Made by a program: the position numbers and the translations under genes. The notes under the pieces are model-generated. The model did not search any database. It was not told the origin of the DNA and was given only the letters and a program-made list of their open reading frames with translations. A DNA stretch of 64,000 nucleotides from Ehretia macrophylla. Lineage: Eukaryota; Streptophyta; Magnoliopsida; Boraginales; Ehretiaceae. The stretch's first letter is position 1, and each line of letters begins with the position of its first letter. Of this stretch, positions 1-64,000 are shown piece by piece. The DNA is taken from assembly GCA_037974665.1 (NCBI GenBank), contig CM075768.1:12019001-12083000 (forward strand). Reading direction: 5' to 3'.

Positions 1-1890
1 CTTTAGTTTATTTTGATGTGTTCTTAGTAGGCTTATGTTTATATCATGGAATGGAAAAGAAATTTAGTATGGTCATAAGAACTTAAACAAAACCATATTT
101 ATGTTGTGATTGTTGTTTGTGTTGATTCTTCTGCGTGCATGTTTTTGGTTTGTCCTAATTACAGGGAAAACTCCGTACGTTTTTTCTCATTTTTCGTGAT
201 CGTGGTTAGGGTCGGGTTGTTATTAGTGTAGTTAATAGTGGTCCTGATTTTGTGAAGAATCTACATGACTTTTGTAGTATTTATTTATTTATTTATTTAT
301 AATTAATGTGATTATTATATTTAAATAAATTCTTAGAATTATTTCATAGATCCTGTTCTTGAGGAGTCAAATATGAGTGGTAATAATGAATAATGTATTC
401 CAGAATAAGTTCCAAAATCATATGATGAATTAATTATGCGTTAATTTATCCGAATAGATTGACATATGGTTTACTATCTTGATTAATATGAGATATTAAT
501 ATTAAGGATAATTAGTCTTACATTGCATTAGTAAACATATGGAAAATTATTGGAGAACAATCTATTGAACATGATCGATAATGTAACAAATTACATGAAT
601 AGTTAATAATTTGTTATATAGTATAATTGTGTAATTATTCTTTAGACTTAAGACACCATAGTTATATTGTGTATAGGATACCATAATTTAGTAGCACAAT
701 ATGGTCTAATCCTAATCACGGATTAGCCTCTGAACTTAGTGGTTATAATATATTCTTACAAGGAGATATGTGTATGCGAATCTGTCAACTAAGGGTCCTA
801 TGTGATCTAGCAATTAAGTAATCAAAAATCTTTGGCCGATATATAATAGCGGAAGTAGTTCAACAATTCTTCATAGCGTTACTAATTATTTAGATTCGGT
901 CATATGGTTAAGTTAGGAAGTTTGACATACCTATCTATGACATAGCTCTTCTCTTGCAATTGGGTCGTTTGGAAGAGTTAGAATTTTCATCTTGTGTTTG
1001 GATGCAACAAGGAGATGTTGTTTGTAACAAGTAGTTTTCTTGGTTGGTTAATTGGTCACATTTTATTCATGAAATGACTTGAATTGGTATTAGTCTGGAT
1101 ACAACAAAATTATTCTATTAGATCGAATGTGCTTATTCGATCTTTCATTTAATCGAGATAAATAAGATAGAAGAAATTAATCACACAATAATTATATATA
1201 TTACAGGATTCATACGGTTCCACTTCATCATTAGTTGAATAGTCATGACATACTACTAGCTGTCATTCGTGACTTGTGAAAATTAATTGAATTAGACGGA
1301 ATACTAATTAAATACTAATTTAATTAATATTATTTCATTATATATTAATTATGAACCCTATCGAGAGGTCACAAATAATAAAGATCTAGCATATTTAGTA
1401 GGGAGAACTAATCAAATGAATTAATAGCAATGTCCTAGCATAAATTTAATTACAGGACTTTGTAGTAATTGGATTGAAAGAACAATTAGTTTAATAGTCC
1501 AATAAGATTTGACCAATCCACAACTGACCCCAGGCCAATTGTGTTCTTATAAATAAGAAAAATTGACAAATAGTTTTGCCAGCAAACAATAGTCTATCTG
1601 TAAAATACGGGAATTTTCTCTAGGACTAGTGGGGGTTAGCTAGTTGATCTGATTTCGTGTGGGTACTCTTGAAGGTTTCACGCTTGGGGAACAAGAATCG
1701 TCTTTATCAATTATACCGGATTCTTTACTACAAGGCTAATCTTGTAAGCTATTTCTTGTATATTTAATGTGATTATATATAGATGTGTGTTAATCTACGT
1801 AATTAGCCATAAACGAATGCGTGATAATATTTCACTGCGTTAAATTTAATTTTAGATATCATGTATGCAAACTAATACTTTCCTAGTCAA
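1..1890. mobile_element. AT-rich retroelement-like debris, probably LTR-derived
   Basis: No open frame with a recognisable domain is present. The stretch is AT-rich. Its last 350 bases (about 1540-1890) read like the 3' part of a plant copia LTR: a short transcribed-looking segment, then a run mentioning a TTTCACTGCGTT-type motif near 1830. No matching second LTR or target duplication was found inside the window, so the assignment is by general resemblance only. It could also be ordinary intergenic DNA. Confidence 0.3.
279..301. repeat. ATTT microsatellite
   Basis: About five uninterrupted TTTA/ATTT units are visible directly in the sequence. There is no sign of a function. Confidence 0.85.
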
Positions 1891-1968
1891 TTGGATAATG
1901 GGATTTCTTCTGGGGTCATTCTTTCTTGTCCAAACATTGCCAATTAAGGGTATACCTTTGTGAAAATT

Positions 1969-2078
1969 CCTCAATCAACCCAACCTCCCATCAGTCCAAG
2001 AGACATAGAGTTGGACCCATATGTTGTAAGACACACCTGTATGTGACTGAGTGATTTGGGAGGTTGGGTGAATTGAAG
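1969..2078. repeat. 110-nt imperfect hairpin
   Basis: Left arm 1969-1990 (core CAACCCAACCTCCCA) pairs with right arm 2057-2078 (core TGGGAGGTTGGGTG) at roughly 20 of 22 positions. Inside the loop a second short dyad, GTCCAA at 1994-1999 and TTGGAC at 2011-2016, could extend the fold. The size suits a small MITE or a small-RNA precursor. No mature small RNA can be inferred from sequence alone. Confidence 0.6.
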
Positions 2079-3040
2079 TCTTACCCATAACTTTGGCATC
2101 GATTCTGAACAAACCAGAAAATATGCCAAATTCTCCCATAGAACTCATGGTTTGTACGAGCCTTGTAGGCGATCAACTTTGTACACTTCCTACCATAAGC
2201 CCTTCCTCCCCCAAGCCTCAATTATTTTTTTTAATTTATGTATTATTGTTTAAAAACAATAATTGGCCCCCCTAATTATAAAAATTACTTTTTCTATTCT
2301 CTTTATGACCCCTAATTATCAAATTTAGTTTTCCATTCTATTTTCCTCACCCCGTAATTATCAAATCCAAAAGAACATCCAACCCCCTCCCCTTTCCCGT
2401 AAACAAACCTCCCATTTCCCAATTAACACTTCATCACCAAGACACACATCTCACACCCTTCCCCCTTCTCGATTCTCATGTAGCTACGTCCTTATTTGTT
2501 AACTTCGAAAAAATGCATATACACAAAATTAAGGTAATAGATCATGAAAAAGAAATGTATTATGCTTTTTTTTTTTTGCTAGGTAATTTTATGCATAATT
2601 TTTTTTCATAATATTGTTTTTTTTTTCTTTTTTGCTCAAAGTGACTAAGATAAGAAATTTGTGCGAAATACTTCTTGTTATTTTTTAGTGTACATTTTTT
2701 ACATTAGAGGATATTTTAATGATCAATTTTGTATAATACATAAGTAGTTTTAGTAAGATGAATTAAAGCGTTGTGCTAAAAGGGGGCAAGGTCGTTGTAG
2801 ACTGGTAGTTGGAGAAGAATTAAACGTAGCAATTTTGTCAGATGAGCTAATGAACAAGATATTATTTTTCTCTATGTTTAATGCTCTGCGTATGACATTC
2901 GAAATCTGTAAGGAATGGACCACAAGTAATTATTAAAATGGGGACAAAGAAATTATGAGAAAAGGGAGTGTCCTGCACCATGCGCCACATCTTCAATATA
3001 CACGTTCACTCAAGTAGTGATTTCAAATTATTATTTTTTA
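2079..3040. other. intergenic, no gene seen
   Basis: AT-rich sequence with C-rich patches near 2380-2460 and T runs near 2570-2640. The only open frame (2093-2275) has no recognisable motif and ends in low-complexity residues, so it is not called. Confidence 0.6.
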
Positions 3041-3250
3041 ACTAAGTTAGAGAAATAGATTTCATTAAAAATGAACTAAATAAAAGAAAGGTCAGATGAC
3101 CAAATATAAAGATCTGGTGAAAAGTAATGCAAGGTCCGCAAACCAACAAAAACAAAGGTCAGAAGTCAAAACATGTAGCTTTCAAGTTCTTTATTGCCTA
3201 AGATTGAACATGCATACGTAAAAATGGAATCAAAGGGAAAAAAAGGAGAG
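3041..3250 (-). mobile_element. possible LINE 3'-end fragment
   Basis: Read on the minus strand, this ends in a T/A-rich tail next to a segment around 3061-3085 (TTCATTAAAAATGAAC on plus). The two clearer LINE copies in this window (4365-6450 and 49778-51336) have similar 3' ends. No protein domain is preserved, so the call rests on this resemblance only. Confidence 0.35.
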
Positions 3251-3911
3251 ATTAAAAAACAGTAAATTCAGAGTACAAGGGCATTTACCAATATTGAATT
3301 ATTTTCATAATGTGATAGTGTTACAAGGACATTTTTACTCTAGAGAAGAAGGTCATCAATGCACCAACCAATACAAAGTGTCCGATTGAGACTACTGTTC
3401 TGAAATTTTCTGCATATCATGAAATACATGGACGACGATTCGACATGACTGCTATAACCAACAGCCACTCAACGTCTCACTCTCAAACACGCACACACGC
3501 TCAGGAACACACAAACCAATCCACCACCCTCACCAAACACCACCGACCCTACCACTTAGCACCACAGAAACACACATCGTACGTTACACCCTCATGTTAA
3601 GAGAAGAAATGCAATTACAGACACTAATGAGGCATTTCAGTATACATGATTCAAATTATGTCATGTCTTGGGAAAGCTAATGAAGATAATTCATATTCTG
3701 TCATGGCTTGGACAAAACCGTAGGAGATGTGATAAGTAAGTAAGAAAAGGGTTTTTATCTACCAGGCCAGTTGTTTTTTAATATGTTTCTCGCTCTAAAT
3801 GAGGAAGATTGTGAGATCAATTCTTGTTGATGACATCCTTTGATATATATTGTATGGTTTATATTGTTTTAAATAAAAAGAAAAGGTTTCGATTTGATCC
3901 TTACCATCAAT
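3251..3911. other. intergenic, no gene seen
   Basis: No coding pattern, repeat pair or RNA gene was recognised. A CA/AC-rich patch lies near 3480-3560. Confidence 0.6.
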
Positions 3912-4281
3912 AGGGACCATTTGTGCAATTTTCTCTATTGTTTCTCTGAAATTTTAAATTTGTTTTTATTATTCAAAATTAGTTAATTTAGTCGCTATTG
4001 TCCTAATGTTTTAAAAAAATCTTACTAGATCAAAATTTTCTGAAAAACAATATGAATTAAATTGGTTACTAACAATAGGGAAAAATTTGAATTTTTTGGA
4101 AAACAATAGACACTAAATTGACTGATGTTGAATAATAGGGAAGAATTTGAAATTTTAGAAAATAATAGGGATAAAATTGAAATATTCTTAAAAATAATAG
4201 GAACAAAATTAAGAAATTTTAAACAATAGAGAAAAATTGAAACTTGGAGAAACAATAGAGACTAAATGTACCATTTTTTCT
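3912..4281. mobile_element. fold-back (MITE-like) element, copy 1
   Basis: The left part reads as pyrimidine-rich units of the type TCTCTATTGTTTCTCTGAAA. The right part carries the same units in inverted form (AACAATAGGGAAAAATTTGAA and variants), so the whole can fold into one long imperfect hairpin. Ends are related: the left end has TTTCTCTATTGTTTCTC and the right end has GAGAAACAATAGAGACTAAA. Internal units repeat every 25-45 bases. The same family occurs at 46331-46678 and 47624-48172. It codes for nothing and is probably non-autonomous. Confidence 0.65.
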
Positions 4282-4364
4282 TTCATTTTCTCAAAGGAAG
4301 TCTGGAGTTGAATTGCCTATTTTATGATTGTACTAAAAAGTGAACCGTGGAAGGTTACAATTTT

Positions 4365-6450
4365 TATTTTTTTTTTTGTTAGGCAAGTAAAATTGTATAT
4401 TTTATAAATAAAAAAAATATGTACAAAGAGTTCATTACATGAAGAAGGAGAAAAAAATGATGACCAAAATGTCAAGCCGAGAGAAACCGATGCTTAATGC
4501 AAATGCACGACAAACAAGATCCGAAAATGGAAAAAATAAGAAACACACTAAATCAAATTAATTGAACTCTATTTGCGTAATGCCGGTTAATAATTGTGTT
4601 GCACCATCTATTAACGATTTCAATCGCAGAGTGGACGTCCTCGCGGATCCTCTCTAAAATAATTTCTTCAGTGCATGCTTCATTTTGAAAGATGTGGGTA
4701 TTTTTCTTTGTCTAGATATGGTAGACTGCAACACAAAACGTTAGATGAAATATGTAGCTCTTAAGATCCTTATTATCTACAAAATAATTGGTGAACATAA
4801 GAATCGAATTAAATGAAGTGATAGAATTATCAATAAACATTAAGTTCAAACTTTCCTTTCAGATACGCTTTGTGATTTGCAATCGAAGAAAATGTGGTCT
4901 CAATTTTTGCATCCAAGGTGACAGAAAACGCAATTTGCTCTATCAATAGTACCCCAAGACATAAGCCGATATCTAGTAGATAACGGTCAAGACTTGCAAG
5001 CCAAACAATAAACCTATGTTTGGGTATATTATGGGAGAACCAAACCAGGTAATGCCAATCAATAGCAGTACCTCTATCTCTAATAAAGTCCCAAGTCTTG
5101 TTGAAGGAGAAATTACCACCAATTGAGAACCCCTAATGAAGCTTATCATTATGGTGAACACGGGAAGTAATGCTGAGTTTGTAGGATCAAGGATGACAAG
5201 AGAAGGCGGGTCAATCGGCCAAACCCAATGGTCATATGCTATGATGTCTGAGACTTTGCAATCCAAATAAGGATAAAGGACCTTGATGTTATGAAAAGGG
5301 AACAAGATACCTCAAAGGCGCCATTTATTATACCAGAACAAGGTATTTCTGTCATTACCAATCTTGTAAGTAATATGTTCTCAAGCAACTGGCCTGAGTT
5401 TGAGAATTTTTCTCCAAGACCAACAAGTATCACTAGGGATTTTCATTATCCAAATGCATTTGTTCTTGATATAATTAGTCCAAACTCATTTGCTTCAAAT
5501 AGTGTATCTCATTGAGTAAAATTTACAAAAAAGGGTTTGCAGATATTATCTCAAGCAACTTTCAGCCCAGTGTCACGCCAAAGGAAAGCCATGAACTTTC
5601 TCTCAATGATGTTGAGAACCCCTTAGGAATTAATAGTGAACAAGACCAAAAAAAGGTGAAAGTGGTTAAGCACAGATTTTAGGAGTTGGAGTCTTCCTAT
5701 ATGAAAGTAAGGAAATCATATGACCAGTGATTGATTCTCTGAGTGATTTTATCAATAAGACTTTGACAGTCAATCTTCCGAAGCCTCAGAGTAGACATAG
5801 GAACACCAAGATACGAAGCATGAAGAGATCCTTGTTTAAAACCTAAGGTATCTTTGATATATTCTCTCAAGTGATGATTTCCTCCTCCAAATAACACTTC
5901 ACTTTTATCAGCATTATCTATCAACACTTAAAGCATATGAAAGAGGTTAAGAGTAAAGATGATACCTTTAATGGTGGTCATGTTGACTTTTCAAAAATGA
6001 GGAAGTCGTCAGTAAAGCAAAGGTGGTTGAGCTTGAGCTTTTTTACAATTTGGATGGAAAGCAAAATTATCTCTGGACCCCAATTTGTTGAGAAGACAAT
6101 AAAGCATCCATAGCAGTAGCAAACAAATAAGGTGAGATAGGATCTCTTTGTCTAATACCTTTTGCACCTTTAAAATACCCTTTCATAACTTCCATTGATA
6201 GCCACATAAAAATGAGGGGTAGTGATGCAAACATGAATCCAATTAATTTAATCAGAAAGAAACCCGAAAGCATGAAAAGTTGTGATAATAAAATCCCATC
6301 TAAGAGTATAAAAAACTTTAATGACATCAACTTTCAAAGTACACCTAAGGGTATCATTGTGCCTATGATAACCTCTAACAATGTCTTGTGCGATGAAGAT
6401 GTAACAAAATTTCTAAGAATTGTGAGTCTAAACCAAATATAACAATATTG
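4365..6450 (-). mobile_element. 5'-truncated L1-type LINE (RT and zinc-finger part)
   Basis: Minus-strand translation gives plant L1 reverse-transcriptase hallmarks. Near 6440-6330 there is a segment related to the aqdivrgyh...lkvD...WdFi region. At 6200-6120 GIRQRDPISPYLFA corresponds to the usual GIRQGDPLSPYLF. At 5920-5700 there are ADKSEVLFGG and YLGVPMSTLRLRKIDC. At about 4970-4850 there is a zf-RVT-like segment (RLMSWGTIDRANCVFCH). The 3' end is at the left, with an A/T-rich tail on minus. TACAATTTT occurs at 4356-4364 and again at 6472-6480, a possible target duplication, though it is AT-rich and weak. The coding frame is interrupted in many places and the N-terminal ORF and endonuclease are absent, so it is a dead copy. 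Confidence 0.8.
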
Positions 6451-6913
6451 TTACCATATATAAATTCTGTGTACAATTTTAACCCTTTATGTTTCTTCCC
6501 CTAGTTAGAATGTTACCATATGTTTCATGACTTGGGGCTCAAGTAGTATTTCGCATATATAAAAGCCTTTGTATATGTTGTACAGATACACATGCTCAAT
6601 ATCAAAAAGACATTCATCTCTCTATCGCTAATATTCTCGCTTTTTTATTTCAACATTGTATCAGAGCTACCATCGTGGTAGTCTATGCCAAGTCATCACA
6701 TCGTTTCCATCATCACAACAATATCTCAAATATTGTAAATCAACTCAATCCTTCAATCTGTTCTGTGATTTTTTCAATTTTTTTTGCTTACTTCCTCAAG
6801 ATACGCATCATACCAAAGTAGAGTGCTCATCGCAAGTTTTATAATCATACATTGCATGTCGTCGTTTGCCTCCACATAGGCCGTCATGTAAGGTTCCAAT
6901 CTCATACAGCTGA
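6451..6913 (+). mobile_element. copia remnant: LTR end, primer-binding site, leader
   Basis: At 6657-6668 the sequence TGTATCAGAGC-like is one base off the primer-binding site that plant copia elements use for initiator tRNA-Met. It directly follows an LTR-like 3' end. A short leader follows with a gag-start-like region from about 6690. The rest of this element is not contiguous, because the gypsy element at 6914 begins here. Only a fragment remains. Confidence 0.45.
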
Positions 6914-8029
6914 TGTTACGCCCCGACCCAACCCCACGCTAAAGGTTAAGTCTGGACCCGACAAACGGACAGAGTCTCCCCTGTACCGAGGGTATTCTGA
7001 AAACCTGTAAACACTCAATAAAGCCACAACATAATAAGACATTCATTTATAACTAAAGATCTTAGCTTTAAGGTCATCCGAGCCTTAAGACATACAAATA
7101 GTTTAGACACATACAAGCATGCATTCATAACTTAACTTCTTTACAAAATCGCTTATCATGCTACTCCATGATAGCATTGAAACATTCTTAGAATTTAAAG
7201 GACAATCATTGCAACTCCCAAAGCCACACACAAGCATGCAAAAAATAAATGTAAGAATACCAGTTATTACATGCCATGAATACTTAACATTCATTACATC
7301 CAAACATACAACTTAACAATATACACATGAGCTCCAAGTTCCAAAATAGAACATAACAACAAGCAAGTACCTATAACACAACAAACACCACAATCCACCT
7401 CAGGCAAGTAGACACTGCAACTAAGGTAATTGATCAGTCTGGATCTCTGGCTTTTCTCCCTCACCCAACTCTAGCTGGGGTTCAACCACAGTGTCTCTTG
7501 AAACATGTTAGCGAGGTATGAGCAACCACCATTACCTAGTGAGGGATAAAGACTACCCGGGACGTACAATGCAACAAATATAACAGTTAAATAAGAAAGG
7601 CAAGTAAAGTACATTTGAAACAGTAAATAACCACACATATTAAAGGATACGATACACTTAACTCCAACACTCCAGAATTCTCTTATCTTGAATCACGAAC
7701 CACTATCCACGAACCACGAATCATGATCAATGTGACGGCAAATCCCTAATCACTCTAGTGGGTGTACTCCGGATGTACCCTGATAATCCTACGACCCAAC
7801 ACCCACTGGCAATCTTCAGACCAGGCGAGTGAGGGACTAGGGCACGAAGATCGAATATCCACTGGCAAACCCGTTGCCGCCCAACCGATATTCAATACAA
7901 CCGCTCTTGACACAATGGTTGTGCAACCACTATGCAATATACTTAACAATGGCAATATAATATCAATAATAGAAGCAATAACACATGGGAGGAACAACAA
8001 AGTAGGTTGTCCTCAAAACAGTTAGAAAG

Positions 8030-8402
8030 TGTTGGATTTGGATTCTAGGTCGCCCTAGATGGGCTGACCCGACCCATTAGACCCAAGTGTGGGAAGTTGG
8101 GTAACTTCCCATCACTGGGTATTTAAGCCCAATATACTAATAGAACTTTGTACGTTCTATTAGTATCAGACACAAGAAACAGAAAGTTATAAAAAACTCT
8201 CTAAAAAGCATATCAAGGAAAAAAGTTATTTAGGCTGTGAATTAACAGAGCACAAGACTGTATTGTGCACTTTGATTCACGATACACGCAGTGGAACAAG
8301 CACATTCAACGATCAAATCTATTACGCTACATAAAAGGTTAGTTTTCTTTTATGGCATTAAACAGTGCATGAAGATACCGAATTTAGTTTTAAAGTTCTT
8401 CA
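8030..8402 (+). repeat. copia 5' LTR
   Basis: Starts TGTTGG and ends TTCA, and is repeated almost identically at 15776-16149. It contains a short palindromic segment around 8145-8165 (AGAACTTTGTACGTTCT). Confidence 0.93.
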
Positions 8403-8403
8403 T

Positions 8404-8415
8404 TGGTATCAGAGC
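8404..8415 (+). other. copia primer-binding site
   Basis: TGGTATCAGAGC lies one base after the 5' LTR and matches the 3' end complement of initiator tRNA-Met, as in most plant copia elements. Confidence 0.9.
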
Positions 8416-8692
8416 CATGTTGTTTGTTCCCTGCAATATACATGATTATATGCATGAAAATATGTCAATTATTGTATTTTTGGCAATTTTTCACATATTT
8501 ATAGTATTATTGCGATTATGTGAAGTATCACAAATTTGTATGATTATGATACTGGTAGAAAGTACTTTTTTCAAGGATTTTAATGCCGCTAATTTCATAA
8601 TTTTTTGATATGAATTGAATTTATTATGAATTTTTTAAGATTGATACATACACTGTTTTGAACGTTAAAAATAGTATATGTTCTTGGTGTTT

Positions 8693-8710
8693 GTGCGTGC
8701 GTGCGTGCGT
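8693..8710. repeat. GTGC microsatellite
   Basis: Four and a half tandem GTGC units are visible directly. Confidence 0.85.
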
Positions 8711-8774
8711 CAGTTTTTTCTCCGTCAGAAAGTGGGCCTGAACATGGGGTAACGTGGCATAACGGGATTGGTGC

Positions 8775-9010
8775 CACGTGGCCACGTCATTTGGTAGTTA
8801 TATTATTTAATAATTAGTTTATTAATTATTTATTTTCTTTTTATTTAATTTTTGAAATTCGAATTTCAAATATTAAATTAAAATTAAAATTATTTAATTT
8901 TTAGATTATAACTGCGGCGCCACGTGGCACATTAGGGCCTTACCACGTGGCGCCACGTGTGAGCCATGTGTCACCGCATGGCGGTGAGACGTGGCCAACA
9001 TTTCCACGTG
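8775..9010. promoter_or_regulatory. cluster of five G-box (CACGTG) motifs
   Basis: CACGTG occurs at 8775-8780, 8921-8926, 8944-8949, 8954-8959 and 9005-9010, mostly as CCACGTGG or GCCACGTG. In plants this core is bound by bHLH and bZIP factors, including ABA- and light-response regulators. The cluster lies inside the copia leader, not at a host gene. Whether it acts as an enhancer is inference. Confidence 0.55.
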
Positions 9011-9710
9011 GCCGCCGCTCCGGCCACCGACCGGCGGCGGTCCGGCGGTGGTCCGGCCATCCGGCCGTCCAGCCGGTCCCATAAAAAAAAATGGTTTGTT
9101 CTTTTTGATTTTTTGTTTTAGCCCTATATCTATGTGATATTTACTATATGAACCCCATGTACACAAAACTTTGTGATATTTGTGATTTAGCCCAATGTTA
9201 TCTATTTAGGCATTATATATTTGTGATGTGCTTATTTAGGCTTTTTATTTTAAAAATTATGCCACAAAACTTAGATTAAACTCTATTGAGACTTATAAAT
9301 TTTAAATAATTTCAAATGAAAACCTAGAAATTTATGTAATTATTTTGTTTTACAACTTATTATATGAAATTTATGTAATTTCATTGCGGTAAATAAAATT
9401 TTTGTAATTTTATTATAATTGTTGGTATGTACAACATTCAATATGATATGTGCATTAACCTCTGTAAGAATTTAATCTAGGAAGGTTTTGTGTCTTATTT
9501 TTAAACTAGGACTTTTGTAGTCATAATCACATGGCGAAAGTAAGACGCACCGCGAGGAAGTCTGTTGCGGTGGCATATATTAATAGTTTTCGTCGTGGTC
9601 CCGGTTGTAATTGTAGACAACATCTCCTAACTAAGTACATGAGTCTATAATTCACTGATGAGAAGACTTTTCGTGAGCACCTTAATGAAGTTAAAGATTT
9701 TGTTCTTAAA

Positions 9711-10058
9711 ATGCGCATTAAGTTTGAAGTTCCACCTACCTTAGAGGAGGAAATTGAGGGATTGCTAAACTCTCTTCCCAACATGTATGACCATGTGAAA
9801 AATAAGATCATCGAGTCGGAAATGTCTTTTGAGGATGCCCTATGTGAAACAAAACAATTTGAGAAAAAGAGAATACTTCAAGGGGTTAGACGCACTACTT
9901 GTTTGTCTTTGTTCCCTAACATGTCCAAAGCTAAGGGATCTCGTAAAGATTTTTTTCTCATTAATCGGTTTGCTCCGAAAATAGTTAAGGACTATGAGAT
10001 CACTTATGAATCAGATCAATCTAGATATGGGTGTCAAGATGATGAAGAAAGTGCATAA
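9711..10058 (+). other. gag-like frame upstream of the main gag
   Basis: This 115-codon frame contains LLNSLPNMYDHV followed by an acidic/basic helical stretch (SFEDALCETKQFEKK). It resembles the C-terminal helices of copia gag proteins (UBN2-like: LL.SLP..y....). It precedes the real gag by 450 bases. It may be a relic of another element picked up in the leader. Its product is not otherwise recognised. Confidence 0.4.
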
Positions 10059-10514
10059 TATGTCTTACATTCTGTTGTTGCACTTTTATGCTTATTAATT
10101 TCCGCAATCATCGTTCTTTTCCATATGTAAACAGTGATGTTTATTAATAGATATATATCTATTTCCTTATTTGATCATTTTTTATTATTATTTTAATAAT
10201 GTTTTTAAGAGAATATTCTATCTAAGTGGGAGTTCTATAGATGCTAAACTAAGTGATTAACTTTTAGAACTTATTTTTCATAAAAATATGAATTTGGGTA
10301 ATTCATTTTTTTTTTTTTGAAAATATCGTTTTTGCTAGAATGAGTTTAATTGTACTTTTAAGACACACGAACTATAAAGGATGATAGATCGTGCTACGAT
10401 CTGTTGATTTTAAGTCTTGTGTCTTTTCAATACAATTTAATACTCGATCTGGCAAAATTACTTAGTGTATGTATGTGCTAAGTATCTCTTATTACTGTCT
10501 ATGTAGAGTTACAA

Positions 10515-13500
10515 ATGGCATCGAAAAACATCATAGCAGATCTCAATAAGGGTGACAAGTTGAATGGGGACAATTATGATGTGTGGCATCATAAGGTCCA
10601 GTACATTTTAGAAGAACAATAAGTAATTGAAACCCTTAACCATGTAATGAATGAACCCGAGATTGGTACTGGAGCTCAGTATCGAAGAGATATGGATGCC
10701 TATCATATCTAGAAGAAAAAGAATGCGACTGCTTGCATTACATTGTTAAGTACAATGCATGATGATCTGATTGCTGAATTCGAGGCTTACCCTACCGCTG
10801 AGGGCATGTGGATAGCCCTAAAAGAGAAGTTCGGTGGAACTTCTGTGTCAAAACTGCGTCAACTTACTATCAAATTTGACACTTATAAAAAGAAACCTGA
10901 TGTCAGCATGAGGCAACACATTAGGTAAATGTCAAATATTATACGAGAGTTGAAGGCGGCTGGCCATGTTCTGACGGACGAGCAGCAGGTGCAAGCTGTT
11001 ATCCGATCTCTCCCTGCCAGTTGAGAACACATGATTGTTAATATGACGCACAATGAGAGCGTGAAAAATCTTGAGGATATTGCGCGCCACCTAGAGCTCA
11101 AAGAAGAGTGCCTCTTTGCAGTCAAGGCCACTGGACAAGCCTATGTGGCTGAGTCCAGCAAGTCTGGAGCATCTGGCTCCAAACGCAAAAGAGGCAAACA
11201 ATCTGGCAATAAGGGGAAGGGTAAGCAAAATAAGCAAAACAAGCAAGACAAGAAGGAGAAGAAGAAAGGCAAGTGCAATGGGAAGAAGAACATTGCAAAA
11301 GTTAAATGCTATAATTTCCGAAAGAAGGGTCACTACGCTCGGGATTGCCCTGAGCCCAAGACCCAGGTAATGCATTTTACCAAACCTTCTTGTAATGCAT
11401 ATGTTTCTAGTTGTGCGTTACTGACTGAATCTTTACCTATGTGGACTCTTGACTCAGCAATGACCGACCATATAGCTAGAGATAGAGGTGCCTATGTGGA
11501 GTACCGACGTGTTCCGACTGAGTCCCGATGGATATACATTGGCAATAACGCTAGGGTCGAAGTTAAAGGTATTGGTACTTGCAAACTTCAGCTGCGTGGC
11601 GGCTGAACCCTCTTTCTCCACGATGTCCTCTATGCTCCGGACTTTAGACGGAATTTGGTCTCCGCATTAGTCCTTTTGCGTTTGGGTTTTCATATTTACA
11701 TGTCTGGCATTTATGTTGAAGTACTTTTAAATTTTGTTTCTTTTGGTCATGGATATTTGATGGAAGGTTTTTTAGTTTTGGATATTGAACATATTAGTTA
11801 TGGTCTTAATGATGAATGCTTTTCATATTATACATCTTCTAGCACTATAGATGTAGATGTGAATGTATGGCATAACAGGTTAGGGCATATTGGGCAAGAT
11901 CATATGAACCGACTGGCTAGAGAAGGTCTTTTGGGATCACTAGCAAAAGTCAACTTGCCCGTTTGTGAAAGTTTCCTTGCCGGTAAATCCACTAGAAAAC
12001 CATTTGGCAAAGGCTTACGAGCAGAATTTCCATTACAGTTAATCCATTCTGACATATGTGGTCCAATGAATGTTAGGGCGAGGCATGGAGCCTCTTACTT
12101 CATCACTTTTATAGATGATTTTACTAGATATGGTCATGTCTATCTGATATCATATAAATCCGATGCATTAGATTGTTTTAAAAAATATGTGAGTTTGGTG
12201 GAAAATCAGTTAGACAAGAAAGTAAAATCATTACGCACCGACCGTGGTCGTGAATATCTCTCTGATCAGTTCAGAAGTATATGTGATGAAAAAGGTATAG
12301 CTAGACAGCTTACTATCCTTGGAACTCCGCAACAGAATGGTGTTGCAGAAAGAAGGAATAGAACCTTAATAGACATGGTTAGGTCTATGATAGTTGAAGC
12401 TAATCTTCCTATTTCGTATTGGGGTGATGCACTACTAACAGCCACATATATACTTAACCGTGTGCCCACTAAGTCCGTCAATTCCACTCCTTACGAGTTA
12501 TGGACAGGTAGACGACCTGATCTTTATAACTTACGGCCTTGGGGAGTAACAACTTATGTTCATAACAGTTTCCATAGGCATGGAAAATTGGGACCGAGAG
12601 GGAAAAAGTGTATTTTCATTCGGTATAGTGAACACTTTAAGGGATATGTTTTCATTGGAGAACAAGCAGATGGGAGTGTAACCGAAATTGAATCACGTGA
12701 TGTAACATTCTTGGAAACATAATTTATATGTAGGGGTGAAGTAGATAAGGATGTTCAGTTAATTGAATTGAATAACCCTGACAATCCTAATATTTCCACA
12801 TCATCAGTTGGAATAGAGGTAGTGCTTCCATTCCCTGATCCAAGTAGGAGAAATACATCAGTTAATCATTTTGAATCTGAATCATTTTCAAAACCGGTTA
12901 GTGGATCTAGCTCACTCCATACCCTACACGGAAAAGTAACCGCCAAAGTATTCCTTGACGTCATTTTGAGATTGAAGGGGAATCTTTAATGGTTACTACT
13001 CAAGATGATGATGAGCCGAAAAATGTGTCTGAAGCACTCTCATCCTCTGCACGAGAAAGTTGGATTAAAGAAATGGAAGAAGAAATGGATTCCATGAAGA
13101 AAAACCAAGTCTGGGTACTGGTTGATCTTCCAACTAAAATGAGAGCCATTGAGAACAAGTGAGTTCTCAAAATTAAACGAAAAACAGATGGATCCATTGA
13201 GAGATACAAAGCTCGCCTAGTGGCTAAGGGTTATACCCAGATGGAGGATATAGATTATGAGGAAACCTTCTCTCCGGTGGTAAGGTTTGCCTCAATTCGA
13301 CTAATTTTAGCCATAGTCGCTCATCAAGACCTAGAATTACATCAGATGGATGTAAAAATGGCATTTCTCAATGGAGAACTGGATGAAGAGATCTACATGG
13401 AACAACCTGTAGGGTTCATAGAAAAAGGTCAAGAGAGCAAAGTGTGCAAGCTCCAAAGATCTATTTACGGGTTGAAACAATCATCCAGACAGTGGTATCT

Positions 13501-14577
13501 AAGGTTCCATCGAGAAATCATTTTGTATGGTTTTGTTATGGTTCAAGAAGACCACTGTGTATATGTCAAGAGGTCTCAGAATAGATATGTAATTCTATCT
13601 CTGTATGTTGACGATATTTTGTTGGCTGGGAATAGTAAGGATTATATAATCACCGTAAAAAATGGTTATCTTCAACTTTTGAGATGAAAGATATGGGTGA
13701 GGCAGCATATGTACTTGGAGTCAAGATTCAGAGGGATCGATCAAAAAGACTCCTTGCTTTGTCGCAAGAATCTTACATCAAGAAAGTTCTTGAACGATTC
13801 CAAATGCATAACTGCAAACCTATTGACACTCCTATAGCTAAAGGTGAAAGCCTGAACCAAGGGATGTCTCCCAAAACTCCAGAAGAAATAGAAGACATGA
13901 ATGTTGTTCCTTATGCGAGTGTTGTAGGTAGCTTGATGTATGCCATGTTATGTATGAGGCCAGATATATGTTTTGCTGTAAGATTGGTAAGTCGTTATAA
14001 ATACAACCCTGGACGAGCTCATTGGCAAGTTGTTAAGAGGATTCTGAGATATTTGAAGGGCACTTTGGATTATTGCTTATGCTACCAAGGAGCAGACCTA
14101 AATCTAAAGGGATTTACAGACGCTGACTGGGGTGGTGATCCAGATGAACGTAAATCAACTTCTGGGTATGCCTTCTTGCTGAATAGTGGGGCTATTTCTT
14201 GGTGTAGCAAGAAGCAAACCTGCATAGCATTATCTACCATAGAAGCTGAGTTTGTGGCTTGCTCAGCGGCTGTACAAGAAGCGGTGTGGCTTAAAAGGTT
14301 CATGTTGGATTTAAGAGTATTCACAAATACTGATAAACCGGTGACAGTCTATTGTGATAATCAAGCAGCCATTGCCTACACTAAAGATCCAAAATACCAT
14401 GGCAAGAGTAAACACATAGACATAAAGTATAATTTTGTAAGAGATATGGTGTCAAAGAAAGAAGTGATTATTGAACATATCTCTACGTATGAGATGGTAG
14501 CCGACCCACTCACTAAGCCAATTCCCAGAGATATATATTTGTCTCATGTAAAATCTCTAGGATTGCGCAGAATTTAA
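10515..14577 (+). pseudogene. copia gag-pol region (broken)
   Basis: Parts in order: gag from 10515 (start MASKNIIADLNKGDK) with a basic linker and a CCHC-type knuckle near 11310-11350; a protease region near 11440-11620; a pre-integrase HHCC-like part near 11870-12000 (WHNRLGHIG); an integrase core about 12020-12500; reverse transcriptase about 13040-13800, with the catalytic YVDD at about 13604; RNase H about 13990-14570 (DADWGGD near 14120). All parts are Ty1/copia in kind and order. The frame is broken in roughly eight or more places and would not give a polyprotein. Confidence 0.88.
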
Positions 14578-15775
14578 TGTATGTTCATATGTTGTGAAAT
14601 GATCACTTTTGTACTCATACAATTGTATATTTCAGATGCCAAATAAATAAATAAATGAAATATTTTGATGCACTTAAGTAGTGTTAAATCTTTGTGATAT
14701 ATGTAAATTAGAATGTGTATGAGTATGTTAGCACATACAATTGGCATCGAATTGTACGTCGACAGGTTAGGGAGATTGGCTCTCTCACACGAGCAATCGC
14801 CTTTGACACAGTGGGAGCGTATAGAGATGAGACAATATAAGTTAGTTAGTATTTGTTGAAAATACTATACTTATATAAGTGTCGCCTTGAAAATTGGTCA
14901 GGGATTAGTTCCAACGACAATTATTAAGATGAGACCTCATATTGTATGTGTTATAATTAAGACTAATGTGAGGTCGATATGGATTCCCACAATCCATACA
15001 ACCTGTATATAGTCAGATATGAAACCTCGATTACTATGAGTATTAAGTTCAAGGATTCAGGTTAGTTATTTGAGTGATAACTAAATCAGAATATGTACGG
15101 TGTTAGAATTAAATAAAGACATATTCTTTTTTTTCTAAAGGAAGTCACACCGTAACACACGTTTTATACCGTGTGTACTCTAGCGACTATTTAAGGAAGT
15201 TGATGAATGCATCCCTGCTTCATCACTGTGTGAGACCTTGAAGCAAAATATGCTTCTTTTAATATACCCTTTGTGACCTATGCTCATATTCCGATAAATC
15301 AAGTTTAATGTTAGCTACTTTGGTATGTTGCCTAAAGATCACGTAAGATTCGATCATATGGGACATGTCCGGGAAAGCAGTTAACTTGATTTAGAGGGGT
15401 ATTGAGCGAAGGGAAGACTGTTCACTTCTAGCGCTACATGTGTTCATTGGTCGACCAGTTATACAATCTATGTGATTGAACGATCTTTGTGATCAAATAT
15501 AACTATGAATACGTAATTGAGATTTTAAAGGGATTAGGTGTGCACTGACTGATGTGAACTTAATTTGGTCTAGGGTATAGCGAGACTCTATATTCTTTTG
15601 AAGATAGTGGCTCCCATGTCATCCTTAATAGGTGCATGGTCTTTGAGCCTCCACTTGTTGTGTGCTCGCGAGTTGCACGGCCTATTTACCTGTATGGAGT
15701 TTGATTATGCTTTGGAATCAGTTTCTTAAGAGATAATGGTGGATATTGTTCTGCCCATCTTGTGCGAGTGGGAGA
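14578..15775 (+). other. copia 3' leader with polypurine tract
   Basis: About 1.2 kb follows RNase H with no coding capacity. It ends GTGGGAGA immediately before the 3' LTR, the expected plus-strand primer. A few short AT-rich direct repeats occur near 14640-14660. Confidence 0.75.
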
Positions 15776-16149
15776 TGTTGGATTTAGATTCTGAGTCGCC
15801 CTAGATGGGCTGACCCGACCCATTAGACCCAAGTGTGGGAAGTTAGGTAACTTCCCATCACTGGGTATTTAAGCCCAATATAATAATAGAACTTTGTACG
15901 TTCTATTAGTATCAGACACAAGAAACAGAAAGTTATAAAAAAACTCTCTAAAAAGCATATCAAGGAAAAAAGTTATTTAGGCTGTGAATTAACAGAGCAC
16001 AAGACTGTATTGTGCACTTTGATTCACGACACACGCAGTGGAACAAGCACATTCAACGATCAAATCTATTACGCTACATAAAAGGTTAGTTTTCTTTTAT
16101 GGCATTAAACAGTGCATGAAGATACTGAATTTAGTTTTAAAGTTCTTCA
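15776..16149 (+). repeat. copia 3' LTR
   Basis: 374 bp, nearly identical to 8030-8402. It ends TTCA next to the target duplication GAAAG. Confidence 0.93.
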
Positions 16150-16357
16150 GAAAGGAAGCAATTTCATATAAGCAATTAAGCAATTACAAAGGGGCATAAT
16201 CAAGATTCACATAAAACTATACCAAAAGCTCCAGAACATCTTGAAAACACATTTAAACACTTAAGGAGCCATGACAAGGCCTTAGAAGTGTGTGACAATC
16301 GAATTTGTACTTAAACCCCTTTGAAACTCAACCCGTTTTCCTTCCAAACTCATGCCA

Positions 16358-18986
16358 TTTTTCATACTCTGCCTCAGATTTAGAATATACAAGAATATCG
16401 TCAATAAAGATAACCACAAATTGGTCCAAATAAGGACGGAATACCCTCTGCATCAAATCCATGAATGCGGCAGAAGCATTAGTTAAACCAAATGACAGAA
16501 CAACAAATTCATAATGACCATAGCGAGTTCTGAAAGCAGTTTTAAGAACATCATATTTCTTAATCCTCAACTGATAATAGCCCTGCCTCAAATCGAATTT
16601 AAAAAATACCCTGGCGCCTTGCAACTGGTCAAATAACTCTTTAATTAAAGGCAAATGATATTTTTTTTTGATAGTCACCTGATTGAGACCCCGATAGTCG
16701 ATACATAAGCGAATAGATCCGTCTTTCTTCTTAACGAATAGATTGGTGCACCCCAATGTGAAGAACTCGGCTAAATGAATCCCTTCTCAAGTAAGCCCTG
16801 TAATTGAACTTTCCACTCCTGCAATTCAGGTGAAGCCATTCCATACAGAGTCCCCGGTAATAAGTCAATCATGAACTCTATCTCTCTATCAGACGGTAAA
16901 CCAGACAATTCCTTAGGAAAAACCTCCAGAAACTCTCTCATAATAGGTGCATCATTCAATTTCAACTGGTCACCAGGTTGATTAATTAAATATGCAAGAT
17001 AAGCCTCACAATCCTTGCTCAACAGTTTAGATGCTCTAATGGAAGAAATGATAGGATTTCCAGTTGATTTTCTACTTCTAACAAGTTCAATTACAAGTTG
17101 GTCGGGCATTTCTAATCTCACAATCTTCTTTCTACAATCAAGTTGTGCATAATATATCCCTAACCCTTCAAAGTCATTGAAGGGTAAAATAATCAAATCA
17201 GCAGGAAATACATGACCCTCAATAAAAATATTACATGTTTTGCAAATAGACTTAGTAACAAACTTCGGACCCATAGGTGTATAAACCACAATCTCATGCA
17301 ACAGTTTAACATGTTTCAGTTTAGCATTTTGTGCACAAGTAGGAGTAATAAATGAATGAGTAGCTTCAGAGTCAATTAAAACCTTAACTGATTGATCATT
17401 AAGGAGAAAAGTACCTTCTACCACAGCAGTCGTATCCGGAAGCTCCTCAGCATCCAAAGCAAATACTCGAGCTTGACCCTGTGGTGCTGGTACTGTAGTT
17501 GGTGCCCTGGTCTAAGAATTCTGAGCCGATGTCTGACCCCTAATGTTCTTAAATTTCAGACAATCTTTCACTCTATGCTGGTCACTCCCGCAGCCTATAC
17601 ACTTGTTATGTTTCCTCCAGCAAACCTCATCAGTATGACCCTGACGTTGACAGAAGCTGCACTGCTGGTGACGTCTTAGAGCAGTGCCTCCTGAAGGATC
17701 TCTATAAGAAGAAGTAGCTGAACTACCCTATTGTGAACGAGTTGGCGCTGGACGAGATTGATTCTGGCTCTGACTCTGTACTGGTCGTGCCTGTGACTGA
17801 GTAGGCCCTGTATAGCTTCGAGTTTGCCTCAGCTGTTGACTCTGACCCACTGAAACAGTTTGCCTCTGAAATCCCTAACTCTGAGTCTGGTGTGGCCGTT
17901 TACTAGGATGGCTCGGTTCTTCAAATAAGTCCGCTTTGCGTTTCTCATACTTGGCGGCTATTCTTACAGCTGCTGCATAGGAGGGATAGTCTTGAGTGGA
18001 CAGATTCAAAGAAATATCAGGCCTCAGTCCCATTATAAATTTCTGGATTCTCTTGCTTTCTGGCTGAACTAGAGCAGGCACATAACGGGACAGACGAGTG
18101 AATACAGCATCATATTGATCGACGGTTATGTTACTTTGTTTCAAATTGATGAATTCCTGCTCACGCCTTTCAATAGCCGTCTCGGTGATGTACTTCTCTC
18201 GAAATTCTCTCACAAACTCATCCTAAGTCCAAGGTACAACCTCCATCTCCCACCTAGATTTAATAGTGTGCCACCATTTCTCGGCATCTCCCTCAAGCAA
18301 AAATTCAGCACATGCCACCCGCCGCGCATCAGTGTACTCGAGACCGGTAAGAATATTTTCTACCTTATTCAACCACCGTTCGGCCTGCATATCATTTGGT
18401 TCCCCAAAGAAACTGGATGGCCCATGGTGTAAGAATTTTTACAAGTAGTTACCTCCACTGCCCTCGGCCCCTGCTTGGCCTTGAACTAGATTGCCCACTG
18501 GGGCATCCCTCCCTATCTTTAAAGTACCAGAGCAATCTGCCCGATAGCGGCAGTCAACTGTGCATTAATTGCCCGCTGATCAACCTCTTCATCTCCAACA
18601 TTCTGATTTCTGTTTTGTCGACGAGGCCCCATCTCAAGCAACTAGAATGCAAAGTGTTATGATTTGTATATATGTACCTTGCAAGTAAAGCACATAAAAA
18701 GAAGTTCAAATGAATCCACATAAAGTCACATAAGTAAGATCATATGAATATTCATATTCAAGAAATACATATAAGTCACTTGATCATACTTTTCATTCTA
18801 CAGTTTTCACATACAAACATTAACCCTTAAAGACCTTTCGCATTCTATTTCCATGCTAGCATGTTCATTAACAATTCAAATTTCACTTAGCTAATCAAAG
18901 AATCACTAATTCATGCAACCATGCAATCACATAATAGACCTCTACCCATAGACCGAGAAACCTATCCCGGCTCATGCATTCTAATA
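16358..18986 (-). pseudogene. gypsy gag, protease and partial reverse transcriptase (broken)
   Basis: Minus-strand parts run from right to left. Gag is at about 18213-17875 (RLSRYVPALVQPESKRIQKF). Two CCHC knuckles are at about 17660-17565 (CSFCQRQGHTDEVC and CIGCGSDQHRVKDC). Protease with a VLIDSEATHSF stretch is at about 17400. Reverse transcriptase is at 16756-16358, with [17 protein letters not shown] and the catalytic FIDDIL. Neither RNase H nor integrase follows. The region is broken in several places. Confidence 0.85.
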
Positions 18987-18998
18987 GCTCTAATACCA
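18987..18998 (-). other. gypsy primer-binding site
   Basis: On minus, TGGTATTAGAGC lies a few bases inside the 5' LTR. It is one base from the tRNA-Met type site and fixes the element's orientation. Confidence 0.75.
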
Positions 18999-19611
18999 CC
19001 TAAATGTCACGTCCCGACCCAACCCAACGCTAAAGGTTAAGTTTGGACCCAACAAACGGACAGAGTCTCTCATGTACCGAGGACATTTTGAAAACCTGTA
19101 GACACTCAATAAAGCCACAACATAATAAGACATTCATTTATAACTAAAGATCTTAGCTTTGAGGCCATCTGAGCCTTAAGACATACAAACAGTTTAGACA
19201 CATACAAGCATGCATTCATAACTTAACTTCTTTACAAAACTGCTTATCATGCCACTCCATGACATCATTGAAACATTCTTAGAATTTAAAGGACAGTCAT
19301 TGCAACTCCCAAAGCCACACACAAGCATGTAACAACTAAATGTAAGAATACCAGTTATTACATGCCATGAATACTTAACATTCATTACATCCAAACATAC
19401 AACTTAACAATATACACATGAGCTCCAAGCTCCAAAATAGAACATAACAACAAGCAAGTCCCTATAACACAACAAGCACCACAATCCACCTCAGGCAAGT
19501 AGACACTGCAACTAAGGTAATTGATCAGTCTGGATCTCTGGCTCATCTCTCTCACCTAACTCTAGCTGGGGTTCAACCACAGCATCTCCTGAAACATGTT
19601 AGCAAGGTATG

Positions 19612-22358
19612 TGTCATGCACCAACTCGACCCCTCTTATAATTAGTCAGGACGCAATGGAATTTCGGCAGTACAACGACAGTAAATAGGATACCGAGGCT
19701 CTAAACCAACCTCAATATAACATCATACATCAACTCCACAAACTATACCACAAACAACTCCTCAATAAAACAACACACACATCATAACCATATTATACAA
19801 TAAACATTCCTTGTTATACGCCTCCGTTCCAACATAATACATGAACCTTAATATACATTGCCAAAATATTTTGATACCAACCTAGCAACCTAAACAAGAC
19901 AAAGGAAAGACTACCAAGATAGCATCAACTAATTCATTATCTTCTCAACATCTTTTACATTATGAACTACAAAGCATATAAAAGTCGACTAAGTTAATTT
20001 ACAAGATAATAAAACATGTACGACATCACGAATAAGACTCTGGAACATAGGACTCATCCACGTAAGGTGCATTTTCCACATTCTCCTCTACAGGAGGCAC
20101 GTACCCGTAATCCTGTGAAGGTACACCTGTATGCATGCAATAATAGAGAGTGAGCTTATATAAAATAGCCTAGCGAGGATCCGATAGATCTCGAGCAAGG
20201 TCTACTAAACTCCTTGGAATAATCCTTTGAGTCAGTAAACACACAATGAACATCAATAATTATTATAAATGCAACAATAGTAATAACTGTAAACACACAA
20301 TAAGGATACGATACATTTGCTGATGAAGCCCCATACACCAATTCCATGCTCAACAACTCCTCCAAACTCAATGACACAATCCTGAGGTACCTTGACCTAG
20401 ACCCACACCCCATGGCCTCTCCGCCCATGCGAGATAGAGAGTAGCCATGATAACTGTGCCCGCAACCCAGGATGCCTCCCGAGGTGACACAACATTATCA
20501 AAGCTCACAACAATGAGACTCAACATAAATAAACCGAGAGATCAGCAACAAAAGTGCCCGATTCCCGTAATCAATAATCAATCAATAATCTGGGAGATCA
20601 GCAACAAAAATGCCCGATTCCCGTGCTCAATAATCAATCAATAATTTGGGAGATCAGCAACAAAAGTGCCCGATTCCTGTACTCAATAATAATCAATAAT
20701 CTGGGAGATCAGCAACAAAAGTGCCCGATTCCCGTGCTCAATAATCAATCAATAATCTGGGAGATCAGCAACAAAAGTGCCCGATTCCCGTACTCAATAA
20801 TAATCAATAATCTGGGAGATCAGCAACAAAAGTGCCCGATTCCCGTACTCAATAATAATCAATAATCTGGGAGATCAGCAACAAAAGTGCCCGATTCCCG
20901 TACTCAATAATAATCAATATAACATCAATATTTAATTAAACAACAAACAACTAAGTTAGATGACAAAGTAGGCCATCCAACTTAACATGCATGAAACACG
21001 TAATCTAACCCTAGTCTAACCATTAACAACTCACAATTCAATCACTCAAACACCACCCAATCATCTAAAGGCTCAATTCAACAATTTAAAGAAAGACAAT
21101 CTAAACTTCAAATAATCATATCTTACATTCTACTAATCCAAACAACTCCAAATCAGTTTCAAACTCTCACCCAATCAATCAACTACATTAGCCCCCTCGG
21201 AAACCAACCAAAACACATCCAAATCATGCTCAACAACCCTAAAACCCTAGTGTGTCATGGCTGAAATTTCCGGATTTTGGCACGGACATCACAATCAAAA
21301 ATTCGGCATTACAACGGCGCTACCACGTAATTATCAATCTTTTATAAATCGACGGCAGTCGATTCCGATCAACACAACTCAAAATATTCAACATTTAACA
21401 AATTAATCAACTTTAAATACCCGAAAAATAATAAATATGCTACATCCGTTCAAATCTCGTAGTATTGCATATAAATGATCCCTAGCATGCATGGAGCAAT
21501 AATATAACATCAGATTCACATTCAAACGGTTCAATAATTAATTATACGCAAAAACATAAAAATGACATTTTGAGATCTATAATTTTTCTCTCACCTTTGA
21601 TCCGAAGTAAAGCTAGGAATGCGTGCAATAGGTGCCCAACAAGCGGAATCCAGCCCAGTTTGAAAAGATTCGGACTTTAAATGAGTTTTCTAAGGCAAAA
21701 TTACTTTGAAAATAAGTTGAATAAAATCTCTTTTTTTCCTAAGCTTTCACGGCTGCAATGTATGTGTTTTTGTGGTGTTTTCTTTGTTTTTAGTGTGTGT
21801 AGAGATTTATATGCGTAAGTCAACAAAATGAAAAAAGTCAAAGTTGATACTTTAGTGTTTTTATTGTTTTCTTGACTTTAAATACATTTTATTGATCACC
21901 AAAGTTCAAAACAATTATTCAACACCCAAGATAGCTCAAGTAGGTTATTTTTAGGTGACAAGAAGTTTTACAATCAAACAATTTCACTCGAGTCGGCTTA
22001 AAACTCGATTTTCGCAAAAGTCAGTGTAAAAATCCTAATAAATTCTTAAGCCGATTTTAAAACCGTTTTCATCAAACACAGGTCTATTAAAGTTCGTGGA
22101 CTAGGTCTAGAAGGGTTAAAAAGACCATTTTCAAAATTATAGCGGACGTGTTTCGAAAATACTATTCACTAAAAATCGACGATAAAATTTCTGACTCCGT
22201 TTTTAATGAAAATTTCATGAATGCACATTTAGCATGTTCTAGGAGTATTGATATCAAAATTACCACATTCTAAGTCATATAGCACATAAACATATCAATT
22301 CACGTAAAACGAGAATAAACACGCAAAACGAGACAGGATAAAAAAGTGGGGTTTTACA
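19612..22358 (-). mobile_element. LTR-like insertion (probable solo LTR or non-autonomous element)
   Basis: A 2747-bp insert interrupts the gypsy LTR. On plus it runs TGTCATGCACC...GGTTTTACA and is flanked by the 5-bp duplication GTATG (19607-19611 and 22359-22363). TG...CA ends plus a 5-bp duplication are the marks of LTR integration. No gag or pol domain is present. A second TGTCATG-type end with similar neighbouring sequence (TTCGGCATTACAACG) occurs at about 21254, so a two-LTR non-autonomous structure is possible. It carries a 55/56-bp tandem array. Confidence 0.75.
20538..20925. repeat. minisatellite, seven 55/56-bp units
   Basis: Units start at 20538, 20594, 20650, 20705, 20761, 20816 and 20871 with GAGATCAGCAACAAAA. 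The units alternate between two end variants (TCAATAATCAATCAA and TCAATAATAATCAA), explaining the 55/56 periods. Open frames here are a by-product of the repeat. Confidence 0.92.
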
Positions 22359-24243
22359 GTATGAGCAACCACCATTGCCCAGTGAGAGATAAAGACTACA
22401 CGGGACGTGCAATGCAACAAATATAACAGTTAAACAAGAAAGGCAAGTAAAGTACATTTGAAACAGTAAATAACCACACATATTAAAGGATACAATACAC
22501 TTAACTCCAACACTCCAGAATTCTCTTATCTTTGATTATGAACCATGAACCACGAACCACGATCAATGTGCCGGCAAATTCCCAATCACTCCAGTGGGTG
22601 TACTCTGGATGTACCCTGATAATCCTACGACCCAATACCCCCTGACAATCTCCGGACTAGATGAGTGAGGGACTAGGACACCGAGATCGAATATCCACTG
22701 GCAAGCCCGTTGCTGCCCAACCGATATTCAATACAACCGCCCTTTACACTATGGTTGCGCAACCACTATGCAATGCACTTAACAATGGCAATATAATATC
22801 AATAATAGAAGCAATAACACATGGGAGGAACAACAAAGTAGGTTGTCCTCAAAACAGTTAGAAATGAAGCAATTTCATATAAGCAATTAAGTAATTACAA
22901 AGGGGCATAATCAAAATTCACATAAAACTATACAAAAAGCTCCAGAACATCTTGAAAACACATTTAAACACTTAAGGAGTCATGACAAGGCCTTAGAAGT
23001 ATGTGACAATCGAATTTGTACTTAAACCCGTTTGAAACTCAACCCGTTTTCCTTCTAAACTCATGCCATTGTTCTAGATTCATGAGTGGTCTATTCCATG
23101 CTTCTAGTTAACCCATTAGGCACCTTTAGGACCCTCGAAGTCAACCATTTACCTGCATTTAACCCGAAAGCCCCAATTTACTTCCTTTTGACTTTGTACT
23201 ACATGTACCTTACCCGGGACTCAAACAGAAGCTAGCAAAGCATAACTAGGGTCTACTTAGCCTAAGGATACCACAAGTGGAGGCATTTCAACCCGGATTC
23301 ACAATAATCCCGAAACCCCTTTCTAAAAATCGGCTATTTTATGCTTTTTATAGGTTATGGCCAATTAAACCCTACAAGGCCTTTACACTACTTTCATTAA
23401 CATCTAAAGCATATATTAGAACCATTAATTCAAGCTATAAATCCGATTACACAAAACCCTAGTTTTTCTTGTCACTATTCATACCATACGAATAACAAGC
23501 AATTTCAACCGTTTAAACTATGAAACAATAGAATATATTAGGTCTCTACTACTTATATACAACATACATAAGCATATTTAAGCATTACATAAGCATTTGA
23601 TAACAAATCTTAGAATTCAAAAAAGTTGTCATATTTTTCAAATGCAAAAATAGGTATGAAATCGCTCACCAATGCACGTAGAAACTCCTAGAAGGCTATT
23701 AGACACCCTAAAGCACTTGTACCTAGCTTGGCTTGGCTTGGAATGGTGAATTGGTGAATAAAAACTCATCTTCCTCTCCAAGAAGGGCTGTCGGGTTTGT
23801 ACAGTGAAATTCCAGCCTTTGCTCTCTGTTTTTGTGTTTTTTATGAGTTATGAAGTGTATGTTGAGTATAAAAAGGGTGGGACCTAGTTAGGGTATGAAA
23901 TGTCTATAAAAGGTGAGTCTAGTTAGCTTGAAAATGAGTCTAATGCGCATTAATTAAGTTAGCTAACTAAAACATAATGTTTCATACGTAACACTATTCA
24001 TTAGTTTCAACAAATCATTTTCTAAACAGGCGCTCCTATCACTCTAAGCTCAAATGCACATTTTTCTCATTCCTAATACAATTATTGTGATTTAAGAAAA
24101 ATGCTAATTCATGATAATTATGCAGTTGAAAAATGGAATGAAAGTGACTAAAGAAGACAACAAGCAAAGCACAGGAGAAATGCACAATTAGTGGATGCAA
24201 AAGTAATCTAAAAGTAAGGTAAAATCTCAAGCGTCACAGCTGA

Positions 24244-24388
24244 TTTCTTTTTTTTATTTTTCCATTTTCTTTTCAAATCAAAGCTCTCGCTGACGTCACC
24301 CCTCCAACAGTGATGTTAGTCTACCAAGTCAGCAACATGTCAACTTACGTGTCATTTACGTGTCCTCCACGTCATCAGAATAACATAT
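24244..24388. other. short spacer between two retroelements
   Basis: 145 bases of sequence older than the neighbouring insertions. It contains TGACGTCA at about 24291 and several ACGTGTC/ACGTCA repeats. No gene is seen. Confidence 0.6.
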
Positions 24389-25540
24389 TGTTAGCCCAAA
24401 GAGCTTTTAATCTTGGTCTTGATGATAAAAAACCATGATTATGTTTAATGAGTTTGTTTAAGTGTGCATGAGTGTGATGAATCAAGATTGACTCTGATTC
24501 CAAGTTCATCAAGCTAAAGAAGAAAGAAGATCATCTATCAACTCAAGAAATGATAAAGATTCAGAGAATGAAGATGGAGCTATAAGGATGGAGATGGAAG
24601 TCATAAAGGATTCCAGTTGGGACTTGATCGGGGTTTGGGTCTTACAAATGGTATATGCTCAATGATGATTCCTATAAGTATTTTTGAAATATTCATCTAT
24701 CTTTGAAAAAATATTTTACAAAAGACTCTTTAAAAGAAACATAAAAAAACCCAAGTCCTTGCAAAGGGGTCTTCTGCCCGAGGCTCCTCTACCGGACGAG
24801 GTCCCCTCAACCGGTCGACCGGTCGGGCCAAAACACTGTTTTAAAATAGAACCATTTTTGAATGTTGTAGAACATTACTTACACATCTTTTAACCTCTAT
24901 TAAGCTCTCTCAATTGCCATATTTCAAAGCACTGATTCAAAGCAACTACTCTTGATTTCTAACATTATTTTCATCTTTGAATCATCATTGTGCTATACTA
25001 GAGCAAGAATTTGTGATCAATATTGAGTGAAGCATTCATTGTAGTCATCTACCCTAAAAGATGGCTTTTTTTATTAATCTCAAATACTTATCAAAAGAGA
25101 GAGTTAAATACTTTGAAAGGAAGGAATTCATTGTCAAATGTGTTGGGGTTGAAGCTTTGTATTGAGAAGTAATTTTTTCTATTGTAAAAGCTTGAACTAC
25201 CATTGTAGTTGGTTTGTGGACTCACCAACATTTGAAAATTCACGATAGTGAAGATTATTGAAATCCTAAGCAGGAAGCTTAGGTCGTAGACTTAGGCGGG
25301 GGCCGAACTACGCTAAATCGTGATTTACAATCTCTTTCTCTCAACTATCTATTTGTATTATTTTCTACATAGTAAGTGTTTGATAAATTGTCTCACTTGT
25401 AATTTTTATTGCTAGAGTACATATTTGATATAAGATTGTTTTTTATTAATCATTGCTAGTATATTGTCTAATCGAAAAAGTACTATTATTGCCTATATAA
25501 CCTAATTCACCCCCCTCTTAGGTTCAATCAAGGGACAACA
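24389..25540 (+). repeat. SIRE-like 5' LTR
   Basis: 1152 bp, starting TGTTAGCCC and ending GGGACAACA, directly followed by AGTATCAAAAGC, the primer-site region. It contains the palindrome ACCGGTCGACCGGT at 24810-24823. Confidence 0.88.
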
Positions 25541-25598
25541 AGTAGTATCAAAAGCTAGGACTTTGCATATAGCTTAACATCTAACAAATAAAATATTA

Positions 25599-28500
25599 AT
25601 GGCAAACAATACTACTTCTCATTTCTTTGAGGGTTGCTCCACTAATAGGCCTCAATTGTTTATAGGTATTAATTTCAATTATTGGAAGAACAAGATGGAG
25701 ACATACATACAAGCTATTGACTACGTTCTATGGTCATTGGTAGAAGATGGCCCTTATGTTCCAATGAAGGAGGTAGCGGTCAAAGATGCTTCAAGTTCAA
25801 GCTGTGTTGAGAAAGTCAAAACCATCAACGTACCCAGGGAAATGAGTGAGTTCAATGATCAAGACATTATCATGATTACCAAGAACTCAAGAGCCAAGAA
25901 TATCCACTATTATGCTCTAAATGAAACTGAGTATAGTCGTGTGAGTCAATGTGAAACCGCTTATAAGATTTGGGAGACGTTACACATGTCTTATCAAAGG
26001 ACGTCTCAAGTGAAGAATACCAAAATTGATCTTCATATCCATGAGTATGATTTGTTTCGTATGAAGGCTAAAGAATCACTAAGCGAAATGCATCAAAGAT
26101 TCTCCAAAATTGTAAACAACTTGAGTGCTATTGGACAGAAATATCCAAATGAAGAACTCAACCAAAAGATTCTCATGGCCCTTCCAAAATAATACAAACC
26201 AAAGATGACATTAATTAGAGAATCAACCGATCTCTCCAAGTTAAAGGTGCATGAGCTCATCTGCAACCTTGAGACGGAGGAACTTATATTGAATCAAGAG
26301 AAGAAACGAGATGAAGAAGAAAAGAAGACAAAGAAATCACTTGTTCTCATTGCTCAATCTCAATCAAGTGATGAAGACAAAGAGGATAGTGATCTTGATG
26401 AGCTTGCACTCCTTGCAAAGAATTTTAAGAAATTCTTGAAATACAAAAAGATAAATAAAGGAGAGCCCATCAACAACAAAGTCAAGAGAAGATTCAAATA
26501 GAAGATGAACAAGACCAAAGAAGAGATTAAGTGCTTCAATTGTGACAAGTCGAGACACATCCAAGCAAAGTGTCCAAAATTGATCAAAGAGAAACAAAAA
26601 GCAATGAAGGCTTATGTTTAAAATGATGTATCAACCGATGGTGAAAGTGGAAGCGAAACCGAAGTAGCTGACTTTGTTTGCTCTATGGCTAGAGATGATG
26701 AGGTAACTTATTCGTCTTGTTATAAATCTTCTTTTTCTAATGATGATGAATGCACTTTTGAGGAACTAATAAATGAATTTTCAAAACTACATAGCTTTCT
26801 CCTTGCACATTCAAAAGTAAAGAATCTTCAAAAAGAAAATGATGAACTTCAAAAAGAAATTAAAGAGCTTAGAGATAAGAATGATACTCTTACCAAAGAG
26901 ATTTGTTAGTACATCATTTAAAGATAAAAAATGAAGTAGAGATCAAATATTTTGAAAAACAAGTTCTTTATTTACAAAATAATCTTGCCAGATTTTCAAA
27001 GGGAACAAAATCCTTGGATGAAATCCTTGGCTCCCAAAAATTACCATTTGACAAAGGTGGGATTGACTATGAGTCATTTTCTAAGCCAAAGTTCTCAAAA
27101 ACTACCTTTGTGAAAGCTTCTCAATCCTTAATTGTCCATCTACCAGTAAAAGAATCACAAAAAGTACAAATTGACAAAATAGGAATTGCCTATAAGCCAC
27201 ATCCAAAAAGTTTTCAAAATTATTTTGTCAAAGCATCATCCTCTTGGCATGTAGCCTCAACATCAAGAGGATCATTTAAGAGATGTACTTATTATGAGAA
27301 GATTGGTCATAATGCATCACAATGTAGATTTAGAAACATGGTGAGAAGAGATTCTCACATTCCTTTATGGATTAGACCCAAATGGGTTGTTAGATGTGTT
27401 AGGACTTCGTACTAACACAAAACAACCCAATAGAATCTTGGGGACCAAAATGAACTTGTTTTGTTTGTATGAATGATAGGTTGCCCTAAAGGTGAAGTAT
27501 GAAGATACTTGGGGTTATTGATAGTGGGTGCTCAAGGAACATGACGGGTGATGTCTCTTTCTTCTATGTGATTGACAAAGACTTTAAAGGTAAAGTTAGC
27601 TATGGAGGAAATGAATAAGGCAAAGTCATTGGTAAGGGTAGCATAGGAGATATAAACTCTCTTTCCATTCATGATGTCTTGTATATTAAAGGTCTTAGAC
27701 ATAATTTGCTATGTGTGAGCCAATTTTGTGATAGTGGATTTAGAGTTGAATTTTTATCTACTTGTTGCAAGGTGTATGATAAAGATGATAAAGTGTTGTT
27801 TGTTGGTAATAGATGCGATAATGTGTATGTGATTAATTTTCATGAATTAAAGTGTCAAAATGTGACATGCTTAGTTACCATTAATGAAGACTCATGGCTA
27901 TGGCATAGGAGACTTGGTCATGCTAGCATGGATTTACTTACTAAACTTTCTAGAAAAGAACTTGTCATAGGTCTTATTAAGACTAGATTTCAAAAAGACC
28001 ATTTATGTGATGCATGCCAATTTGGAAAACAACACAAAACATCTTTCAAAACAATTAGCAAGGTAACCACATCAAGAGCTTTACAAAAATTACATATAGA
28101 TCTTTTTGGTCCAATGGATATGGCAAACCTATGTGGATCTAGATATGTCTATGTTATCATAAATAATTACACTAGATTTACATGGCTGAAACCCCTTGCA
28201 CATAAAAATAATGCCTTCAATGAATTTTCTAAACTTTGTAATAAGGTGCAAAATGAGAAAGACTATTATATAAATTGTATTCATAGTGACCAAGGCACTG
28301 AATTTATAAATGCATCTTTTACAGACTATTGTGAAGTACATGGCATTGAACATAATTTTTCGGCTCTTAGAACTCCTCAAAAAATAGGGTAGTGGAAAGG
28401 AAGAATCGGACTTTACAAAAATGCCAAGAACAATGTTGAAAGAAAACAACTTGCCAACATATTTTTGGGGTGAAGCCATAAATACCGCATGTTATGTGTT

Positions 28501-30635
28501 AAACCGTGTGCAAATTAGACATTTTCTAAAGAAAACACCTTATGAATTATGGAAAGGTAGAGCACCAAATGTGTCTTATTTTAAAGTATTTGGTTGTAAA
28601 TGTTTCATCCTACATACAAAAAAATATCTTGGCAAATTTGATTATAAATTGGATGAATGACTTTTTATGGGTTACTCTTTTAAAAGCAAGGCTAATAGAG
28701 TGTTTAACAAAAGGAACATGCTTATTAAAGAGTCTATCCATGTGGATTTTGATGAAACTAATCATTTTGCCCCAAAAAAGAATGATGATGATGTAGGTGT
28801 TCTCGAAGTAGACATTCAAATCCTACCTACAACCATTGGCAATGAGGGAACCCCAAGTGATCCAAAGGAGACACATCTTGAAAAGGGTTAGACTTCAAAG
28901 GATGGTGAAACTCTAGCAAATCCACAAGACAATGAACAACCAATGCAAAATGTCCAAGAAGCTACAACAAATGAAGATCTACCAAAGTGTTGGAAGTTTG
29001 TGAGAGATCATCCAAATGATCAAATTCTTGGTGATCCTTCCAATGGAGTAAGAACTCGGTCCAATCTAAATGTTTATTGTGAACATGTTGCTTTTCTTTC
29101 TCAAGTAGAACCTAAAACTGTTAAAGAAGCTTTAAATCATGAATATTGGATAATTGTCATGCAAGAAGAATTAAATCAATTTGAAAGAAATGAAGTATGG
29201 TATCTAGTTGAAAAACCTAAGGATTAGCCTATAATTGGTACAAAATGGGTTTTTAGAAATAAACTAGATGAATCTAGGGCTATAACTAGAAATAAAGCTA
29301 GGCTAGTGGCTCAAAGGTATAATCAAGAAGAAGGAATAGATTATGATAAGACTTTTGATCCCGTAGCTAGACTTGAATCTATTCGTATGTTTTTTGCCTT
29401 TGCATGTTATATGGACTTTAAATTATATCAAATGGATGTAAAAAGTGCCTTTCTAAATGGCTATCTCAAGGAAGAAGTTTATGTGAAACAACCACCCATA
29501 TTTGAAGATTCTAACTTGCTAAATCATGTATATAAAGTAGATAAGGCATTATATGGCCTTAGGCAAGCACCTAGAGCATGGTATGATAGACTTAGTAATT
29601 ATTTGCTTGAAAAAAAGGTTCACTAGAGGCAAATTAGATTCCACTCTCTTTGTTAAAACAAAAGGCAAAGATATATTGCTTGTATAAATCTATGTTGATG
29701 ATATAATCTTTGGTGCTACTAAAGAATCTCTTTGTGAATATTTCTCTAAGTGCATGCACAAGGAATTCAAAATGAGTATGATAGGAGAATTGAATTTCTT
29801 TCTCAGACTTCAAATCAAGCAAACACAATAGGGTACTTTAATCAATCAATTCAAGTACACTAGAGAACTCATCAAGAAGTTTGGGCTTGAGTCAGCAAAA
29901 GAAATGAGTACACCAATGTCAACGTCAATCAAACTTGACAAAGATGAGAAAAGTAACAAGGTAGATGAAAAGTAATATCGAGGTATGATCGGAAGCCTTC
30001 TTTATTTAACTGCATCTTGACCTGATATTGTATTTGCTGTGTGCTTATGTGCTCATTTTCAATCTTGTCCCAAAGAGTCTCACTTAAATGCAGTAAAAAG
30101 AATCATTAGATATCTTATGGGAACTATAGATTTAGGATTATGGTATCCGAAAGGCACATCATTTGAACTAGTAGGTTATTCGGATGCGGATTATGCTGGA
30201 TATCGAGTAGATAGAAAGAGTACTAGTGGATGTTGTCAATTTCTAGGTCAATAATTAATCTCATGGTCTAGTAAGAAACAAAATAGTGTAGTCTCTCTAC
30301 AACTGAAGATGAATACGTATCTGCCGGAAATTGCGTTGTCCAAATTCTTTGGATGAAACAAAATTTGCTCGATTAAGGTCTTGTGTACGATAATGTGCCT
30401 ATTAGATGTGACAATACAAGTGCCATTAATTTTACTAAGAATCCCATACAACATTATAGGACTAAACATATTGAAATTATGCATCATTTCATTAGAGATC
30501 ATGTTCAAAAAAGGGATGTTGTTCTTGAATTTGTTGATTCATTGCATCAATTAGCTAATATTTTTACCAAACCATTGCATGAGAATCAATTTTGTGTGAT
30601 TAGAAGAGAGTTGGGCATGCTTAAAATATGTTAAA
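25599..30635 (+). pseudogene. SIRE-like gag-pol region (broken)
   Basis: Gag begins at 25599 (MANNTTSHFFEG). It has the FNYWKNKMETYIQA segment and a UBN2-like region, then a CCHC knuckle near 26535-26580 (CFNCDKSRHIQAKC). A K/E-rich coiled segment follows at about 26810-26910. The pre-integrase part is near 27895-28060 (WHRRLGHASMD). The integrase core is about 28070-28660, with DLFGPMD at about 28100. Reverse transcriptase is about 29140-29830 and RNase H about 30000-30635 (SDADYAG and ANIFTKPLH). The frame is broken in many places. Confidence 0.87.
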
Positions 30636-30710
30636 ATTGCTAAACTTGAAGTTTTCCAAGTGAAAAACCACTTCCTAGCAGAATCAGCCCAACCGGAAAA
30701 GGGTGTGCCC

Positions 30711-30724
30711 ACCGGTCGACCGGT
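30711..30724. repeat. 14-bp perfect palindrome, internal copy
   Basis: ACCGGTCGACCGGT occurs here between RNase H and the extra ORF, as well as once in each LTR (24810-24823 and 33032-33045). Each copy lies within a block of similar CGGTCGA-type words. Confidence 0.9.
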
Positions 30725-30944
30725 AACTCTACCCCTCATTCGGTCGACGTGCCTTTCAAATTCCCCATTCAACTATAAAAAGGGTGTTAAGCCTCCTAAC
30801 TTTTCACAACCAACTCAAAAGTTTTTCATTCCATTCAAATCTTCTTAAACATCCCTTCAAACTTCCTTCACACACCAAGTGTTTGATAAAATTCCCTAAC
30901 CAAGCTTTTCCTTTGTTTTTCTCGAAATTCTTACTTCTACATAT

Positions 30945-32117
30945 GGCATCCTCATCAAGGCTAGGTTCTAAGAAAAGAAGGACCGAGTTTAGGCCTCATA
31001 CCATTGATCCATAGGATCCCTCATATATCATTGGCTCGGGTGATCACTCCAAGAAGGAAAATCTTTGGGGAAAAATCATTGATCCTCCAAATTTTTTAGA
31101 ACAAACCAATATCAACAAATTGTTTCATCATAAAAAATAGCTTCCTCTCTTTGGACTTGAGGATATCAATTGCAATGAATGGATTCAAGAATTCTATGCC
31201 TACTTGGTTGAAGGAGAAGAAGAGGGTAAAAGTAGGATAAAAAGTAAAGTTAATGGCATGAATATTTTTTTGAGCAAACGACATGTGGCTAGCATGCTTG
31301 GTTTCCCAATAGTGGCCTCAAGATCTACTATGTTGCCAACTTACCAAAAGGACAACACGACAATGCCCAACAAGAGATGATTGCTACATTGTGGGATGGT
31401 TTGAGAAGGTCAGAGACATTCATGCCTAAAAGAGATGACATATGTGCTGAAAAATGATTGATTCTCTATATTATGAATCAAGTCATCATGCCTCGAAGTG
31501 TAAAAGACAGGTCTATTCCATTCTTTACAGGTTATGTCATGCACTTTATCTACAAAAAGGTAAGAGTCAACCTCCCCTATATCATACTTAGTCATATGTT
31601 GGCTTTCAAGAAGAAGTCTCTGCCCTATGGAATGATCTTATGTCATCTTTTCCAACTAAAAAATGTTGTTCGTGTTGGTCACTTTAAACCTCTTAATTTT
31701 ACCACCTATCCTCTTGATAAATATTGTCTTGATAGATAATATATGGCTCTTGTGAATAATGAGGTCATCTATATAGAGCAATGTCAATTCCTCAAGGGTC
31801 AAACTGAAATCGCTTTCAATATAGAAAACTGTGATGTTGGGGAGAAGGGAGATAAAACTGCAAGCGAAGGTGAAGAATGAGGTGAAGAAGCAAGAGATGC
31901 CAACATTGGGGATTCATGGGCTGACATTGGAGGTGCAAGTTCTTCTAGAAGAAGAAGATCTTGCCAAGCCACTCTTGAAGAAGTCAATACCAAGCTTGAC
32001 AATTTGACTTCACGAGTTAATCAATTATCTTTGGATGTTAGAACTGGATTTGATCAAGTAAACACCGAGATGAAGGGTATGAATACCATTCTTGAAAGAT
32101 CTATGAGAAGTTTATAA
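30945..32117 (+). pseudogene. extra 3' ORF of the SIRE-like element (broken)
   Basis: Begins MASSSRLGSKKRRTEFR at 30945, 310 bases after RNase H. Middle parts include VNGMNIFLSKRHVASMLGFP at about 31250-31310 and LPYIILSHM at about 31575. The end (about 31970-32110) is strongly coiled-coil-like (LEEVNTKLDNLTSRVNQL). SIRE elements are known to carry an ORF here that is sometimes called envelope-like; no transmembrane or fusion segment is obvious. A related ORF lies on the minus strand at 36830-38236 and 45719-46100. It is broken in a few places. Confidence 0.65.
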
Positions 32118-32611
32118 AGGACTAGGAAGGATGCTTTGAGATGCCTAGGATGTTTTTATTTCCCTTATCCCCTAGATATTGCACTTTTCCTTTCAAAAAC
32201 ATCTTTTCATGCATTTTCAGTGTTTTAAGTTTTCAACTCTCTATGATCTTCCAATATATGCTTTTATTATCTTACTCTTTAGTTTTCATTTACTATACTT
32301 TGCTTTACATTATTTTCTTTCCTCTTCTATTACCTTGTTTACTAATGACAAAAAGGGGGAGAAAAAATTGTGTAGTAAAATGTGTAGACAAAAAGCTAAT
32401 ATGATAAAACTTAGAACTTGAGCATAAAAGAAGACTCATACATTCAGGAGAAGCAAGAAATCAACTTTAGTAAAAGTATGCACAAGTTGAGGGGGAGTTT
32501 GTACAAACTTATATCTTAAAATTTCAGGTTCAAGCAAACTTAAAGTGAACCTCTCTCAAACTCATTATACTTACATTGTTACTATTATTTGAGAAAGGTT
32601 TTGTCATCATC

Positions 32612-32625
32612 AAAAAGGGGGAGAT
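32612..32625 (+). other. polypurine tract
   Basis: AAAAAGGGGGAGA ends at the first base of the 3' LTR, as expected for the plus-strand primer. Confidence 0.85.
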
Positions 32626-33786
32626 TGTAAGCCCAAAAGGCTTCTAATATTGGTTTTGATGATAACAAATCATGATTATGTTTAATGAGTTTGTTTAAGT
32701 GTGCATGAGTGTGATGAATCATGATTGACGTCGATTCCAAGTTCATCAAGCTAAAGAAGAAAGAAGATCATCCATCAACTCAAGAAATGATAAAGATTCA
32801 AAGAATTAAGATAGAGCTATAAGGATGCAGACGGAAGTCATAAGGGATATCGGTTGGCACTTGATCGGGGTTTGGGTCTTGAAAATGGTATATACTAAAT
32901 GATGATTCCTAAAAGTATTTTTGAAATATTCATCTATCTTTGAAAAAAGATTTTACAAAAAACTTTTTAAAAGAAACATAAAAAAACCCAAGTCGTTGCA
33001 ACCTTTGAGCAAACCGGATGACCCTAGGGGAACCGGTCGACCGGTGCCAAAGGGGTCTTCCGCTCGAGACTCCTCTACCGAATGAGGTCTCCTCAACCGG
33101 TCGACTAATGGAGAAGGGGTTGACTGGTCGAGCCAAAATGCTGTTTTAAAAATAGAGCCATTTTTTAACGTTGGAGAGCATTAATTACACATCTTTCAGC
33201 CTCTATTAAGCTCTCTCAACTGCCATCTTTCAAAGCATTGATTCAAAGCAACTACTCTTGATTTCTAACATTATTTTCATCTTTAAATCATTAGTGTGCT
33301 ATACTAGAGCAAGAATTTTTGTTAATCTCAAACACTTATCAAAAGAGAGAGTTAAACACTTTGAAATGAAGGAATTCCTTGTCAAAGGTGTTAGGGTTGA
33401 AGCTTTGTATTGAGAATGAAATTTTCTATTGTAAAAGCTTGAATTACCGTTGTAGTTGGTTTGTAGACTTACCAATATTTGAAGAGTCACAATAGTGAAG
33501 ATTGTTAAAATCCTAAACGGGGAGCTTAGGTTGTAAACTTAGACGGGGGACAGATCACGCTAAATCACGATTTGCAATCTCTTTCTCTCAACTCTCTCTT
33601 GCATTATTTTCTGCACACTAAGTGTTTGATAAATTGTCTAACTTATAATTTTTATTGCTAGAGTGCATATTTAATTAAGATTGTTTTTGATTAATCATTG
33701 CTAGTATATTGTCTAATCGAAAAAGTAGTATTATTGTCTATATAACCTAATTCAACCCCCTCTTAAGTTCAATCAAGGGATAACAC
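32626..33786 (+). repeat. SIRE-like 3' LTR
   Basis: 1161 bp, starting TGTAAGCCC and ending GGGATAACA. It pairs with 24389-25540 and carries the palindrome ACCGGTCGACCGGT at 33032-33045. Confidence 0.88.
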
Positions 33787-34330
33787 ATGTCATCTTCCAT
33801 GTCAACAAGTTGAATCAACTTGCCATGTCATCAACATGTTAGCGTTGGCATAGCGCCACAACAACCTAGTTTTTGCCACATTAACACCTTTTCCCAAAAA
33901 AAAAGGACAAAATACCCTTCCCTAGGTCTTTCGGCATCCTAAGTTCATTTTTGAAATCTGTTTTCTAGAATTCTCACTTCAAATATCAGTTTTAGCCCTA
34001 CAATGGAGCATATGAATATCTCAAAGAAACATGTAATAGCTCATTCATCCTCTCAATAGGAGTGCAAGTACTATCATCTCTATGGTCACTCCCTTTTGTA
34101 CTGCTCTACTCAAATGTGATCCTTTTGCAAGAAAATTTGTCCTGGTCATTACCTACTTGAGTGCTATCATAATCCCAACAAAAATTCTCAAGGAAATTGA
34201 CAAAATGGTAGTTCCTTTTAGGCTTAGAGTACATTAGACACCTCATTCTATTCTTCAACTGTCACCACAACAGAGGGATCTCCTGCTCCCCTCCTGGCCT
34301 TGGACTACAAGTAGCCCATAACAAATCAAC
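33787..34330 (+). mobile_element. copia gag remnant (zinc-knuckle part)
   Basis: Plus-strand translation at about 34060-34190 shows two spaced Cys/His clusters followed by YHNPNKNSQGN. This resembles the double knuckle of some plant copia gags (C..C...GH....C, then C.YCKK.GH....C). The surrounding sequence has no intact frame. Only a short fossil remains. Confidence 0.4.
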
Positions 34331-35335
34331 TACATACTATAAAACTTCTCTTCTCTCTCACACACATGCCCCACGCATTTCCCAACTTGGCCGACACCTC
34401 TCTTCTTTTTTTCTTTCTTGTATTATTTTGCTAAATTAAATATGCTTAGTTCCAATTTAAGCCACAACAATTCCAAATAAGAAATTCTCCAAAATAGAAA
34501 ACTTAGTTGAAATTGGATACTATATTTAGCAATATCTAAATATATAAGAAGTAAGCAAGAAAACTTTAACAAACATCTTTAGAGAAATAGGCTAGAAGAA
34601 GGACCAAAAGACATAAATAACTTGGCTAAAAAGACCAAAATGCCCTTACTAACCCCATAGCACATTTAGGCTTTTCAACCATGACTTATTCTACTAAAAA
34701 GTCATGGCCACACTCCAATTTGATTATTGCTTTTCACAGAAGCTCGTCATATTACGTACGATCTTTTTCTTTGACCTACTAGTAGAATGACCAAAATACC
34801 CCTCAATGTAACACTCACAAATAAGAAAGACTTTACATGTACTATCTCTTCCTTGATTGCATCTTCTCCTTGAGACATCTAATCCTTGTACTAATTACCC
34901 TCCAAATATAGAACACTTGATATAGGGAGCAACTCTTAAGCCACATATCTGACATATTCCTAGAGTACATCACTAAGCTTAGATTAGGATGATCTTTCGA
35001 ATTATTACATGGGAGCGATTAACCCATATCACGAATGGATCTGCTAGGTTATTTGCTTAAGTAATTTATTCTACCATTATATCCCTTCATTGGATAAACT
35101 CTCGGATTAAATTGTACTTTCTCTCTATATGTTTGTCTTTTTCTATGATTCCTTGGCTCCTTATATTGTGATACAACATCACTATTATCACAATACATGA
35201 TAATAGGTCAATTGACTACTAACACTACTTCTAACTCTTCAAGGAACCCGTTAAGCCATATTGCTTCTTTCGTAGCTTCAAGCGCTACTACATACTATGC
35301 TTCTATGGTTGAATTAGCAATACATTACAAAAAAG
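34331..35335 (-). mobile_element. copia remnant: RNase H end and LTR segment
   Basis: On minus, 35330-35045 reads as copia RNase H (ALEATKEAIWLNGFL, then MYCDNSDVV). It runs into sequence at 34570-35060 that matches 57150-57615 over about 450 bases, the same LTR family in the same orientation. It is strongly decayed. Confidence 0.65.
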
Positions 35336-35339
35336 TGTT

Positions 35340-36250
35340 AATATTCTAAAATCATTGTCCCAAAAGTCCTGATAAGGAAGAGAGCTTAAGACGGATTCCA
35401 TATGCGTCAGCAATTGGCAGTCTCTTGCGTGCTATATTGTGAACTAAACCAGATATCTACTTTGCGGTTGGCATGGTTAGCCAATATCAGTCAAACTCAA
35501 GACAGACTCACTGGGTAGTGGTCAAACATACATTCAAGTATATTCAGAGAACGAAGGATTATATGTTAGTCAACCGAGCTGAGTATGTAGTGACATAAGA
35601 AGCTGTTTGGCTAAGAAAGTTCTTGTTAGGGTTGAGCCTGCTGTAGAAAAACCAATAGTTATATATTGGAACCGTAGCACAAAGCAAAAAATCCAAAGAA
35701 TCATAAGAAAGACAAACACATTGAGAGAAAATATCACTTAATTTGGGAGTTCATCCAAAGAGGGGACATAGTGATAGATAAAATTGTCTCTACAAATAAC
35801 TTAGCAGATACTTTTACTAAGACTCTTACGGAGAAGGTCTTTTCTGTACAGGTTGAGTCAATAGGGGTTAAGTTGTTAGATAGCATAACCTATTGCTCCT
35901 TCGTGCAAGTGGGAATCTGTTGGGATTATGATATGCCCGAAAGACCACTAGCACAATGTCATCAATATATCTGGATATTTGTAATTAATAATTATTGTCA
36001 TCTTACTTTTATGAGCATGTTTCTCTCTTGTATGGTTGGCTTATATATATATGTGTCTGTAAGGCTCTTACTTCAAGTGTTGACTTGGCTACGTGGTGAT
36101 TTTGTACAGAAGGTCCAAATTATGGTTACTTGTTAAGCAAAAATATTTTGTCCATAACTAAGTAGTAGAGTTGGACACTCTATTATGGTAGAAATTATTG
36201 TGAATAAGTTCCATTTACTGTAGGGTGATCTACCTTGATCATGGATAGGG
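35340..36250 (+). mobile_element. copia remnant: RT/RNase H end and partial 3' LTR
   Basis: At 35395-35870 the plus strand gives ASAIGSLL, then KHIERKYHLIWEFIQRGDI and ADTFTKTL, the copia RNase H C-terminus. A purine tract GTGGGAATC precedes an LTR start TGTTGGGATTATG at 35918. This LTR matches the antisense LTR at 56338-58220, sharing blocks such as AGACCACTAGCA and AGAAGGTCCAA. Its 3' limit near 36250 is approximate. Confidence 0.65.
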
Positions 36251-38236
36251 TTTCAGACTTAAAGAATTAATGCTTAAATATGTGCTAGATTTTAATTTTG
36301 CTAAATTAGGTGCTTAAACAAGATTAGCCCGACAAGTTTTAAAAGCTAGTTTAAAGAACAATAGCCAATTTGAAAACATTCTTGAGAGCGAAGAGAAAAT
36401 TTTTGGAAAGCGTAAACATTTTGAATAGCACTAATGTGCTTTCAAGATTGGATTTGAGGTATACCATATAATGAGGGTTGTTACCCCTTATTTTGCCACG
36501 TTTCCTTCCTTGTAACTCCCTCTTCAATCTTCATCTCTTTTGGTTCTTGAATATATTGAGCTTCTGATGAGATCAATTTGCTTTATACATGAATTTGCAA
36601 CTCAAAGGATTCACAAGTTTGATCATCATATCATCTTCATTTCTCTAAGTTTTGATTTGTGATCTTCAAGATCTTCACTCTTTTAGCTTTTCAAGACTTC
36701 AAATGATCTCCCAATCTATGACTAATTTGAAACATACAAAACTTGTACAAGCCATGATTAGTTAACATTGATCGTATGACTAAGATTTGGTTATCATCAA
36801 AATATGAGATCAAAGCCTTCAGGTTAACAAACTCTCCATTTTTTATGATGACAAAATCTTACATATTTAAGCACATTCTTATTTGAAATCAAGGCATGAG
36901 TAAGATAGTCATAAAGATAAGTAAGATCCCCCTTACTATATGAATATCAAAGTAAGTAAGCTCCCCCTTACTATATGTATATTAAAGTTTCCTCCCATAA
37001 TGATTTATGTATTTTTTTCCCTCTTTGATATCATCAAAATGAGTTAGACATGAGAAACAATGATAGAGAGACAAGTAATAGGAGCATAGAAAGGCATAAA
37101 GAGTCAAGTAAAAGCATAAAGATAAAGAGAACACAATCACTGCATTAAATCTAGCAAAAGTTTGCCATTAAAACAAAGTATGCAAGTGAAAAGGGTTTGA
37201 CTAGCAAGAGTCTTAAAGAACTATCGAAAGAAATTAGAGAATAACACAATGGCCTAGCTTGATCCATTATTATCTCCATCGTCATCATTACCACCATTTT
37301 CATCATCATTGTCATTTTCATCATCACCGTTATCTTCATCATCACTTGGGGGTTTACCATCTTTCCATTGACTCAGAGGCACTAGAGGTTCATAGCCATT
37401 CTCAGTAACTCAACTAGTATATATGTCCAACCATGTGTGAATGTTTTTTTACTTGAAGTTGTAAAGGAGCGAGGCTTTTGTTAAGGTTTCTTTTTACATG
37501 GCGTACCATGTCTCAAACTTGTTCATCAAACTTTATTTTCCAGCTTATTTGCATACGAGATATAGCTTGAAGAATCTTGTCAGTATCTGACATAGCAGTT
37601 GAAGAACTCAGAGCTTGAGGAACTTGGTGACTTGACCTAATACCTTGTCGGTGATACTTATCTGATATAATAGTCTCTCTCGAAACAAGACGAGAAGCAT
37701 GAAAATTCTACGCATTTACCTCATCCACGTCTATTGAGTCAGGGGCCATTTTACCAAAATTAGCTCTTCCTCATCAATGACTAGCTTTTCTTTTCTTTAT
37801 TCTTTAGTACGTGTTCCCTCTATTCGAGCCCTCTTCTTGTTGAAGCACTAAGAGTGGTACTGTTGTCTCCCAAGATTACAGTTTTCTCATTAGGAGGTAA
37901 TTCCAATACTTCAGATAGTTCTAAGATTTTGCCCTTAGGAATAAACAAACACATCTGTCTCATAGTAGTTGTATCAAACTTCAACATTGGATTGAATGGC
38001 TTAGAATGCTCGCTTTCTAAAGGCACCTTGTGATCTTTAAAGATTACAGTCAAAGCCATGCCATATGCTAATTCCATTATTTGCTTGTGAATATGCCACA
38101 TATGAGATAGTATTAAATATGGCACAATATGGGATCCTACCATCATTAGAAACCCGATGCATAATCAAATCTTGAACAATGTGAAGCAATAGTCTATTGC
38201 ATCCTATGACATCTCTATCATGAGAGGTGATACCAA

Positions 38237-39125
38237 TGTAGAAGCCAAAATCTACAATTACGAATTCAGAGCCACTAGCAACCTATAAAGACAGAAAATG
38301 AGGAAAGCTGCGTGAGTCTTGGGACACCGGTGTGGTGCCAGCCAAAGACACTCCGGCACTCAAGTTAGTAGGTTACCGGGTAAGATAGAAAATGAAGAAA
38401 GTAGGATGGGTAAGGCAGAGGCTACCGTAATTCTGGCATCGTTTTAGGGAGTGTAGGCCGTGAAGATATGGAAGAGAGAAGGGAAGTAAGACTAGTAAGG
38501 CTAGTACTCGATGCTTTCTCCTTGTGTAGGCGTGGCCTACTTATAGGTGTGGTCAAGCCAAGAGTCACGAACCCTTAGGACTTGTACTCTTGGTAGACTA
38601 CCTAATCACTTACCGCGTAAGATTGAGGTAGTCTCTATCTCGAATCCTTCGTCGATTATCCGCTTCTCATAGGCTGGGTGAACGCGATAGGTCTGGAGTC
38701 GCTCATCCCTTAAGACTTGCAACTTGAGTAGACTATCTCAATGAAGTAATTACTTATCCCGTAGGATAGGCCTTCATCCAAACTTGTCGTTCATCACGTT
38801 CTATAGTAGTCTAGTCCCTTAAGGTATCCTCTGTGGTCGCTTATCTTTTACGGTAGGCTAGTCCCATAGGACTCTCTCTTAGCTGTTAATCCGTTTGCAC
38901 CCGGTAAGGCCATGGTTGCGCTCGAGTTCGTTGTCGGGCACCTACATGAGATAATCCATTCTTTGGGCCTAGCGTAGAGCTAGGGGCCTCCGCGTGGGCT
39001 CCTTCAGTAGTAGGTTGTGACTTATAGTGCTATATGCAGGCCTTGGCCCAAGTATTAGCGTCGTTTGGGGCTAAGAGAACCATCGTGATTGGACCGAGGG
39101 TCCAAGCCCATTTTTTGCATTAACA
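38237..39125 (-). repeat. 3' LTR of the gag-protease element
   Basis: On minus, TGTTAATGCAAAAAATGGG...TTCTACA. It pairs with 44830-45718 at the same length. Confidence 0.9.
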
Positions 39126-39229
39126 GTTTGTCCCCCCACTCCCTAAGTCGAAGAGTCTTCGAGTTAGGGAGTAAATTGCTCGTAAAGTGAGCTCGACTTG
39201 TACTCCTTGGGAAAAATTTGCAACTCACC

Positions 39230-40790
39230 ACGCGAGTGGTTAACAGCCTACCAAATGTTGGTGGGTAATTTCACATCTTACTGTAGTTTTTTTTTTTGAA
39301 TTGCGCGGCCGATTATTTCTATAATGGTGCTTCGTATCCCACTGTCACATTCAAAAGTTGCACAGCCTACCACGTTCAGTTTTACAGCTCGCAACCTACC
39401 ATTTTTCCTTGAAGTCGCGTAATCTACCATATCTTTTCTTGGATGGGTCCGTAGCCTACCAGAATTGTGCATTCAACGCCGCAGCCTACCATTTACTCAC
39501 TTGCTACTTACAACTTAAAATTGTTTTCACAGCTCGCAGCCTACCGTTGTTTGTCGTAACGTGGCAGACTACTATTTCTCCTTGTTTTTTCTTCCACAAC
39601 GAGTTTTGCAAAAGTTGTGAAGTCTTAGGAAGGAAAGATAAATGTGCGCCTTCTTATCGTAAATTGAGGAGTTGACTAGAGCCTACCATTGGTAGGCTCC
39701 AAAAATGTGCTTACCTCTAAATCGTACACTTCCTTGAGTTGGAGACGGAGCCTACCATGCTAGTAGGACTCAAAAAGTGTGCACCAAAGTGTTGTAACCT
39801 TTTTTCCCCTCTCTACACATAGTAGGGTGAATTGGTGTTGTAGCTCTCATTCATAGCCACATAGACTACCATTGTAACTTTTTCATCCATAGCTGCGTGC
39901 ACTACCATAGAAATCCATTTCTTCATCATAGTCAAGTGGACTACAACGACCATTCTTACTCGTATTCAAACAGGCTACTACAACAATCTCTTACTCGTAG
40001 CCAAGTAGGCTACCATTTGTTATTGTTGTATCCTTGCAGCCTACCGTGGTTGGTAGGACCTAACATGAGGTATTTTAAAACCAAGTGATTGCCTACTATA
40101 GTTGGTAGGCTCTTACTAACATGTAAGAGTCCTTAGGACAGTGCATATGTGCTTAGTGCGATAAATAATAAATTGAGCTTACAAGTACCCTTAGAATGGT
40201 AGGGTGACTCCTCTAGAAACTAGTGATATTAAGTTGACCCTTTTAGTTGAGCCAAACATACGGTAAGATAATCATTTTGGTGAAGCCTATCGTAGGCATT
40301 GACTTTAACGTATCGTAGGATGACCCTTTTGATGGGCTAAAAGTATAAGATCCTCTTATTAGGATAGAGGCATTTACTACCTTTTGTTATAGGTATAACA
40401 TGTTAGAGACTTTGTTTTGTCCTCTTCTGGCTAATTGGATAAGTTTAGAAGGTTTGCGACCCTTCTTAAATAAGCAAGGCAAGTTGGGGACTCCATGGAT
40501 CCATTCTTGACAATTTGAGTATGTTTTGAGGGTCCGCGACTCCTCTTTGATGAATATAGTAGGCTAAGGAATTCGTGAGTCCGTTTCTAACCATTTGAGT
40601 ATGTTTGGAGGGCCTAGGACTTCTCTCTTTTTTGTAAGCTATATTGCTCTTGATCGGACGGTCGTCGTCTTTCCCTATTTAGGAGGGCAAACTACCATAG
40701 GGGTAGTTTGGATCTTAATCGGTTAGCCCCAAGAGTGGCCTACCATTGCGTAGACTTAGGGTAGGGTAGCTTTGCTTTTAGAGGCCACGC
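39230..40790. repeat. zone of dispersed CCTACCAT words
   Basis: GCCTACCA, CTACCAT and TGGTAGGCT words recur irregularly every 25-70 bases from 39240 to about 40110 and more rarely beyond. They share the core of the regular array that follows, so this may be a much older, decayed part of the same array. No frame carries a domain. Confidence 0.6.
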
Positions 40791-42615
40791 CACTTGTAGG
40801 TCGATAATCTTAGAGCTTACCGTAATAGGTGGGTCCCCCTAGGATACTAAGTAGCGGTGTAATGATATCGGAACCTACCGTAGTAGGTAGATCCCCTTAG
40901 GATCCTAGGCTGATGGGTTGATAATTTCGGAGCCTACCGTAATAGGATGCAGTATACAAGAGGACAAGTTGGTACATTCCACATTTCAAATTCTACCTTA
41001 GTAGGTTGCTCCCTTTGGGATTTTAAGATGGTTGGTTAGTCATTCCGGACCCTACCATAGTAGATTGCGCCCTTTAGGCATCTTAGTTGGTAGACGGATC
41101 ACTTTGGACCCTACCATAGTAGGTTGTGCCTTTTTGGCATCTTAGTTGCTAGATGGGTCCCTTCGGACCCTACCGTAGTAGGTTGCGCCTTTTAGGCGTC
41201 TTAGTTGATAGGTAGATTACTCGGACCCTACCATAGTAGGTTGCGCCATTTAGGCGTCTTAGTTGGCAGGTGGGTCACTTGGACCCTACCATAGTAGGCT
41301 GCGCCCCTTAGGCGTATTAGTTGGTAGGTGGGTCACTTAGACCTTACCATAGTAGCTTGCGCCATTTAGGCGTCTTGTTTGGTAGGTAGGTCACTTGGAC
41401 CCTACCATAGTAGGCTGCAACCATTAGGCGTCTTGTTTGGTAGGTAGGTCACTTGGACCCTACTATAGTAGGTTCCGCTGTTTAGGCGTCTTAGTTGGTA
41501 GATGGGTCACTTGGACCCTACCTTAGTAGGTTGCGCCCCTTAAGCGTTTCAGTTGGTAGGTGGGTCACTTAGACCCTACCATAGTAGGTTGTGCCATTTA
41601 GGCGTCTTGTTTAGTAAGTAGGTCACTTGGACCCTACTATAGTAGGTTGCGCTGTTTAGGCGTCTTAGTTGGTAGGTAGGTCACTTGGACCTTACCATAA
41701 TAGGTTGCACCGTTTAGGCATCTTAGTTGATAGGTAGGTTATTCGGACCCTACCATAGCAGGTTGCGCCTTTTTGGCATCTTAGTAGGTAGATGGGTCCC
41801 TTCGGACCCTACCATAGTAGGCTGCGCCGTTTAGGCGTCTTAGTTGATAGGTAGATTACTCGGACCCTACCATAGTAGGTTGCGCCATTTAGGCGTCTTA
41901 GTTGGCAGGTGGGTCACTTGGACCTTACCATAGTAGGCTGCGTCCCTTAGGCGTCTTAGTTGGTAGGTGGGTCACTTAGACCCTACCATAGTAGCTTGTG
42001 CCATTTAGGCGTCTTGTTTGGTAGGTAGGTCACTTGGACCCTACCATAGTAGGCTGCGACCCTTAGGCGTCTTGTTTGGTAGGTAGGTCACTTGGACCCT
42101 ACTATAATAGGTTGCGCCGTTTTGGCGTTTTGTTTGGTAGGTAGGTCACTTGGACCCTACCATAATAGGTTGCGTCGTTTAGGTGTCTTGTTTGGTAGGT
42201 AGGTCACTTGGACCCTACCATAATAGGTTGCGTCGTTTAGGCGTCTTAGTTGGTAAGCAGGTCACTTGGACCCTACCATAGTAGGTTGCGCCGTTTAGGC
42301 GTCTTAGCTGCTAAGTAGGTTACTCGGACCATACCATAGTAGGTTGTGCCATTTAGGCGTCTTAGTTGGTAGGTGGGTCACTTGGACCCTACCATAGTAG
42401 GTTGCGCCATTTAGGCGTCTTGTTTAGTAGGTTGGTCACTTGGACCCTACCATAGTAGGTTGCGCCATTTAGGCGTCTTAGTTGGTAGGTAGGTTACTCG
42501 GACCCTACCATAGTAGGTTGCGCCATTTAGGCGTCTTATTTGATAGGTGGGTCACTTAGAACCTACCATAGTAAGCTGCGCCCCTTAGGCATCTTGTTTG
42601 GTAAATGGGTCATTT
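40790..42615. repeat. 58-bp tandem array, about 31 copies
   Basis: The CCTACC core recurs at a period of 58-59, for example at 40816, 40874, 40933, 40992 and 41051. Further along, GACCCTACC/GACCTTACC starts at 41282, 41340, 41398, 41456 and 41514. Each unit has CCTACCATAGTAGG (arms CCTAC and GTAGG), a GCGCC..TTAGGCGTCTT part and GGTAGGTGGGTCACTTGG. Variants recur with an offset of 639 bases, showing a higher-order duplication. Tandem repeats in the 3' untranslated part of Tat-type elements are a known source of plant satellites. Confidence 0.93.
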
Positions 42616-42862
42616 CAAACATGCCTTCAGACCTCGGAATCTTAACTAGACAAATTATTCAATGAGTGGGCCGAAACACGTTGCCTTTTCATTTTGAGAA
42701 ACTAATTACAATGATTGCTCCTGGGCATGTCACCGATTGAGACTGATTCTACTAACCCCTTGGAGGGGAGACTAACTTAAGACTAATGACCCCCTAGAGG
42801 GGCTATTAACTAAAGGTCGCTAATGCTGAAAGTAATGTTTGTTAAGGCGAATGGTATTTCGA

Positions 42863-44740
42863 CTATTGTGACTGAGATATGCTTGCGATAGGTTGCTTGA
42901 ATTGAGCTTGCACGGTAGCTTGTTCCAGTTGGTATACGACATTGTAATCTGGTTGTCTTTGGGTGGTTCTCCGTTGCGCTCTTATTTCACCAATCCCTCG
43001 CTGGGTAGGGAACTTGATCACTTGGTGGTAAGTGGATGAAACAGCTTTCATATCATGGATCCATGGTCTTCCCAAAATGATGTTGTAGGGCGATGGAAAA
43101 TCTATCACCGAGAATTGAGTCAAGAGGTTTACGTTGTGTGCATCAATAGGAATGATAATCTCCCCAATGGTGCTCTTGCTCTCGCTGCTAAATCCTACTA
43201 GTATGGTTGTGGAGCGCATGATGCAAGATTCATCAATTCCTATTTCTTTAAGGGTTTTTAACATGAGTACATTGGCAGCGCCACCGTTGTCAACCTGTAT
43301 TTTCCTAACCAACCGGTTGGCCACCATCAACTCAATGACTAGGGCATTGTAATGCGGGTCATCTTGGTAGTTTGTTCCCTGGTTGGAGAACGTGATGACT
43401 TCTCCTTGTTCGGACTCCCTTAATCGTTGGGGCTAAAGTCAGATTTGAACGCACGTCCGGTGCGTATATTTGTTGCCAAGTGAGCAGTCCCACCAACCCT
43501 TGATCTGCCAGTGATGACATTGACGGTATGCTCATATCTTGGTGATCTTGGCGAAGTGGTATCCTGAGTCGCATGCTCTCCTTCTCCTTGGGCCATCATT
43601 CTTCTCCTGTGGATTTGTTCTTGTTCAAGTAATCGTCTATTATCTTGTGAGTGGTTGCTCATTTGCTCATCCGTAGTGTAAGTCTCATATCTTCTATGAT
43701 GTTGATCAGATGTTGTAGTCCGTCTATGATCTCGCCTATCGTAGCGCGGTGAGGAGGGATGGTATTTGGCTCTATCTTCTTCCCACTTGATCTGGGCCCA
43801 CGCCTTGGCGAGGACATCCTCCATAGTCTTGCATGGGTATTTGGTTAACTCTTTATACAAGTCCGACTCGTGAAGTAGACCCTTGCGGAAGGCAGAGATA
43901 GCTGTGGCCGTGTCATAATTCAGGATGGACACCCTTTCCTTGTTAAATCTGCCCGTAGGGATTCTTCCCTCCTTTGCACAATCAAGTAGAGGTTGTCTGA
44001 CTTTTTTTTAACTTCCTGCTGCTCGCGAATTGCTCCACGAACATGTCTATCAACTGGGCAAAAGAGGAGATACAGTTATTCGGCAAGCTCGTGTACCATT
44101 GTAAGGCGGGTCCTACTAAGCTGGAGCCGAAGCCCTTGCACATGCAGGCTTTTCTCGAATCTCGCAGAATGGCTACTGTGAGCATTCTTTGCTTGTACTG
44201 CATTATGTGGTCATCGGGATCGGTGGTCCCATGGTAGGGCCTCATGTTTGGAAAGCTAAACTTTGCCGGCATCTCTACCATGGCGATGGTGTCAACAAAC
44301 GACGAGTCAACAAAACTATTTACCGCACTCTTCTTGATGGGGACAGGTACCCCAGGGATCCTTTGGATTAAGGATTCAATTTCTTGGAATCGACTAAGGA
44401 TGTCCTGGTTCGGTACTCTTTCATCTGTTGACTGAGTCGGTAGTCGCTCAGTAGCGACGGTAGTTTGGAGGTAGACCCCACTCCCAGGCGTCTGTTGTGG
44501 TGTAGACCCAAGGGATTGCATGGGTACCATCGACTGTCCATGGGCGATTGACTTCCCGAGGATAGATGGGGTAGCGGACGCTGTGAGGGTCTTGACCCTT
44601 TCCTCTAGCACAATATTTTCTTGGCATAAGACAGTGTTTTTCGCCTCAAGTTCTTTCAGCTTGTCCTTGCAAGCTTCCATCTCGGCCATCAAAGCATCCA
44701 TCTGTGCTTGGAGATCGTTTTGAGTACTCGTTTCAGCCAT
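42863..44740 (-). pseudogene. gag and aspartic-protease region of the non-autonomous gypsy element
   Basis: On minus, gag starts at 44740 (MAETSTQNDLQAQMDALMAE) with a coiled-coil N-terminus of about 60 residues. The retrotransposon gag core follows (YHGTTDPDDHIMQYKQRM, then GPALQWYTSLPNNCISSFAQL, here cut to its key words GPALQWY and NCISSF), and a basic R/H/D-rich linker at about 43700-43600. The protease-like part at 43330-42863 has NIILGRPWIHDMKAVSSTYH, typical of Tat elements. A few breaks are present. No RT follows. Confidence 0.82.
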
Positions 44741-44829
44741 CGTTTTCGTCGCAAGTAGTCGTACTCGAGGGTTTCGTAGCCTTCTGTTCAGGTAACTAAA
44801 TTGTTAAGGCCCCACGGTGGGTGCCAAAT

Positions 44830-45718
44830 TATAGATGCCAAAATCTACAATTACGAATTCAGAGCCACTAGCAACCTGCAAAGATAGAAAATGAGGAAAG
44901 CTGCGTGAGTCTTGGGACACCTGTATGGTGCCGGTCAAAGACACTCTGACGCTCAAGTCAGTAGGTTACCGGGTAAGATAGAAAATGAAGAAAGTAAGAT
45001 GGGTAAGGCAAAGGCTACCATAATTCTGGCATCGTTTTAGGGAGTGTAGGCCGTGAAGATGTGGAAGGGAGAAGGGAAGTAAGGCTAGTAAGGCTAGTAC
45101 TCGATGCCTTCTCCTTGTGTAAGCGTGGCCTACTTATAGGTGTGGTCAAGCCAAGAGTCACGGACCCTTAGGACTTGTACTCTCGGTAGACTACCTGATC
45201 GCTTACCGCGTAAGATTGAGGTAGTCTCTATCTCGAATCCTTCGTCGATTATCCGCTTCTTGTAGGCTGGGCAAACGCGATAGGTCTGGAGTCGATCATC
45301 CCCTAAGACTTGCAACTTGAGTAGACTACCTCAAGGAAGTAATTACTTATCCCGTAGGATAGGCCTTCATCCAAACTTGTTGTTCATCACGTTCTATAGT
45401 AGTCTAGTCCCTTAAGGTATCCTCTGTGGTCGCTTATCTGTTACGGTAGGCTAGTCCCATAGGACTCTCTCTTAGCTGTTAATCCGTTTGCACCCGGTGA
45501 GGCCATGGGTTGCGCTCAAGTCCGTCGTCAGGCACCTACATGAGATAATCCATTCTTTGGGCCTAGCGTAGAGCTAGGGGCCTCCGTGTGGACTCCTTCA
45601 GTAGTAAGCTGCGACTTATGGTGCTATATGCAGGCCTTGGCCCAAGTATTAACGTCGTTTGGGCTAAGAGAACCATTGTGATTGGACCGAGGGTCCAAGC
45701 CCATTTTTTGCATTAACA
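44830..45718 (-). repeat. 5' LTR of the gag-protease element
   Basis: 889 bp, the partner of 38237-39125. Its inner edge adjoins the primer-site region at 44808-44829. Confidence 0.9.
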
Positions 45719-46100
45719 ACCAGGCATGCAATTATCAACAACTTCCCAAATCATAGCTACCATTGCATTTCTATCATCGATATGCATATCAGGATATCCT
45801 TTTGTACAATAATATCATTGACTAACTACAAGAAATTGAAATAATGAACTTAGATAGCTCGTAGTGAGTATAATGTTCACTCCCCTTACTATTGACCTTA
45901 AGGTATTATGATTTCCTTCATACAAGTTAATGTATAATTCACGGACCAAACTCTCATATGTTTCACATGCAATGAACATAAAATTATCAAGATCTTGAAA
46001 TTTCAAGCATTCAACTACATCGGTACTTTCAAATGAGGATTCAACAATAGGGTTATTTGCAATCACTTTGCTCCGGAGGATCAAGAGAAGACGATTCGGT

Positions 46101-46330
46101 CACATTTTTAGTAATACATCAATAATTGATATTTTGTGTTATCAATGATATTTTTTATTTTTTCTCAAAAAAAATTGATTATTATATTCTCATTAGTTAT
46201 TTTGAGTTAAAATTATTTATTTAGACTTTTTTTTGGTTGGATGTTAAAAGATGATATAAAGAAAAAATTATTATAGTTAGTTTATGTTATTTCTTTTCAT
46301 TAAAATAAAAATCTCTGTATTAAACAAGAA
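46101..46330. other. intergenic, no gene seen
   Basis: Very AT-rich spacer between the retroelement nest and the laccase upstream region. Confidence 0.6.
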
Positions 46331-46678
46331 GGGAAATTTGAGCCAATAGTCCATATTATTTTCCTAAAGTTTCAAATTTATCTCTATTATTCAAAATTAG
46401 TCAATTTAGTCTTTATCGTTTCACAAAAATTTTAAATTCGTCTCTATTATTTAAAGTTAGCCAATTTAATTATTTATTATTATTTTTTAAAAAAATTCAG
46501 TTTAGTCCTTGTCTGAATTGGCTAAATTAAAATTCTTTGAAAAATAATAGGGAATAAATTATTTTGAACAGTAGGGATGAATTTAAATTTTTTTGAAAAA
46601 TAATAGGGATCAATTAAATAATAAGAACGAATTTAAAATTTTAAAAAAATAAACAAGGCTTTTTATGTAATTTTTCCT
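46331..46678. mobile_element. fold-back element, copy 2 (laccase upstream region)
   Basis: The left half has TCTCTATTATTCAAAATTAG units; the right half has the inverted AAATAATAGGGA units. The ends GGGAAATTTG and AATTTTTCC are inverted to each other. It lies about 200 bases upstream of the laccase TATA box and belongs to the family at 3912 and 47624. Confidence 0.65.
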
Positions 46679-46873
46679 AACCAGATAGGAACGAAGATGA
46701 AATTTAAGACTTTTGTTTTTTGCTTTTATTATTCACCTTTTGACTCTTTGAGCAAATAAGTGAATAATAGTTAAGGCATTTGCCTTTTACTCAATTTTGT
46801 CTCCACATGTTTATAACTAGATGTGTTTCACGTTGCCTAATATCTCACCTTCCACCCCTTCTGAAGGAGCTCC

Positions 46874-46879
46874 TATAAA
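46874..46879 (+). promoter_or_regulatory. TATA box of the laccase gene
   Basis: TATAAA in the context CTCCTATAAATCG lies 48 bases before the laccase ATG. With the usual plant spacing of about 30 bases, transcription would start near 46905, giving a short leader. The start site itself is not determined. Confidence 0.6.
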
Positions 46880-46921
46880 TCGCCCATCGTTCCTAGCTTG
46901 CTTTGTACCTTTCCTTTGAAC

Positions 46922-47011
46922 ATGGCCCGCCCTATGCTCTTGTTCAAGTGCTTTTTGTTTTTTCTCTCTTGTACATGTGCTTCTGCCCGAGTCATAGAAC
47001 ATACATTTCAT
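46922..47011 (+). CDS. laccase exon 1 (signal peptide)
   Basis: Encodes 30 residues, [10 protein letters not shown] then [12 protein letters not shown], with a hydrophobic core followed by a small-residue cleavage site. It ends in CAT before GTAAGT, phase 0. This ATG was chosen because it opens a signal peptide 48 bases after a TATA box and joins in frame to exon 2. Confidence 0.88.
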
Positions 47012-50000
47012 GTAAGTTTGAATGCAAAATGTTCATTACATTCCTTATTTCGTTAGGCTATGTGCACCTTGATCTTTGACCTTGCACATTACCAACACAC
47101 TACCTCGTCTAAATGATGATTAAGTGCAAATTTCACTACACTGTGCTGCAAACAACTCAGCAAAATCTGGCTCGAATTTCAGATTTGAATCTATTGGGGG
47201 TAGAGCAAATGGGGATAGTGGGTAAAAAAGAAAAAACTTCACATGGGTAGCACCATTCTCCTCGATTATACAGAAACGGTCAACTCTTATTTGACCACTT
47301 TTATCTTTTTAATTTATAAAAAATAGCTACACTGAACCTGTTCGCTGAAAAAAATGAGTATGATTAAAGTTCAAAGATTGTAAAACTTTATATTTGTGTT
47401 GTTGCAGGTGGAAAGTGTTGCTCTTCAGCGGCTGTGCAAGAAGCAAGTTGTAACTGTAGTGAACGGAAGTCTTCCTGGTCCAACAATCTACGCAAGAGAG
47501 GGTGATACTCTTGTTGTTCATGTCCTTAACAAGTCGCCCTACAACATCACTATACATTGGTAAGTCTCAAAACCTATATTAATTCATGCAGCTATTTCAT
47601 TTTGAGAAATATCTTTTTCTTTTGGGAAAATGTTACATTAGTCCCTATTATTTTTCAAACATTTTAATTTCATTCCTATTGTTTAAAATTTTTCAATTTC
47701 ATCCTTATTGTTTTTTCTTAAAAGTTTCAATTTTGTCTCTATTATTTACAAAAAGTTTTAATTTCATCCTTATTATTTTCCTAATGTTTTAAATTCGTCT
47801 CTATTATTTAAAATTATTAAATTTAGTCCATATTATTTTGTAAAAAAATTCAAATTCATCCCTATTTTTTCTCAGAAAATTTCAATTTAGTCTTTGAATA
47901 TTAAGGACGAATTTGAAACTTTAAAAAAATACTAGGGATGAAGTTGAAACTTTTAAGAAAATAATAGGGATGAAAATAAAAAATTTTAAAACAATAAAGA
48001 TAAAATTAAAACTTTTTGGCAAACAATAGGGATGAAATTAAAAAATTTTAAACAATAGAAATGAAATTAAAACTTTCGGAAAAATAATAGGGATAAAATT
48101 GAGAAATATTAAATAATATGGATGAAATTAAAATTTTTTGAAAACAATAGGGACTAAATGTGAAAATTTTCCTTTTCTTAAAATATATTTTATAAAGTCA
48201 AAAAACCTTTGGTTGAATGAATCCGCAACCGTTAACAGACAAACTATTTTACTGCAACAGATTCAGTGAATACTTTGATCTGATATCTTCATTAAAGTTG
48301 TATGAGCATGAACGACCTCTCTTATTTTGTGCAGGCATGGAGTAACTCAATTTTTAAGTTGTTGGGCAGATGGAACTGAATATATAAGTCAATGTCCAAT
48401 ACGTACAGGAAATAAATACACTTACCGGTTTAATATAACTGGCCAAGAAGGGACATTCTGGTGGCATGCACATTCAGGCTTCCAGAGAACAACAGTTTAT
48501 GGGGCTCTTATTATTTACCCGCGGACTGGTCGTTCTTATCCATTCCCAAAACCGTATAAGGAAGTTCCAATCATGTTAGGTATTATTTTACGAGTTGTGA
48601 TTTCTTCATAATTAAAATCTTTCCCACAACATGCAGTACTCTTTCTAGTTTTTGTATTTTATCTTAACGTCCAAAAGATCATTTTCATATTTTCCATTTG
48701 GAGATATTAAGCAGAAGGAACTTTAGGAATTGATAGATGTCAATGTTAAGCTTTTCAGTTTATAAAGATAGATCTTTTTTATTTTTTTATTTTTAAATGA
48801 AAATAGACCTACTCGATGTACGTATAATGCAGATATAAATTTAGAAAGATTAGCAAACATCTAACAGAGAAAGTCCCATTATATTGTGATTGCAGGAGAG
48901 TGGTATAATGAGAATGTTGTTTTACTCGAGAAACAATTGGATGTCACTGGTAATGGACCCAATAGCTCTGATGCTTTCACCATCAATGGTTGGCCGGGCG
49001 AGTTCTATTCGTGCTCTTCAGATCGTAAGTATCATCAACTTTTTGTGATGCTTTTGGTTTTGTTACCTGGTTTGATATATGTACTACAGTTTATCGGATG
49101 AGTAGTAAATTTTTACTTCATGAGCAACACGAGAATTAGAATGCTCTTGATTTAATATTAACAATTGAAAAAGGAAGATCATCTCAGTTTTGTCTCTATT
49201 ATATCAATCGCTCCCTCCAGACCCATTTTGCCTTTGTCCAAAAAAAAAGACCCATTTTGGCTTCTGTGAGCATATTAGCCCGATTTTCATGTGTGTGGAC
49301 CTTTGTCAACTTCATTAACATTATCTCTATTTGAATAGGATTAGGACAATAATCCTAATCCTTCGTTACATGTTAAAATTTTTCATGTGTGGGGACCTTT
49401 ATATGGTTATGGTACATGGCATTCTTTCTGAGGTACGTAGTTAATAGTAGTCAAAATTGTTGAATCCAATTACAATATAATAACCCTTTATTATAATATG
49501 TGTTCGTAGAATGATTACAAAATACAAACTTACTATATTATACTTCTTGCAACTAGCACTTTGGAGACACAATATTCGCATGACACACTTGTAGTAGCAG
49601 CTACATACTTAGCTTCATATATTGATAAAGTGACTATTGATTGTTTCTTTGAAGTCCATGTGAATATTGTGTCTCCAACGTAGAACATGAACCCTGTTGT
49701 ACTTTTTCAATCATCCATGTCTCCAGCCCAATCATTGTCACTATATCCCACTAGCTTGAAGTTGCTTGTAGAGGGATTTTTTTGTTAAAAGGAAATTTTC
49801 ATTAAATAAAAACAAATTACATTAGCCTACCCCAACGGTAGGCTTGTTTCCTAATAGTAGCAAAGATAAAGGATCAGATACATTTGATAACCAATCAAGT
49901 GGTAAAAGATTGAGACGAATCTGGTTAGTAATCCAATCAGCAGTAGCATTGGATGTTCTTCGAATGAGTGTGATGTGAATGTCACTCCTCTTTGCAAGTT

Positions 50001-53000
50001 CAATCTGAATGTTTGTGATGATTGGGTCAATTTTCCAGTTGCATTGTGATTTGTGGGACAAGAGGACGTGGTAGACCTCCTCGTAGTTTGTCTTGATGAT
50101 AATGCTTGAATCGCCATAGGAACTTACAAGGTTGACTGCACTAAGTAGTGCAAGAGCTTCTGTTTGCTGGGAAAATTCATAGAGTGAGGAGAAGGCGAGG
50201 CCATTGACCAGGTGACCATTATGGTTCCTACAAAAGGCTACTAGTCCTACAGGGTTTCCAACAAAAGAAAATGAGGAGTCATAGTTAATCTTAAGTTTGC
50301 CTCTATCAGGGGAAGCCACCTAGTAGGAATAGCCAAGTGAGGAGATGAGATTCCAGTCGAGAGTGTTTGTGACCAAGTTGTTATGGGTCGAAGCTCCCTT
50401 GAATTCCATGTTGTAGTGATTAGTTGTTACAACTATCTTGATTAGGCAAGTATTGATCCTGTCAAAAACAAATGAGTTACTTCTTTTCTAGATTTGCCAA
50501 CATAGATGAGCAATAATCGATTCAACATGCCCTTTTTTATAACCTGGTTCATGCATTTTTTGAGAATGTACAAGTACCAAACATCAAATCTAGTGATGCA
50601 ATTCTCATCCAGGTAGTATTGAAGTGGCAAACAATCCTACAATATTTGCTCTAAGGGCAAAGGAGCAAAAGATACTTAATGGTTTCCGGCTTAGATTTGC
50701 AAATATTGCTGTGGGGGCTGTCAGAACACTTCTTTCTAAACTTGTTATCTTCTGTTGCAAAAAGGTTTCTGAAGGCTTTCCAGATGAAGGCATTAAGCTT
50801 TGCTGGGGCTTTAACATTCGAAATAGCTCGTCAAAGCTGCTTAGGGAAAGTGTATGATGATCCATGGGTGGAGTTAGGACTTCTGTTGGCATTTTTTAGG
50901 CTAGAATATCCACTCTTAATAGAAAAGCATCCTGATTTGGTATGAGGCCAAACAATAGTGTCCTCTTTGGAGTTTGCCGATAGTTGAATGCTGAAAATGC
51001 TTCTTTGAGTGCTTTTGTCAAATAGCTGCTCGATCAAATTCCTATTCCATCTATTGCCTGAGATGAGCTCATTGACTATCTTGAGTTGACAGTTTGAATG
51101 TTTTTGAATAGCTTTGAATTGGGGAGTCTACGGGTTGTCCCAAATATTAATACGACTACTATTTCCAAGCTGCCAAATAGCTGTTTTCTTAATGAAGTCC
51201 TTTCCCACAACAAGGCTTCTGTAAGCCCATTAGGGTTTTGTGCCGACTTTTGCATTCCAGAAATCTTCATTAGGATGGTATTTCCCTTTGATGATCTTGG
51301 CAGTGAGTAAGGATGGGTTCATCAAGATTCTCCAAACTTGTAGAGGGATAGAACATGCCATAATAAATAATGCCTTTTTCTATGTATCAAAGAGTTCTTT
51401 TTGCAACCTTGAAGTGATGAATTGTCGGAGTCTCCATGAACCTGTTGATGAGTCATACTCTGAATAGGACGTCCAGTCTTGTGCATGTCAAATATCGTAG
51501 GCTCCTGACCAGGCTCTTATACAATGTTGGATCCACCTTTTTAACTTTGTCATATCTTGATAGCTTTACTCCACATTCCACTAAGGTGTTTATTGGCTTG
51601 CAGTTGTCCATATTGAACTTCTTGAGAATTTCCTTTGCATATCCTTCTTGGGATATAAAGATGCCATCATCCATCTATTTCACTTCAATTTCGAGATAGT
51701 ATGTCATGAGCCCAATGTCCATCATTTCAAATTCTTGTTCTATTGCCTTGTTGAAGTCTTCTCACATTTTTGGATTGCTTCTGGTGAAGATCAAGTCATC
51801 CACGTATAGGCAAACAATCATAATATCCCCCTTTTCATCCACTTTTGTATATAGTGCATGCTCGTGAGGACAGTTTTTGAAATTATTCTCTTCAAAGTAC
51901 TTATCGATTCTAGTATTCCATGCTCGAGGAGCTTGCTTCAGCCCATACAAAGCCTTTTTCAACTTCAAGACCTTGTCTTCATGACCTAAAACGATGTAGC
52001 CTTCAGGTTTCTCAAGGTATACTTCTTCTTCGAGAAATCCATTCAAGAATGTTGATTTAAAATCTATCTGATAGATCTTCCACTTTTTTTTGCACTGCTA
52101 TTGAGATCAGCAATCTTATTATTTCTAGCCAAGCAACTGGTGCGCAGACTTCATCATGGTCACTACCAACTCTTTATTTGTAGCCTTTGGCCACCAATCT
52201 TACTTTGTCTCTTTCAACTTCTCCTTTGGCAATCTTCTTAGCTTTGTAGACCCATTTACTCCAATTTTCTTGTGTCCTTTAGGTAAGGTTGCCAGCTCTC
52301 ACGTGTTATTTTTCTTGATTGCTTTAATCTCCTCATCCATAGCTTCCCTTCATTCTTTGTTTTTTGCAGCTTCTTCATAGTTGAGAGGCTCGTAATCATC
52401 AAAGAGACAGAATAGAGTGAGGTCATTTCAATTCTCTGTTACCTCATAAATTTCTTGTAGCGTCCTTATTCGGTGAGGCCTTTCATCCGAGCTCTCTGTT
52501 GGTGATGATGATACTTCATGTGATGCTGTTGGTGAGAAAGGTAGAGTCTCATGATTTGTTTCTTCTTCAATTCTTGCAGTTTGTTCTTCATGTATTGGGA
52601 AGAACTGATATTGTTCATTTTCTTCTTTACTTTAGTCCCACAAGCTCTTCTCGTCGAACACTACGTCTCTGCTTATGGTGGACTTCTTTATACTTAGATT
52701 GTATAACTTGTATCCTTCCAAGTTCTGGTCATAGCCGATGAAGATGTACTTCTCCCTCTTATCGTCAAGTTTTGATCTTTTCTAGTGTGGAACATGTACA
52801 TAGGCTATGTTTCCAAATACTTGTAGGTGTGCGATACTTGGCTTGTAGCCGTTCTATGCTTCTTGGGGTATTTTGTTCCAAACGCTTCTTGTGGGATAAC
52901 GATTTGACAGATACAATAAACAATCTACAGCTTCAGCCCAGAATTATTTCGGTATCATCTTGCTATTGAGAATGCTTCTTTCGATGTCGAGGATGGACTT

Positions 53001-56000
53001 GTTCTTCCTCTCAACGACTTCATTATGTTGTGGTGAGTAAGGAAGGGTGAGTGGACGTAATATGCCTTGAACTCAAGTGAGTTGAATTCTCCCCCTTTAT
53101 CAGATATCATCGCCTTTATTGTATATCTACTTTGTTTCTCCATAAGTGCCTTGAATTTCTTGAAGGCATTGAAGACCTCTGATTTTTCTTTTAGAAAATA
53201 CACCTATGTCTTTCTACTGAAATCATCAATGAAAAGAAAGAAGTACATATTTTTGCCAAATAATGTTGGGTTAATTAGGCCACACACATCGGTGTGAACT
53301 AACTCCAATGGCCTCCTTGTTCTTGATAATGCCTCTTATAGGAAGCTTTTTCAGAATTGCTTACTAAGTAAACATCCTACACATAGTTGATTGGAATGAT
53401 TGATGAAAGGTAGACCCTTAACCATATTCTTTTTTGATAGTAACTTTAGCCCTCCAAAATTGAGATGGCCAAACCTCAAGTTCCATAGCCATGAGGTGTC
53501 TTCCAAGCATGCTTTTAAGCATTTTAGGCTATCATTTTGAATATTCAATAGAAACATTCTATTATTGTTCATGGGCACTTGGGCAATTAAGTTTTTCTCT
53601 ATGATCTCTTAGGAAGAGACTATGATTTTTCATGTGGATATCATAGCCCTTTTCTAAGAGATGGCCCATGCTCAAGATATTGGCCTTCATGTCAGACACG
53701 TAGTATATATTAGAGATAAATTGGTGTCTTCTATCTTTTAGGCGGATGAGTATTTTTCCTTTGCCCTTGACAGGAGTCTTAGATAGATCTCTAAACGTTA
53801 CATTTTCGTTTACCGATTCATCAAGCTTGACAAAAATTTTCTTGTTGTCGCACATGTAGTTGCTTGCACCTATGTCGAGGTACCATGTATGTTGTTCTCT
53901 GTCTTCGTATCCCTTGTATGCGATCAAGAGGGTGGAGTCTACCTCATCATTCTTTTGTTCAGTGTAATTGGATCTCTCCTCTACATTCTTGGTGGAAGTT
54001 TGGTATTCTGAGGCATAGTGACTGAATTTGTGACAATTGTAACATTCAACTTTGGACTTTATATACCTTGGTCGTTGAGCTCCTCCTCTTCCATGTCCAC
54101 TTGATGATCTATTTTTATCCTCTTTTTTGTTGTTGGGCATGTTGTATCCTCATCTTCCTCGGCCACGTCCACGACCATGACCACGTCCACGTCCACGTCC
54201 ACGTCCTTGTCCACGTCCTCGTCCTTTTTGGCTTCTTTCATTGCCAAAGTCTTTAAATTCTTTATTAAGCTTGAGTTTGGCTTGAAGGACTTGATCTAGT
54301 GATTCTTTATTCCTCTTCTTGATTTTTTTCTTCATGTACTTGTAGCTTACTAGTGAGTTTATAACGGTCATTTTCTCTAGATCATTAGATTCTTCAATTG
54401 TTACTACCACGTTATCAAATTTTGAATCTAATGATCAGAGAATCTTTCAATGTCACTCATGCTTTCACCATTTGTTTGTAGTTGATTAACTATTGATTGA
54501 ACTCTTGAGACATAATCTGAGATTGACTCAGATTCTTTCATTTGAAAATTTTAAAACTCGACTCTAAGAGTTTGAAGACGAATTTTTCTTACCTTGTCAA
54601 TTCCTTGGTATGCATTTTCAAGAATCTCCTATGCTTTCTTAGTTGTTGAAGCTTGGGCAATCTTCTGAAACGTGGCATCATCTACGACTTGTTGGATGAT
54701 TGAAAGAGCCTTTTGATCTTTCATCTTAAAATCCTTCAAATCCTTCTTTTGTGCTTGAGTAAGAGTGGCCTCATCTTCAAGTACCTCGTAGCCTTCTTCA
54801 ATAACATTTCATATATCTTGGCCACCAAGATATGTCTTCATTTAGATGTTCCACCTTCTGTAGTTGTCGTTGGAGAGCCATGAAAATGGGAATGCTAGAC
54901 TTGATGTAGCCATAACCTAGCTCTTCATACTACTTTGTTGAATCCAAATACAATATAATAACCCTTTATTATAATATGTGCTTGTACAATGATTACAAGG
55001 AACAAACTTATTATATTATTTCTTGCAACTAGTAGTTACGGGAAGACACAATATGACTTTTATACAAGACAACCAATGTATATTTTATTAGCACTAACTC
55101 AACTCTCACAATATTTAATTCTTACAACTCAGCTCTTCTTACTTCTACAACACACACCATATACCCAAACTCTCTTTGCGAAGAACATCTATCTTTCTTC
55201 TCTGCTCATGACTCCACACATCACAATGAAGCACAAGGCCCATATTTATACTTGAGCTTAAGTCGGTTGGTGAGCAAAATATCAAGAGTCACCAACTTTA
55301 GAAGACTCTAGTGCATATTAAACTAATGAATAATGCTCAATGATTTTTTGTCCACCAAACAACTTTTTTCTTTTCTAATGAAGGCTCTAGAGAAACCGAG
55401 AGAGTCTTTGTTGACTCTTTCAACAATAATGGTTACGGTAAATGACTACAACAATTTTTCACTAACAAGGGCGTCGTTTTGAGATTTGTCTTCAACCACC
55501 AAAACATAGACACAACTTGGACGTACGTTAGGTTTCCAAGGATGCACTTTGTTTCCACCCAATATGCTTTTCTAGGATAGTATAGAAATATGCTTGCAAC
55601 AGTCTATCACATGGACATTATAATGTTGTGTACCATTACATAGACTTTTCTTCCTACTAAAAATGAGATGAATACTCATAAGTTTAGCGTTCTTCATCTG
55701 GAATCTTTTAGTCATTTGTTCAATGTATTTTAGTTGTGATGACCATAATGTTGGATTAAGACTTGAATTCTAAATCTAATCAAATACTTGGAAGATAAAT
55801 AGAATCCAATAAGAATCAAAGTACTCTAGAATATAGGGATCTTAATCTTAGTACGATTAACACTTGTATGACTTTCTAGCTTATGACACACCACAAGGTC
55901 GGTTTACTACACTTAACTATACTAGAATCCCATGTCACGTGCCACTAAGTTGGTATGTAGAGTTATGATTGAATTCTTTGAATAATAGAGAAAAATACTT

Positions 56001-59000
56001 TGTGGACGTAGGCCAAGTTATTATGAAACACATTAAAATTTTGTTATTTTTCACATATGTATGTACATTAAAAATATAGTTCCATTACAACAATAGTGTT
56101 ACAATAGAGAGAGTTTTCGTTGTTGGAAAGAGAACCACTACAAGAATTGCTACCGCTGCTAGCTGAAAGAGATGATCTGTGCATAGAGCCTCTTGAAATA
56201 GAGAAAAGAGCAACTGAAGTTCGTTAGAGCCATGGCCGTGGTTGAAAAGTAGGCTATGTCACCAAAAACGTGAGTAGGATTGTTGTGGTTAGTGATGTGA
56301 TGATCAACAGTGGGAGTGAAGGTGCATGCTACCTAGATGATACTAAGTTTAAAATTTTTTATAACGCAACAGAAACTTATAGCATGTATATCTAGGATCA
56401 AACCACATAAGTTTCACACAAAAAAAATTGCACAAACAAGAAACTGCATGTATATCGTAATCATATAAAGATAAAAAAAATCAGTAATTGTTGAATTTTA
56501 TTACCTAGATTTGTTAGCTTAGATCTTAAAGAGAAACAAAAACAACCTATTTGGGAGGAGTTTTACACGCTTGAAGGAGGATCAACCAATGATTTTTTCT
56601 TATATGACCTTCTTCCTTTCTGAATAATGCTTAGTTGAATTATAGTATTCAACTCATGTATTTGTTTTCCTCAGTCATGCGTGTGGAATAGAGAGGGAGA
56701 GATAAACTTTTATTTTTTTCTTCTTTTAATTGGGCGTGTGAGTGATGTATGAGAGGTAATGGAAAGACTCCTTTATATAGATGTAAAGTGGGCTTAAAGC
56801 AGAATCCAAAAAGGTTAAGGAAAAGTGCCACAATCCTGTCAGGAATGTATCTGGACACTCTAATGCATCTAGGACTTAAGTAGTCCAATATTATCCACTC
56901 TCTACTCCTTCTAGAAGCTCCCTCATGCTACCTCACCATCCCACATGCATAGGTCACTTTTCTTGTGCTAAGGTGCTAAATTAATTCCAGCAAGATTTCA
57001 TAATGAGCTCAAATGTCCAATTATGAAACCCCATTACCAAAATTGAAAGTCTTCCTAATTTAGACTCTTAGTTGCATTAGGACACTTTATTTAGAAACTC
57101 CTAGACACATGAGAAACTACCAAAATACAATACTAGCACTAAACATGAACTAGGTTTGAAAAGGGACCAAAAGAGATAAACATCCCGCTACTGAAAAGGC
57201 CAAAACACCCCTGTTAACCCCATAGCATATTTTGTCCTTTTCAACCTTAACTTATTCCACTAAAACATTATGGATGCCCTCTAAGATGAATACTGTTATC
57301 CAGAGTAGCTTGTCATACTATCTATAACCTTTGTCTTCGACCTACTAAGTAAAATTATCAAAATGCCTCTCCATGTAACATTCACAATCGATAAAGACTT
57401 TTGACCTGTACTATCTCTTTCTCACTTGCATCTTATCCTTGAGACATCTAATACATAAAATAACTATCCTCAAGATATGAAATAATTGGTCTAGGGAATG
57501 ACCCTTAAGCCAAATATCTGATATACTCTTAATTGGGATATACCATTAACCTTAATCTTAGATGATCTTCCAGATTATCACAAGGGAGCGATTACTTCAT
57601 CTTACGATGACAGAGATTCTATATTACATACACATGTTTCAACTAGTCATACTCATATGCCCAAAACACAGAGTTGTTGACCTACAACTGAGGTCTCACC
57701 CATAGTACATCAAGCACATAAATCTGATTTCGTAAGTTCATTGATATATGCTCAAGATTAAGAGCACTGCCTACTTATTAACATAAGGTATATTTGATCT
57801 CTATATTTGATAGTACCTATTGAGAGATCATACCTAAGGGGTCCGTTCAATGTGTGATACACACACTAGTAAGATAAGTCCGAAAACCTACCAATGACCA
57901 AGGCAGGTCACCCTATACAGGAGACTATCTCACTATAACCTTATCCTGATAAAGTGCCCAACTCCATCATACAATTATGACTAAACTCTAGATACAATTA
58001 TCTATGACTTGGACCTTCTATGCCCGATCATTGTACACCTAAATTATTCATTTGAATCAAGGACCTCTATACAAGCAAATACACATAAATATAATAGAGA
58101 GAATAAAGATGAATACTTTTGTTAAAACTAATAAGTTACAATATGTATCCATCATATCTGAAATGTCATTTGCTAGTGGTCTTTTAGGGTATACCAACCC
58201 CAATAGGGAATTGACCCATATCCAGATTGAAGACTACTAGTAGAACTACCTTGAGGAGAGGAATACATTGCCAGTCTCCATGCATAACGTCGTGGTCGAA
58301 ATCTCATTAGAGATGATAAAGATGATGACGGGTTGGATCTCTTTTCATTCATTGCTGTGGCGACCATAATTAGATAATATTATTAGACTCACTGGAGAGA
58401 GAGAAATAAGATGGTAATGGTGTTGCATGCCATCCATCTCTCGAAGATAGCCAAAGATAATAAGGGATGATTTGTAGGTTTAGTTGTGTTGGTCAATGGT
58501 GATGGTTAACTAGACTAATGATTGGATGTTGTTGGGATGGTTGTTAGATGATGAAGAGTCATTTGTCATTGGCTGATAGGAGATCCAACAGTTGCATCCT
58601 AAGATATATGCAATGAACGTGAACCGTTGATTCAAATCATATTTGATTATGAAGGAAAACTCTTCAAAAATTCTAGATTGACTGGTCGGTCAGATTTTTA
58701 CTCACAAAACATGAGGGACCACACACATGTGGGGACCATTTCATATAAGTAAAAGTCCTGATTGATCGGTCAGTTTAAATTGTTTGAAGAGTTTTCATAA
58801 GGAAGGATATAAGTTAGTGCTTCATACTGCACAAAGAAGTTGGTACACTTGAGTTGTGGTTGAACATGCAGAGGGCCTAATACATTGCTTCACGAGCCAA
58901 CTCAAGTGTGTGAGTTTATTTGGTCGCACAACATTCATCTACTATTGATGAGAGGGTATGATCTACCGGTTTGCGCTAAACATGAAGATTTTGTTAGATT

Positions 59001-62000
59001 GGTTTGACCAGACTTTTGACCTAATTGACGAGACTCTGACTGGATATTGATCGATTGTGCAAAGTGTTTCTATATATTTTTTGACATTCTGAATTCAAAT
59101 TTGAACTCATTTGTGTCAAATTCAATTTACGATGTTGAGTTTTTGAATTTAAAAGGTGTTGACTAAAAAAACAGAAAAGGGGACGAGTCCAAAATTTGAA
59201 GGTTTAATGCTTGGTATTTCTTGCTAAAGGAAGAATTTGTCGGATTATGACTCAAATTCCAAGCCTAACAAAATACCGAAAACAAATAGAAGTCCAATAA
59301 GAGTTAAAAAGTCTAGAATCTAGGAATTCTAATTATAGTATGATTGGCACTTGTATCCTATAAATAGGACATTCCAATTTATATTTAATTGTCATGCACC
59401 ACAACGTGGGTTTACCGCACTTGAATATACCAGAACCACATGTTATATGCCACTAGCTCGGTGTGTAAAGTTATGGTTGTATTCTCTAAGTAAGGAAGAA
59501 AATATTATGTGAACGTAAACCAAATAATACTGAACCACGTTAAAAAACATGGTTGTCTTGCGTATGTATGATCTTTCCAAAACACAACCTTTTGGTCTTG
59601 TATACGAACTATTTCCAAGGCAAGATTTGATGGGCTGAAAAATATAGGCTCTCTCTCTAGTATATGTGATAGGAAGCTCTCTCACTTGAATGGTTCTCTC
59701 ATATTTGAGAAGCATGAGGTGTATATATACAGTTATATATAGAGAGAGAGGATAAAGATGATGACAATGATCACAATTCAATATCCTATTTCTTTGAACT
59801 TTTGGATTTATTAAGGATGAGCTAGACTATTCCTATCTGACAAAAAAAAAAAAGACTATTCCTAAACCTTCAGAACCGTTGTTTTTTTTTATCTTCAAGT
59901 CGTTCTAGATTACCCAACATCAACGCGATACAACATATTTATATGTAATCCGCGAGAATCGAGCTTACAACCTCTCACATACAAAGCGAGTAACTTACCA
60001 ATGGACCAAAGCCCTAGTGGCTAATATGTAATCAATTTAGGTAATAACCCATGGAAGACTACTGCCTAAATCTATGGCTTAATTTACATATGTTCATACT
60101 CTATGCATTAATACAATACATGCTAAGAAGGCAACGAGGATCAGTTTGAGTTAGATAGTATATGATTGCGGTTTTCATAAAGCAATCGTGATGGTTTATT
60201 GTATCTTGAAACAGAACGCAGATTTCTCAATGTAGCAAGGAAGCGACCATATTCAAGACTTGAATTACCTTCCGACATATTAGCCCCTGAATCAGGTATC
60301 AATCTTGTTCTTACATTATATCATTTTCCATCATCATTACAACTTTGGAAATTTTCAACTGTTTGGCAAAAATGCTACAAATAATTATTTATTCTATCTA
60401 ATAAACTATTAATAAAAGGAAGTCTAAAATCAACTTTTAAAACTAGCAATTTGAATTATATTTTGGAGGATTATAGCATTCATTTAATCATTGTTATCAG
60501 TGGTAATGAGCAAGTAGAAAGTTAATTGTTCTTTCAAAAATTTTTGAATGTTGGAAATACAAGAAACTTGCTTTTCAAATGTAATATGTCATTTTTCTTC
60601 CCACGGTCAGCTAATTAATGTGGAACAATTAATTTGTTTTTTGAGGAGTTTTATAGGATTTAATATCATTCAAGGATAAAAGATTTGAAAATTCATCGTA
60701 TAGTCAGTGACAACCATTACAAACAAGACAAAGGGTGATTTTCGATCAAAGTGAATCCACTAGTCTAAAACTATATAGTAAACTCCTCTCGAGTATGAGC
60801 TGCATCACATTGTACAAAGTAAAAAGCACTTTTTACACAACTCATCTCAATTTATTCGTATATATTCAATAATTATTGTTATGTTGAAGACTTCTATTTT
60901 GCCAATAAGTACCACACTCACTCAACTATATTTATAGTTATGAATGAATATGGTAATTTTCGTCACTCGGATTTCATTTATATGCAAAGAAATCTTTTAT
61001 TCGTCAGATAAAAAAAGTCCACTGTAGATCTCTCCCTTGGATATCAATCTAGTTTGAGAAGTAATAGGAGTCATCCCAAGCCTGCTGCATACAACACTAA
61101 AAATTCTAAGGAGTGATCTTCATCATGCGAGTGATGCAACTTTTCTGTTCAGTTTTTATATGTTAGATTTCTCATCCATGCTACTATCTAGTGGAATGAT
61201 GCGTGTGTCTATGTGTAAAAACTCATACATGTTATTAATAACTTGATAGACATTTCAGTTTTTCTTTTCATCCTATAACAGATATTTATAAGTTGAAGGT
61301 GACACGCGGGAAAACATATCTCTTACGCATCATCAATGCTGCAGTTAGTACTAATCAATTTTTCAAGGTAGCAAATCACCATATGACAGTTGTTGCAGCC
61401 GATGGCTTTTATACCAACCCATATCCAACAGATGTAATTGTACTCGCCCCTGGTCAGGCCATTGACGTGCTTTTGAAAGCAAATCAACCACCTGGGCTCT
61501 ATTATATGGCATCAATTGTCTATCGCACTTCTAACTTTACACAAAATAATTTCATACCAGCAACTGGTATCATTGTCTATGATGATGCCACAACATCAGC
61601 CCCAAAAATGACAAATTTGCCAGAAGTTTTCGACACAGCGACGGCTCACAAATTCTTAAGCAGTTTGACAGGTCTTGTAACAGGGCCATTTTGGGTACCT
61701 GTGCCATCTGAAGTCGATGAGCATATGTTTATAACTCTTGGGCTAGGAATTGTTCCATGTGAGAAGAATCGCAAGACACCTTGTCAAAGCCTATTCGGTC
61801 AACGAATAGCTGGATCTTTAAACAATGTATCATTTGTATTACCAACTAGGTTGTCAATACTAGAAGCATTTTACAACAAAGTGGATGGAATCTACACAAC
61901 TGATTTTCCGAATGAACCACCTGTCAAGTTTGATTATGTAAATGAGAGTTATACATTTGATGACATACTCGTATGGACTGAAAAATCAACAAAAGTGAAG

Positions 62001-62787
62001 CAATTTAAGTATAACTCGACAGTTGAGATTGTATTTCAAACTCACACATTGGTGACCCTAGAAGCACATCCTATGCACATACATGGATACAACTTTTATG
62101 TGTTGGGTCAAGGCTTTGGCAACTACAACCCTTTTGAAGATAGGAAAAAACTCAACTTCTTGAATCCACATATGCGGAACACCGTTCTTGTACCAATTGG
62201 AGGATGGGCTGTCATTAGATTTCAAACAGATAATCCAGGTAAACATTATTTCTGCTTATATTCACATTGATTATGTTTTTCCACATTTTCCCCTTATTTC
62301 TACTAGCCCTTTCTCTTTCTGTCTCTATCTTTCTTTTCCTTTGAGTAGTCTAATTATTGAACTACATGCTCCCAAGAATAATCATTATATATCTATAAAA
62401 GAATTTTTTAGTCTTTTGCAACAAGTTGGGGTATGGCTTTCTTTACATGGAATATTATTATTTTAAAATATAATTGACTCACCTGAATATTACAAGTAGC
62501 ACAGATTTTGGTCAAAGCAAAATGTAGATAGATCAGTGATAGTCATGAAATTTCCTTCCTTTACGTGGAATTGTATATAGTCTCACATGGATCAACAGGA
62601 AAAATTATAAATTTATGTATTTATATATCTTGACCTTAGACATATTCTCATTGCAGGTGTGTGGTACGTGCATTGTCATAATGAAGGACACGTTCCTATT
62701 GGCTTAGCAGGTGCTTTTATTGTTGCAAATGGGCCAACTTCATCAACAACATTGCCACCACCTCCTCTAGATCTTCCCAAATGCTAG
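46922..62787 (+). CDS. laccase (multicopper oxidase), six exons
   Basis: Exons 46922-47011, 47408-47559, 48335-48579, 48896-49024, 61282-62238 and 62657-62787 join through GT-AG introns into 567 codons plus TAG, the usual plant laccase size. Laccases are secreted, glycosylated enzymes that oxidise phenolics with four copper ions and reduce O2 to water; in plants they act on monolignols or flavonoids in the wall. Residues 1-22 look like a signal peptide (cleavage after ASA). Copper motifs are HWHG (80-83), HAH (125-127), HPMHIHG (468-474) and HCHNEGH (530-536), with Leu541 at the T1 axial position. The three Cu-oxidase domains are all represented. Many N-glycosylation sequons are present. Intron 4 is about 12.3 kb. 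No break is seen, so the gene may be functional. The subfamily is not assigned. Confidence 0.93.
47408..47559 (+). CDS. laccase exon 2
   Basis: 152 nt, the standard exon 2 length in plant laccases, between TTGCAG and GTAAGT. It encodes residues 31-80 plus two bases of Trp81, including [15 protein letters not shown] and the His80 copper ligand. Confidence 0.93.
47624..48172. mobile_element. fold-back element, copy 3 (laccase intron 2)
   Basis: A 549-base palindrome-like element fills most of the 775-base intron 2. Left units read GTCCCTATTATTTTTCAAA; right units read AACAATAGGGACTAAATG. Ends GGGAAAATGTTACATTAGTC and GACTAAATGTGAAAATTTTCC-type are inverted to one another. A transcript through the intron would form a long imperfect duplex. 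Confidence 0.7.
48335..48579 (+). CDS. laccase exon 3
   Basis: 245 nt, the standard length, between GTGCAG and GTATTA. It completes HWHG and encodes [25 protein letters not shown] and [14 protein letters not shown]. It has Cys90 in SCWADG, where Gly is usual in the family. Confidence 0.93.
48896..49024 (+). CDS. laccase exon 4
   Basis: 129 nt, the standard length, between TTGCAG and GTAAGT. It encodes [20 protein letters not shown], then [19 protein letters not shown]. It is followed by the giant intron. Confidence 0.92.
49219..49259 (+). mobile_element. 17-bp A-tailed insertion with 12-bp duplication
   Basis: AGACCCATTTTG occurs at 49219-49230 and 49248-49259 around CCTTTGTCCAAAAAAAA (49231-49247). 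A target duplication of this length and a terminal A-run are the marks of LINE-driven insertion. Here only the last few bases of a template appear to have been copied. Confidence 0.55.
49778..51336 (-). mobile_element. 5'-truncated LINE inserted in the intronic copia
   Basis: A 13-bp duplication, CTTGTAGAGGGAT, at 49765-49777 and 51337-51349 bounds the insertion exactly. On minus it ends in an A/T-rich tail at 49778. Coding parts are an RVT-3 RNase H-like domain at 50319-49822 ([17 protein letters not shown], then [14 protein letters not shown]) and a zf-RVT segment near 51000-50850 ([18 protein letters not shown]). The endonuclease and RT core are missing (5' truncation) and the frame is interrupted. 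It is younger than the copia it sits in. Confidence 0.88.
51440..54913 (-). pseudogene. copia gag-pol region in intron 4 (broken)
   Basis: Minus-strand gag starts [20 protein letters not shown] at 54913. A Gly/Arg-rich run ([15 protein letters not shown]) spans about 54235-54155 and a CCHC knuckle lies near 54040. Next come the protease region (about 53900-53600), the pre-integrase part with [14 protein letters not shown] (about 53480), integrase (about 53330-52960) and reverse transcriptase, including [14 protein letters not shown] and [10 protein letters not shown] (about 51950-51790). RNase H continues beyond the LINE at about 49770-49580. Confidence 0.83.
54936..55425 (-). repeat. copia 5' LTR (intron 4)
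   Basis: 490 bp with inverted ends TGTTGAA and TTCAACA. Its inner 100 bases match 49458-about 49560 closely (TACAATATAATAACCC). Confidence 0.82.
55426..55750. other. intron 4 spacer, nothing recognised
   Basis: 325 bases without a coding pattern or a repeat partner in the window. Confidence 0.55.
56338..58220 (-). mobile_element. antisense copia LTR, probably solo
   Basis: On minus, the start region at about 58200 reads GGTATACCCTAAAAGACCAC, related to the LTR start at 35918. Blocks AGAAGGTCCAA and GGGTGACCTGCCTTGGTCAT follow, matching the same LTR. Bases 57150-57615 match 34570-35060. The end near 56340 adjoins GTATCATC, which may be primer-site sequence. No pol is attached. The exact ends are uncertain. 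Confidence 0.6.
58655..58796. repeat. 142-nt hairpin
   Basis: Arm 58655-58693 (GAAAACTCTTCAAA...GGTCGGTCAG) pairs imperfectly with 58758-58796 (CTGATTGATCGGTCAG...GAAGAGTTTTC). The loop contains a second dyad at 58715-58737, GGGACCACA and TGTGGGGACC. Confidence 0.7.
59824..59864 (+). mobile_element. 17-bp A-tailed insertion with 12-bp duplication
   Basis: AGACTATTCCTA at 59824-59835 and 59853-59864 surrounds TCTGACAAAAAAAAAAA (59836-59852). It has the same structure as 49219-49259. Confidence 0.6.
59882..60030 (-). mobile_element. tRNA-derived SINE-like copy
   Basis: On minus, TTTGGTCCATTGGTAAG resembles a pol III A box. About 35 bases later AGCTCGATTCTCG resembles a B box. The copy ends in an A-run (T-run on plus at 59882-59890). 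Length is about 150 bases, as for plant SINEs. No clear target duplication was found. Confidence 0.5.
60031..61281. other. 3' part of intron 4, no gene seen
   Basis: AT-rich sequence. An open frame at 60199-60384 has no recognised motif. The stretch ends with a T-rich run and the acceptor ATAACAG at 61275-61281. Confidence 0.6.
61282..62238 (+). CDS. laccase exon 5
   Basis: 957 nt after ATAACAG. It encodes the second and most of the third cupredoxin domain: [38 protein letters not shown], then [20 protein letters not shown]. It ends NPG before GTAAAC. The frame is open throughout, so 12 kb of intron insertions have not been accompanied by visible decay. Confidence 0.93.
62657..62787 (+). CDS. 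laccase exon 6 and stop
   Basis: 131 nt from TTGCAG to TAG. It encodes [20 protein letters not shown] and a C-terminus [11 protein letters not shown], matching the typical laccase ending PPPP.DLP.C. It carries the T1 copper Cys531 and His536. Confidence 0.93.
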
Positions 62788-63396
62788 TTGGCCTAGAAGA
62801 AAATTGCACTTTTATTTTTCAATTGTCACCCACATTGTTTTCTTAGATTGTCTATCTAGTGCGCCTCATGTCACTTTTGAAGATTTTACAATCTTCATGT
62901 GTCATGATTTGTTATAAATAAGGGAATGTTTCTCAGAGGCATCTACTTAGTAAATATATCTAAGGCTATAACTAAATGCCCAGATAATGGAGCTTGTAGG
63001 ATTAATGTCTAGATGATTGTAATTCAATCTCAATGTCATGTAATCAATGAGGTTTATGATTGCAATCTCAGTCATATTGTGATATACTTCTCTAGAAAGA
63101 ATTTGCACTAGTAATGATTCAAGTGTCAACAGATATATCTCTCTAGCATGGTCATGAGAGACGTAGACATATTCTAGGTATTGCTACGGATTCGGATATC
63201 CATAGATTTTTTAATTCTTATCGAATTCGGTTTTGGTAAGCGGTTTTGGTAAGCAGTTTTAAAATCCGAGGAATATACGAAACGGTTTTGGTTTTAGGAA
63301 AAATAAATGTATTCGGATTCGGAGAGCATATTTTTTATGGAAGTCATAGTGAAAATGATCAAACCTCGCTATAAGTGTGAGATGTTGCGAGATCAA
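62788..63396 (+). other. laccase 3' flank
   Basis: Follows the stop codon. TTATAAATAAGG at about 62912 could serve as an A-rich polyadenylation signal, as plant signals are loose. Near 63230-63300 there are two CGGTTTTGGTAAGC-type direct repeats within ATTCGG-rich sequence. No gene is seen. Confidence 0.45.
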
Positions 63397-63794
63397 GGCT
63401 CTGTTTGGCTTAGTTTTTTGGCATTGAAAAATATTTTCTGTGAGTTTAGAAGCTGATCTCACCTGTTTGGCCCATTTTTAAAAGTACTTTTAGGTAAAAA
63501 CTTAAGCTGAAAAAAGCTAAAAAACAATAAGCTCCAAATTAGAGCTTTTCAAAATAGGCTTTTGCGAATATGTTTTTATATAATGCAGGAAGCTGTTTTC
63601 TTTTTCTTTCTCAAATATACCCCTTCATATTTTTTAAAATACAATATTGCCCTCAAATTTTCTAAAAGCTCAATATTTCCCAATATAGGCCAAACAGTCT
63701 ATGACTTTTGTTCAACAGCACTTCTAACCAAAGCTCTACTGCAAAAGCTCTACAGCTCAAAAGCTAAAATTTAACAGCTAAGCCAAACAAAGCC
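63397..63794. mobile_element. MITE, about 398 bp
   Basis: Terminal inverted repeats GGCTCTGTTTGGCTTAG (left) and CTAAGCCAAACAAAGCC (right) match at 16 of 17 positions. The interior is AT-rich with many AAGCT/AGCTC words and no coding part. Such GTTTGG-ended elements are usually ascribed to hAT or PIF/Harbinger MITEs. The target duplication is unclear, so the superfamily is left open. Confidence 0.75.
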
Positions 63795-63824
63795 AAATTC
63801 CCTAGGTGACATTTCATATGTGTT

Positions 63825-63850
63825 GATAAATAAATAAATAAATAAATAAA
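63825..63850. repeat. AAAT microsatellite
   Basis: About six uninterrupted ATAA/AAAT units, visible directly. Confidence 0.88.
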
Positions 63851-64000
63851 GATCAAGCCTAGCATCTATCTAAATGATTATATAATGCGAGAAATGACTA
63901 TTTCTGAACCCTTGATAACATAGTTGTCAAATCGAAAATCGTATCGTGAATTGAAATGTCATTTTTTTAAATCGTGAATCGAATCAAATCATGAATCGTA

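Follow-up and report, generated by a model that had tools for sequence, protein, structure and literature searches.

Among the LTR retrotransposons of Ehretia macrophylla is an element with gag and protease and no pol, which raises the question of whether it is a single remnant or one member of a defined non-autonomous family, and from where such a family would obtain its enzymes. The element lies in a stretch of 64,000 nt that was analysed as a whole and is called the window here (GCA_037974665.1, contig CM075768.1, 12,019,001-12,083,000, forward strand). It is a Ty3/gypsy element on the minus strand at 38237-45718, with LTRs, primer binding site (PBS), gag, protease, a 58-bp array and polypurine tract (PPT):

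45719..45723, target-site duplication CTGGT (element strand)
44830..45718, minus strand, 5' LTR, TGTTAATGC...CATCTATA (LTR alignment)
44808..44829, minus strand, PBS ATTTGGCACCCACCGTGGGGCC, directly after the 5' LTR
43982..44740, minus strand, gag, first part, from the first ATG of ORF 43982-44803 (Retrotrans_gag, E 5e-5)
43420..44007, minus strand, gag, second part, in another frame in the window copy
42863..43432, minus strand, aspartic protease region including the family stop codon
42826..42865, minus strand, putative out-of-frame scrap aligning with the last ~13 codons of L031 pol (copies L010 and L013, multiple alignment), marking where the pol deletion would end on its 3' side
42612..42862, minus strand, post-protease spacer, a marker of the pol-less lineage
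40993..42603, minus strand, 58-bp tandem array in the 3' UTR, 27.7 copies (score 2050)
40813..40946, minus strand, short run of diverged 58-bp units
39126..40992, minus strand, remaining 3' UTR
39126..39149, minus strand, PPT region GACTTAGGGAGTGGGGGGACAAAC
38237..39125, minus strand, 3' LTR, ends CTTCTACA
38232..38236, target-site duplication TTGGT (element strand), matching CTGGT at 4/5 bases

A sequence-only reading had described two equal 889-bp LTRs, and they are equal in length and not in sequence: the 886 bp that can be aligned hold 47 differences, 42 of them transitions (94.7% identity). The PBS region, gag and protease that it named were all located, the protease by weak model and structure matches. 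Frame changes split the gag-protease region of this copy over three ORFs, and its gag scores 23.8 bits with Pfam Retrotrans_gag, just under the cut-off of 24.1. The protease of the window element has no Pfam match of its own, four of the 29 aligned protease sequences match each of three aspartyl-protease models at E <= 0.05, and the top PDB matches of a low-confidence predicted structure (pLDDT 53.6) are retropepsin-type proteases (best E 0.0094). A search of PDB sequences with the protease gave two matches only, viral capsid/spike proteins at chance level, which we rejected. The C-terminal end of the family protease was absent in the seven that were read of 30 protease relatives from other plants, and a plasmid search with gag gave no match. 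From the protease stop at 42863 to the 3' LTR at 39126 there are 3.74 kb (the ~3.7 kb first read as free of RT, RNase H and integrase), and tblastn with six pieces of pol from a related complete element gave 0 matches at 1e-4 in the window element. The array, estimated earlier at about half of this stretch, fills 43% of it. The observation of a gag-protease element without pol in the window is confirmed.

Copies without pol in the genome

The LTR search gave 960 candidates, of which 40 were scored, all 87-100% identical and including the window's own two. Thirteen other LTR loci were fetched, and 11 of them carry gag-protease without pol, the remaining two being an LTR alone and an LTR with a 3' piece. 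Pol is missing in all 12 window-family copies with gag-protease that were read at length, and also in both copies read of a sister family. (L021 and L023-L027 are outside these counts, having no gag-protease of their own or repeating another stretch.) The protease search gave 4429 candidates, of which 150 were scored; at 35 further protease loci, our choice among the matches listed in that search, RT was looked for in the ~750 bases behind the protease. The pol-less seam was found at 25 of these loci (with a partial spacer match only at L041, L055 and L064), RT at eight and neither at two. Proteases of the eight RT-bearing loci are 57-61% identical and belong to the complete group. In an unrooted tree of protease DNA, 14 pol-less and nine RT-bearing sequences are split with support of 100, and three more sequences on the pol-less side proved to be pol-less when later read. 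The idea of a defined non-autonomous Tat-type family is supported by the layout common to 11 of the 13 other LTR loci, and the outcome that would have spoken against it, namely RT and integrase present in every other copy, was not observed.

These copies are independent insertions. Of 12 LTR pairs, ten could be assessed for target-site duplications and all ten have one, five exact and five with one mismatch; L019/L020, where the 3' LTR continues into a further PBS-gag, and L031/L032, where the 5' LTR end is mismatched, were left out. Insertion ages, which are relative only and use an assumed rate of 1.3e-8, are ~2-4 million years for the window family and 0.4 for one sister copy.

How was pol lost? 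The sequence-only reading placed the array where RT and integrase should be. The complete element L031 carries the same 58-bp array behind its pol, so the array is part of the 3' UTR and did not replace pol; pol was lost. The sequence behind the protease stop aligns to the pol end of L031 (E 1e-6 for L013, 2e-4 for L010), and the same alignment, weak but consistent, is seen in a multiple alignment of four window-family and two sister copies. Apparently pol was deleted and an out-of-frame scrap of its tail was left behind. According to these alignments, in which the tail homology is short, an internal deletion of ~3.2 kb would have taken out RT, both RNase H domains and integrase, and would have fused the protease-RT linker to the pol end in another frame, giving rise to the family stop codon. 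As for splicing as the origin, the junction, viewed by eye, has no clear donor/acceptor pair. A third pol-less group (L087 and L088/L094) has a different seam and a 40-bp array, and probably lost pol separately.

Complete relatives, mosaics and selection

The partner suggested earlier was a complete Tat element whose LTR ends match, and L031/L032 is such an element, with matching PBS and PPT as well. L031 has a 1813-aa gag-pol frame with gag, RVT_1, RT_RNaseH, RVT_3 and rve, followed by 8.9 copies of the 58-bp unit. The order RT_RNaseH, RVT_3, rve includes the second RNase H of Tat type; a second (archaeal-type) RNase H in pol marks the Tat lineage in the part of PMC10508981 that we draw on. 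Tandem repeats in the 3' UTR, also a Tat feature, are present as the 58-bp array in the window and as 45-, 59- and 41-bp arrays in relatives. The window family, the sister family and L031 have the same PBS stretch, in which copies differ by one to a few bases, and in this one complete element compared, the PBS is the same as that of the window family and the LTR ends and PPT are near-identical. Complete relatives of the L031 type apparently supply the copying and integration enzymes and would thereby mobilise the family. The complete elements found are 71-74% identical to the window family in LTRs and 55-61% in protease, and a closer partner may therefore have been missed or lost.

The sister family has young LTRs, and one of its copies has an open gag-protease frame of 612 aa. 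Both sister copies, which sit on different contigs, are ~95% identical to L031 between the LTR end and gag codon ~270; beyond that codon they resemble the window family. By blocks of 30 codons, the sister protease is 47-81% identical to that of L031. The sister family is a mosaic, and the swapped front half of gag fits co-packaging with complete elements.

Gag-protease is interrupted by stops or frame changes in all 11 window-family copies of the frame analysis. With L017, which has seven stops (L017/L018 were outside the tandem-repeat (TRF) and frame analyses), all 12 copies read are broken. Between the 12 window-family and two sister copies, fixed protease differences comprise 20 synonymous and 26 non-synonymous changes, so that amino-acid changes are depleted (pN/pS 0.374, Fisher p 7e-4). 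Outside the mosaic part, gag gives a weak signal (p 0.06), and so does the protease by codon position alone (p 0.06). In the omega analysis, whose site counts by codon position exclude L022 with its gag deletion, omega has a median of 0.42 for pairs within the window family, and is 0.6 between the two sister copies and 0.32-0.44 between the families in the non-mosaic part. Values of 0.17-0.23 for the whole gag-protease region (12 copies) were not used, since the front half is mosaic. Statistically, this comparison of the two families shows that the coding function of the protease was retained as the lineage split into families. We think it unlikely that gag and protease are only passengers of a pure parasite, kept by mosaic refreshing from complete elements: the front half of the sister gag would fit such refreshing, but the protease, at 47-81% identity to L031, is unrefreshed and still has its pN/pS of 0.37, and the two sister frames that were read share their stop.

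The mosaics would be uninformative about the partner if they had arisen through gene conversion or ectopic recombination of chromosomal copies and not through template switching. Exchange between chromosomal repeats is possible, but both sister copies, each on its own contig, carry the swapped block, which starts close to the LTR end and reaches into gag. A single recombinant RNA that later multiplied would give this pattern, and we consider a chromosomal origin rather improbable.

The window family has about 17-40 copies of the 58-bp unit, compared with 8.9 in L031 and 13.6 in L093; the array is more amplified in the pol-less family than in these two complete-group elements. A 300-bp piece of the window array is 88.6% identical to the array L093 of a putative complete-group element, whose LTR is 71% and gag 78% identical to those of the window element. 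To the eye, TRF consensus units of the window and L031 appeared ~95% identical; this figure was dropped in favour of segment comparisons, as single units average 77%. An array search gave 244 matches, a count that mixes those inside elements with any outside. Could the array be a selected structured RNA signal, e.g., for packaging? Its being more alike than LTR or gag between the window and a complete-group element would agree with this, as would short inverted repeats within units and the folding of 80 units at -14.2 kcal/mol vs. -8.6 for single-base shuffles. However, three stems examined over 206 distinct units show no clear covariation, their paired fractions and double changes being close to the values for shuffled columns; one stem is slightly above shuffles (24 of 500 reach its paired fraction), and the sister family is without this array. 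A selected signal is quite improbable, and we regard the array as part of the 3' UTR. Least credible is that the window copy is an ordinary Tat element that decayed and lost pol by chance after insertion: it is broken in gag-protease and is without 1.0-1.5 kb of 3' UTR present in eight of the nine other copies read to the 3' LTR, but the identical seam in 11 other window-family and two sister copies, which are scattered and have target duplications of their own, and at those 25 of 35 further loci, already refutes this.

Known systems and the proposed explanation

In TR-GAG elements, GAG is the only coding domain, unlike the window family with its protease region, which appears to be under selection. 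Retand partners have highly similar LTRs, unlike the 71-74% identity here. In Silene latifolia, Retand (Kejnovsky 2006, as described in PMC12477314) has complete and non-autonomous forms, and in the latter tandem repeats have expanded in the interval that the two LTRs enclose; the window family is similar in that its array is amplified in comparison with the complete form; non-autonomous Retand, as far as this account goes, consists of LTRs and repeats only, whereas the window family keeps gag and protease (PMC12477314). About half of the recently active Retand elements in 617 assemblies have tandem arrays between pol and 3' LTR (PMC11963269). In the available part of that survey, ten of 63 clusters are defective (seven without GAG, two without GAG and protease, one without RNase H and integrase), and a cluster with GAG and protease only, as in the window family, is not among them. 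In Lathyrus sativus, Ogre-derived satellites go back to 3' UTR repeats of Tat-group elements, with arrays behind gag-pol, and as a hypothesis for where such repeats come from, strand transfer among copies packaged together is cited; that account, in the part used, shows long satellites outside elements, unlike our data from Ehretia (PMC7004042).

Gag-protease semi-autonomous elements are known in wheat, and the element type itself is therefore already known. RLG_Sabrina_SA (Ty3/gypsy) has GAG and protease without RT and integrase, is termed semi-autonomous, and is set with RLG_WHAM and the autonomous RLG_Wilma; its LTR termini and PBS are common to the complete family, and it is proposed as a Gag supplier (PMC9744471, in the sections relevant here). 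Likewise, the window family lacks RT and integrase, keeps GAG-protease and matches a complete element in LTR ends and PBS, and an open GAG-protease frame is present in some copies, here in the sister family. In Ehretia, beyond what those sections describe, the partner can be aligned over LTR and gag, the deletion scar is visible, the 3' UTR holds tandem arrays, and the sister copies are mosaics with a complete element. RLG_Quinta/RLG_Cereba in einkorn wheat is comparable as a gag-bearing non-autonomous family with proposed cross-mobilisation by a complete family and recombination among lineages (PMC11302176, as partly consulted).

Taken together, we consider it very probable that this is a semi-autonomous Tat-group Ty3/gypsy lineage with pol deleted, partner enzymes, an inherited 3' UTR array and a kept protease. 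The LTR ends, PBS and PPT of its RNA are still those of the complete relative. Its Gag and protease most likely help to build particles, and RT, RNase H and integrase would come from co-expressed, co-packaged L031-type elements, as the mosaics suggest; the 58-bp array is one inherited with the 3' UTR. Because Gag and Pol of the complete element form a single chain of 1813 aa, gag-protease elements might supply an excess of Gag. In copia, a spliced gag-protease RNA supplies such an excess for particles. A wider proposal, put forward tentatively and with considerable doubt, is that pol was lost more than once in one Tat group, that the pol-less elements are Gag-excess helpers and not just parasites, and that shared particles shuffle gag segments and arrays. 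One genome shows the deletion seam, complete relatives, retained selection on protease and exchanged segments together, and comparing them can test whether gag-protease elements benefit their partners or exploit them; it can also test whether Tat 3' UTR arrays spread by strand transfer between co-packaged RNAs.

Layout and copies of the window family

The element under study (38237-45718) is in minus-strand orientation, and its features are given here in element order.

Features of the window element
CTGGT, target site before the 5′ LTR
45718-44830, minus strand, 5′ LTR
44829-44808, minus strand, PBS
44740-43420, minus strand, gag, in two frames in this copy
43432-42863, minus strand, protease, followed by the spacer
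42603-40993, minus strand, 58-bp array, with further 3′ UTR behind it
39149-39126, minus strand, PPT
39125-38237, minus strand, 3′ LTR
TTGGT, target site behind the 3′ LTR

Of 886 sites aligned between the two LTRs, 47 differ, and 42 of these differences are transitions. Gag has a Pfam match slightly below the cut-off, and the protease itself has none; each of three aspartyl protease models was matched by four of 29 aligned protease sequences (E <= 0.05), and a low-confidence structure model suggests likeness to Ddi1-type and retroviral proteases, its top PDB matches (best E 0.0094). Minus-strand ORFs flank the element on both sides (37820-38282 and 45815-46099), with no Pfam match at 37823-38164 or 45818-46099, and it may have inserted within an older repeat or gene. 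Elsewhere the window holds copia-type pieces (11607-14577, 27619-28392, 53562-54149; GAG-pre-integrase, integrase core, RVT_2, Pol_BBD), a minus-strand gypsy protease piece (RVP_2) with short RT similarity adjoining (16382-17511), a 55/111-bp tandem array with 95-97% match (20538-20919), and a multicopper oxidase (laccase-like) exon (61242-62270), the only likely host gene noted.

The sequence-only reading suggested that this element may represent a non-autonomous family without pol and proposed a genome search with its LTR. Across 1.58 Gb, this query gave 40 scored matches at 87-100% identity, the best of 960 candidates and including the element's own two; such searches score the best candidates only, so every copy number is a lower bound. 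PBS-gag, protease, a 250-bp spacer and the 58-bp array are present at 11 of the 13 LTR loci fetched besides the window (gag is interrupted by a gap in one of them, L022), and both LTRs lie within the fetched stretches for nine of these; the remaining two loci are an LTR alone and an LTR with a 3′ piece. Six pol pieces from the complete relative L031 found no match at 1e-4 in 20 window-family stretches, four stretches of a second pol-less (sister) family, or the window element. The repeated layout and the unmatched pol pieces bear out the proposed family. A 351-base query joining the protease end and spacer, the seam, found 118 candidates, of which all the best 40 (window included) are at least 91% identical.

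Relative to the window copy, eight of nine copies read that far have 1.0-1.5 kb extra before the 3′ LTR, and TRF places a 59-bp array ahead of the 58-bp array in nine of ten elements and a 45-bp array in five of ten. At L019/L020, LTR-internal-LTR is directly followed by another PBS-gag, probably a tandem element formed via LTR recombination, and the 3.3-kb stretch separating LTR from PBS-gag at L028:1015-4345 is probably a nested insertion. Locus pairs about 0.3 Mb apart with equal or nearly equal match scores (G000:C4:24.15 and 24.43 Mb; C18:27.29 and 27.63 Mb) may reflect either segmental duplication or assembly duplicates.

A complete relative and the loss of pol

One complete element, L031/L032, was read through its LTRs. 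Its 1813-aa frame carries gag, RT, RNase H, RVT_3, integrase zinc finger and integrase core; an extra RNase H marks most Tat elements (PMC10508981). Pol is followed by 8.9 units of the 58-bp repeat, after which come a long 3′ region and an LTR. The LTRs of this element are 99.8% identical over 574 bp, and the first ~62 bp of the 5′ LTR are unmatched, so that end is damaged or displaced. Between array and 3′ LTR are minus-strand antisense ORFs (L032:294-2340; 169, 303 and 267 aa), as also described in Retand elements.

In pol-less copies, the stretch 3′ of the protease stop aligns, in a different frame, to the very end of L031 pol, ~13 codons plus the stop (blastn: L013, 68% over 119 bp, E 1e-6; L010, 65%, E 2e-4). 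This match recurs in a multiple alignment, both for the window copy, L009, L010 and L013 and for L033 and L035 of the sister family. A single internal deletion of about 3.2 kb is the simplest explanation for the absence of pol, and the gag-protease stop of the pol-less copies lies at the seam. Seven L031 linker residues are missing alike from the window copy, L033 and L035.

Of 4429 candidates in a genome search with the protease, the best 150 were scored. Among these listed matches, 93 (counted by eye) have at least 65% protease identity, with a longest open frame of 643 aa; every listed frame longer than 650 aa is 55-60% identical, and its alignment ends at residue 181-182, versus the family stop at 189. 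At 35 loci chosen by us across these tiers, a 901-base stretch spanning the end of the protease was read: 25 have the pol-less spacer and no RT (spacer partial in three), eight have RT and no spacer, and two have neither. The pol-less lineage is deep, because its loci reach down to 62-65% protease identity to the window. An unrooted protease DNA tree splits 14 pol-less from nine RT-bearing sequences with support 100; three further sequences on the pol-less side subsequently proved to lack pol, and the remaining two form the pair that has neither spacer nor RT.

This pair, L087 and L088/L094 (C1:81.23 Mb, C5:30.57 Mb), is a third gag-protease group without pol. Its proteases are placed between the pol-less and RT-bearing groups, neither spacer nor RT was found behind them (901 bases for L087), and both loci continue into tandem repeats, which in L088 have 40-bp units; at L088/L094 a PPT and an LTR are reached no more than about 3.0 kb past the protease, with no pol between. 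The seam is unlike that of the window and sister families, and the seven-residue linker stretch is seemingly kept (by eye). Pol was probably lost here independently, and a single shared loss, with the flank replaced afterwards, is a less favored possibility.

Persistence of the form without pol

The sister family (L033/L034, L035/L036) shares the seam of the window family. It gave no match to the 58-bp array, and its own arrays have 33-, 42- and 45-bp units. In L033 the gag-protease frame is open over 612 aa, the LTR distance is 0.011 and the target duplication is exact. Ten LTR pairs of the window family have distances of 0.056-0.114, from which insertion ages are relative only, and gag-protease is broken today in all 11 regions read and in L017. 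Between 12 window-family and two sister copies, fixed protease differences number 20 synonymous (124 sites) and 26 non-synonymous (431 sites), giving a pN/pS of 0.374 (p 7e-4); by codon position alone, p is 0.06. Gag behind the mosaic block described below gives 0.433 (p 0.06) for the same copies. The shortage of non-synonymous differences makes it most likely that the protease kept its function for some time in a lineage that had no pol.

Probable exchange with complete elements

Over a stretch that starts near the LTR end and includes gag up to codon ~270, both sister copies share mostly 91-98% identity with L031, compared with ~80% for the window family. For the rest of their gag-protease and the spacer, 100-column blocks give 75-98% identity to the window family, against 39-81% to L031. 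The maximal segment score, from four window-family and two sister copies, is 167-177, and in 2000 label shuffles it never exceeded 33; the scored segment extends into LTR sequence, where likeness to L031 is slight. A 300-bp piece of the window array has best matches elsewhere at 88-90% identity, six of them 3.5-3.8 kb downstream of complete-group proteases. At C6:36.65 Mb (L092/L093), read in its LTR, gag and array, the array is 88.6% and the LTR 71% identical to the window's, and gag is 78% identical to the window and 94% to L031. This array likeness points the same way as the sister mosaics, toward exchange. Strand transfer between co-packaged RNAs is the simplest account of both, with exchange possible in either direction; exchange between chromosomal copies could also have produced the sister mosaics.

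With its PBS, PPT and LTR ends, the window element could most likely be copied and inserted by RT and integrase supplied by the L031 group, and because the protease shows selection, its own Gag and protease may add to the particle pool. Proposals for RLG_Sabrina_SA and RLG_Quinta in wheat match this mechanism (PMC9744471, PMC11302176). Repeats amplified in a non-autonomous partner are already known from Retand (PMC12477314). Among papers on Tat or Retand elements with non-autonomous forms and tandem repeats, mostly outside the subscription literature, none was recognised from title, opening of the abstract or selected passages as describing this combination. If strand transfer did give rise to the mosaics, pol-less and complete RNAs would have been in the same particles.
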